A stretch of DNA of 32,841 nt from a virus. The stretch covers positions 1-32,841 of the IMG/VR virus record IMGVR_UViG_3300044618_002254; one strand, written 5' to 3'. The notes beneath the pieces are model-generated. The model was given only the letters and a program-made list of their open reading frames with translations, did no database searches and was not told the origin of the DNA. The position numbers were made by a program, and so were the translations under genes. Position 1 is the stretch's first letter. Each line of letters begins with the position of its first letter. This document shows positions 1 to 32,841 of this stretch, one piece after another.

Positions 1-366
1 ATAGTCATTGGCAATGTTGAACAATTGTGGATCTCTATCGCCACGACGTCCAAAGTGATCATACACACAATGCAGGACCTCGTGCCCAAACAAGAATTCA
101 ATCTCTTTGGGTTTGAGCATGTCTACGAAACGACTATTGTAATAAAAATTACGCCCGTCTGTGGCGGCAGTAGGACACCATTCGTCGGCATTGACCAACT
201 TCAACCGAGTGGCCAAATTACCAAAAAAGCTGGCACGGAGCAATAGGCCCACACGGGCAGTGATCAATTTTTCACGGATTTCACGATCCAATTTGGCGTC
301 AGTAGGACCACACAAGTCCTTGAACTTGTCTGATTCTTTTTTATTTGCTGTAGTGGCTGTGCTCAT
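1..366 (-). CDS. DUF2201-like putative metallopeptidase, N-terminal part
   Basis: Partial gene running off the left edge; 122 codons are visible from an ATG at 366. The readable part has a basic, charged N-terminus and, near residue 95, the motif HEVLHCVYDH, an HExxH-like zinc-protease signature typical of the putative metallopeptidase (DUF2201) domain that precedes a VWA domain in proteins paired with MoxR AAA+ ATPases. The matching MoxR gene lies at 3501-4586, so the two probably form a chaperone-like ATPase/VWA pair. Note HEVLH, not a strict HExxH with flanking ligands seen elsewhere, so protease activity is not proven. An AGGA ribosome site and a near-consensus promoter lie just upstream. 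The VWA part would be outside the window. Confidence 0.7.
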   Translation of the reverse strand, partial: MSTATTANKKESDKFKDLCGPTDAKLDREIREKLITARVGLLLRASFFGNLATRLKLVNADEWCPTAATDGRNFYYNSRFVDMLKPKEIEFLFGHEVLHCVYDHFGRRGDRDPQLFNIANDY

Positions 367-395
367 AAGTGTCCTAATTTTTTTACTATACAACT

Positions 396-424
396 ATTAT
401 ACAATAAATGGATTTATTGGTCAA
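396..424 (-). promoter_or_regulatory. Sigma70-type promoter for the DUF2201-like gene
   Basis: Reading the minus strand, TTGACC, 17 bases, TATAAT. The 17 bases at 385-401, covering the -10 box and the first transcribed bases, recur exactly at 4889-4905 in another promoter. Confidence 0.8.
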
Positions 425-452
425 CCTTTAATCTTGCATAAGTAGTATCATC

Positions 453-1283
453 ATGAGTATATTAGCATTGAAATTTGATAGTATAAACGAAATAGTGGAA
501 ATTGAGTTAGATTCTACAGTCAATGCAGAATTTTTTAAAAATTCTCTATTGGGATTCAATAGGCCAGCAGACCAACTTTTTTATAAGAAATCTGCTGAAC
601 AAGTATTAAACGATTTTCTAAATAAAGCACATCAAGCTAAACAGTTATTTAACTTTGAGTGGGATTTAACTAACTTGACTCAAGATAATTTTAATTTGTG
701 GCATAGAGATATAGAAACATTTGATTTAAGCAAATATCCACCGTGGAGTCAGAAAAAAGGGGATTTTTTTATTGCCTTGCACACGGCTCTTCATGCCTCT
801 GAAGAAACATTAGTAAAAAATAATAATTCTTCTGTTACCAGAGAGATGATACAGATTAAGTGGTTTGCAAACAGTCTTCCTTGGCCAGAAATGCCTAAAT
901 TTAAATCAATGTTGGATATTACTGCTGGAGATATTGTTACAGATTATCCACATGTGGGTAAAACTCCGTGGTTGAGTTATTATCATAATGACCTAACAAA
1001 TTTAAAACAAAGTTGTCGATTGCCCGATGCTTGTCCTCCGGGTTTTCTTATTTGGTTAACCAATCATATAGATACAGATACAGAGACAAAGAAAAAATTA
1101 CAACTGAAACGTGAGCAACAACTTACAAATTGGTACCAACAAAATGTTAATCAACTTGAAACATTGTTTACTCAAGATCAAATGTTAGCGTATGATGGAG
1201 AATACTGCACTGGTCGAATAAAAAATATAGAACAACTACAACTTTTGCAAACATTTGATTTGACATCAGTCAGTATTGTTTAG
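453..1283 (+). CDS. Conserved phage protein of unknown function (276 aa), only plus-strand gene
   Basis: Not assigned to a named family. It is predicted soluble, has no signal peptide or membrane segment, and is more AT-rich than its neighbours. Around residues 155-175 there is a stretch resembling GDI..DYPHVGKTPW; a similar YP-x-VGK pattern is familiar from uncharacterised phage proteins, which is the only link I can offer. It is transcribed against all its neighbours and its end overlaps the end of the convergent gene at 1266-1574 by 18 bases. The ATG at 453 has no clear Shine-Dalgarno sequence and no strong sigma70 promoter is visible, so timing of expression is unclear. It could be a late-acquired moron gene. 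Confidence 0.75.
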   Translation: MSILALKFDSINEIVEIELDSTVNAEFFKNSLLGFNRPADQLFYKKSAEQVLNDFLNKAHQAKQLFNFEWDLTNLTQDNFNLWHRDIETFDLSKYPPWSQKKGDFFIALHTALHASEETLVKNNNSSVTREMIQIKWFANSLPWPEMPKFKSMLDITAGDIVTDYPHVGKTPWLSYYHNDLTNLKQSCRLPDACPPGFLIWLTNHIDTDTETKKKLQLKREQQLTNWYQQNVNQLETLFTQDQMLAYDGEYCTGRIKNIEQLQLLQTFDLTSVSIV

Positions 1284-1574
1284 ATATTTAAGTATAAACC
1301 AACTCATAGCACTTTCATTATAGAAGTCCAAGTGCACCTGCATTTCATAATGGTAGCGATGATTCCATCCGTGCGATTTCATTACTGCCCATTCTGATTC
1401 GTCGTGCGGTACAAGCCCTTTGTGATGACGGATGGTAAACCCGAGCTCACGTTTCATCCGCCAACTTACCAACATAGTACCTTTGCCATACTCACCTAAC
1501 AAGCGATGATGTAGTTCTTCAAACTCACGCACACTATGGAATATAATTAGATTCTTTTTAACGGTAGTCTTCAT
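1266..1574 (-). CDS. Small array protein 9 with C-terminal F-x-LK motif (102 aa)
   Basis: Last gene of the tandem small-gene array. The first 75 residues are basic and aromatic-rich with no family I recognise. The end carries the array signature: DFYNESAMSWFILKYL, i.e. aromatic, acidic N/E residues, then F-x-L-K and an aromatic. It has the longest tail after the motif (NNTD). Start ATG at 1574 with a weak AGGA about 6 bases upstream, 9 bases after the previous stop, so it is the only member not overlapping its upstream neighbour. It overlaps the convergent plus-strand gene by 18 bases. Confidence 0.75.
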   Translation of the reverse strand: MKTTVKKNLIIFHSVREFEELHHRLLGEYGKGTMLVSWRMKRELGFTIRHHKGLVPHDESEWAVMKSHGWNHRYHYEMQVHLDFYNESAMSWFILKYLNNTD

Positions 1575-1583
1575 TATCCTATA

Positions 1584-1808
1584 TTATGCAAACTTTAATC
1601 TAAACATTAAGGCATCCTTTTCGTTACGGAACCAATAGCAATCTTCGTGCGGCCCTTGTGTAATAACTGATGCCATGATATCAGGAAAGTCTTTCCACCA
1701 GGCTATATTCCATTCACCTATGTTGGCCAGGCACCAGGGCTCACACTCAGTGTAGTGAGTGTAGGTTTTTACTGGTATAGTTAAATGTGGATTACGGTCT
1801 ATGGCCAT
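1584..1808 (-). CDS. Small array protein 8 with C-terminal F-x-LKF motif (74 aa)
   Basis: Unknown function. The C-terminus reads FRNEKDALMFRLKFA, a clear copy of the array motif. I place the start at the ATG at 1808, which overlaps the previous stop as TAATG and follows GAGGTGG by a good spacing; a GTG nine bases upstream is possible but would sit inside that ribosome site. The ribosome site itself is made by the R-W codons (AGG TGG) of the previous gene's own motif. The N-terminal part is rich in Trp, Cys and His (ECEPWCLANIGEW), perhaps metal binding, which is inference only. Confidence 0.8.
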   Translation of the reverse strand: MAIDRNPHLTIPVKTYTHYTECEPWCLANIGEWNIAWWKDFPDIMASVITQGPHEDCYWFRNEKDALMFRLKFA

Positions 1809-2029
1809 TATGCCCACCTCAATAGAAATGACACATAATCTTGGTTATCATAAAATATAAACTTTGCCCTGTTATTATATACTTGATATCGCATACAAGT
1901 TGCATAGTCTATAAACTCTCGCTGACACCAAGCTAAAATTTCATCTAGATCAAGAAACTCCAGCGGGATATCATGTTCCCATTTACCAGATGGATAGTTG
2001 CTGTTCCAATGTCCTGGTTTAAGGCTCAT
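1808..2029 (-). CDS. Small array protein 7 with C-terminal F-x-LRW motif (73 aa)
   Basis: Unknown function. It ends YDNQDYVSFLLRWA, fitting the shared motif. The ATG at 2029 overlaps the previous stop by four bases (ATGA), implying translational coupling. The body is rich in aromatic residues (WNSNYPSGKWEH) and includes a central acidic helix-like stretch EFLDLDEILAWCQREF. The pattern EILAW or EILNW recurs in array proteins 1 and 2, so similarity may extend beyond the tail in part of the family. Confidence 0.8.
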   Translation of the reverse strand: MSLKPGHWNSNYPSGKWEHDIPLEFLDLDEILAWCQREFIDYATCMRYQVYNNRAKFIFYDNQDYVSFLLRWA

Positions 2030-2274
2030 TTAAACTTTAACCTAAACAAAGTGGCATCTGCAGGGTCGATAAAATAGAACGCACACGCTTCATCAAAGTA
2101 GGCACTGACATCTGTGGTGTCAACTAACTCTGACCATACCAAACTTAATTTATTTTCCCAACAGTATTTTTTCATAGCCCACATTCTAAACGCAGGATCG
2201 TTGATTATGACTTCGTGACATTGGTCAAGCACTTCATCTCCAGGTCTTGGAAGGGCGTAATTGTTTACGTACAT
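2026..2274 (-). CDS. Small array protein 6 with C-terminal F-x-LKF motif (82 aa)
   Basis: Unknown function. The C-terminus FIDPADATLFRLKFK is the most typical copy of the array motif (hydrophobic, DP-x-DA, then F-R-L-K-F). The start ATG at 2274 shares one base with the previous stop (TAATG), and its stop overlaps the next start (ATGA). The N-terminal half contains a predicted helix around EVLDQCHEVIINDPAFRMW. No signal peptide or membrane segment. Confidence 0.8.
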   Translation of the reverse strand: MYVNNYALPRPGDEVLDQCHEVIINDPAFRMWAMKKYCWENKLSLVWSELVDTTDVSAYFDEACAFYFIDPADATLFRLKFK

Positions 2275-2606
2275 TAGCGGCCAAACTTTAACAGGAACAC
2301 AGTGTACTTCTTTTCATCTATAACAGCATAGTCAATATTAACACCACCGGTGTAGCTATCTATTGTGAGTTTAATACCATAGTATTCACGCACATAATCG
2401 TCAAAGGTAAGAAAGCCTTGCCCAACAGGCACTGCCTCCGCCAATCGATCCCATTCCTTTTTGGCTTCATGCAGGCGAGTAAAGTTCTGAGTGTCGCCAC
2501 CTATAATGGTGTCTAGCCTGGCGGCGGTATTGGCGTAGTATTTGTCTTTACTCACCAGACCACCATTTAATTGTTTTTGCTCGTAGTTTAACCAGAGTAA
2601 ACTCAT
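2274..2606 (-). CDS. Small array protein 5 with C-terminal F-x-LKF motif (110 aa, or 93 aa from GTG)
   Basis: Unknown function. It ends VIDEKKYTVFLLKFGR, matching the array motif. Two starts are possible. The ATG at 2606 gives 110 residues but overlaps the upstream gene by 59 bases and lacks a ribosome site. A GTG at 2555 gives 93 residues and an 8-base overlap (GTGAGTAA), in line with the other junctions in the array. I give the longer form but consider the GTG at least as likely. The middle is charged and probably helical (RLHEAKKEWDRLAEAV). Confidence 0.75.
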   Translation of the reverse strand: MSLLWLNYEQKQLNGGLVSKDKYYANTAARLDTIIGGDTQNFTRLHEAKKEWDRLAEAVPVGQGFLTFDDYVREYYGIKLTIDSYTGGVNIDYAVIDEKKYTVFLLKFGR

Positions 2607-2829
2607 GTGGATTTACTGTACGATGACCATGCCAGGCTGGATGCACCTGATACACACCATTGGCATTTTCCAACCACACACGACTACTACGAGCTACAAA
2701 GTCGTCGTGTGTTTTAAAACACATCTTACCATTGTCCGCAGGACTACAATTATACATGCACCAATAGCGCCATTTATCGCCAAATATAGTGCCATCATAC
2801 TTGGGATCTATTTCGTAATAATAATTCAT
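2548..2829 (-). CDS. Small array protein 4, divergent C-terminal motif (93 aa)
   Basis: Unknown function. Start at ATG 2829, overlapping the previous stop as ATGA; a GTG nine bases upstream is less likely. The N-terminus is Tyr-rich (MNYYYEIDPKYDG). Near the end VNPHEFTLVKLRAK resembles the array motif but is shifted and followed by ten further residues (TIKWWSGE), making it the most divergent member. Its last 59 bases overlap the longer reading of the next gene; if that overlap is real the divergence may reflect dual coding. Confidence 0.7.
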   Translation of the reverse strand: MNYYYEIDPKYDGTIFGDKWRYWCMYNCSPADNGKMCFKTHDDFVARSSRVWLENANGVYQVHPAWHGHRTVNPHEFTLVKLRAKTIKWWSGE

Positions 2830-3044
2830 CGAGCCCACTTTAATTGAAAATATGTTGCCATTTGTTCGTTTTTAAATTCAAACTCTACCGTAGCCGGAGT
2901 TGTTGTCTTGTCGCCTAACCATGTATTTACTGCCGGAGTAAAACGCCAAGTGTAATCAAGGTCGCGACGCAGGCCTTGATCCGTAATTTGATCATTATAC
3001 AGGAAAGCCTCGTGGGTTGTTTTTACAACGATCTTTAACCCCAT
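2826..3044 (-). CDS. Small array protein 3 with C-terminal F-x-LKW motif (72 aa)
   Basis: Unknown function. It ends FKNEQMATYFQLKWAR, a good copy of the shared motif. The start ATG at 3044 lies inside the codons for K-W of the upstream gene, giving a 10-base overlap, so translation almost certainly depends on ribosomes finishing the previous gene. The central part (DYTWRFTPAVNTWLGDKTT) looks beta-rich. No cysteine, no membrane segment. Confidence 0.8.
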   Translation of the reverse strand: MGLKIVVKTTHEAFLYNDQITDQGLRRDLDYTWRFTPAVNTWLGDKTTTPATVEFEFKNEQMATYFQLKWAR

Positions 3045-3241
3045 TTTAACAAAAACATCATGCGATCTTGATCAGTATCAAACGTAATGGTCATACCGTA
3101 TTGATGGTCAATGCCCATGGGCAAGTGTTCAGCCATCCAGTTGAGTATTTCTCGTTCGTTTTCCATCCACCAAACATAGTTTTGAATCATAAGTCCGGTC
3201 TTGTGATGTAAATTGCATGGAACAAAACGATTACTATTCAT
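3035..3241 (-). CDS. Small array protein 2 with C-terminal F-x-LKW motif (68 aa)
   Basis: Unknown function. The C-terminus FDTDQDRMMFLLKWG is a textbook copy of the array motif. I choose the ATG at 3241, which overlaps the previous stop as ATGA and follows AGGTGG by nine bases; the GTG at 3253 would fall in that ribosome site. The middle (WWMENEREILNWMAEHLP) resembles the EILAW region of array proteins 1 and 7. The ribosome site is again formed by R-W codons of the upstream gene's motif. Confidence 0.8.
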   Translation of the reverse strand: MNSNRFVPCNLHHKTGLMIQNYVWWMENEREILNWMAEHLPMGIDHQYGMTITFDTDQDRMMFLLKWG

Positions 3242-3432
3242 TGTTGCGGCCACCTAAGCACAAAGTAAGTACGATCGGCTGGTTCTCGAATAAACAACAT
3301 CATAGCACCAGGACCAAACGAGCACGATCCCCACGCAAGAATTTCTTTGTAATGCCTAGCCCACCATCTTTCATTCAATATTACGCAAATCTCTGGCGTG
3401 TTTAAGTCATTGCAAAATTTGTAATTATACAT
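3238..3432 (-). CDS. Small array protein 1 with C-terminal F-x-LRW motif (64 aa)
   Basis: First gene of the array in transcription order. It ends IREPADRTYFVLRWPQQ, matching the shared motif (DxADxxxFxLRW). The centre reads ERWWARHYKEILAWGSCSFG. There is no clear ribosome site before the ATG at 3432. Between it and the MoxR stop at 3501 lies a GC-rich hairpin region, so expression of the array may be partly uncoupled from MoxR. Function unknown. Confidence 0.78.
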   Translation of the reverse strand: MYNYKFCNDLNTPEICVILNERWWARHYKEILAWGSCSFGPGAMMLFIREPADRTYFVLRWPQQ

Positions 3433-3447
3433 AATATAAAAGGCGGA

Positions 3448-3485
3448 AGGGCTGTAGCGACACAGCCGGTGACCTTTACAGCCCT
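3448..3485 (-). terminator. Hairpin between MoxR and the small-gene array; possible terminator or attenuator
   Basis: Nine-base perfect arms AGGGCTGTA/TACAGCCCT (3477-3485 with 3448-3456). An alternative six-base stem GGCTGT/ACAGCC (3462-3467 with 3450-3455) uses the same downstream arm, so the two structures exclude each other. On the minus strand CTTCCGCCTTTT follows, a weak U-tract. Partial termination or a switch are both possible. Confidence 0.45.
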
Positions 3486-3500
3486 CCCTGGCCTAATTGC

Positions 3501-4586
3501 TTAGGCCGAAGCTTGTAGGATGTACTTACCGTAACGCTTGTGAAACTCATCAAAGTTCTTGAGTTTGGTAGGTTGGAATGGTAAGTTGTATGTGGTAAGC
3601 GCAATTCTGGCACCCATAACAACCAACTCAGTTTCAAAGTTCTTCATCATGTACCCAAAAAAGTTATCAGCCATTGCATGGAATTCTTTGTCAGCAATTT
3701 TGTTTTCTACTGCCGACTTGAGTTCATAACACATACTAATAACTAAGGAATACATAGCAGATACTTCTTTGACATTGAGCTCTTTTTCTTTGCCTGACAA
3801 GATGTCTTCGGGTTTGGGCATTTTGCCTGCAATCTTACGGTGTGCCATAAACTTGACAGCAAGTCCTTCGCCCACGGTACCAGCAATCAAGTTCATGATT
3901 GTGTCATCATCGCCTTCGTCGTCTTCTAATAGCTGACTTACAAAAGTCCACGAACGTGGAGTAGCAAAGGCACGGCTTGCGGATTTAGGATCAAACTCAT
4001 TCAAATCTTGTTTAGCGTAGGTTAAGTAACCTACCACGTCTTTGTGAATGCCGTGAATAACGGCCCACTCCTGCCATGAAGCAAAGTCTACCTTCATCTC
4101 TTGGTGAATAAAGCGATTAGCCAGCGGAGTTGGCATGCGATATGTAACACCTTTGTCGCTTTCGCGATTGCCTGCGGCAACAATAACCACATTGTCTGGC
4201 ATTTTATATTTGCCAACGCGACGGTTCAAGATCAGCTGATAGGCAGCCGCTTGTACTGATGGCGCCGCTGAATTCATTTCGTCTAAGAATAGGACTACGA
4301 TTGGATATTGACCAGCAAATTCTTCATCTGGTAAATCAATCGGTTCGGCCCAATCCATCTTGCCTAAATCTTTATTGTAAAACGGAATACCACGAATATC
4401 TGTCGGCTCCATTTGACCCAAACGAAGGTCAATCATGGCCCCACCAAGTTCGGCAGTCAAGTCAGCCACAAGCTCTGACTTACCAATACCAGGAGGACCC
4501 CAAAGAAATAGTGGGCGTTGTTTTTTGAATGCTTTGAGTAGACTCTTGCGAGCTTGCACCGAAGTGACTGTTCTTGTTTCTGACAT
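3501..4586 (-). CDS. MoxR-like AAA+ ATPase (361 aa)
   Basis: Walker A is GPPGIGKS at residues 30-37, Walker B FLDE at 100-103, and a sensor-1 Asn occurs in AAGNRE around 140, followed by the arginine-containing PLANRF. This is the MoxR branch of AAA+ proteins, which remodel partner complexes together with a VWA-domain protein, sometimes aiding metal insertion. The likely partner starts at 366 and has the DUF2201 metallopeptidase-type N-terminus. The C-terminal third is a helical lid without further motifs. Start ATG 4586, AGGA ribosome site, own TTGACC promoter at 4634-4662. In phages such pairs are seen but their target is not known. Confidence 0.9.
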   Translation of the reverse strand: MSETRTVTSVQARKSLLKAFKKQRPLFLWGPPGIGKSELVADLTAELGGAMIDLRLGQMEPTDIRGIPFYNKDLGKMDWAEPIDLPDEEFAGQYPIVVLFLDEMNSAAPSVQAAAYQLILNRRVGKYKMPDNVVIVAAGNRESDKGVTYRMPTPLANRFIHQEMKVDFASWQEWAVIHGIHKDVVGYLTYAKQDLNEFDPKSASRAFATPRSWTFVSQLLEDDEGDDDTIMNLIAGTVGEGLAVKFMAHRKIAGKMPKPEDILSGKEKELNVKEVSAMYSLVISMCYELKSAVENKIADKEFHAMADNFFGYMMKNFETELVVMGARIALTTYNLPFQPTKLKNFDEFHKRYGKYILQASA

Positions 4587-4633
4587 TTTGGCTGTGTCCT
4601 GTAAATTGTGATTAAAATTAACTACTAAACTAC

Positions 4634-4662
4634 ATTGTACAACAAACTGATTTAACGGTCAA
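4634..4662 (-). promoter_or_regulatory. Sigma70-type promoter for the MoxR gene
   Basis: Minus strand TTGACC, 17 bases, TACAAT. It overlaps the last codons of the gene at 4652-4870. The leader to the MoxR ATG is about 40 bases. Confidence 0.75.
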
Positions 4663-4870
4663 CTGATAAGGCTTCTTCGTAACCTTGTGCTTCTAGGATG
4701 ATATCACGAACATTTTCGCGGTCAACTGTGTCGCCGCAGAATTCGCCACCTGTTGTATATAGACGACACTTGTAAAGTTGCGTGGCCAGGTTAATTTGAG
4801 TAGGAGTAAAGCCATAGTCGTAGATACCATTAGGGCCATAAAATTCAAGCATATACCGAGTAAAGTCCAT
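4652..4870 (-). CDS. Small hypothetical protein (72 aa)
   Basis: Not recognised. Soluble, acidic, two cysteines (C34 and C45), with a probable C-terminal helix (NVRDIILEAQGYEEAL). It has a strong AAGGAG ribosome site and its own near-consensus promoter (4900-4928), and its 3' end contains the -35 box of the MoxR promoter. The independent promoter suggests early expression. It lacks the LKW tail of the nearby array. Confidence 0.75.
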   Translation of the reverse strand: MDFTRYMLEFYGPNGIYDYGFTPTQINLATQLYKCRLYTTGGEFCGDTVDRENVRDIILEAQGYEEALSVDR

Positions 4871-4899
4871 TCTTGCTCCTTTTTATTAACTATACAACT

Positions 4900-4928
4900 A
4901 TTATAGCAAACAAGGAGTTTTTGGTCAA
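4900..4928 (-). promoter_or_regulatory. Sigma70-type promoter for the 72-aa gene
   Basis: Minus strand TTGACC, 17 bases, TATAAT. Bases 4889-4905 are identical to 385-401 at the DUF2201-like gene's promoter, so the two promoters share the -10 box and the start of the transcript. Confidence 0.85.
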
Positions 4929-4937
4929 CCGGGTGTG

Positions 4938-5672
4938 TTACGCCAACTTTGGGTCTGCTTCGCTAAATGTCAGATAAACTTTACGTAGATCTTTGCCAAC
5001 TAAACTAATAACCTCGTTTTCTACAGTGCTTCTTCTCAGGCACATGCACGAATGCACTTGCGTACCTTTTTTAAGGGTAATGTTTTCGCCAGCAATTTGC
5101 GAGTGCATGCCAACAAATACATTGTCCTCGAGCGTATCATAGTCATACACTCCGGACTTGCGTTGAAGAACACAGTTACGTCCAATCTCATTGTGGTGCC
5201 CGGTAATGGTAAACGCATAAATGTTGGTATAGTCACCAATGTTATTATACCCGGCAATGTATGTCAACGTTTCTATGAAAACACTTTTACCAATATTACA
5301 AGTTTCATGAACAAATGCACCTTTGTCAATCAAACTAATACACGGTAGGTCATGACGATCAATGATGTCTATTAGGTATAGCTTTTTATTAAAGTTTCTC
5401 TTGTGAACTTCTTTACGGTCGGGTAGGTAATTAGTAGCACAGAAAAAGTGATAATTTTCTTTGTAATGTTTTAATTTCTCAGGATCTTCAAAAGACAGTT
5501 CAGTGTCAATTACAGGAATACCTTCTAGCTCCTCGGTATTTCCATAATAGTCATTGTCAATGATTCCAGCAATTTTGATATCAAAATTTTTGCACACATC
5601 TTTGATGTAAAACAATGCAGAATTAGATCCAACTAAAATCACTGGACGTGAATTATTGTTGATCATGCTCAT
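4938..5672 (-). CDS. NeuD/PglD-like sugar O- or N-acyltransferase (244 aa)
   Basis: The N-terminal part (residues 10-60) begins PVILVGSNSALFYI and fits the Rossmann-like PglD N-terminal domain, followed by the IAGIIDND strand. From about residue 115 the sequence becomes hexapeptide repeats typical of a left-handed beta-helix (IGKSVFIE, IGDYTNIY, IGRNCVL). The catalytic-type His is probably in TGHHNEIG (159-160). Family members transfer acetyl or acyl groups to nucleotide sugars or sialic acid. The start overlaps the dioxygenase stop by ATGA, so the pair is coupled. The sugar substrate cannot be read from the sequence. Length is slightly above the family's usual 200-220. Confidence 0.8.
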   Translation of the reverse strand: MSMINNNSRPVILVGSNSALFYIKDVCKNFDIKIAGIIDNDYYGNTEELEGIPVIDTELSFEDPEKLKHYKENYHFFCATNYLPDRKEVHKRNFNKKLYLIDIIDRHDLPCISLIDKGAFVHETCNIGKSVFIETLTYIAGYNNIGDYTNIYAFTITGHHNEIGRNCVLQRKSGVYDYDTLEDNVFVGMHSQIAGENITLKKGTQVHSCMCLRRSTVENEVISLVGKDLRKVYLTFSEADPKLA

Positions 5673-6715
5673 ACGTGTTCGATGCCTTCGGTAGCAAGTT
5701 TCATGATTTCCATGCGTTCTTGACGTTGCATGTTAAATTGATCTTGATAAAACGGTGTATAGTCTGGCGCCAACTTATCATAATCAAATTGAATACGATA
5801 CCCTACACGATTTGGCAACATTCCGTCGTTTTCGATCTTGCGATTGTGCAGAGTAATACTGTTATCAAAAATTAAGATATCTTTGTTACTTTTATACCAA
5901 TGTTCGTAGGTATATTCAGTAGTCAATATCTCTGTCCAAATTTTATCATACAATTTCTTAGATTCCTCTTTGCCCATGCCCTTAAAATGATCGAAAGTTG
6001 TAGCTGGTAAATGTACTCCTTCGATGCCGCCGGGACTACGAATAATCAATGGAATTTCTCCATTGGGAATTGGGCACATGTTGTTTTTGTAAAACTGTTC
6101 TTGTTGTTCCTTGAGTACTGGATTTAAACTTCTTGGTTTATAATTATTAACAGTAACTAACTCACGCAACTCGCCACGAAAACTTTCGGTTTGTTTTTCC
6201 CACCAGTCTACAGTAGTACAAAATCCTGTACAACTACCAACCATGTCTTCCCAGCCCATAAGTGTAACACCTGGAGTAAATGCTGGATCGCTACATTCAT
6301 TGCTGTGCCACAATAACTCGCCGTTGTCAAATACACCCAATGGTTCGCCGCGCCCGTTAACTTTACCAGTAACACGAATCATGCCAGGTCTACGCTTGTC
6401 TGGTTGCCATAGTCGTCCGAGACGTAGTTCATTTTTGTCTCCGTCGTCGAGCAAGTTGTTTATGACCAACTCTTTCATAGGTCGTCCATATTTTAAATAG
6501 AAGTTCACAGGACGGCTGTATCGTGCTGTGCCCCACTGCATAAACAAGTCATAATAACTAGCGTGATCTAGCTCGTTGCCACGAATAATAGTTACTAGGC
6601 TTTCCAAATGAATCTTACCAATTGCCATCCACTCTTCGTGCGTAATATTTTTAAGATCAACGTCGTCAATAAAGACGCCGAATCGACCCAAACCGGGTAT
6701 CTTTGAAATTTTCAT
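5669..6715 (-). CDS. TauD/TfdA-family 2-oxoglutarate/Fe(II) dioxygenase-like protein (348 aa)
   Basis: The double-stranded beta-helix signatures of TauD are present: a proximal metal motif in LLWHSNEC (H137), a distal FDNSITLHNR with H290, and R303/R307 near the end for 2-oxoglutarate. The proximal motif is H-x-N (N139) where TauD has H-x-D, so one metal ligand of the facial triad is changed. This may alter or abolish hydroxylation. It is cotranscribed and coupled with the acyltransferase, suggesting both act on the same small molecule or glycan. AAGGA ribosome site and a TTGACA promoter lie upstream, with a short hairpin in the leader. Confidence 0.82.
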   Translation of the reverse strand: MKISKIPGLGRFGVFIDDVDLKNITHEEWMAIGKIHLESLVTIIRGNELDHASYYDLFMQWGTARYSRPVNFYLKYGRPMKELVINNLLDDGDKNELRLGRLWQPDKRRPGMIRVTGKVNGRGEPLGVFDNGELLWHSNECSDPAFTPGVTLMGWEDMVGSCTGFCTTVDWWEKQTESFRGELRELVTVNNYKPRSLNPVLKEQQEQFYKNNMCPIPNGEIPLIIRSPGGIEGVHLPATTFDHFKGMGKEESKKLYDKIWTEILTTEYTYEHWYKSNKDILIFDNSITLHNRKIENDGMLPNRVGYRIQFDYDKLAPDYTPFYQDQFNMQRQERMEIMKLATEGIEHV

Positions 6716-6780
6716 AATTGTCCTTTAAACAGATTTTGTAGCTTGCGGAAGAACACCGCTTAGGGTAGGCGTTCTGTTAT

Positions 6781-6810
6781 ATTATAACAGTAAAGACATC
6801 CGTATGTCAA
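6781..6810 (-). promoter_or_regulatory. Sigma70-type promoter for the dioxygenase-acyltransferase operon
   Basis: Minus strand TTGACA, 18 bases, TATAAT. The leader can form an 8-base hairpin AGAACGCC/GGTGTTCT with a ten-base loop just after the transcription start. Confidence 0.8.
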
Positions 6811-6880
6811 GCGTCTTGTTGAAATCCCACGTCGGAAGAACCCGGCGTTGCTAAAATTATTTAGTTGAGATTTTAAAGTC

Positions 6881-6907
6881 AAAAAAATAGGCTCCGAAGA
6901 GCCTATT
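6881..6907 (-). terminator. Intrinsic terminator with UUCG loop
   Basis: Minus strand AATAGGCTC, TTCG loop, GAGCCTATT, then a T run. A nine-base stem with a stable tetraloop. It ends the transcript that contains the basic protein at 7024-7347. Confidence 0.92.
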
Positions 6908-7023
6908 AAGTGGGTGTTATCCACCCGGATGCCCGTAGCCTACCACGTCTGATAGGTTCACTAGTAGATTCTAGCTATACTATTTTGCTCATTGTGTGAC
7001 CAATAGAGAGCCGGACTGCTCGG
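6908..7023 (-). other. Non-coding stretch downstream of the basic protein gene
   Basis: No plausible coding frame. It holds one small hairpin (GGGTG, loop GATAA, CACCC) just before the terminator. Bases 6811-6880, on the other side of that terminator, hold a CTAAATA box at 6858-6864 and nothing else I can name. Confidence 0.4.
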
Positions 7024-7347
7024 TTAACGCCCTCGACCAGCTGATCGTGTAGGGGGTTTTTTAGCGGGTCCAGCTGAAGGTTTAACTTTGGCTTTTTTAT
7101 CTACAGTGGTATTAACTTCGCTACCATCCACATAAGTCTTGCCTTGTTTCTTTGCTAGTGCTTTAGCAATAGTATCTGAAAGTTTCGACATTTTTTCTTC
7201 CTCTTGTTTTTTATATATACGATCTATTAGACCCAATAATTCTTTTTTGGTAAGTGTTTTGCCCCAAGTGGTATCTTTGATCGGTGCTATTGGGCGACTT
7301 ACAGGACGACCTGGGTCTACATTTGTTTTGGTTTTTTTAGTTGCCAT
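7024..7347 (-). CDS. Lys/Arg-rich small basic protein (107 aa)
   Basis: Not assigned to a family. The protein starts and ends in Lys/Ala/Pro-rich low-complexity tails (KKTKTN near the start; AGPAKKPPTRSAGRGR at the end) flanking one predicted amphipathic helix (residues 33-65, TKKELLGLIDRIYKKQEEEK). The tails recall histone-like nucleic-acid-binding proteins, an inference from composition only. The ATG at 7347 lies seven bases after the tRNA-Thr 3' end, with no ribosome site, so it is probably translated from the processed tRNA transcript. A strong terminator follows. Confidence 0.7.
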   Translation of the reverse strand: MATKKTKTNVDPGRPVSRPIAPIKDTTWGKTLTKKELLGLIDRIYKKQEEEKMSKLSDTIAKALAKKQGKTYVDGSEVNTTVDKKAKVKPSAGPAKKPPTRSAGRGR

Positions 7348-7354
7348 ATATTTT

Positions 7355-7428
7355 TGGTGCCCCTTAACAGAATCGAACTGCTAATCCATGATTACAAATC
7401 AAGTGTTATACCATTTAACTAAAGGGGC
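7355..7428 (-). tRNA. tRNA-Thr(TGT)
   Basis: Cloverleaf with acceptor GCCCCTT/AAGGGGC, three-pair D stem, anticodon loop TTTGTAA, T loop TTCGATT, discriminator A and encoded CCA. One mismatch in the anticodon stem. The 5' end is one base from the stop of the upstream glycosyltransferase gene. Confidence 0.88.
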
Positions 7429-7429
7429 C

Positions 7430-8038
7430 TTACACATCTATTACAAAATCAACTACTTTACGTCCGTTGTGATTATTATATATCTGGCCTAAGTGATTGC
7501 AACTTTTATCTTGCGTAACGTGTTGATCAAAATTGTACACAGCAAATTCATCATCGCACTCGCTGGCACTGACAGAAGGTTTATAAAAACAGTGTTTTTT
7601 ATACAGCTGAAAGAATCCCAATGGTCGGCCGTTTTTATATTCTTCGTTGGGAGTTTGATTTTTATAATTGCTCAAGGTGTAGTATAAATTTCTGGTTAAT
7701 AATCCATATAGTGTGTTAGGATCTAATCCCGAGGTATCAATGACAAAATCTTGACCTAGGCAGATATCACTGTCTAAAATCAAATACCATGAATCAGGCC
7801 ACAGTTTATACGCAACTTCTTGAGCAAATTTGACGGCCCCACCTTTGTCAAACACTCTGTTGTTGTTTTGGAAGTCCCAATACAATACTACAATTTTAGG
7901 ATGTGGTGCTAAAATTTGTTGAGTTGCAACATCATTCCTGTCAGTGACAACAATCCAATAATCCAAGTGTGGTAGATTGGCTTCTACAACATAAGGTAAT
8001 ATATCAGCATAGTTGGTACTGACAGTGATGCCTATCAT
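7430..8038 (-). CDS. GT-A-type glycosyltransferase-like protein (202 aa)
   Basis: Short GT-A-like fold: an N-terminal strand MIGITVSTNYADILP, a WIVVTD strand, then WYLILDSDICLG around residues 85-95 carrying the D-x-D motif used to bind the metal and nucleotide sugar. A conserved-looking acidic and aromatic C-terminal part ends with CNHLGQIYNNH. About 200 residues is small for this fold, as is common in phages. Its ATG overlaps the previous stop (ATGA). Donor and acceptor are unknown; other sugar genes in the window suggest a phage-made glycan. Confidence 0.75.
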   Translation of the reverse strand: MIGITVSTNYADILPYVVEANLPHLDYWIVVTDRNDVATQQILAPHPKIVVLYWDFQNNNRVFDKGGAVKFAQEVAYKLWPDSWYLILDSDICLGQDFVIDTSGLDPNTLYGLLTRNLYYTLSNYKNQTPNEEYKNGRPLGFFQLYKKHCFYKPSVSASECDDEFAVYNFDQHVTQDKSCNHLGQIYNNHNGRKVVDFVIDV

Positions 8039-8250
8039 TCTTCTACTACAGCTTCAACAATGGTCACTTTATTGAGCAATAAGCCTTGATGTTTGGCCAA
8101 ACTTTGGATGCGTCGTTGAATTTTAGCCTGGATTTTGGGTTTGCTTGTTTTGGCAATTAGGTCAGTGAGCTGTTTGATATTTAAACTAACAATTTTAACC
8201 ACGCCGGCTTTGGTATAGCCAGATTTTTTACGTTGTAATGCTTTTGCCAT
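8035..8250 (-). CDS. Small basic helical protein (71 aa)
   Basis: Not recognised. Very Lys/Gln-rich and predicted helical (IKQLTDLIAKTSKPKIQAKI), starting MAKALQRKKSGYTK, with a short acidic end (VEAVVEE). It could bind nucleic acid, by composition only. It has a perfect AAGGAGG ribosome site before the ATG at 8250 and is coupled to the downstream glycosyltransferase by ATGA. Confidence 0.75.
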   Translation of the reverse strand: MAKALQRKKSGYTKAGVVKIVSLNIKQLTDLIAKTSKPKIQAKIQRRIQSLAKHQGLLLNKVTIVEAVVEE

Positions 8251-8270
8251 TACGGCCTCCTTGAATAATT

Positions 8271-8426
8271 TTAACTTGGAATCATGTGTGGCAAATATGG
8301 CACAGCTCTAGGACCGTGGCGTTGTTGTAACAACATACGAGCCTCCTGAGCTGTTTCGGCACCTACTCGATCCTTGAACTCGCGTCCATTGATCTTTATA
8401 GTTGTCTCCCATAATTTCATTGCCAT
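8271..8426 (-). CDS. Small hypothetical protein (51 aa)
   Basis: Starts MAMKLWETTIKINGREF and ends PYLPHMIPS. The pattern strand-turn-strand (TTIKINGREFKDRV) followed by a helix with AETAQEARMLLQQ looks like a small alpha/beta domain. It lies between two genes with the same orientation and close spacing (13 bases from the preceding stop), which supports it although the ribosome site is poor. Function unknown. Confidence 0.65.
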   Translation of the reverse strand: MAMKLWETTIKINGREFKDRVGAETAQEARMLLQQRHGPRAVPYLPHMIPS

Positions 8427-8439
8427 TGTTGATTCTATA

Positions 8440-8601
8440 TTACTTCATTTTTAATTGTTGCTTGAATGCTTTGTTAATAGCGTGAGTGTGTTTGTTAGCA
8501 ATCATAATGCTACGGCTTGCATGTTCGCGCTTTTCACTCTTGGTCCATTGTCCTGCAATGGTACGACTTAATTCACTTGCTGATTGTTGTGGCTTTGCCA
8601 T
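8440..8601 (-). CDS. Small basic hypothetical protein (53 aa)
   Basis: Starts MAKPQQSASELSRTIAGQW and is rich in Lys, His, Gln and Ala, probably helical throughout. The ATG lies one base after the stop of the omega-like gene, which strongly suggests coupled expression from the promoter at 8851-8879. A role near RNA polymerase can be imagined from the position only. No family recognised. Confidence 0.68.
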   Translation of the reverse strand: MAKPQQSASELSRTIAGQWTKSEKREHASRSIMIANKHTHAINKAFKQQLKMK

Positions 8602-8602
8602 G

Positions 8603-8830
8603 TTATTTTACCTTTGCTAAGTAGTCGTCAAGATCAACCTGTCCTGCTTGAATTTCTTTTAGTGCGTCTACGCAGGTTACATATCGTGTGGTGTCTTCAC
8701 GATGAATACGTTTGAGCTCACGTAGACGTTGTGCGCCAATTAGGACCATGTCATAGCGTCCGCCGCCAGCTTGACGTACACATTGTTCCATATCGATTTC
8801 TGGGCCACGGCTTGCAATTCTTGGTTTCAT
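8603..8830 (-). CDS. RNA polymerase omega subunit-like protein (75 aa)
   Basis: The order of features matches bacterial RpoZ. After a short basic start, IDMEQCVRQAGGGRYDMVLIG aligns with the omega N-terminal helix and its N-R-F-D-L-V-L core. QRLRELKR follows in place of the A-R-R-A-R-Q helix, and then VDALKEIQAGQV in place of the A-L-R-E-I-x-x-G stretch. Omega binds the beta' subunit and helps its folding. A phage copy could dock on or replace the host subunit to alter promoter choice. It is the first gene after a near-perfect TTGACA/TATAAT promoter with a GGAG ribosome site, consistent with early expression. Similarity is by eye. Confidence 0.75.
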   Translation of the reverse strand: MKPRIASRGPEIDMEQCVRQAGGGRYDMVLIGAQRLRELKRIHREDTTRYVTCVDALKEIQAGQVDLDDYLAKVK

Positions 8831-8850
8831 GATATCTCCTATAAAGTGCT

Positions 8851-8879
8851 ATTATACTATAAACCGTACAGGTTGTCAA
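8851..8879 (-). promoter_or_regulatory. Sigma70-type promoter for the omega-like gene
   Basis: Minus strand TTGACA, 17 bases, TATAAT, both boxes at consensus. It probably drives the run of small genes down to the tRNA-Thr. Confidence 0.88.
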
Positions 8880-8882
8880 TGT

Positions 8883-9437
8883 TTAATAACTAACCAATCT
8901 TGGACTAAACGCAAAGGTCGCTGGATAATCGGCAATGAACGCCGCATTGTTTGGATCATTGATGTAAGCTGGATCAACCAAGGCACGAATATTCCAACCA
9001 AAGTTTAAGTACAAACATTTACCAAAAATATGCATGAATAACACATATTGAAACAATCCTTGCCCTTTAACCAAAAGGTGTCCTGGGTTTTGTTCGTTAC
9101 AGTTTAGATCACCCGACCACGACATACCCGAGGTGCCATGTAAGTACTTGACAGCAAACCCATAAAACGGGTTACGCCATAACCACTGTACCTTAGACCA
9201 CCAACATGGATTGTGCAAAGATCTAAAAGTTTGGTCACCGTCTAAGCTATTATCGGGTGTTTGGAACCAACCAAGCCAAGACCATAAACGTGGGCCCGAT
9301 TGCCATACTGTGCCATTGTTGCACCACCCCGTTTGGGTGTTATAACAAATACCAATAATGAATGCCAATGGGAATGTAAGTATTGTACCGACTAAATTGA
9401 CCGGAACCAACACTAAAAAATATAAAAAATAAACCAT
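8883..9437 (-). CDS. DUF7338-like phage membrane protein (184 aa)
   Basis: One or two hydrophobic segments fill residues 3-30 (FLYFLVLVPVNLVGTILTF), followed by a Trp-rich soluble part. The motif WFQTPDNSLDGD near residue 57 and the WLWRNPFYGF stretch are the hallmarks I associate with an uncharacterised phage and prophage family (DUF7338). Function unknown; the protein is probably anchored in the inner membrane. Its ribosome site AAGGAGG is strong but lies in the arm of a 13-base inverted repeat, so translation is probably controlled by RNA structure. It follows the phosphoesterase gene by about 50 bases. Confidence 0.78.
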   Translation of the reverse strand: MVYFLYFLVLVPVNLVGTILTFPLAFIIGICYNTQTGWCNNGTVWQSGPRLWSWLGWFQTPDNSLDGDQTFRSLHNPCWWSKVQWLWRNPFYGFAVKYLHGTSGMSWSGDLNCNEQNPGHLLVKGQGLFQYVLFMHIFGKCLYLNFGWNIRALVDPAYINDPNNAAFIADYPATFAFSPRLVSY

Positions 9438-9439
9438 GA

Positions 9440-9487
9440 AATACCTCCTTGAGCAAATATTTACTGGTATTCAGTCAAGGAGGTATT
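9440..9487 (-). promoter_or_regulatory. Hairpin sequestering the ribosome site of the DUF7338-like gene
   Basis: Perfect 13-base arms: AATACCTCCTTGA (minus strand, 9475-9487) and TCAAGGAGGTATT (9440-9452), with a 22-base loop. The downstream arm contains the AAGGAGG ribosome site two bases from the arm's end and shortly before the ATG at 9437. The upstream arm is a close copy of the 16S rRNA anti-Shine-Dalgarno. No U-tract follows, so a terminator is unlikely. Confidence 0.75.
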
Positions 9488-9490
9488 ATT

Positions 9491-10096
9491 TCACATCGCC
9501 GGTCCGTTGCCGTTGCGGAATCCAATAGTACCGCCTTCGGCTGTGATGCGTTTGAGCACATCTTCGAACAGGATAGGAGCAAAGTCTGGAATTTGCTCTA
9601 CACAAACACAGTGGTATCTTGTATCTATCTCATCTGAATACAGGGTTTCTCCAGTGCGGGCATCTATACCACGAGCTTTCATAACTCTGTTGGCGTGAGT
9701 ATGACCGTGAATGTTGACACCAAAACGACCCAGACTGGCTTCGTGTACAGGGATGTGGCTAAGAATCATTCCGTTCATCACATGGTAAGCACGAAGTTCA
9801 CGGAAGTATTTTCTGTAATCTTCATCCTTAAAGATATCGTGATTGCCACGAATCAAAACCTTGTCACCGTTTAACCGATCCATAATCGTAAGTGCTCGGC
9901 GGTTGATAACTACATCACCCAAGTGATACACTTTATCCTTGGGACCTACACGTTCGTTCCACGCTTTAACCATAGCTTCGTCCATCTTGACAGCATCATC
10001 CCATGGGCGAAGGGGCGTGCAACCATCTGCACGAGTGAAGCGGCACACACCAGCGTGACCAAAGTGCGTGTCTGATACGAGAAATACTGCTGGCAT
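9491..10096 (-). CDS. Calcineurin-like metallophosphoesterase (201 aa)
   Basis: All metal-binding blocks of the family are present in order: DTHFGH (D9, H11), GDV (D61), GNHD (N85, H86), SHIPVH (114-118) and GHTH (H132, H134). The enzyme hydrolyses phosphomonoester or phosphodiester bonds using two metals. The substrate in phages is not established; nucleotides or cyclic signals are candidates. AAGGAG ribosome site before the ATG at 10096, directly downstream of two tRNA genes and likely on their transcript. The 3' end abuts the hairpin controlling the next gene. Confidence 0.9.
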   Translation of the reverse strand: MPAVFLVSDTHFGHAGVCRFTRADGCTPLRPWDDAVKMDEAMVKAWNERVGPKDKVYHLGDVVINRRALTIMDRLNGDKVLIRGNHDIFKDEDYRKYFRELRAYHVMNGMILSHIPVHEASLGRFGVNIHGHTHANRVMKARGIDARTGETLYSDEIDTRYHCVCVEQIPDFAPILFEDVLKRITAEGGTIGFRNGNGPAM

Positions 10097-10121
10097 ATTC
10101 GACTCCTTTCTTTAATTAAAT

Positions 10122-10197
10122 TGGCGCTCCCGACCGGATTCGAACCGGTGTACTCGCCGTGAAAGGGCGATGTCCTAGGCCTCTAGACGACGGGAGC
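10122..10197 (-). tRNA. tRNA-Glu(TTC)
   Basis: Complete cloverleaf: acceptor GCTCCCG/CGGGAGC, anticodon stem TCGCC/GGCGA with loop CTTTCAC, T loop TTCGAAT, discriminator G, CCA encoded. Confidence 0.95.
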
Positions 10198-10203
10198 CTA
10201 ACC

Positions 10204-10278
10204 TGGCGGTCTCGACGAGAATCGAACTCGTCCCATCCCCGTGACAGGGGGATATTCTAACCAATAAACTACGAGACC
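10204..10278 (-). tRNA. tRNA-Asp(GTC)
   Basis: Complete cloverleaf: acceptor GGTCTCG/CGAGACC, anticodon stem TCCCC/GGGGA with loop CTGTCAC, T loop TTCGATT, discriminator G, CCA encoded. Six bases upstream of tRNA-Glu. Confidence 0.95.
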
Positions 10279-10281
10279 TTG

Positions 10282-10722
10282 CTAAAAGTCTTTCAATGGA
10301 ACTAGTCCATCTAAATCAATTTCTTCATCTAAATCTTCAATATGGCCACTGTAGTAGCCATTGTGCTCGTTGCGTACTTCAAAATCGATATATCCACGGT
10401 CTGTGCGGATAGTAAAAAATCCATCCTCTACACAATTATCAGTCCATAAGTCATCATCTTCGTTGGGTTCGTCGTCGATTGCAACCCACTCTTTTTCTTC
10501 TACAGCAGTAACAAGAGCACCACGTAGTAGGTCAAACGCATTGCCTTGGCCTACTACATCAACACCCTGGAAATGATTTATGTAAACAGTATTGCAACAA
10601 TCACCGTGAACATAGAAACCAATACGTTCGTCTTCGATGGTACGAAACACCACGCGAGTATTGTCATTGTTTAGGAAAATGCCATTGATGCGTCGACCGA
10701 CTAATTTGTTCAAAACACTCAT
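10282..10722 (-). CDS. DUF7448-like phage protein (146 aa)
   Basis: The N-terminus VGRRINGIFLNNDNTRVVF, an HGDCC stretch around residue 40 and the C-terminal pattern FFTIRTDRGYIDFEVRNEHNGYYSG match an uncharacterised phage family (DUF7448). It is very acidic in the middle (residues 83-97). No catalytic motif is evident. AAGGAG ribosome site and a TTGACA/TATACT promoter are just upstream, so it begins a transcript that then includes tRNA-Asp and tRNA-Glu and the phosphoesterase. Confidence 0.8.
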   Translation of the reverse strand: MSVLNKLVGRRINGIFLNNDNTRVVFRTIEDERIGFYVHGDCCNTVYINHFQGVDVVGQGNAFDLLRGALVTAVEEKEWVAIDDEPNEDDDLWTDNCVEDGFFTIRTDRGYIDFEVRNEHNGYYSGHIEDLDEEIDLDGLVPLKDF

Positions 10723-10752
10723 GTTATTCTCCTTTTCTTAATTTAATAAAAC

Positions 10753-10781
10753 AGTATAACAAATTGTCAATTTGTTGTCAA
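10753..10781 (-). promoter_or_regulatory. Sigma70-type promoter for the DUF7448-like gene
   Basis: Minus strand TTGACA, 17 bases, TATACT. It starts within three bases of the 3' end of the atypical tRNA at 10784-10860. Confidence 0.78.
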
Positions 10782-10783
10782 TA

Positions 10784-10860
10784 TGGTGCCCCTGGAAGGA
10801 TTCGGACCTTCATATCCTCGCTTCTTGGACGAGTGACTTTACCAGTTTGTCTACAGGGGT
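10784..10860 (-). tRNA. Atypical tRNA, anticodon uncertain
   Basis: Acceptor CCCCTG/CAGGGG plus an A-C mismatch at the first pair, D arm with a three-pair stem, T stem GAAGG/CCTTC and encoded CCA are all present. In standard geometry the anticodon stem is CTCGT/GCGAG and the loop CCAAGAA, giving AAG (Leu), but position 33 is then C instead of U and the short variable arm does not fit tRNA-Leu. A shifted loop would read CCA (Trp), yet a normal tRNA-Trp is already present. The T loop TCCGAAT is also off consensus. It may be decayed or have an unusual role. Confidence 0.6.
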
Positions 10861-10865
10861 ATTGG

Positions 10866-10984
10866 TGAACAAGTCGTTATCACTGCCACGCCCGGATATA
10901 ATTACTCGCTCGGCAAGGGTACGTCACTAGACGGTTAGGAAAGGTAACCCGTGTGCATTTAACACTGCTCAAACGACTTGTTCA
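10866..10984 (-). ncRNA. Candidate structured RNA inside the tRNA array
   Basis: A 13-base perfect stem (TGAACAAGTCGTT, minus strand 10972-10984, with 10866-10878) closes a 93-base interior. Inside, in order on the minus strand, are GTGT/ACAC with a 7-base loop, GGTTA/TAACC with a 7-base loop, CGTC/GACG with a UAGU loop, and TGCC/GGCA around a larger loop. There is no coding frame. The multi-branched shape recalls a cloverleaf but it is not a tRNA: no CCA or T loop. It may be processed out of the tRNA transcript. Confidence 0.5.
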
Positions 10985-10989
10985 TGGCT

Positions 10990-11067
10990 TGGAAGTGCGG
11001 GTCAGATTTGAACTGACGGTTTTAGGGATTTGCAGTCCCTTGCATTGGGCCACTCTGCCACCGCACT
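10990..11067 (-). tRNA. tRNA-Cys(GCA)
   Basis: Acceptor AGTGCGG/CCGCACT, anticodon stem AGGGA/TCCCT with loop CTGCAAA, T stem GTCAG/CTGAC, discriminator U as required for Cys, CCA encoded. Confidence 0.93.
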
Positions 11068-11073
11068 GTTGTT

Positions 11074-11148
11074 TGGCTACCCCCACGGTGACGATCCGCG
11101 CTCTTCGGTTTTGGAGACCGATGTTCTGCCAACATGAACTAGGGAGTA
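11074..11148 (-). tRNA. tRNA-Trp(CCA)
   Basis: Acceptor TACTCCC/GGGGGTA, anticodon stem TCGGT/ACCGA with loop CTCCAAA, discriminator G as in Trp tRNAs, CCA encoded. The T loop is ATCGTCA, which departs from the usual TTCGANT, so tertiary contacts may differ. Confidence 0.85.
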
Positions 11149-11153
11149 ATGTT

Positions 11154-11227
11154 TGGAGCGGGATAAGAGAATCGAACTCTCGTCATCAGCTTGGAAGGCT
11201 GGGGTAATACCATTATACGAATCCCGC
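11154..11227 (-). tRNA. tRNA-Gly(TCC)
   Basis: Acceptor GCGGGAT/ATCCCGC, anticodon stem CCAGC/GCTGA with loop CTTCCAA, T loop TTCGATT, discriminator U, CCA encoded. Confidence 0.93.
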
Positions 11228-11235
11228 ATGAGATT

Positions 11236-11328
11236 TGGCGGAGAGCTAGGGATTCGAACCCCAGATGGACTGTTTAGATCCATGCCCGCTTAGTAGGCGG
11301 GTGCCTTCGACCGCTCGGCCAGCTCTCC
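11236..11328 (-). tRNA. tRNA-Ser(ACT), class II
   Basis: Acceptor GGAGAGC/GCTCTCC, D arm GCCGAGCGGTCGAAGGC, anticodon stem CCCGC/GCGGG with loop CTACTAA, a long variable arm with stem ATGGA/TCCAT, discriminator G, CCA encoded. The shape is clearly tRNA-Ser, but the anticodon is ACT where bacteria and phages normally use GCT for AGY codons. Confidence 0.9.
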
Positions 11329-11336
11329 ATATTTCT

Positions 11337-11365
11337 ATTATAGTATATTGTCGACACGGTGTCAA
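11337..11365 (-). promoter_or_regulatory. Sigma70-type promoter inside the tRNA array
   Basis: Minus strand TTGACA, 17 bases, TATAAT, both boxes at consensus. It begins a tRNA transcript (Ser-ACT, Gly, Trp, Cys, structured RNA, atypical tRNA). Confidence 0.88.
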
Positions 11366-11373
11366 CTAATAAT

Positions 11374-11463
11374 TGGCGGAAGCGGTGAGATTCGAACTCA
11401 CGGACCTTTTACAGTCGACAGTTTTCAAGACTGTTGCAATCAACCGGGCTCTGCCACACTTCC
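11374..11463 (-). tRNA. tRNA-Ser(TGA), class II
   Basis: Acceptor GGAAGTG/CGCTTCC, anticodon stem ACAGT/ACTGT with loop CTTGAAA, long variable arm, T stem GTGAG/CTCAC, discriminator G, CCA encoded. Confidence 0.93.
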
Positions 11464-11472
11464 ATATTGCAT

Positions 11473-11547
11473 TGGCTCCAGAGGAAGGGATCGAACCTAC
11501 GACCAACAGATTAACAGTCTGCTGCACTACCGCTGTGCTACTCTGGA
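11473..11547 (-). tRNA. tRNA-Asn(GTT)
   Basis: Acceptor TCCAGAG/CTCTGGA, anticodon stem GCAGA/TCTGT with loop CTGTTAA, T stem with one mismatch, discriminator G, CCA encoded. Confidence 0.92.
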
Positions 11548-11548
11548 A

Positions 11549-11632
11549 TGGTGGAGAATACTGGGATCGAACCAGTCGTGCCATAGGCGGCGGATTTACA
11601 GTCCACTGCATCACCATTGATGCTTCTTCTCC
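11549..11632 (-). tRNA. tRNA-Tyr(GTA), class II
   Basis: Acceptor GGAGAA/TTCTCC with the last pair mismatched, anticodon stem GTGGA/TCCGC with loop CTGTAAA, extended variable arm with GCC/GGC stem as in bacterial Tyr, discriminator A, CCA encoded. Confidence 0.92.
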
Positions 11633-11634
11633 AA

Positions 11635-11664
11635 ATTATAGTAAAGCACACTGTCTGGAGACAA
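11635..11664 (-). promoter_or_regulatory. Weak sigma70-type promoter before tRNA-Tyr
   Basis: Minus strand TTGTCT, 18 bases, TATAAT. The -10 box lies in one arm of the 18-base inverted repeat at 11636-11708. The 5' end of tRNA-Tyr is only three bases from the -10 box, so the promoter cannot yield a full tRNA-Tyr and would serve the following tRNAs, if used at all. Confidence 0.4.
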
Positions 11665-11708
11665 TAGTCTAGGGCCCAGCTTGCCACTTTCAGTGTGCTT
11701 TACTATAA
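11636..11708. repeat. 18-base perfect inverted repeat upstream of the tRNA array
   Basis: Arms at 11636-11653 and 11691-11708 (TTATAGTAAAGCACACTG and its complement) enclose 37 bases. In RNA this is a long perfect hairpin ending three bases before tRNA-Tyr, suited to RNase III processing. Each arm also carries a TATAA element pointing outward. Confidence 0.85.
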
Positions 11709-11822
11709 CCGGATTTTTTGCACCACACAAGATGCTCCATCCTCGGTTCCGCCCATTTGCAAGATGTTTTGAGTGCCCTGCGTGGATCTCGTTTCCACCT
11801 AACACACTTACTACTTTACTGG
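11709..11822. other. Intergenic stretch, nothing recognised
   Basis: Open frames here lack ribosome sites and the longest runs into tRNA-Tyr. I see no promoter, terminator or gene beyond the inverted repeat on its left. Confidence 0.4.
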
Positions 11823-11993
11823 TTAATCTTCAATTTGATGATACGTTGTATCTCTGGCCGCAATCATTTCGGTCGCACGATCAATCTTATTTTGAAGCAA
11901 ACGTACTTTCATGTCGTTGGTCAGTACTAGATTGCTGACTTCGTATGCTTGTCGCACAATACGATCATTTAGTTTTGTATAATCTGTTTTCAT
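11823..11993 (-). CDS. Small hypothetical protein (56 aa)
   Basis: Starts MKTDYTKLNDRIVRQAYEV. It is charged and predicted helical over most of its length (MKVRLLQNKIDRATEMIAARD). A GGAAAGGA ribosome site precedes the ATG at 11993. It begins 18 bases after a strong intrinsic terminator and I see no promoter of its own, so it may depend on read-through. No family recognised. It sits at the head of the region leading to the tRNA array. Confidence 0.7.
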   Translation of the reverse strand: MKTDYTKLNDRIVRQAYEVSNLVLTNDMKVRLLQNKIDRATEMIAARDTTYHQIED

Positions 11994-12011
11994 ATATCCT
12001 TTCCTTTAAAT

Positions 12012-12046
12012 AAAAAGCCCCGGAGTGTTGAGTTCCAGGGCTTTTG
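12012..12046 (-). terminator. Intrinsic terminator
   Basis: Minus strand AAAGCCCTGGA, nine-base loop, TCCGGGGCTTT, then T residues. An 11-pair stem with one G-U pair, GC-rich centre and a proper U-tract. Confidence 0.9.
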
Positions 12047-12068
12047 AATAATAATTAAAAACTTACTG

Positions 12069-12170
12069 TTATTCAACTGCCCCCACATCTGATTCTAATC
12101 CACAACCGTTGGCCCACACCCAGATATTGCTGGATAGTGTTGCTATGAGTAGATAGTTTAAATGTTTCAT
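12069..12170 (-). CDS. Possible 33-aa secreted or membrane peptide
   Basis: MKHLNYLLIATLSSNIWVWA looks like a short signal or membrane segment, followed by NGCGLESDVGAVE with one cysteine, somewhat like a tiny lipoprotein or secreted peptide. There is no Shine-Dalgarno sequence, and the ATG at 12170 is 10 bases from the TATAAT box, so translation would be nearly leaderless. The alternative is that this is only the interior of a small RNA. I keep it at modest confidence. Confidence 0.45.
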   Translation of the reverse strand: MKHLNYLLIATLSSNIWVWANGCGLESDVGAVE

Positions 12171-12180
12171 AATAGTAAGT

Positions 12181-12209
12181 ATTATACAAGATTATTTATG
12201 ATCTGTCAA
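12181..12209 (-). promoter_or_regulatory. Consensus sigma70 promoter of the small RNA/peptide unit
   Basis: Minus strand TTGACA, 17 bases, TATAAT: both boxes and spacing at consensus. Predicted start about four bases before the ATG at 12170. Confidence 0.88.
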
Positions 12210-12244
12210 CCTTTGTTTTTGCTATTTTTATCATTTAGTCAATT

Positions 12245-12268
12245 AAAAAGGACCCTAAGGTCCTTTTT
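12245..12268 (-). terminator. Intrinsic terminator after the porin gene
   Basis: Symmetrical AAAAAGGACC, four-base loop, GGTCCTTTTT. Ten-pair stem with T runs on both strands. It ends the porin transcript 17 bases after its stop codon. Confidence 0.9.
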
Positions 12269-12285
12269 GATACATTTAAAATGAC

Positions 12286-13023
12286 TTATTCAAATGTTTT
12301 TGTTAATGTTGCCACCCATGCATCTTTGTAAAGTTGCTGACCATTTACAGTATTAGCACTTTTGCTTTGAGTCGTCAAAGATGAGTTTGCATAGTAACGA
12401 ACTCCAAGATCCCAGGCCTTGGGTAATGTATAAACAGCACCCACGTTAAGATCATTGTAACTCAAGTTGCCATTGTTGGCAACCGCGGTACGACCATAGT
12501 GAGCAACAAAATTCAAATCTTTGAGTGTTGCAGACAATGGAGCAAATGATTGTTTAACATCGGCTTGATAGTATTGTGTACCAGCACTGTTTTGTAGACC
12601 AAAGTAGTTACTTGTGCTACGGCTGTACTTGACAGCAACAGGACCGTACCCTACACCAGCAAACAATTCTTGTGTGTTGAAATTAGGATTTGAACCGTTG
12701 GTGGCATTAGGATAAAAATAGTTATAAGAGCCAACATCGATTGTCAGGCCTTTATAGATATCTTTCTTGTAACCAGCATAGATGTCGCTTTCCACACCTG
12801 CACCATTTGTGTAAAGTTGACTGGATACACTGCTGTTCCAGTTACCAATATACAAACCGCTTGAGTGAGCATAGTCAACGCCGCCCTGTACTGCTGGACC
12901 GTTTTGAGTTTGACTGATACCGCGGAAGCGATAGTCGCTTGCCAAACCTAAATTGCCAGTTACTTGTGCGTGAGCTGCAGTAATGCCAGCCAGAGCAAGA
13001 ATTGCTAATAGTACTTTTTTCAT
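12286..13023 (-). CDS. TorF-family outer-membrane porin-like protein (245 aa)
   Basis: A cleavable signal peptide MKKVLLAILALAGITAAHA ends in AHA-Q. The mature protein begins VTGNLGLASDYRFRGISQT, the signature start of the proteobacterial TorF/TIGR02001 porin family. Alternating strands follow, ending with an aromatic Phe-Glu close to a beta-barrel C-terminal signature (TLTKTFE). I chose the ATG at 13023, with AAAGGA upstream, over an upstream frame of 57 residues that lacks a signal. The protein would sit in the host outer membrane. Phage copies of a host-type porin are unusual; it may be a recent host acquisition used to change uptake or receptor exposure. A palindrome lies in its leader and a strong terminator follows. 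Confidence 0.88.
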   Translation of the reverse strand: MKKVLLAILALAGITAAHAQVTGNLGLASDYRFRGISQTQNGPAVQGGVDYAHSSGLYIGNWNSSVSSQLYTNGAGVESDIYAGYKKDIYKGLTIDVGSYNYFYPNATNGSNPNFNTQELFAGVGYGPVAVKYSRSTSNYFGLQNSAGTQYYQADVKQSFAPLSATLKDLNFVAHYGRTAVANNGNLSYNDLNVGAVYTLPKAWDLGVRYYANSSLTTQSKSANTVNGQQLYKDAWVATLTKTFE

Positions 13024-13045
13024 TTGATTATTTCCTTTTAAGAAT

Positions 13046-13064
13046 GGGCACAGATCTGTGTCCC
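13046..13064 (-). promoter_or_regulatory. Palindrome in the porin leader
   Basis: A perfect 12-base palindrome CACAGATCTGTG at 13049-13060 is flanked by GGG and CCC with one bulged base. It lies 25 bases before the porin ATG. It could be an operator in DNA or a hairpin in the mRNA leader. No consensus sigma70 promoter was found in the 120 bases upstream; a CTAAATA box sits at 13073-13079. Confidence 0.5.
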
Positions 13065-13140
13065 GTGAATAATATTTAGTGGTTTTCACTGGTGGCCAGC
13101 AATTTTTGCAGACTTTCTTGGTGCTTTTTAGAATAAACGG

Positions 13141-13170
13141 CGTATAAAAAGAAACCCGCCGAGGCGGGTT
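13141..13170 (-). terminator. Intrinsic terminator after the start-less coding fragment
   Basis: Minus strand AACCCGC, CTCG loop, GCGGGTTTCTTTTT. Seven- to eight-pair GC-rich stem with a U-tract. It insulates the porin gene from the region upstream. Confidence 0.9.
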
Positions 13171-13213
13171 CTGGTGGTTTCTGTTACGAGGCATTTCCTG
13201 CCCTAAGCAGTGA

Positions 13214-13324
13214 TTAAACTGCTAAAGATTGGCGTTGTGCTGAACGAGCAGAGAACTTGACGTTCTTACCTGAAACAGTTACTTCGCCTGTAGATGTTTT
13301 TGCATTTACATAGTTTTGCTTGAT
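13214..13324 (-). CDS. Start-less C-terminal coding fragment, likely 3' exon
   Basis: The frame codes for 36 residues ending KNVKFSARSAQRQSLAV and looks coding (mixed polarity, basic C-terminus, terminator 44 bases after the stop). It has no ATG, GTG or TTG start: a TAA at 13325-13327 closes it upstream. That is expected if it is the last exon of a gene interrupted by the intron-like RNA and GIY-YIG gene next to it. The 5' exon is not certain. The tiny membrane peptide at 14319-14390 is a candidate, since its stop codon could lie inside the intron. Otherwise it is a pseudogene remnant of an endonuclease insertion. Confidence 0.6.
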   Translation of the reverse strand: MKQNYVNAKTSTGEVTVSGKNVKFSARSAQRQSLAV

Positions 13325-13470
13325 TTACAGTCATCGCCTACTGTGTAGATCCTGTTCATACTTGTTGCCACGTCGAAACTGTGTATGGCCCATCATAAAA
13401 ACACAGTATGCTCTTATGGTGGACCATTCGGGCACTGCCCCCGAGTCCGCAACACCTTTCTGTCAAGGCA
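13325..13470 (-). ncRNA. Group I intron-like 3' core (candidate)
   Basis: In minus-strand order after the endonuclease stop: GGACT (13444-13448) pairs with GGTCC (13421-13425) like P7; GGGC, AGT, GCCC (13430-13440) resembles P8 between them; then ACTGTGT/ACACAGT (13401-13407 with 13378-13384) resembles P9. This order and spacing recall the 3' half of a group I intron. The P7 sequence is not the commonest form and P3 cannot be shown by eye. Confidence 0.4.
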
Positions 13471-14232
13471 TTAAACTACAATTCTGTTTTGAGGCATACT
13501 TTTTTTAAGTCTACCTCTACTAAACCCTTTTATTATATAATCTTGCTCTTTTTCTGTCAAGATGTAGTGTTCTTTTATATTGTTATTTACCCAAAGTTTT
13601 TTAGCAACATGTCCTCTTTTACCACGAACCCAGCCTGCTGGTATTGCGTCGTTCATTGAAATTCTTTTTACTTCTTTGGTATGTATATTTGAAATCCAAT
13701 ATCTACCAAACTGAGAATTTCTTTCACCTTGGCTGTGTTTTATTTTTTTAAATGTTTCTTTTTTCTTAGTTATTGAATTTGGAGTATTAGATAATGACCC
13801 CATGGCTTTCATATGTTCTGAAGATCGTGTCCAGTCATATTTTTTTTGAAACTCTTTACTATAAAACAAATTAGTAGGATCTTTAGCTCTTGTTTTTCCA
13901 CCGCGTTTTGAGGCTTCGATATGAGCTGTAGTTCCGTTCCAATGATTCCATCCACCAATTCCACCTGTTCTAATATTGTAATTGGTAGGATCCTTGCAAA
14001 ATTCTTCGTTAACTATCTCTAGTTCTTTCTTCCACATGTCTTGTTCATTATCAAACACATGAAGAATTTCTTTCTTAAATTCCTCGATGCCGTATTTCTT
14101 TTTTGCTCTATTAAGCGCATGTCCGGATCCCATGTACTCATCGTTTACATTTTTAGTAACATGAGCTCCGATATAAATCTTGTTGTTTACAACATTTGTA
14201 AGTTTGTAGATGATATAAAAAGTATCGTTCAT
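13471..14232 (-). CDS. GIY-YIG homing endonuclease, Seg-like (253 aa)
   Basis: The GIY-YIG nuclease domain occupies residues 5-90: YIIYKLTN at 6-13, KIYIGAH with YIG at 20-22, a GSG turn near 35-37, and a catalytic-type Glu in KKELEIV (E70). The rest carries basic DNA-binding repeats, including the GERNSQFGRYWISN stretch common in phage homing endonucleases. Such enzymes cut DNA lacking their own gene and spread introns or themselves. It is AT- and Lys-rich compared with its neighbours, which fits recent transfer. It sits between a start-less exon-like fragment and two tiny ORFs, so an intron location is likely. A TATAAATA box lies just before the ATG. Confidence 0.9.
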   Translation of the reverse strand: MNDTFYIIYKLTNVVNNKIYIGAHVTKNVNDEYMGSGHALNRAKKKYGIEEFKKEILHVFDNEQDMWKKELEIVNEEFCKDPTNYNIRTGGIGGWNHWNGTTAHIEASKRGGKTRAKDPTNLFYSKEFQKKYDWTRSSEHMKAMGSLSNTPNSITKKKETFKKIKHSQGERNSQFGRYWISNIHTKEVKRISMNDAIPAGWVRGKRGHVAKKLWVNNNIKEHYILTEKEQDYIIKGFSRGRLKKSMPQNRIVV

Positions 14233-14237
14233 ACAGT

Positions 14238-14245
14238 TATTTATA
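14238..14245 (-). promoter_or_regulatory. T4-type late promoter-like TATAAATA box
   Basis: Exact TATAAATA on the minus strand, five bases before the GIY-YIG ATG. A second exact copy is before the gene at 24277-25104. The spacing would give almost no leader, so this is tentative. Confidence 0.35.
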
Positions 14246-14318
14246 CTGGACGATACTTCGATACTGCTTTTTACTACTGATCCGACCCACCACGTATTTT
14301 TGTCGAAATACGAAACGA

Positions 14319-14390
14319 TTAACTATTGAAAATTACTGCCAGTGCAATCAATACAACAATTGCGGCAACAATGATTTGATTAAAGTTCAT
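14319..14390 (-). CDS. Tiny membrane peptide (23 aa), possible 5' exon
   Basis: MNFNQIIVAAIVVLIALAVI followed by FNS is almost entirely one transmembrane helix. Its ATG shares a base with the previous stop (TAATG) and follows GGATGGAA, so translation is credible. Its stop lies 87 bases before the endonuclease gene. If the region is an intron, this may be the first exon of a membrane protein whose basic tail is coded at 13214-13324. Otherwise it is a free-standing micropeptide. Confidence 0.55.
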   Translation of the reverse strand: MNFNQIIVAAIVVLIALAVIFNS

Positions 14391-14467
14391 TATTCCATCC
14401 AATCTTTGATAGAAATTAGCAAATAAATTATGATAGCCGGCACAACAGCAAATGCTAATAGTCCCAT
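14390..14467 (-). CDS. Tiny membrane peptide (25 aa), leaderless
   Basis: MGLLAFAVVPAIIIYLLISI plus KDWME is one hydrophobic helix with a short charged end. The ATG at 14467 lies six bases after a TATAAT box with a good TTGACG -35 box, so its mRNA would start at or next to the ATG. It is coupled to the next tiny peptide by TAATG. Such paired micropeptides might act in the inner membrane, for example in lysis timing, which is inference only. Confidence 0.55.
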   Translation of the reverse strand: MGLLAFAVVPAIIIYLLISIKDWME

Positions 14468-14470
14468 GTT

Positions 14471-14641
14471 TTAATTATACCCCCGAACTGCTTTGCCGTC
14501 AATCTTAGGATTGCCTTTTGCGTGTGCGTCTTGGTGTATTTGTCCACAATCTCGCTCTTTGGGCAACGGACCGCATCCTAAACGATCCCACTCTTTTTCG
14601 GAGTAATAAAATTGCTTTACAGGCTTTTTATTCTGTTCCAT
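14471..14641 (-). CDS. Small hypothetical protein (56 aa)
   Basis: I choose the ATG at 14641 (MEQNKKPVKQFYYSEKEWD), because the longer frame from 14692 would run into the tRNA gene. The protein is basic, with two cysteines (CGPL, RDCGQ) and a C-terminal stretch GNPKIDGKAVRGYN. No family recognised and no clear ribosome site. Its 3' end contains the promoter for the tiny membrane peptides. Confidence 0.6.
   Translation of the reverse strand: MEQNKKPVKQFYYSEKEWDRLGCGPLPKERDCGQIHQDAHAKGNPKIDGKAVRGYN
14474..14502 (-). promoter_or_regulatory. Sigma70-type promoter for the tiny membrane peptides
   Basis: Minus strand TTGACG, 17 bases, TATAAT, six bases before the ATG at 14467. Transcription would start at or within about a base of the ATG. 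Confidence 0.75.
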
Positions 14642-14657
14642 GCAACTATTTAGTATC

Positions 14658-14734
14658 TGGTGGGCCTTGAAGGACTTGAACCTTCGCCCCAACGATTATG
14701 AGTCGTTTGCTCTAACCAACTGAGCTAAAGGCCC
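14658..14734 (-). tRNA. tRNA with CAT anticodon (Met or Ile2)
   Basis: Acceptor GGGCCTT/AAGGCCC, D arm GCTCAGTTGGTTAGAGC, anticodon stem AACGA/TCGTT with loop CTCATAA, T loop TTCAAGT, discriminator A, CCA encoded. The CGACTCATAATCG core and TTCAAGTCC T arm resemble tRNA-Ile2, whose CAT anticodon is modified by TilS to read AUA. Elongator Met cannot be excluded. It is not an initiator: the first acceptor pair is normal. Confidence 0.93.
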
Positions 14735-14751
14735 TGATTCATAGTATAACA

Positions 14752-15123
14752 TTAAGGCCGATAGTTGTCAAGAAACTTTTTAAGGTCACCATACAAATTA
14801 GTAACCATTGCTTCCTTGCTACCAAAAAATATAACTTTTTTAGGAATGCCCTTGACTGCGTGTATGTAGTAGGGCATTTGTAACTTACGATCCATGTCCA
14901 AGATCATTTGTTGGTTAATGTCAGTGGGGTCATTGACTGTGTATGTGTAATGTTCAAGATCCAATTCTTCAGTGAAGGCATGATACCCTGCACTGGTTAA
15001 TCTCATTCCTCCAGAGCTACGCAGATTGAACCACCAAGTATGCATGGCTTTTTTGACTGTGATGCCCCAGTTGGGATCCAGCTGATTGACTAAAGTTTCT
15101 GTGAGTTTCTTTTTATCGCGCAC
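14752..15123 (-). CDS. Conserved phage hypothetical protein (123 aa)
   Basis: Contains WWFNLRSSGGMRLTSAGYHAF around residues 30-50, then acidic stretches and a C-terminal helical part ending in DLKKFLDNYRP. Similar WW-x-N-LR-x-x-GG-x-RLT proteins occur in T4-like phages, with no known role. The start is a GTG at 15123, two bases after the previous stop; there is no ATG in frame at the right place and no good ribosome site, so coupling is likely. Confidence 0.78.
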   Translation of the reverse strand: MRDKKKLTETLVNQLDPNWGITVKKAMHTWWFNLRSSGGMRLTSAGYHAFTEELDLEHYTYTVNDPTDINQQMILDMDRKLQMPYYIHAVKGIPKKVIFFGSKEAMVTNLYGDLKKFLDNYRP

Positions 15124-15124
15124 A

Positions 15125-15412
15125 TCAAGGATATACTTGTTCGCCGGCCTTTAGTAGCACCACAGTGAACTTGTCTGTTTTGAATTGTGTGTTTAATTTT
15201 TTGGCCAAGTTAATAGCATGACCAGGATTTGAAAAACTAACCTTCTTGTACTTTGGCCCGGGATACTGTACCAACATATTGCTGGTCTTGAGATTGATTG
15301 GCTCGCCAGCGTAAAACACTGCCCATACACCTTCGCTGGCCAGCACTTGTTCGGATTTGTAAGTAAGTTTATTTGCAAGCTCTACTAGAACTCGCGGCTT
15401 TGGACGACTCAT
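15125..15412 (-). CDS. Conserved phage hypothetical protein (95 aa)
   Basis: An alpha/beta protein starting MSRPKPRVLVELANKL. It contains a strand FYAGEPINLKT, a GHAINLAKKLN helix and an end reading DKFTVVLLKAGEQVYP. The end loosely resembles the F-x-LK tail of the small-gene array (compare DEKKYTVFLLKFGR), possibly a distant relative. No ribosome site is seen; an ATAAATA stretch precedes the start. Confidence 0.7.
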   Translation of the reverse strand: MSRPKPRVLVELANKLTYKSEQVLASEGVWAVFYAGEPINLKTSNMLVQYPGPKYKKVSFSNPGHAINLAKKLNTQFKTDKFTVVLLKAGEQVYP

Positions 15413-15442
15413 GCATTTATTTATGCCAAAATATATGTATAT

Positions 15443-15652
15443 TTAGAATGATCCACCATCCATTTGTATGGTTATGGTTTCTTCTGGGGCTTTAGCGGCC
15501 TCTGCTTCGCGGTATGTCTGCAAATCAATCAATAATCTAGTAATATCTGCATGCAAATCCTTGGCATCCTGCATGCTCATGGTAAAATCTTTGACTCCGC
15601 GAGCTTCAAAACCGCGAACACGATCAACAAAGCGTTGTAGATGTATGCTCAT
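15443..15652 (-). CDS. Conserved phage small helical protein (69 aa)
   Basis: MSIHLQRFVDRVRGFEARGV begins a helical protein with a MSMQDAKDLHADITRLLIDL helix and a beta-like end TITIQMDGGSF. I associate this layout with small conserved proteins of T4-like phages of unknown role. AAGGAGG ribosome site before ATG 15652, which lies inside the upstream gene (29-base overlap). Confidence 0.75.
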   Translation of the reverse strand: MSIHLQRFVDRVRGFEARGVKDFTMSMQDAKDLHADITRLLIDLQTYREAEAAKAPEETITIQMDGGSF

Positions 15653-16088
15653 CGGCTGCCTCCTTGGTTAGAAACGGACCTGCGTATGGATAGCGTTGAA
15701 GCACTATGAGTTTAGGATCTTGGCATGTTTGCCACCTGCGCCCGGACTTGACACGATACCATCCGGCAGCAAACCACGATTTACTTTTTTTACTTTTGGT
15801 AAAGATTGGTAATCGATGTTGCACGTCCCACATGCTGTTGTATGTTCTTCCTGCTGTGGGATAACCATGAACTTGATTTGTTGCTTTTGATTTAGAAAGT
15901 TGCGCCGCAGATTCAAACTCAATATTCACACGTTGAGCAATCATCTTGATAGTTTTAAACTGTGCAACTTGGTTGTTTATTTTGACTTGATAACCACCTG
16001 TGCAAGCCTCCACGTTGCCAATTTTTTGATTGTTCTCTTGCAAGATCCAAAATTGTTTATCAATAATCGGTTTTGCTACTATAGTCAT
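15624..16088 (-). CDS. Conserved phage hypothetical protein (154 aa)
   Basis: A beta-rich N-terminus (FWILQENNQKIGNVEAC) is followed by YNSMWDVQHRLPIFTKSKKS and AAGWYRVKSG, then CQDPKLIVLQRYPYAGPF. The block D-V-Q-x-x-LP-x-FTKSKKSKS with LQRYPYxGP is shared by uncharacterised T4-like phage proteins. AAGGAG ribosome site; its ATG overlaps the previous stop as ATGA. Function unknown. Confidence 0.78.
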   Translation of the reverse strand: MTIVAKPIIDKQFWILQENNQKIGNVEACTGGYQVKINNQVAQFKTIKMIAQRVNIEFESAAQLSKSKATNQVHGYPTAGRTYNSMWDVQHRLPIFTKSKKSKSWFAAGWYRVKSGRRWQTCQDPKLIVLQRYPYAGPFLTKEAADEHTSTTLC

Positions 16089-16273
16089 TTAGTACTCCTT
16101 TTTCTGCATTCCTCTTGTACTGCCAATGGCACATCTGGGTGCCAACCGCCCATCAACTGGCGGCAATCATATTTTACCACAACCACAGTTTTATCTTGTG
16201 GCCAAAATGCCAAGATCAAAACAATTGCGATAATTGCAAATGTCACCACAGTCCAAAACATGTCCTTAGCCAT
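16085..16273 (-). CDS. Small single-pass membrane protein (62 aa)
   Basis: A short N-terminus is followed by one transmembrane helix (WTVVTFAIIAIVLILAFW) and a basic soluble tail VVKYDCRQLMGGWHPDVP, then EECRKR. The two cysteines (YDCR and EECR) flank a short region and could pair if the tail is periplasmic. It has a strong AAGGAG site and overlaps the exonuclease stop by eight bases. Possibly an inner-membrane phage protein of lysis or superinfection control; this is a guess. Confidence 0.75.
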   Translation of the reverse strand: MAKDMFWTVVTFAIIAIVLILAFWPQDKTVVVVKYDCRQLMGGWHPDVPLAVQEECRKRSTK

Positions 16274-17267
16274 TTAATACTCCTTTGTAGGTTTCATTCA
16301 TCCAACGACCAAAGCTGTCAGCCGACTCACTGCACTTGTTTAATTCATACTTGCCACAGAACTGCATAAAACGCACACCCACTTGACCTATATCTTTGTG
16401 ACTTATTTGTTCGCGAATTGCCGAATCTATTGTGTTTTTTATATCATCTGGTTGCGCTGTTAAATCTACCAAGGTAACATTGCGTGTGTAATCATCTAGG
16501 ACACGATGCTCAACACCGTCAGGATCCGACCACCGCTGTAGCATCAGGTTGTTCCAACTGTATCCTTTTTTGTCACGGTCCGCAAATGCTTCCTGTAAGC
16601 CAACCTTGTTCTTAGTGCCCTTAGTACGGACTCCCGGGTAGGCCGAGAACACATTATCCGACGAATCGCCGCGCATACACTTCTCGAAGAGTAGCCATTG
16701 CGGATTAGGGATTGTTTTAGGTTCTTTAGTTTTTTTATCGATAACTGCTTTGCCTTTAGCATCGAAGATTCCTTCTATGGTGATTAGTTCGTCGGTGATA
16801 CCGTTGTACTGCTTGACATTGGGTGCTACTAGCTGAACAAAGTCAGTGTCACTGCTGATAATGATATGTTCGTCTTGGGGGTGTAATGCAATCCAGCGAG
16901 CAATGATATCGTCGCCTTCGGCTGTTGGACACCTAACAACACTACAGTTGGTTCTTTCAGCCAAGTATTTAGTCAAATTATCATAGGTTTCCCAGAACAT
17001 TTTATCTTCGTCCTGTTCTGCTTCTGTCAATGCAGCACGAGCCACAGCCCGGTTATTTTTGTAGGGCTTGTAAAAGTCTTTGCGCCAGCTACGCCCTTCT
17101 AAGGCAAATACCACGTGATCTGCTTCAAATCTACGGGCCACTTTGTTAGCAGCCATTAGAGTAATATGAAGTGCAAAGCCAATCTTTTCCCATGTGTCGC
17201 TGGCACGGAAAGCACCATGTCTTGCACGGAAAAACATATTTGCCGTGTCAATCAGTACATACTTCAT
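16266..17267 (-). CDS. 5'-3' exonuclease, T4 RNase H/FEN type (333 aa)
   Basis: The acidic metal-binding residues of the FEN family appear in order: D7 in VLIDTAN, E57 in ALEGRSWRK where most members have Asp, E117/D119/D120 in AEGDDI, D140/D142 in SSDTDF and D201/D204 in GDSSDN with the helix-hairpin region after it. The enzyme removes RNA primers and flaps during phage replication. Length fits T4 RNase H (about 305) with an insertion near 170-190. Start ATG 17267 with a weak AAAGG. It is the clearest replication gene in the window and supports a T4-like phage. Confidence 0.9.
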   Translation of the reverse strand: MKYVLIDTANMFFRARHGAFRASDTWEKIGFALHITLMAANKVARRFEADHVVFALEGRSWRKDFYKPYKNNRAVARAALTEAEQDEDKMFWETYDNLTKYLAERTNCSVVRCPTAEGDDIIARWIALHPQDEHIIISSDTDFVQLVAPNVKQYNGITDELITIEGIFDAKGKAVIDKKTKEPKTIPNPQWLLFEKCMRGDSSDNVFSAYPGVRTKGTKNKVGLQEAFADRDKKGYSWNNLMLQRWSDPDGVEHRVLDDYTRNVTLVDLTAQPDDIKNTIDSAIREQISHKDIGQVGVRFMQFCGKYELNKCSESADSFGRWMNETYKGVLNG

Positions 17268-17278
17268 ATCAAGCCTTT

Positions 17279-17980
17279 TTAGATTTTGTTATCAACAATG
17301 TATTGTAACAGATATTTTGCCCAAAAGCAATGGGCTTTGGCTCCAAAATGATAAGATTTGGAATTAACATATCCAAAACCATTTGTTTTGAGTATGCCAT
17401 CATAGCTTTGGGCAATATCATATGGTGCTAGATAATGGTTGCCCCAATTGTAGTGCTCTGAAATATTGTTAAACGTGCTGTGTGCATTGTAAAAAAAATG
17501 CCGTATGTTAAGAGCTTTGAGATACTGGTGAAACTGCCAAATGCGTTCATGCCATTGTATAGTACACTGATTCCAATCAACGTTAATGATAAATTGTCGA
17601 TATTGATCTTGCAACTCTTTTGGAACAACATCTACTCCAGATGCATTTACTTGATACCATGTGCCATCATGCAACCATTCTTCTCGTTCCCAACCAGACC
17701 ATTGGATAACAACAAAAACATCTTTGTGTAATTTTGGGTTGGCATCAAGCCATGCTTTGGTTGTGCGAATGATTCTAAAATTGCTGGCCGCAGATTCAGC
17801 ATCACAAACTAGATCATAATTTAGTTGCTGTGCTAGATGAGTACACCAACTGGCAGCAAGATTCTTTGGATGTGGTATTCGTCCTAGTCTATAGTGAGCA
17901 GGATCGTCTTCAGCAAATGCATATTCGACTACTGCTTCAGCGGCTGCAGTATGACTACAGCCGTTTACATATAATATCAT
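17279..17980 (-). CDS. SGNH-hydrolase-like phage protein (233 aa)
   Basis: Starts MILYVNGCSHTAA, the block typical of an uncharacterised phage family (DUF6071-like) with SGNH features. A FVVIQWSGWEREEW strand-helix region lies in the middle, and SYHFGAKAHCFWAKYL near the end could supply the catalytic-type His. SGNH enzymes are esterases or acyl hydrolases; in phages a role on cell-surface glycans is plausible but unproven. It follows the next upstream gene by four bases. The Ser/His roles are inference from position. Confidence 0.7.
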   Translation of the reverse strand: MILYVNGCSHTAAAEAVVEYAFAEDDPAHYRLGRIPHPKNLAASWCTHLAQQLNYDLVCDAESAASNFRIIRTTKAWLDANPKLHKDVFVVIQWSGWEREEWLHDGTWYQVNASGVDVVPKELQDQYRQFIINVDWNQCTIQWHERIWQFHQYLKALNIRHFFYNAHSTFNNISEHYNWGNHYLAPYDIAQSYDGILKTNGFGYVNSKSYHFGAKAHCFWAKYLLQYIVDNKI

Positions 17981-17983
17981 TGG

Positions 17984-18373
17984 TTAACTAACTTCGCTAC
18001 GCCCGTCGCCGATGTTGCGAGTTTTAACCACACGGTCACGTTGTGGATCCATGGCTTCGTACTGTTCGTAGGTTTCTAAAACAATATTTCGGCACACGTT
18101 AGTGAACCAGCGATCTACAATTTCAGCATCTGTGTCATTGGGATTCATCATATAACCGTGCCTGACTAGATCAGCAACAAATTTATCATTCCAATCTAAT
18201 TCAAACGACCCAGCACCGATATTTTCAGAGTCAATATCCATGCTTAAAATAGTCACGTATGGCTCGCCTTTTTCGTTAGCAATTTCCTTGGCACTTTTTT
18301 CAACTTTTTTTGTTTTGGGTTCTGCTTTTACTTCTGTTTTCTTCTTTTTAAACAATCGATCAAATAATTTCAT
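17984..18373 (-). CDS. Conserved T4-like phage protein (129 aa)
   Basis: I place the start at ATG 18373 (MKLFDRLFKKKK), with AAAGGA upstream and an ATGA overlap with the methyltransferase stop. After a Lys-rich linker the core reads ANEKGEPYVTILSMDIDSEN, then ELDWNDKFVADLVRHGY and RNIVLETYEQYEAMD. This layout is shared by uncharacterised proteins of T4-like marine and freshwater phages. Function unknown, probably soluble. Confidence 0.8.
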   Translation of the reverse strand: MKLFDRLFKKKKTEVKAEPKTKKVEKSAKEIANEKGEPYVTILSMDIDSENIGAGSFELDWNDKFVADLVRHGYMMNPNDTDAEIVDRWFTNVCRNIVLETYEQYEAMDPQRDRVVKTRNIGDGRSEVS

Positions 18374-18912
18374 ACAGGTTCCTTTAATGTTTTCAAACCC
18401 CAAAAATATAAATCGTGTGATTGTGGGTTGACTAAAAATTGGCATTCGTAGAATAGTGACGGCAAATCAAACTTATTTTGAAAATCTGTTGCTACTAAAT
18501 TTTTGTAATAATCATTGGTAAATGGTGCCTCGTTTGGCCTGGCCTGGTGGGTTCCATGTTCGGCTCTGCCTTCGGTGGCGCAGGTAAACACCACCAGCCC
18601 ACCTGGCCTAACCAAATTTATCATTTTTTGAAATGTCAACGCCCAATGCTGGTCGTGTTCAAAACATTCACAACTTATTGCTATGTCAAATGAATCATTG
18701 GGATAGCCTAGTTTGTGTCCAGCGCACACAACATCCACCCCGGGCCCCGGTCCAAGATCGCATCCAATGTATTCCGCTGGGTTGTCGAAATACGGTCTGA
18801 CCGAGCCATTTATATCCAATGATCCAATTTCGACCACTCGTGTTTGAGAAAAATATGTAGGAAATGTTTGTTTAATTTGAGTAATATACTCGTGTTGTGC
18901 TGGATGTGACAT
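18370..18912 (-). CDS. Class I SAM-dependent methyltransferase (180 aa)
   Basis: SAM-binding motif I is VVEIGSLDINGS near residues 26-37, followed by EYIGCDLGPGPGVDVVC (acidic residue for the ribose) and a CECFEHD stretch, then LVRPGGLVVFTCAT as the post-motif strand. It belongs to the small-molecule/O-methyltransferase-like group rather than to DNA adenine or cytosine methylases: no DPPY or PCQ motif. Together with nearby sugar genes it may methylate a glycan. Coupled by ATGA to the gene downstream. Confidence 0.85.
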   Translation of the reverse strand: MSHPAQHEYITQIKQTFPTYFSQTRVVEIGSLDINGSVRPYFDNPAEYIGCDLGPGPGVDVVCAGHKLGYPNDSFDIAISCECFEHDQHWALTFQKMINLVRPGGLVVFTCATEGRAEHGTHQARPNEAPFTNDYYKNLVATDFQNKFDLPSLFYECQFLVNPQSHDLYFWGLKTLKEPV

Positions 18913-18918
18913 AGTTGT

Positions 18919-19749
18919 TTATATATCTTTTATAATGTTGTAGCCATAATGATTTGCCAATAGATCATACACCCGATCCTCAGCACCCGGTTGTTCATCG
19001 GCCATGTGCTGGGGGAATGACCACTTGATGGTGTTTTCGTCAATTAACTTGCGATATTGACTGTGATTACCAAATACCTTGGTCAAATCAACATCTTTGT
19101 GTATTTTACAACTTAGACTTTCAAAGCCAAACAGCAACGCCTCATCATTGGGTGCAAATTTTATACCCACACTTTCCAGTGCAGGTCTCATAAAACAACA
19201 CATCTGAACATCCTCATTGAGTAACCTCTGATGAGTCTGAGATCCACGAACAATCCCGTATTTGGTTGGTGCTTCCATGTATTTTCGACTGCGTAGACTC
19301 AATCCGCCATTTTGAAGAATTCGAAGATTTTCCAATTTGGTTCCAGGCTCTGGAAAATCTACCCAACGCCATCCGTTGTAAAAAGTAGTGATAGTTGGGT
19401 CAAGTGCACCATGCGCCAACCCTCCAATATAATCATATTCAAACCACTGGTCTCGCCAATTGTTGGCATTCAACACCCAGCCATCATTTTGACATATTAG
19501 TGCAAACTCTGTGTCGATGTATTGAAACAAACAATACATTAAAAAATCACTTACTTGTCGATGATCAAGTTTTTGATGCACTAATTTCTGCGGAATGTTG
19601 GTGTCAACTAACTTGTCGGTGATAGCCAACCCTTGAGCACCTGGCATAGCAGCCATGCATTTTTTTAAAGAAATTAGTTCTTTTTCTATACCACCATTGC
19701 CATGTAGTGCCACAATGGTAATGTCCGAAAATGAATATTTTTTAGACAT
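18919..19749 (-). CDS. DUF5672-like glycosyltransferase (276 aa)
   Basis: The sequence TEFALICQNDGWVLN around residues 81-95, then YDYIGG and the motif LQNGGLSLRSRKYME, plus NEDVQMC, match the DUF5672 group, a GT-A-like family found in sugar gene clusters. QND stands where D-x-D would bind the metal. It lies four bases downstream of the UDP-glucose dehydrogenase gene and could use the UDP-glucuronate, UDP-xylose or related donor made by the neighbours. Acceptor unknown. Confidence 0.78.
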   Translation of the reverse strand: MSKKYSFSDITIVALHGNGGIEKELISLKKCMAAMPGAQGLAITDKLVDTNIPQKLVHQKLDHRQVSDFLMYCLFQYIDTEFALICQNDGWVLNANNWRDQWFEYDYIGGLAHGALDPTITTFYNGWRWVDFPEPGTKLENLRILQNGGLSLRSRKYMEAPTKYGIVRGSQTHQRLLNEDVQMCCFMRPALESVGIKFAPNDEALLFGFESLSCKIHKDVDLTKVFGNHSQYRKLIDENTIKWSFPQHMADEQPGAEDRVYDLLANHYGYNIIKDI

Positions 19750-19752
19750 TGA

Positions 19753-20988
19753 TTAACGTGAGTCTCCGTAATGTATAACAGTAAAATCCTTGTGATCTTT
19801 TGGAAAACGGCGCCACGGATCAACAATCACACTACCGGGTTTGATATCATAATAGAATGTATCTTTTCGATCTTCTCCAGTATAGCCATATGTTACGTGT
19901 CTATTGTGGGCCATAAGAACCACTGCTGGTTTGTGGAAGTCATTGACTACATCCACTGCGTCATCGGCTAGAGGATCAACATAGTACGCACGATGACCTG
20001 CAGCAACTACATAGAAACCAATCAATGTTGAGTAACTGCCGATGCAGTACGGCACATCCGGCTTGTAGGCTTTGCCGTGTATGACAATGGGCAGATTGTT
20101 TTTTTGTGCCTGTACAACTAAAAAGTCTGCTAGATTTTTTGCCTGTATTTCTCTAGCCTTCATGATGGTGTCAAACAAGTCATAACCAATGTCATATTCT
20201 TCAGCCAGCCAACGCAAGGCAATATTATCTCTGGGATGACAAGCACCTGCATCGCCCATGCCTGCTGTCATGTATTTGGCACCCATGATACGTTGTGTAC
20301 TACGAGCCAATGCATCAGTGACCACGTCAACATTGATATTGCCAATCTTCATAGCAAAGTCTTGGATCATGTTAACTAATCCAATCTTGGCCGAAATAAA
20401 TGTGTTATAAAATATTTTAATAGCTTCGCACTCTTCCCAAGTACCAATGACCGTGCGTGGGTTGTTTTCCATCATTGGTTGATACAACGCAACAAGTTCC
20501 GCAGCCGATGTATTTTCACTACCGTTGTCAGTGCCGATCATGATCATTTCGGGATTGACCATGTCCCATTTGACTGTGCCCATGGCAATTAGATATGGAT
20601 TGTATAAAAATTCATGTTGATCATTTAGTCTGTGAGCAAAACTGTGTCTGGTGGTTCCGGGCAATACGGTGCTGATCAACACAACTTTTTTACTAGTTGT
20701 AGCATAATGATTGACCTTGACAAGTGCATCTATTACAGCATCATGCCCAAAATCTTGCGGACATAGGTGACTTGACGGCAAACCTCCATCGTATCCATCT
20801 GCATGTGGAGTCGGAACAGCAATAAAAATCCATTCGCTTTCCTGTACAACTTCTTGTATGTCACATATTTTTACTGTATTGCTTGTGCGTGATTGTATGT
20901 CATAGCCGCGAACAGAATAGTGTTCAGCAAACACTTCTGCAGATTCTAATCCTAGTTTTCCTAAACCAATGAACCCAATTGTGGTCAT
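19753..20988 (-). CDS. UDP-glucose 6-dehydrogenase family (411 aa)
   Basis: NAD-binding GFIGLGKLG at residues 5-13, the AVPTP stretch (58-61), then the central domain with EAIKIFYNTF. The active-site block GDAGACHPRDN contains the catalytic Cys250 and Asp254, corresponding to the G-x-C-x-P-K-D signature. The enzyme oxidises UDP-glucose to UDP-glucuronate; a GDP-mannose or UDP-ManNAc substrate cannot be excluded. With the UDP-glucuronate decarboxylase at 23342-24280 it gives a route to UDP-xylose. Its ribosome site GGAGTG is formed by the last codons of the upstream small gene. Confidence 0.88.
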   Translation of the reverse strand: MTTIGFIGLGKLGLESAEVFAEHYSVRGYDIQSRTSNTVKICDIQEVVQESEWIFIAVPTPHADGYDGGLPSSHLCPQDFGHDAVIDALVKVNHYATTSKKVVLISTVLPGTTRHSFAHRLNDQHEFLYNPYLIAMGTVKWDMVNPEMIMIGTDNGSENTSAAELVALYQPMMENNPRTVIGTWEECEAIKIFYNTFISAKIGLVNMIQDFAMKIGNINVDVVTDALARSTQRIMGAKYMTAGMGDAGACHPRDNIALRWLAEEYDIGYDLFDTIMKAREIQAKNLADFLVVQAQKNNLPIVIHGKAYKPDVPYCIGSYSTLIGFYVVAAGHRAYYVDPLADDAVDVVNDFHKPAVVLMAHNRHVTYGYTGEDRKDTFYYDIKPGSVIVDPWRRFPKDHKDFTVIHYGDSR

Positions 20989-21255
20989 TTACACTCCGTG
21001 TTTTAATTTTAATATTAGCATCTCTTCTCTGCTATACCAACGATACCATATAGCAGGATCGCCTGGCCCAGTGACAACATATGTTGCACGATAAGCCTGG
21101 GTTAACCATAGCCATTGACCTGTAGCATGACAACGACGCGGCCACAAGCTCCATTTAAGATCAATGTCAGCACGTTCTAAGAACTGTTTATTGCTATAGT
21201 TGTCAGGCATGGCAATTTTAATATTTTCTGGTATTGGCATTCCGTTGGGCCACAT
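20989..21255 (-). CDS. Dispersed member of the F/L-x-LK small-protein family (88 aa)
   Basis: Unknown function. The end, WYSREEMLILKLKHGV, resembles the C-terminal motif of the tandem array at 1266-3432, although 17 kb away. The rest is Trp-rich (DLKWSLWPRRCHATGQWLWL). Its ATG shares one base with the previous stop (TAATG) and its stop abuts the dehydrogenase start. The position inside a coupled operon makes it a real gene. It suggests the motif is not restricted to the array. Confidence 0.75.
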   Translation of the reverse strand: MWPNGMPIPENIKIAMPDNYSNKQFLERADIDLKWSLWPRRCHATGQWLWLTQAYRATYVVTGPGDPAIWYRWYSREEMLILKLKHGV

Positions 21256-21455
21256 TATTGTTTACCCCATTTGATCTTTAACCAAATGCGTTCATGTATG
21301 TAATAATCGACGCTTAATAAAATATGTAACACTGTAGCAAATCCTGTTGCCGCCGTAATGTTACCTGTAAATAGCCAGGTATAAAAAATAGTAAATGACC
21401 AAGCAGTTATTCTATAACTGATCATTCTAGCAATAGTTCTTTTTTTGGTTTCCAT
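21255..21455 (-). CDS. DUF2061-like small membrane protein (66 aa)
   Basis: METKKRTIARMISYRITAWS followed by hydrophobic FTIFYTWLFTGNITAATGFA and a second segment, ending YYIHERIWLKIKWG. The R-x-x-K-x-x-S-x-R opening and HER-x-W-x-x-x-KWG end are those of DUF2061, a two-helix inner-membrane family of unknown role. I use the ATG at 21455, which overlaps the QueE stop (TAATG), rather than the upstream in-frame start. Confidence 0.82.
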   Translation of the reverse strand: METKKRTIARMISYRITAWSFTIFYTWLFTGNITAATGFATVLHILLSVDYYIHERIWLKIKWGKQ

Positions 21456-22321
21456 TATTTCCCCCATCCGTTGCCCCATAGGTCCACATGTAGACGTGGA
21501 CTGTAGTTCCAGCCTTGTTCACAACAAATATTAGCAATGTTTAATTTGTTTGCATCATATGGATTGACTACACCACCTTGTGGCATTAGATATACTGGCC
21601 CTTTAAAACCAACTGCTCTGTATGCATCAACGGCGTTAACTGCTTCATTGACGTGTTCCTGTGTTTCAACAACAAACTTAAGATAAGTGTAACCATGCTG
21701 TTCGTATTCAGCAACTATTTCTGGGCAAATAGCATCATCCCATGATTCGCCCGATGCTGATAATTTAGCACTAACACTAAATGTGACGTTACTGGGTTTA
21801 CCTGCTCCGTTAACCTGCCAATCCATTAAGAAATGTTTAAAATCGTCGTGTAACTTTTGTGTGCCGTTTGTTTCAAAAGTGATATTCTTTAAATCTGCCA
21901 TTCTAGGATGGCTCAGCAGTTCTGCATAAGCACGTTGCCAGCCCAACAGGGGTTCACCACCAGTGATGACCAAGTGTACATCATTGCCATTGTTCTGAGC
22001 CCACATGTTGTTGGGAGTCAATGCCAACATGCGTTCTACCAGTTCTTCTGTGGTCTGTGTAGGACTCAAGTGTTTGAATGCTGGATGCCACGATGCATAA
22101 CTGTCACAACCGGTTTCTACCAAGGGCAGTTCTTCGAACCGGTTATATAAATGCACTATTTCAGCCACATCATCTGCGCCTGTGCTTTTTTCTCCAGGTT
22201 TGCAACCAAACCCTGCACAGGTAAAGTTACAGCCATATGTTCTCAAAAATACACTGGGCACACCCACAAAGCGACCCTCGCCTTGTAAACTATAGAATAC
22301 TTCACTGACTTTAATTTTCAT
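21455..22321 (-). CDS. queE: QueE-like 7-carboxy-7-deazaguanine synthase (288 aa)
   Basis: Radical SAM enzyme of deazapurine synthesis. YSLQGEG at residues 10-16 and TGGEPL at 120-125 are QueE hallmarks. The iron-sulfur motif is unusual: C31 and C35 have the C-x3-C spacing, but position 38 is Phe (CNFTCAGFGC). The third ligand is probably Cys72 in TGCDSY, or C40. It converts 6-carboxy-tetrahydropterin into 7-carboxy-7-deazaguanine. I use ATG 22321; the longer frame starts from TTG inside the upstream gene. FolE and QueD are nearby, DpdA at the right edge, and no QueC is in the window. Confidence 0.88.
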   Translation of the reverse strand: MKIKVSEVFYSLQGEGRFVGVPSVFLRTYGCNFTCAGFGCKPGEKSTGADDVAEIVHLYNRFEELPLVETGCDSYASWHPAFKHLSPTQTTEELVERMLALTPNNMWAQNNGNDVHLVITGGEPLLGWQRAYAELLSHPRMADLKNITFETNGTQKLHDDFKHFLMDWQVNGAGKPSNVTFSVSAKLSASGESWDDAICPEIVAEYEQHGYTYLKFVVETQEHVNEAVNAVDAYRAVGFKGPVYLMPQGGVVNPYDANKLNIANICCEQGWNYSPRLHVDLWGNGWGK

Positions 22322-22580
22322 ATACTTTTGACCATTCTTTAAGTTTAACTCGTTTTTTACCTGCTGCAAACATAACTTCGGCTAAGTCAACAATGCCAGA
22401 CTCTTGCACAAGTTGAATCATGCACATAAGGTCACCAATTTCTTCAGTTAATCTGACACGGTTTGTTTCTTTGCCATCACCATAAGAATTATCTAAACCA
22501 AACCTACGACATTTACTGATCATTTGTACTACTTCGCCACATTCCTCTTGCAAAATATCTAAGATTTCTGTTTGATTCAT
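22311..22580 (-). CDS. MazG-like nucleotide pyrophosphohydrolase (89 aa)
   Basis: An all-alpha MazG-type fold: EECGEVVQ near residues 11-18 and EEIGDLMC near 45-52 form the E-x-x-E...E-x-x-D metal site. The family removes pyrophosphate from nucleoside triphosphates; phage copies may clean up dNTPs or lower ppGpp. ATG 22580 with GGAG upstream; the longer frame starts from TTG. It overlaps the QueE start by 11 bases. Being next to queE, it may control nucleotide pools for the modified base, an inference. Confidence 0.85.
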   Translation of the reverse strand: MNQTEILDILQEECGEVVQMISKCRRFGLDNSYGDGKETNRVRLTEEIGDLMCMIQLVQESGIVDLAEVMFAAGKKRVKLKEWSKVYEN

Positions 22581-22581
22581 A

Positions 22582-22767
22582 TTATTTAGACTCCTCAACA
22601 GGTTTACATTTTAATTTTTCATCGCACACTTCAAAACTGCCATTTTGTGTGTTCATACGAACAATCTGTTCTTTGTGTACGGTAAACGTATACTTGGCAT
22701 TGTCTATCGCAGGCATACTTACTTGGTATCCCAATAAGGCGCACATCAAGGCTGTTAATGCTATCAT
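22582..22767 (-). CDS. Small membrane-anchored protein (61 aa)
   Basis: MIALTALMCALLGYQVSMPA is an N-terminal signal-anchor-like segment, followed by a soluble part (AKYTFTVHKEQIVRMN) with CDEKLKC, two cysteines five residues apart. ATG 22767 overlaps the phosphoribosyltransferase stop (ATGA). No family recognised. It is probably exported or inner-membrane anchored. An upstream start would remove this signature and lies inside the previous gene. Confidence 0.7.
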   Translation of the reverse strand: MIALTALMCALLGYQVSMPAIDNAKYTFTVHKEQIVRMNTQNGSFEVCDEKLKCKPVEESK

Positions 22768-23294
22768 TTCCACCAACCTTCCCAGGGAAAAACAATCCAC
22801 ACATTTTCTTCAGCTTTATTTAGATCAACAGCTGAGTAACTAATAGAAATTTTGCTTTTACTTGATTCATTGTCTACCAACACTGCTACTCGCACCGTGT
22901 TGCCCCAAACTTCTTTCCAACGTGAATCTTTTGGAAAACAACTGCTTTTCCAGTCCTTGCGAATCCAATTTAGGGTAGCACCACTATCGTTAATATCATC
23001 TACTATGAGAATATTCTTTCTACCATCTCCTGATGTCATTGGATCAAAATTTCTATAACCATATGCATCCTCGGCCATCCAAAGGTTGCTTTCCTGCTCG
23101 GCGCCATCTCTTAGGCTTACTTTAAGAGTATGCATCGGAACTTCTAAGTATTGACTAATAAGGTTAGCAGGAACCAATCCACCACGTGTAAGCCCAACTA
23201 CATAATCGGGCCGCCAGGCATCACGTTGTAACTGACGTAGGATTTCTTGGGTTTGGTTCTCAACATCTTGCCAGGAATAGTATATTTTCTTCAT
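22764..23294 (-). CDS. Phosphoribosyltransferase (176 aa)
   Basis: The PRPP-binding loop ILIVDDINDSGAT (about residues 95-107, D99 and D100) is typical of type I phosphoribosyltransferases. An upstream GLTRGGLVPANL stretch matches the purine-salvage (XGPRT/HPRT-like) group. It would join a purine base to PRPP. A deazapurine base could be a substrate in this gene setting, which is inference. The ATG at 23294 lies five bases after a TATAAT box, so the mRNA is predicted to be leaderless. Confidence 0.85.
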   Translation of the reverse strand: MKKIYYSWQDVENQTQEILRQLQRDAWRPDYVVGLTRGGLVPANLISQYLEVPMHTLKVSLRDGAEQESNLWMAEDAYGYRNFDPMTSGDGRKNILIVDDINDSGATLNWIRKDWKSSCFPKDSRWKEVWGNTVRVAVLVDNESSKSKISISYSAVDLNKAEENVWIVFPWEGWWK

Positions 23295-23299
23295 ACACT

Positions 23300-23329
23300 A
23301 TTATACACTTTGCTGATGGTTGCTGTCAA
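23300..23329 (-). promoter_or_regulatory. Sigma70-type promoter for a leaderless phosphoribosyltransferase mRNA
   Basis: Minus strand TTGACA, 18 bases, TATAAT, then five bases to the ATG. Transcription would start at or inside the start codon. Confidence 0.8.
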
Positions 23330-23341
23330 TACAATACTTGC

Positions 23342-24280
23342 CTATTTGGTTAACTGATGTTTAAAATATTCAATGGTACTACCCAATCCTTTGTCCAATT
23401 TTATACCGGGATTCCATGACAAATGCTGTTGTGCTTGGGTAATATCAGGTTGTCGTTGAGCTGGATCATCTTGGGGCAATGTTTCGTACATTATTAGACT
23501 TGTGCTTTGGGTCATGGCAATAATTTTTTCGGCCAGTTCTTTGATAGTAAATTCAGTAGGATTACCTAAATTTACCGGGCCAGCAAATTCTGGGCCCGTG
23601 TTCATGACTTTTAAAAATGCATCTATCAAATCATCAACATAACAAAAACTTCTAGTTTGATCGCCGTTGCCATATATGGTAATCGGTTGATTAGTTAGTG
23701 CTTGTACGATAAAGTTACTAACTACCCGGCCATCATTTAAGGCCATTCTTGGTCCGTAGGTGTTGAAGATTCTTACAATTTTAGATTGCACTCCGTGTTG
23801 TATGCGATAATCGTACATGAGAGTTTCAGCAGCACGTTTGCCTTCATCGTAGCAACTTCTAGGACCCAAAGGATTTACATTACCCCAATATGATTCCGTT
23901 TGTGGATGTATCAACGGATCACCATACACTTCGCTAGTGCTAGCTTGTAAAATTTTGGCACCGGTGCGTTTGGCCAATCCTAAAACATTATAGGCTCCGA
24001 GTATACTGGTTTTTAATGTTTGTATCGGATCGTGCTGATAGTGTATAGGACTAGCAGGGCAAGCTAAATTGTAGATTTCATCTACTTCCACGTACAGTGG
24101 AAAGCAAATGTCTTGGCGGATAACTTCAAAATTTTTGCAATCTAGTAGATGCGTGATATTGTTTTTACTGCCAGTAAAATAATTATCAACACACAGCACA
24201 TGATGTCCTTGCGAAACCAAACGATCACACAAATGACTTCCTAAAAATCCAGCACCACCAGTTACTAAAATTTTTTTCAT
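23342..24280 (-). CDS. UDP-glucuronate decarboxylase / UDP-xylose synthase (312 aa)
   Basis: Extended short-chain dehydrogenase: NAD motif GGAGFLGSH at residues 8-16, then [13 protein letters not shown] (70-82), [10 protein letters not shown] with catalytic-type Ser/Glu, and YDEGK with Y144/K148. [13 protein letters not shown] comes later. The ACPASP and YDEGKR blocks distinguish UDP-xylose synthase from GalE or dTDP-glucose dehydratase. It decarboxylates UDP-glucuronate (from the dehydrogenase at 19753-20988) to UDP-xylose. The start overlaps the glycosyltransferase stop by ATGA. Confidence 0.9.
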
Positions 24281-25104
24281 CTAAGAAAAGTTTGCAAGGG
24301 TCTTTGAACACATTGTTTATTAACATCGTTGGCTTTGAGTTTTTCCCATGGATCCTGGGTGCCATTTTTGACAGCTTTCCAGAAGCTCATGTCGCGACCT
24401 TTCTTTTCAAGATGCGTGGCAATGACTTCTGCATCGTCCATTCGAGCTTTGCCGTATCTCATATTATGAAAGTCTACTGGGCTAGCCGGGTTGCCCTCTA
24501 AACAAAATTTAGACTTGTACGTGTCATCTTTATTATTGCCGGTAATGTCGGCGCGATCATGTGTAGCATGAATGTCTACAATAGTTATGAGATCAAGCAT
24601 GTAAGCAATCTGACTGAGTTCAGCATCAATCATTTGATGACGGGCCAAGAATCCAAACAAGTCATACCATTCTTTGGGATAAATTGGGAAGATACTGTAA
24701 GGATGTTCGTTGTGAGTATGAATTTTTAACAGTGTAAAATTGCCATTGTGTTTTTTGACCACAAGATCCCAGTCAAATGTTTCCATAACTGCATCATCAT
24801 TCCAGACAAACAACCAATCTGCATTGGCTGCAACGGCCAATCCATTATAGTAGCGATTTAATCCAACATATCCCATTGGTTTAAATCCAACGGCTTTGTA
24901 AGCCACACCAAAGTCATCTAAGTATGGTTGAACCTTTGAGGTAAAGTGATTGCGACCAACCTCGTCATCGGTATCGATACCAAATATAATTTGGATATTC
25001 TTAACATCCGATACATTTTCAACAATGCTTTTGACACTACGAGTGAGTGCATCAGTGCGACCGCGAGTGGGCAATAATACTGCTATTTTATATTCATTTG
25101 TCAT
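24277..25104 (-). CDS. GT-A glycosyltransferase (275 aa)
   Basis: The fold starts [18 protein letters not shown], characteristic of GT-A/family 2 enzymes, followed by FGIDTDDE and the metal-binding [11 protein letters not shown] near residue 95. Its stop overlaps the UDP-xylose synthase start, so the two are translated together, which suggests UDP-xylose or a derivative as donor. It has no ribosome site; a TATAAATA box lies at 25111-25118, eight bases before the ATG. The acceptor (glycan, protein or modified DNA base) is not known. Confidence 0.8.
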
Positions 25105-25131
25105 AGTGTGAATATTTATATGCGCCGTTTA

Positions 25132-25683
25132 TTATGCAAACAAATCTTCATGCCATTCACGGTGTCCTTCGCGGAACGCCATATTTGATTGTGTTTCACG
25201 CACTTCAACTCTGTAACACCACAAGCGATCTGATTCTGCCTGTCCCCACATGTCGGGAATATATACACCGTTGACATATTTGTAAAGTTGATCTGCCAGA
25301 CCTTCGCAACCCAGCTTGGGAAGAATAGTTAATTTGGCCAAGTTTTTTTCTTGTAATAGCTTGTATGTTTCTAATTCAGGATCATCTTCTGCTACTAACA
25401 GGGTATGATCAAATTGACTTTCTAATACATTTTTAAGTTCTTTAAGTCCACCGTAGTCGGCGGCCCAATTACGCACATCTAGATTGTCTGTGCCAAAGTA
25501 AAACTTCATGCTAAATGAATAGCCATGAATCAAGTTACAGTGACTGTCGGCTCTCCATTGTCTGTACGCACACGGAAACGCATCGTGATACTCTTTGGTA
25601 CTTGTGTATTTGTATTGCCTAGGTTGCTGAAGCTGTTGCTGATTGATAGCTTGTATCAAATCGGTTTCGTTATAATGAATCAT
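25132..25683 (-). CDS. queD: QueD-like 6-carboxy-tetrahydropterin synthase (183 aa)
   Basis: T-fold enzyme of the 7-deazaguanine pathway. The region SHCNLIHGYSFSMKF (47-61) aligns with the C-x3-HGH zinc motif, but with HGY instead of HGH. NWAADYGGLKELK follows like VxDFxxLK, FDHTLL (91-96) holds the catalytic Asp/His, and VEVRET near 159-164 gives the Glu substrate ligand. Altered zinc ligands are seen in phage QueD-like proteins I recall, so activity is likely but not certain. GGAG ribosome site and a TTGATA/TATAAT promoter precede it. Confidence 0.85.
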   Translation of the reverse strand: MIHYNETDLIQAINQQQLQQPRQYKYTSTKEYHDAFPCAYRQWRADSHCNLIHGYSFSMKFYFGTDNLDVRNWAADYGGLKELKNVLESQFDHTLLVAEDDPELETYKLLQEKNLAKLTILPKLGCEGLADQLYKYVNGVYIPDMWGQAESDRLWCYRVEVRETQSNMAFREGHREWHEDLFA

Positions 25684-25701
25684 TTATTTCTCCTATGTTA
25701 G

Positions 25702-25730
25702 ATTATAGCATAGGTGGCAGAATTTATCAA
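25702..25730 (-). promoter_or_regulatory. Sigma70-type promoter for queD
   Basis: Minus strand TTGATA, 17 bases, TATAAT. The same TTGATA variant is used at folE. Confidence 0.82.
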
Positions 25731-25773
25731 GCGGGGTGACACCAAAAGGCCGCTGTAATACTATTTATTTGTA

Positions 25774-25917
25774 TCATTTCGTTCTTGCTTTTTGATGTGC
25801 GATTGCGTCTTGACTACGTTGTTGGTAATCACACAAGTTATGATAGCCCATGCGATAACACGCACAGTGTTTTCCTAGAATCCACCGGGTAAGTTTAATG
25901 CGCAGACCAGTTATCAT
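25774..25917 (-). CDS. Small Cys/His-rich protein (47 aa)
   Basis: MITGLRIKLTRWILGKHCAC, then YRMGYHNLCDYQQRSQD. Three cysteines and several His in the middle could bind a metal. The ATG at 25917 overlaps the folE stop by four bases (ATGA), so it is translationally coupled to folE. No family recognised. Its link to the deazapurine pathway rests on position only. Confidence 0.68.
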   Translation of the reverse strand: MITGLRIKLTRWILGKHCACYRMGYHNLCDYQQRSQDAIAHQKARTK

Positions 25918-26717
25918 CGAGGCGCAAAGTCCTGTTGTAGTTTAATATTATCCATGAATTCTTTTTTAGTTCCTGGATCAGTTTGGAAACTACCTTTAAG
26001 TACAGTTGTCTGCGTTAAACTACTATGGGCCATAATACCACGATTCTCACAGCAACCATGAGTAGCCTGTATGTAAACCCCAACATTTGTGCTATCGGTA
26101 GCTCGCATTATTTCTCTGGCGATATCATTACACAATTCTTCTTGAAGAGTTCCCCGCCTTGCACACCATTGTGCAATACGAGTGTATTTTGACAAGCCAA
26201 TGAGTTTGTTGGCGGCAATGATACCAATGTAGGCCACACCCGAGACAGGCTGATGATGATGACTACACATACTGCGCAATTCACTACGTACCACAAGCAT
26301 ACCTTCATATCTATCCTCACTATCATTTGGAAACGCCGTAGCGTCAGGAGCAGGATCATACCGACCTGCCATAATTTCATTATAATACATTTTAGCTAAT
26401 CGATGTGCAGTGCCATGACTATTAGGATCGTTTTCACGATCAATGAGTAACGTGTCTAAGACTCGTTCGAAAGCCGCGGTGGCTTCGTTGATTAGGATTT
26501 CTTTGTCACCTTCGTGCAAGTAGTCGCTGATGTTGTCACCCGCCCAGAAACGCTTTTTATCACGTTTCATGTTAAAGCGAATAGCCTCTGCTAGATTCTT
26601 TTCTTCGTAGCCTTTATCGCTCATGTGCATTACGGCATCTTCATATCCGGGATGGTATGGTGCTTCTTCTACAATTTTTTTAGCGTTTGCTAGCTCTTCT
26701 GATGTGTATGTTGTCAA
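25914..26717 (-). CDS. folE: GTP cyclohydrolase I (267 aa)
   Basis: The catalytic core has CSHHHQP (C151, H153, H154) and THGCCENRG (H220, C222, R226), the zinc-site and ring-opening motifs, plus LIGLSKYTRI. It makes dihydroneopterin triphosphate from GTP, the first step to 7-deazaguanine. About 80 extra N-terminal residues make it longer than typical bacterial FolE. The start is a TTG at 26717 with GGAG nine bases upstream; no in-frame ATG fits, so initiation is probably kept low. Own promoter at 26763-26791. Confidence 0.9.
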   Translation of the reverse strand: MTTYTSEELANAKKIVEEAPYHPGYEDAVMHMSDKGYEEKNLAEAIRFNMKRDKKRFWAGDNISDYLHEGDKEILINEATAAFERVLDTLLIDRENDPNSHGTAHRLAKMYYNEIMAGRYDPAPDATAFPNDSEDRYEGMLVVRSELRSMCSHHHQPVSGVAYIGIIAANKLIGLSKYTRIAQWCARRGTLQEELCNDIAREIMRATDSTNVGVYIQATHGCCENRGIMAHSSLTQTTVLKGSFQTDPGTKKEFMDNIKLQQDFAPR

Positions 26718-26762
26718 TTCTTTTTCTCCGAGTTACGGTCGTGGATGACCAATCTTGTTACT

Positions 26763-26791
26763 ATTATAACAGTTATTTAGAGTTTTATCAA
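26763..26791 (-). promoter_or_regulatory. Sigma70-type promoter for folE
   Basis: Minus strand TTGATA, 17 bases, TATAAT. It overlaps the stop codon of the gene at 26788-27366. Confidence 0.82.
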
Positions 26792-27366
26792 GAAGCAAAT
26801 GAAATATTTCTGCAATCAGGATAAACTCCGGGTTGTGATTTGGGTTTTGTTGTGGGCAACAATTCTAATCCTTTTTCACATAATTCTAATGTTGGACAGT
26901 AGTGATAACCTAAAATTAAATCTGTTTCGGTTTCCCAGGGTACATGCAAGTCTCTACCATCCGACCGTTGTCGACTAAACTTTTTATAAGCTTCGTAATC
27001 GTCTAATAAAATAGCACCTACTTTGCCTAATTGCAATGGCTTGGTCCATCCAAAACTCAAACACTGCATGGTTCCGGGATTGTACATGTTCGGCTCTAAT
27101 CTTCTAGCACTATCCCAAATTCTGGTTCCATAGAACTGATATTCACCGGTCCACTTTTCAGTTACCATTTCATATTCAATGTCAAGATGGCGCATTAGCA
27201 TGGGCACGCTCAGATAAGTGTATGCTGAGAATCTAGTTTTTTTGACGCCATCATATCGCATGCACAGTTCAATTGCATGAGTGCAACCATCGGTCAAGAC
27301 CACATAAGGTGCACCGGTATATTCAGCCAAAGCTGACTCAAAGTCAAATAAGGCTTGAAAACTCAT
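26788..27366 (-). CDS. Short DegT/StrS-type sugar aminotransferase-like protein (192 aa)
   Basis: The N-terminal two thirds of a DegT/DnrJ/EryC1/StrS fold are recognisable: FESALAEYTGAPYVV (9-23), TDGCTHAIEL, AYTYLSVPM, WDSAR (84-88), and the PLP lysine region SFGWTKPLQLG with K109. Family members normally have 360-400 residues; the C-terminal domain is missing, and the frame ends cleanly in an operon, so this is a compact phage form rather than a frameshift. It may aminate or merely bind a sugar nucleotide. Coupled to the GalE-like gene by ATGA. Confidence 0.8.
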   Translation of the reverse strand: MSFQALFDFESALAEYTGAPYVVLTDGCTHAIELCMRYDGVKKTRFSAYTYLSVPMLMRHLDIEYEMVTEKWTGEYQFYGTRIWDSARRLEPNMYNPGTMQCLSFGWTKPLQLGKVGAILLDDYEAYKKFSRQRSDGRDLHVPWETETDLILGYHYCPTLELCEKGLELLPTTKPKSQPGVYPDCRNISFAS

Positions 27367-28316
27367 CTGGTATACCAGGCCCAGGCATGACGAACAATAT
27401 CTTCTAAACTGTGCTGCGGACGCCAGATACTGGTGTTCATAAACTTGCTGGCATCCGCGGTTAACTGGGCAGGATCACCTGGTCGTTGTGGACCTGTATT
27501 GTATTCCAGATTCTGCTTGGTTATGTCAATAGCACTGTGTATAATTTGTAGATTACTGTAGCCCTGATTGGTTCCAAGATTGTACACGTCTGCTGGAATA
27601 GACCGGTCTATGGCCAGGACATGTGCGGCAGCCAGATCTTCCACGTGAATATAATCACGTATGCAGGTACCATCTTCAGTTTCAAAATCTGTACCGTTCA
27701 GCACAAACTGACCTGATTGATCTCTCAAAGCCTCTAAAACACGAGCAATAATGTGTGTAGCTCCGGGTGCCTGGCCATGTCTGACTTGACTATCTGCTCC
27801 GCAAGCATTAAAGTATCTGAATGCCACATAGTCTAATCCGTAAGCCCGATGATAACTTTTTAGCATCCACTCGATCATCAGTTTACTTTCACCGTACGGG
27901 CTGATAGGTTCCACAGGATCCACTTCTTGACACGGAGTCATTATGGGATTGCCATAGGTGGCTGCACTGCTACTAAACACAAATCTAACTTTTTTGTAAT
28001 GATTATCAACCAAAAAATCTAATAATGTTTTGGTTTTGACAAAATTGTTATTGTAGTAGTCTTCAGGAGTTATCATACTGGGGCCAACTAAACTGGTACC
28101 TGCACAATGTACAATAGCGTCAGGACAAAACAGTTTGATGGCATCAAGCCCAAGTGGACTGACAAAATCACCAGTGTGCCACGAACATGGTACAGTCATC
28201 AAGTGACCGGGCGGCGGCACCCGATCTATAGCCAGTACATCATGCCCGGCATCGGTTAATTGCAGTAAAGTTTGGCCTCCAATGTATCCGGCAGCACCTG
28301 TGACAACTACTTTCAT
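27363..28316 (-). CDS. GalE-like UDP-sugar 4-epimerase (317 aa)
   Basis: Short-chain epimerase: GAAGYIGG at residues 7-14, FSSSAATYG (114-122), YGESK with Y141/K145, RYFNACGAD and EDGTCIRDYIHVEDLA. These are GalE features. It interconverts UDP-glucose and UDP-galactose, or a pentose or uronate analogue such as UDP-xylose and UDP-arabinose. It overlaps both its neighbours by four bases (glycosyltransferase upstream, aminotransferase downstream). Confidence 0.88.
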   Translation of the reverse strand: MKVVVTGAAGYIGGQTLLQLTDAGHDVLAIDRVPPPGHLMTVPCSWHTGDFVSPLGLDAIKLFCPDAIVHCAGTSLVGPSMITPEDYYNNNFVKTKTLLDFLVDNHYKKVRFVFSSSAATYGNPIMTPCQEVDPVEPISPYGESKLMIEWMLKSYHRAYGLDYVAFRYFNACGADSQVRHGQAPGATHIIARVLEALRDQSGQFVLNGTDFETEDGTCIRDYIHVEDLAAAHVLAIDRSIPADVYNLGTNQGYSNLQIIHSAIDITKQNLEYNTGPQRPGDPAQLTADASKFMNTSIWRPQHSLEDIVRHAWAWYTR

Positions 28317-29518
28317 TCTTCGATCTTCCTTACATGATACTTGGCCTGACTCACATGATCTCTATAGCGGTTACCGGCACGATTCCAAGATTCACCCTTG
28401 CCTTCTAAGATATCCACAATACGATCTACAGTGCCATCGGTCCAGTCCGAAATCAAGCCCATGTTGTGATGTGGCTCTGTTAACAGTAATTCTAACTTGT
28501 GATATGCATCGTCAATTGACCATGGAACATACAGCCTGTTTGGGTCATCTGCAAAGGTTTCTGGGAAACTGCGATAAGCAGGATATAAAACATTACAACC
28601 AAGAGTATCGGCTTCGGATACTGTGTTAGATACCCAATCTTGTAAAGCACAATTAAAAAGCACACGACTATCGTTGACCAAATTGTAATAATCATTTTTC
28701 TTCAAGTTCTCGTAGATTGTAAGTTTACCTTGTGCTTCTAATTCTCTAGCACGTTCAAGGTACCGGAGATTGTTACTACGCAGCGGACCACCTTGGAAAA
28801 TAGCAAACTCAATGTCTCGATGACGACCTTGTGCATGATACATTTCAATCAAGTCCATGTAAAAGTCAGGTTGTTTTTCCTGGTCAAATCTGGCGGCAAA
28901 GCCCACACGCATCTTGCGTTGGTCAAACGGCTTGATATTTTGCAAGCCACCTATACGCTCTAAGACTTCCGCTTTGCCAAATGCCAGACCAGAAATATTA
29001 TAGATTGGCGCAGACCAACCGGCAATACGCATATGAGCCACCATCTCTTCGTTGGTAGCTAACACGCCTGTTACAAATTGGTTAACCATCTTTTCATACG
29101 TTGACATCCACTCCGCCATGCCCCATACATGAACAAAATCATCTGGATCAATGGCCTGAGCAAGACAACGTACAAAAATACGGGGACGCTGAGTAGGATC
29201 GACTTGATCAAGAATATAAGGCAGGCTCTCGATACCGGGCTGAAACATGTCTTCAAAGTAGATAATATCTTCACTGGTGACTTCTCCGTTGCGCATCATT
29301 TGTACCAGGTTCATCATCTGGCTCATACTAAAGAAACTACGACCATGAGCATCTAACACCTGACCCACGCTGATCGTTTGTGTGTTGTCAATGGTAGTGC
29401 CCGGCACATACACCACATCTAGTCTTCTGCGTTCAAACACACGCCGATTCCATTCTGTTAGTTGTAATGTGTACCGGGCTTCATATGATTCCAAGCCCAT
29501 GTAGAACAATTTTCTCAT
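28313..29518 (-). CDS. GT-B-type glycosyltransferase (401 aa)
   Basis: I use the ATG at 29518 (MRKLFYMGLESYEARY), which overlaps the previous stop (ATGA); an upstream frame of 28 residues is probably a shadow. The C-terminal half (MRVGFAARFDQEKQPDFYMD, then AIFQGG, LKKNDYYNLVNDSRVLFNCA and SEADTLGCNVLYP) is the Rossmann domain of a GT-B enzyme with the E-x7-E-like nucleotide site (around VSEADTLG). The donor is probably one of the UDP-sugars made nearby. Acceptor unknown. Confidence 0.8.
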   Translation of the reverse strand: MRKLFYMGLESYEARYTLQLTEWNRRVFERRRLDVVYVPGTTIDNTQTISVGQVLDAHGRSFFSMSQMMNLVQMMRNGEVTSEDIIYFEDMFQPGIESLPYILDQVDPTQRPRIFVRCLAQAIDPDDFVHVWGMAEWMSTYEKMVNQFVTGVLATNEEMVAHMRIAGWSAPIYNISGLAFGKAEVLERIGGLQNIKPFDQRKMRVGFAARFDQEKQPDFYMDLIEMYHAQGRHRDIEFAIFQGGPLRSNNLRYLERARELEAQGKLTIYENLKKNDYYNLVNDSRVLFNCALQDWVSNTVSEADTLGCNVLYPAYRSFPETFADDPNRLYVPWSIDDAYHKLELLLTEPHHNMGLISDWTDGTVDRIVDILEGKGESWNRAGNRYRDHVSQAKYHVRKIEE

Positions 29519-29736
29519 ATGAATCGGCCTAATCTGCGAGCGTCTTCTACCCACATATTCTTGGCATTTTTGCCTTGCACAAACTTGTTGTACTGTTGCC
29601 ATGCATAACTTTTAAAGTTATACAAGTCGCCTTCGTTAAATCTGTAACCATACTCTCGACAAAACTCTAAAAACTTACTGAGCTCTTCTTGTGTTTGTAT
29701 GGCTCTAGGATTTGCACGATGTTGTGGCTTTCCCAT
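29515..29736 (-). CDS. Conserved phage small protein (73 aa)
   Basis: MGKPQHRANPRAIQTQEELS begins a basic protein with YGYRFNEGDLYNFKSYAWQQ, then KNMWVEDARRLGRF. The pattern YRFNEGDLYN...YAWQQY...GKNAK is shared by small uncharacterised phage proteins. AAAGGA ribosome site at good spacing. Coupled to the GT-B gene by ATGA. Confidence 0.78.
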   Translation of the reverse strand: MGKPQHRANPRAIQTQEELSKFLEFCREYGYRFNEGDLYNFKSYAWQQYNKFVQGKNAKNMWVEDARRLGRFI

Positions 29737-29746
29737 TTTATTTCCT

Positions 29747-30223
29747 TTAATATTTAATACTTAGGTTAGGGCGAGTGAGTTCATACTTAATGAGGCAGCC
29801 ATTCTCGCCATCTTCGGCTACCTCAATCCATACAGCACGTTCAGGATAGCGACCTGCTATTTGAATATATAAATCATCTGCGATCATCTCGCAACTTTTA
29901 AAATCTAATTCTAAAATGGAATTCGTATCACTTCTGTGACTGGTATAGAGATTTTCGAGCCAGCGTTTGAACTGGATGAATTCGATATCTCTGTCATTGT
30001 GGAAGACATCGATCCACACCCGGAAATGAAAAATGTGCCTATGAGGACTAGCCAAAAACGATACGTCATATTCGTCTCCTGTTGCTAAGTTAGGATCTGT
30101 TGCTGCCGCTGGGTAGCGATGAATCCCTTCTTTACGGAACGTAATCCAAATCTTACGTTCTGCGTTTTCTTTGATGCGTACGGCTTGTTCTGCCAATGCT
30201 TGTTGTCTTTGTTCTTGTATCAT
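29747..30223 (-). CDS. Phage protein with T-fold (QueD-like) features (158 aa)
   Basis: The core reads EGIHRYPAA, then DVSFLASPHRHIFHFRVWID around residues 53-72, a DIEFIQFKRWLENLY helix, FKSCEMIADDLYIQI, and WIEVAEDGENGCLIKY near the end. The HRHIFHF stretch parallels the HGH of QueD, the S-C-E...L helix parallels the QueD S-x-E-N-L stretch, and IEVAEDGENG parallels VEVxETxxxG. This suggests a QueD/6-pyruvoyl-tetrahydropterin-synthase-like fold. It is in the operon that begins with DpdA. I read the resemblance by eye, so the assignment is tentative. Confidence 0.6.
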   Translation of the reverse strand: MIQEQRQQALAEQAVRIKENAERKIWITFRKEGIHRYPAAATDPNLATGDEYDVSFLASPHRHIFHFRVWIDVFHNDRDIEFIQFKRWLENLYTSHRSDTNSILELDFKSCEMIADDLYIQIAGRYPERAVWIEVAEDGENGCLIKYELTRPNLSIKY

Positions 30224-30534
30224 CGTTGTAATAACTCCATAGTTACAATTTTACCAATAGATTCTGCTAAGTTTTCTTCTTGCGTAATAATATGCAGTTT
30301 AATACGTTGCTCATCTTTTTTATAGTCATACCACCGAGATTCAACTACAGTTCCACCCGACACTGCTTGCACCTTGAATGTAATAGGGTCCGGAAGATCA
30401 ATGCCACCTGGGCCGTCATCGCACAGTTCGTCACCTAACGAAATGCTGATATTTCCGCGACCTATTCCAATGGATCTGCTATCTTCCGTACCTATTAAAA
30501 ATCCAAGTAGTTGCTGTCTTAGCCAGTTTTTCAT
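30220..30534 (-). CDS. Phage hypothetical protein (104 aa)
   Basis: Not recognised. Mostly beta-like (SIGIGRGNISISLGDELCDD, then ITFKVQAVSGGTVVE). One helical start and a helical end (ENLAESIGKIVTMELLQR). It is coupled on both sides by ATGA overlaps and is part of the DpdA operon. Confidence 0.72.
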   Translation of the reverse strand: MKNWLRQQLLGFLIGTEDSRSIGIGRGNISISLGDELCDDGPGGIDLPDPITFKVQAVSGGTVVESRWYDYKKDEQRIKLHIITQEENLAESIGKIVTMELLQR

Positions 30535-31049
30535 TTTATTACTTCGTCCTTGGTATATTTAGACCAGTCAGTGAACACCTCACGCTTTTGTAAGTCATGC
30601 AATGAATGGCACCAGACGCCCGGGTTTGTTGCCGCAAAATCTTTGTCATCAAGTTTAATAGTAGCATTGTATCCAAATTGTCGTATGTAAGGAAGTTTAA
30701 CGGAAATCATTGGAATAAAATTATGAAATTCTACTAAGCTAGATTCCAATAATCCTTCTGCTTGTGCTACATCTAAATCGAGTGTGCAATAATTAGGAAT
30801 GTGTTCTAAACAAGTACGAATCATCCATTCCCAATCACGCCACCCATCACCATCATTAACGTCCAATGGAGGAAAACTTTGATTGGCACCAAAGTAGATG
30901 TGTTCGCAATCGTTGTTGGCAAATTCTTGTAAAATAATCTGTGGATCCTGAACGCCCACAACAAATAATGTGCGTAATCCAAATGCAAGAGTATGTTCTA
31001 CTTCGGTTCCTATAAAGAAACTTACATCATTGTGTCCATCTCGATTCAT
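30531..31049 (-). CDS. Conserved phage protein of the DpdA operon (172 aa)
   Basis: Start ATG 31049 (TGATG junction), since the extra upstream Met comes from a TTG codon. The blocks NDVSFFIGTEVEHT, LFVVGVQDP, HIYFGANQSFPPLD and PMISVKLPYIR look highly conserved and enzyme-like, and WCHSLHDL occurs near the end. I recall similar proteins in T4-like cyanophages without assigned function. Its place between DpdA, the coiled-coil gene and the T-fold gene hints at a role in the same base-modification process. Confidence 0.75.
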   Translation of the reverse strand: MNRDGHNDVSFFIGTEVEHTLAFGLRTLFVVGVQDPQIILQEFANNDCEHIYFGANQSFPPLDVNDGDGWRDWEWMIRTCLEHIPNYCTLDLDVAQAEGLLESSLVEFHNFIPMISVKLPYIRQFGYNATIKLDDKDFAATNPGVWCHSLHDLQKREVFTDWSKYTKDEVIK

Positions 31050-31255
31050 CAATCGTTTTCCTGTTGTCCAGCTTCATATGCAATTTGAAGTTTTATTTTA
31101 CTGATTTCGTCTTTCAAATGCAACCGTTGCTTCTTCAAAATCTCTAAAGTTACATCTTCAAACACCCCTGTTGACTCCATACCATCAATGCGCTTGTTTA
31201 GTTCGGCATGGTCGTCTTCTAAATGCTTTAATCGATGTTGTAATTTTTCGATCAT
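31049..31255 (-). CDS. YdcH/DUF465-like coiled-coil protein (68 aa)
   Basis: The whole sequence is a coiled coil with a heptad pattern (IEKLQHRLKHLEDDHAELNK, then LKKQRLHLKDEISKIKLQI). HAELNKRIDGME and LKKQRLHLKDEI match the DUF465/YdcH family, small proteins of unknown role. ATG 31255 shares a base with the DpdA stop (TAATG). It may be an adaptor for its neighbours. Confidence 0.75.
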   Translation of the reverse strand: MIEKLQHRLKHLEDDHAELNKRIDGMESTGVFEDVTLEILKKQRLHLKDEISKIKLQIAYEAGQQEND

Positions 31256-32841
31256 TAGGCCTCCAATTCATCAAGTTTAGATTCGTCAAATTCTACTTCG
31301 TCGCCATCAACACCATCGCTTTCGTCGACTTCAAACAAGGCATTAAATTGGCTGTGTGCATTTTTGGCTTTCTTGCCTTTGAATCCACGTGTACCAACAA
31401 TGTCCATCCAATAACGATCATAATGTTCGATGATGGCTTCGGCTTCGGCTCGATCTGGTGTAGCAAAAATAGCATCTACAATGTCTTTAAAACGAGCATG
31501 ATCACCATTTTCGTTCCACATCATAGCAGGCCATGATCCTGCATCGTATTCACGATTGGCACGTTGTACTGCTTCGATGTGCATCCAAACATTGTGACCC
31601 ATCAATAGTGCATAGCTAAATGAATCCCAAGATGTTTTGCCTTCTTTACCAATCTTATTTAGGTCACCGGGCGCATAGATACAAATATCTTTCATACGCA
31701 ACTGTTTGCTAATTGGGCTTTCGTCAAAGTGATCAACATAGCCTTCTTGAACCACTGTTGGACCATACGGACGTGTATCTTGTGCATACTTCTTGTTGTC
31801 TACAATAGAACTCATACGATAGCACCACTTTTCGTTGTGCGGCAAGTCAATGTGATGATACACCTGTCCGTTTGCTGTGGCTAAGAATGGACTTGCACAG
31901 TCAAATGAGATAGTGAATGCTGGGTTAACATACTTACGAACAGCACGTTGGATGTCTGTAAGTAGTACTGCCCACTCTAGTTTACTTGTGCCCAGGAAGT
32001 GCATCCAATCATGTACACCTTCTTGCAACAAATTGTCATGACGTAAAGCTACCAAGCGTTTAAGAACCAAGTGTACATCACACATGTTCTGACCACCCAT
32101 AGACCACCCATCAAAGTGTGTATCAGGATAAACATTAGGATCACAGTAGTGTTTCATAATTTCATACCAACGATCTGCGTCGGCGTGATTGGCACCTTGT
32201 AGAACATTCAAGAACTTGGCACCACCATTCTTAACACCTTTGCGATGTTTCATAAAGTAATCGTTGTTGTACTTGGTAGCGTCTACTGCTTCTTGTAGTG
32301 TAGTGATCTGGCAAGCAGCACTGGCTTTCTTATCATGGATAACCCAAGTTGGGATATCAAGAATCATACCATAGTCAGCAATCTCGTCCAACCATTTGAG
32401 AATAGCTTCACGTTTCTTTTGTGCCTTGGGACAACCACTGTTGGCTTTCCAGTCACCTTCCCACAAGCCTTTGGCAATCTGGAATCCACCCGAGTCGCCT
32501 AACATAAGTGTTTTAGGATCTCGATTGCGAACCATATCTTCGGACCAGTCTTGCTTGTTTAAATCTAAGTTAGCATGACCACCTGAGTACAATGACCACT
32601 TGTATGGAAACAGGCCTTTCTGATCATTGAGCCAGTTCATCATTTCCATGTCTTGAATGCCCGGAGGCAAGCGAGCAGGATCCACGTACGGACCATTAAC
32701 TGGATCTCGTTGTTTACCTACAAAGGTTGCATAGAAACCACTAATGGCTGGAAGGAATACAGCGTAGTCGTTTTGTTTTGCGGTTAAGTTATCTTGCGTC
32801 ATTGATGTTTGAGCCAAGAAATTTCTTCCCAGGTTTTTCCA
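31255..32841 (-). CDS. dpdA: DpdA-like DNA-guanine transglycosylase (at least 520 aa)
   Basis: TGT-superfamily enzyme. MLGDSGGFQ (D108 by the TTG start) matches the DSGGFQ catalytic loop of tRNA-guanine transglycosylase, and FTISFDCASPF with D306 fits the nucleophile aspartate. ILDIPTW and GWSMGGQN are further TGT-like blocks. DpdA replaces guanine in DNA by a 7-deazaguanine. The end is acidic (SDGVDGDEVEFDESKLDELE). The start is unresolved: a TTG at 32817 has GGAAG upstream, an ATG at 32802 has none, and the frame stays open to the window edge, so the gene may begin outside. Confidence 0.88.
   Translation of the reverse strand, partial: WKNLGRNFLAQTSMTQDNLTAKQNDYAVFLPAISGFYATFVGKQRDPVNGPYVDPARLPPGIQDMEMMNWLNDQKGLFPYKWSLYSGGHANLDLNKQDWSEDMVRNRDPKTLMLGDSGGFQIAKGLWEGDWKANSGCPKAQKKREAILKWLDEIADYGMILDIPTWVIHDKKASAACQITTLQEAVDATKYNNDYFMKHRKGVKNGGAKFLNVLQGANHADADRWYEIMKHYCDPNVYPDTHFDGWSMGGQNMCDVHLVLKRLVALRHDNLLQEGVHDWMHFLGTSKLEWAVLLTDIQRAVRKYVNPAFTISFDCASPFLATANGQVYHHIDLPHNEKWCYRMSSIVDNKKYAQDTRPYGPTVVQEGYVDHFDESPISKQLRMKDICIYAPGDLNKIGKEGKTSWDSFSYALLMGHNVWMHIEAVQRANREYDAGSWPAMMWNENGDHARFKDIVDAIFATPDRAEAEAIIEHYDRYWMDIVGTRGFKGKKAKNAHSQFNALFEVDESDGVDGDEVEFDESKLDELEA

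What the first reader, a model, noticed from the sequence alone, without database searches (positions are those of the whole stretch)
1266..3432. Tandem array of nine small genes sharing a C-terminal F-x-L-[KR]-[WF] motif
Nine adjacent, mostly overlapping genes of 64-110 codons have nearly unrelated bodies but end in the same pattern: a hydrophobic, D/N-P/E-x-D/E, a few residues, then F-x-L-K/R-W/F, one to three residues from the stop in most copies (for example DPADATLFRLKF, TDQDRMMFLLKW). A conserved tail on variable bodies suggests a common docking or targeting tag with diversified effectors, as in anti-host or anti-defence protein sets. I know of no description of this family.
Basis: partly seen in the sequence, partly recalled or inferred. 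Interest (0 to 1): 0.88.

Follow-up and report, generated by a model that had tools for sequence, protein, structure and literature searches.

The report
Expanded small-protein arrays in jumbo phages
Giant bacteriophages carry long runs of tiny, related but very divergent genes whose shared C-terminal end is the last piece of a common protein fold, and in many freshwater phages the DNA for that end also contains the ribosome-binding site of the next gene; the family is in no database searched here and its function is unknown.

Summary
All nine genes are on the minus strand, between the core phage genes MoxR ATPase and vWA-metallopeptidase. Seven match F-x-L-[KR]-[WF] near the stop, one ends F-I-L-K-Y, and one (2548) lacks the motif. 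The tail is not a tag on unrelated bodies. It is the C-terminal element (predicted N-capped helix) of a divergent domain with a conserved W-C helix upstream. A profile built without the tail finds 352 independent members; their next residues read F 96%, x, L 94%, K/R 89%, W/F 94%. The family is absent from Pfam, PHROGs, NCBIfam, PADLOC and PDB. It occurs as up to ~25 or more adjacent copies in metagenomic jumbo phages, and in cultured phages (36 hits in Sinorhizobium phage Phosso, 6 in Agrobacterium Atu_ph07, 4 in Pseudomonas PA5oct). The genes are under purifying selection. In the freshwater group the tail codons double as Shine-Dalgarno sites for the overlapping next gene: tail Arg is AGG in 60%, against 8% in bodies. 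Phosso conserves F-x-L-x-W without this, so the motif is protein-driven and the ribosome site is co-opted. Best reading: an expanded accessory family of small host-directed proteins on one scaffold. The biochemical function is inferred, not shown.

The parts
1..393 (-). vWA co-chaperone with N-terminal metallopeptidase domain (cut by the window end); far flank of the array
   Evidence: Pfam DUF2201_N E 2.6e-19; MoxR-vWA pair described for group 2.2 jumbo phages (PMC7824862)
1266..1574 (-). Array gene 9, last of the array; variant tail FILKYLNNTD; AlphaFold beta-beta-alpha-alpha-beta-alpha-beta-alpha with the tail as C-terminal helix; homology to the main family not shown
   Evidence: pLDDT 86; hhalign 4.6%
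1584..1808 (-). Array gene 8, tail FRLKFA; true start probably the ATG at 1808 (ORF listed from GTG at 1817)
1806..1822 (-). Junction of genes 7 and 8: TTGAGGTGGGCATAATG encodes the end LRWA-stop of gene 7 and contains a GAGGTG Shine-Dalgarno-like site 5 bases or so before the ATG of gene 8
   Evidence: sequence; codon table; codon bias
1808..2029 (-). Array gene 7, tail FLLRWA, W-C helix motif LAWCQREF
2026..2274 (-). Array gene 6, tail FRLKFK; 4-base ATGA overlap with gene 7
   Evidence: 95.8% to the family profile
2274..2606 (-). Array gene 5, tail FLLKFGR; 1-base overlap with gene 6
   Evidence: 84%
2548..2829 (-). Array gene 4, tail motif absent; true start probably the ATG at 2829 (ATGA overlap with gene 3)
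   Evidence: 8.6%, not supported as a member
2826..3044 (-). Array gene 3, tail FQLKWAR
   Evidence: 95.6%
3035..3241 (-). Array gene 2, tail FLLKWG; true start probably the ATG at 3241 (ATGA overlap; ORF listed from GTG at 3253)
3238..3432 (-). Array gene 1, tail FVLRWPQQ
3501..4586 (-). MoxR-type AAA+ ATPase, near flank of the array (94% identical to that of a 344-kb phage contig)

Best explanation
The array is one cassette of a large, previously unnamed family of small (about 60-110 aa) jumbo-phage proteins built on one divergent alpha/beta scaffold (strand, W-C helix, strands, C-terminal helix). The conserved tail (hydrophobic-x-F, then an N-cap D/N-[EP]-x-D, then F-x-L-[KR]-W) is the last strand plus closing helix of that scaffold, not a detachable tag. 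Copies are laid out as one operon with 4-base or 1-base stop/start overlaps. In the freshwater group the codons for L-[KR]-W (TTR-ARG-TGG) also form the Shine-Dalgarno site of the next gene, so each copy carries the start signal of its follower, and copies can be gained or lost without breaking expression. The products are most likely accessory, non-virion proteins, each adapted to a different host target (host takeover or counter-defence). Shown here: the family, the arrays, purifying selection, the codon bias, turnover of copies. Inferred: the fold, translation by coupling, the host-directed role.
For: Family: body-only profile selects 352 members not found through the DNA pattern, 0 of 13,236 shuffled ORFs; the residues after the profile read F 337, L 331, K/R 315, W/F 332 of 352. 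Conserved W of the W-C helix, F and L in 61 aligned members. Tail in a C-terminal helix in both models. Translated and constrained: dN/dS 0.01-0.20. Ribosome site: Arg AGG 142/236 in tails against 121/1595 in bodies; non-family ATGA-overlap genes carry AGGTGG in 2/274 against 29/96. Protein-level constraint independent of it: 25/37 tails with no detected following gene keep the motif; Phosso keeps F-x-L-x-[WF] with free codons at position 4. Turnover: 0 to 17 copies at the MoxR locus, conserved order with insertions and losses, 29-36 hits per genome elsewhere. Host-directed and non-virion: accessory distribution; three PA5oct members lack the ESI-MS/MS note that many neighbours carry.
Against: The host-directed role has no direct support; low dN/dS between orthologs does not look like an arms race. 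The model of the main family is weak (pLDDT 65) and the good model (pLDDT 86) is of gene 1266, whose homology to the family is not shown. Two of nine genes (1266, 2548) are not demonstrable members. Fisher P values ignore relatedness. AGG is also frequent in the few tails with no detected following gene (6 of 14), so the link to coupling is by codon bias and position, not by contrast between coupled and uncoupled copies.
Confidence: 0.5

Rival explanations
1. The C-terminal motif is a docking or recognition tag: variable bodies are presented to one common partner, for example the neighbouring MoxR ATPase or another AAA+ machine, as adaptors or substrates.
For: The window array lies between MoxR and its vWA partner; the motif is usually one residue from the stop (273/352); in one genome a member lies between ClpX-like and GroES-like genes and in PA5oct two lie beside ClpP.
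Against: The shared region is not only the tail; most arrays and single copies are not beside MoxR, and large neighbours are very mixed; many close relatives have MoxR-vWA with no copy between.
Confidence: 0.15
2. The tail is mainly a by-product of the DNA: a Shine-Dalgarno site needed by the overlapping next gene forces L-R-W in that frame.
For: Strong AGG and TTR codon bias in the tail; nearly every match of a 21-base junction pattern in IMG/VR closes such an ORF.
Against: Other overlapping genes in the same loci do not have it (3/274); tails without a following gene keep it (25/37); Phosso keeps F-x-L-x-W without the site; F and the D-[AY] positions lie outside the site; W is replaced by F (TTT), which serves no ribosome site.
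Confidence: 0.07
3. The family serves a role inside infection (small nucleic-acid-binding or translation-associated proteins in many flavours) rather than acting against host or defence proteins.
For: Conserved orthologs with low dN/dS; members scattered among tRNA, replication and nucleotide-metabolism genes; weak, non-significant fold resemblance to ferredoxin-like proteins.
Against: Copy number runs from 0-3 to more than 30 among phages and most ortholog groups are not universal, unlike housekeeping genes.
Confidence: 0.25

Closest known systems
Zinc-ribbon expansion of Bacillus phage G (about 35 copies; PMC7824862)
   Same: One small domain expanded to dozens of copies in one jumbo-phage genome
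   Different: Different protein family (a zinc ribbon); the cited passage mentions no tandem arrays with embedded ribosome sites
MoxR AAA+ / vWA-metallopeptidase pair of group 2.2 jumbo phages (PMC7824862)
   Same: The two genes flank the window array
   Different: The array genes are not part of that pair and mostly occur elsewhere in the genome
Translational coupling by stop/start overlap with a Shine-Dalgarno site inside the upstream gene (general bacterial and phage mechanism, from general knowledge)
   Same: ATGA and TAATG overlaps with the ribosome site in the last codons of the upstream gene
   Different: Here the site sits inside a conserved protein motif that is repeated through an array of paralogs
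Uncharacterized protein A0A6J5LH00, uncultured Caudovirales phage (BFVD)
   Same: Best structural match of gene 1266: E 2.9e-5, TM 0.60/0.80, 30% identity
   Different: Also unannotated, so it gives no function

Membership tests
The family described here (A2 profile) | Matches the profile of the shared domain | tested here: met
   Window genes 2026 and 2826 at 95-96%, not in the profile; 1584, 1808, 3035 and 3238 at 97.9-99.7% (in the profile); 2274 at 84%
The family described here (A2 profile) | Same, for genes 1266 and 2548 | tested here: not met
   hhalign 4.6% and 8.6%; 1266 has the look-alike tail FILKY, 2548 none
The family described here (A2 profile) | Common three-dimensional fold | tested here: inconclusive
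   AlphaFold pLDDT 65 for gene 1584, 86 for gene 1266; no significant PDB fold match
Any family of Pfam, PHROGs, NCBIfam, PADLOC or the PDB | Significant profile or sequence match | tested here: not met
   Only scattered single-member weak hits below curated cut-offs
AAA+ adaptors with a C-terminal docking tail (SspB-like, from memory) | Docking tail separate from the folded body | tested here: inconclusive
   Sequence and models place the tail inside the shared domain, but no coordinates or binding data
AAA+ adaptors with a C-terminal docking tail (SspB-like, from memory) | Consistent co-occurrence with one AAA+ gene | tested here: not met
   Arrays mostly away from MoxR, neighbours mixed
Phage counter-defence proteins | Blocks a host defence system | not testable with these tools
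   PADLOC-DB lists defence systems and gave no match; needs experiment

The most novel reading that the evidence does not exclude
A self-propagating cassette system: the conserved 3' end of each gene is at once the closing helix of a common scaffold and the ribosome-binding and start module of the next gene, so a member can be inserted, duplicated or swapped by recombination at these near-identical junctions and be expressed at once. Jumbo phages would use this to build arrays of dozens of diversified inhibitors aimed at different host proteins, a combinatorial effector repertoire.
Probability: 0.2. Interest if true: 0.9.

Novelty: new variant of a known kind. Interest (0 to 1): 0.66.

Why it matters
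One unnamed family accounts for up to three dozen 'hypothetical' genes per genome in several jumbo phages, including cultured ones (Phosso, with Atu_ph07 and PA5oct carrying a few), so a visible share of their dark matter may be one testable scaffold. The embedded ribosome sites offer a clean case of a protein motif and a translation signal constrained in the same codons, and a possible route for gene cassettes to spread. A phage in culture with about 36 copies makes function directly testable.

Tried and rejected
A genome-contig scan with gene 1584 found no cellular relative. A functional link to MoxR was considered and set aside because most arrays are elsewhere. A pure Shine-Dalgarno artefact was considered and rejected. 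'Unrelated bodies' was rejected for most genes after profile comparison. A resemblance I thought I recalled to a common cyanophage protein was tested and not found. Ascertainment bias: the first codon counts included ORFs picked by the AGG-containing pattern, and the correction still left some in; one search excludes them all and is the one cited. Literature searches for a description of such arrays found none; the library is open-access only.

Full report
OBSERVATION. The window is a 32.8-kb virus record. Nine ORFs fill 1266-3432 on the minus strand, between a MoxR AAA+ ATPase (3501-4586) and the start of a vWA co-chaperone with a metallopeptidase domain (1-393; Pfam DUF2201_N). Seven end in F-x-L-[KR]-[WF] within four residues of the stop; no other window ORF of at least 40 aa does. 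Gene 1266 ends in FILKY plus five residues and gene 2548 lacks the motif. For eight of the nine, the closest unsaturated orthologs give dN/dS 0.01-0.20; for 3238 only one distant homologue was found.

RELATIVES AND LOCUS. MoxR brought in 80 IMG/VR loci and gene 2026 another 14, partly the same contigs. Strict-motif ORFs in these loci lie only on the MoxR strand, none on the other. An HMM of the tail found 205 ORFs against one shuffled decoy at 8 bits, 181 of them within five residues of the C-terminus. The MoxR-vWA interval ranges from 31 to 6446 bp; where both flanks are present it holds 0-10 family ORFs, and one locus cut before vWA holds 17. A core order (labels 4-5-3-1-2-11-6) recurs with insertions and losses, and 203 members fall into 55 ortholog-level groups. 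The MoxR-vWA pair itself is described for group 2.2 jumbo phages (PMC7824862).

ONE FAMILY, NOT A TAG. An alignment of 61 members shows an invariant F, a W at 90% or more in a W-C helix some 44 residues upstream, and L at 90% or more. A model truncated before the tail, applied to 13,236 ORFs (no shuffled ORF passes), selects 352 members after removal of those found through the DNA pattern. Their following residues are F 337, L 331, K/R 315, W/F 332, and 273 have exactly one residue after W. hhalign places genes 2026 and 2826, not in the profile, at 95-96% and gene 2274 at 84%; 1266 and 2548 are unsupported. AlphaFold gives pLDDT 65 for gene 1584 and 86 for gene 1266. Both place the tail in a C-terminal helix after a strand, which fits the D/N-[EP]-x-D pattern as a helix N-cap (inference).

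A RIBOSOME SITE IN THE MOTIF. In the window, gene 1808 ends TTG AGG TGG GCA TAA (L-R-W-A-stop) and the ATG of the next gene overlaps the stop by one base (1806-1822). Across the family, tail Arg is AGG in 142/236 against 121/1595 in the bodies, and tail Leu is TTA/TTG in 246/331 against 773/1497. GAGGTG matches the anti-Shine-Dalgarno (general knowledge). Non-family genes with the same ATGA overlap show the motif in 3/274 and AGGTGG in 2/274, against 74/96 and 29/96 in the family, so overlap alone does not create the motif. Tails with no detected following gene keep it in 25/37. In Sinorhizobium phage Phosso the tails read F-[KR]-L-x-[WF], with position 4 free and only two AGG among six Arg. 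The protein constraint is therefore primary, and the Shine-Dalgarno use is an addition in the freshwater group (inference). Fisher P values ignore relatedness.

DISTRIBUTION. In the 80 loci checked, 115 of 120 matches close an ORF scoring at least 10 bits on the family model (part of that score comes from the pattern itself) and 109 are followed by an ORF of at least 40 aa. Whole records hold 21 hits in 344 kb, 29 in 374 kb, 30 in 364 kb and 33 in 240 kb, with arrays of about 25 genes in 10 kb (L259) and about 25 in 8 kb (L261) that are not beside MoxR. Cultured carriers are Phosso (36), Atu_ph07 (6) and PA5oct (4); SCTP-2, S-TIM5 and RaK2 had none. In the stretches read, their genes are annotated 'hypothetical protein', and three PA5oct genes lack the ESI-MS/MS note that many other genes carry. 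No cellular relative was found with gene 1584.

FUNCTION. Nothing here shows the biochemical role. Variable copy number, many non-universal groups, arrays in changing contexts and no mass-spectrometry note in PA5oct favour accessory host-directed proteins. Low dN/dS between orthologs and scattering among metabolic genes leave room for an internal role. A docking tag to MoxR is unlikely because most arrays are elsewhere.

NOVELTY. No Pfam, PHROGs, NCBIfam, PADLOC or PDB-sequence family matches convincingly. The closest structural match is an uncharacterized uncultured-phage protein. Expansions of one small domain in a jumbo phage are known (zinc ribbons in phage G, PMC7824862). The family itself, its array form and the ribosome site within the conserved motif appear undescribed in the library searched.

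Noticed in passing
window 453-1283 (+): A lone 276-aa ORF on the opposite strand between the end of the array and the vWA gene, overlapping gene 1266 by 18 bases; no Pfam or PHROGs match.
   Followed up: partly
window 12286-13194 (-): A bacterial Gcw_chp-type (putative porin) outer-membrane protein gene (Pfam E 9.6e-49) inside a phage contig, next to a tRNA cluster.
   Followed up: partly
window 21455-22369, 25132-25683, 25914-26717, 31255-32841 (-): By eye, QueE-, QueD- and FolE-like genes and a large ORF that may be a tRNA-guanine-transglycosylase relative: possible 7-deazaguanine DNA modification. The large ORF had no Pfam match.
   Followed up: no
window 5669-6715, 4938-5672, 23342-24280, 26788-28316, 28313-29602 (-): Sugar and surface-type genes: TauD-family dioxygenase, hexapeptide transferase, two epimerase-like ORFs, DegT-type aminotransferase fragment, glycosyltransferase.
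   Followed up: partly
window 7355-14734 (-): Eleven tRNA genes and a GIY-YIG (SegE-like) endonuclease at 13471-14232.
   Followed up: partly
L122:1418-5743 (G001): By eye, ClpX-, GroES-, GroEL- and Hsp20-like genes in a row, with one family member (2833-3072) between the ClpX- and GroES-like genes.
   Followed up: no
L200:1602-2357 and relatives: A roughly 250-aa conserved ORF (YGCEFCKREF...) is the commonest large neighbour of the arrays found through the junction pattern (18 of 149 flanking ORFs); no Pfam match.
   Followed up: partly
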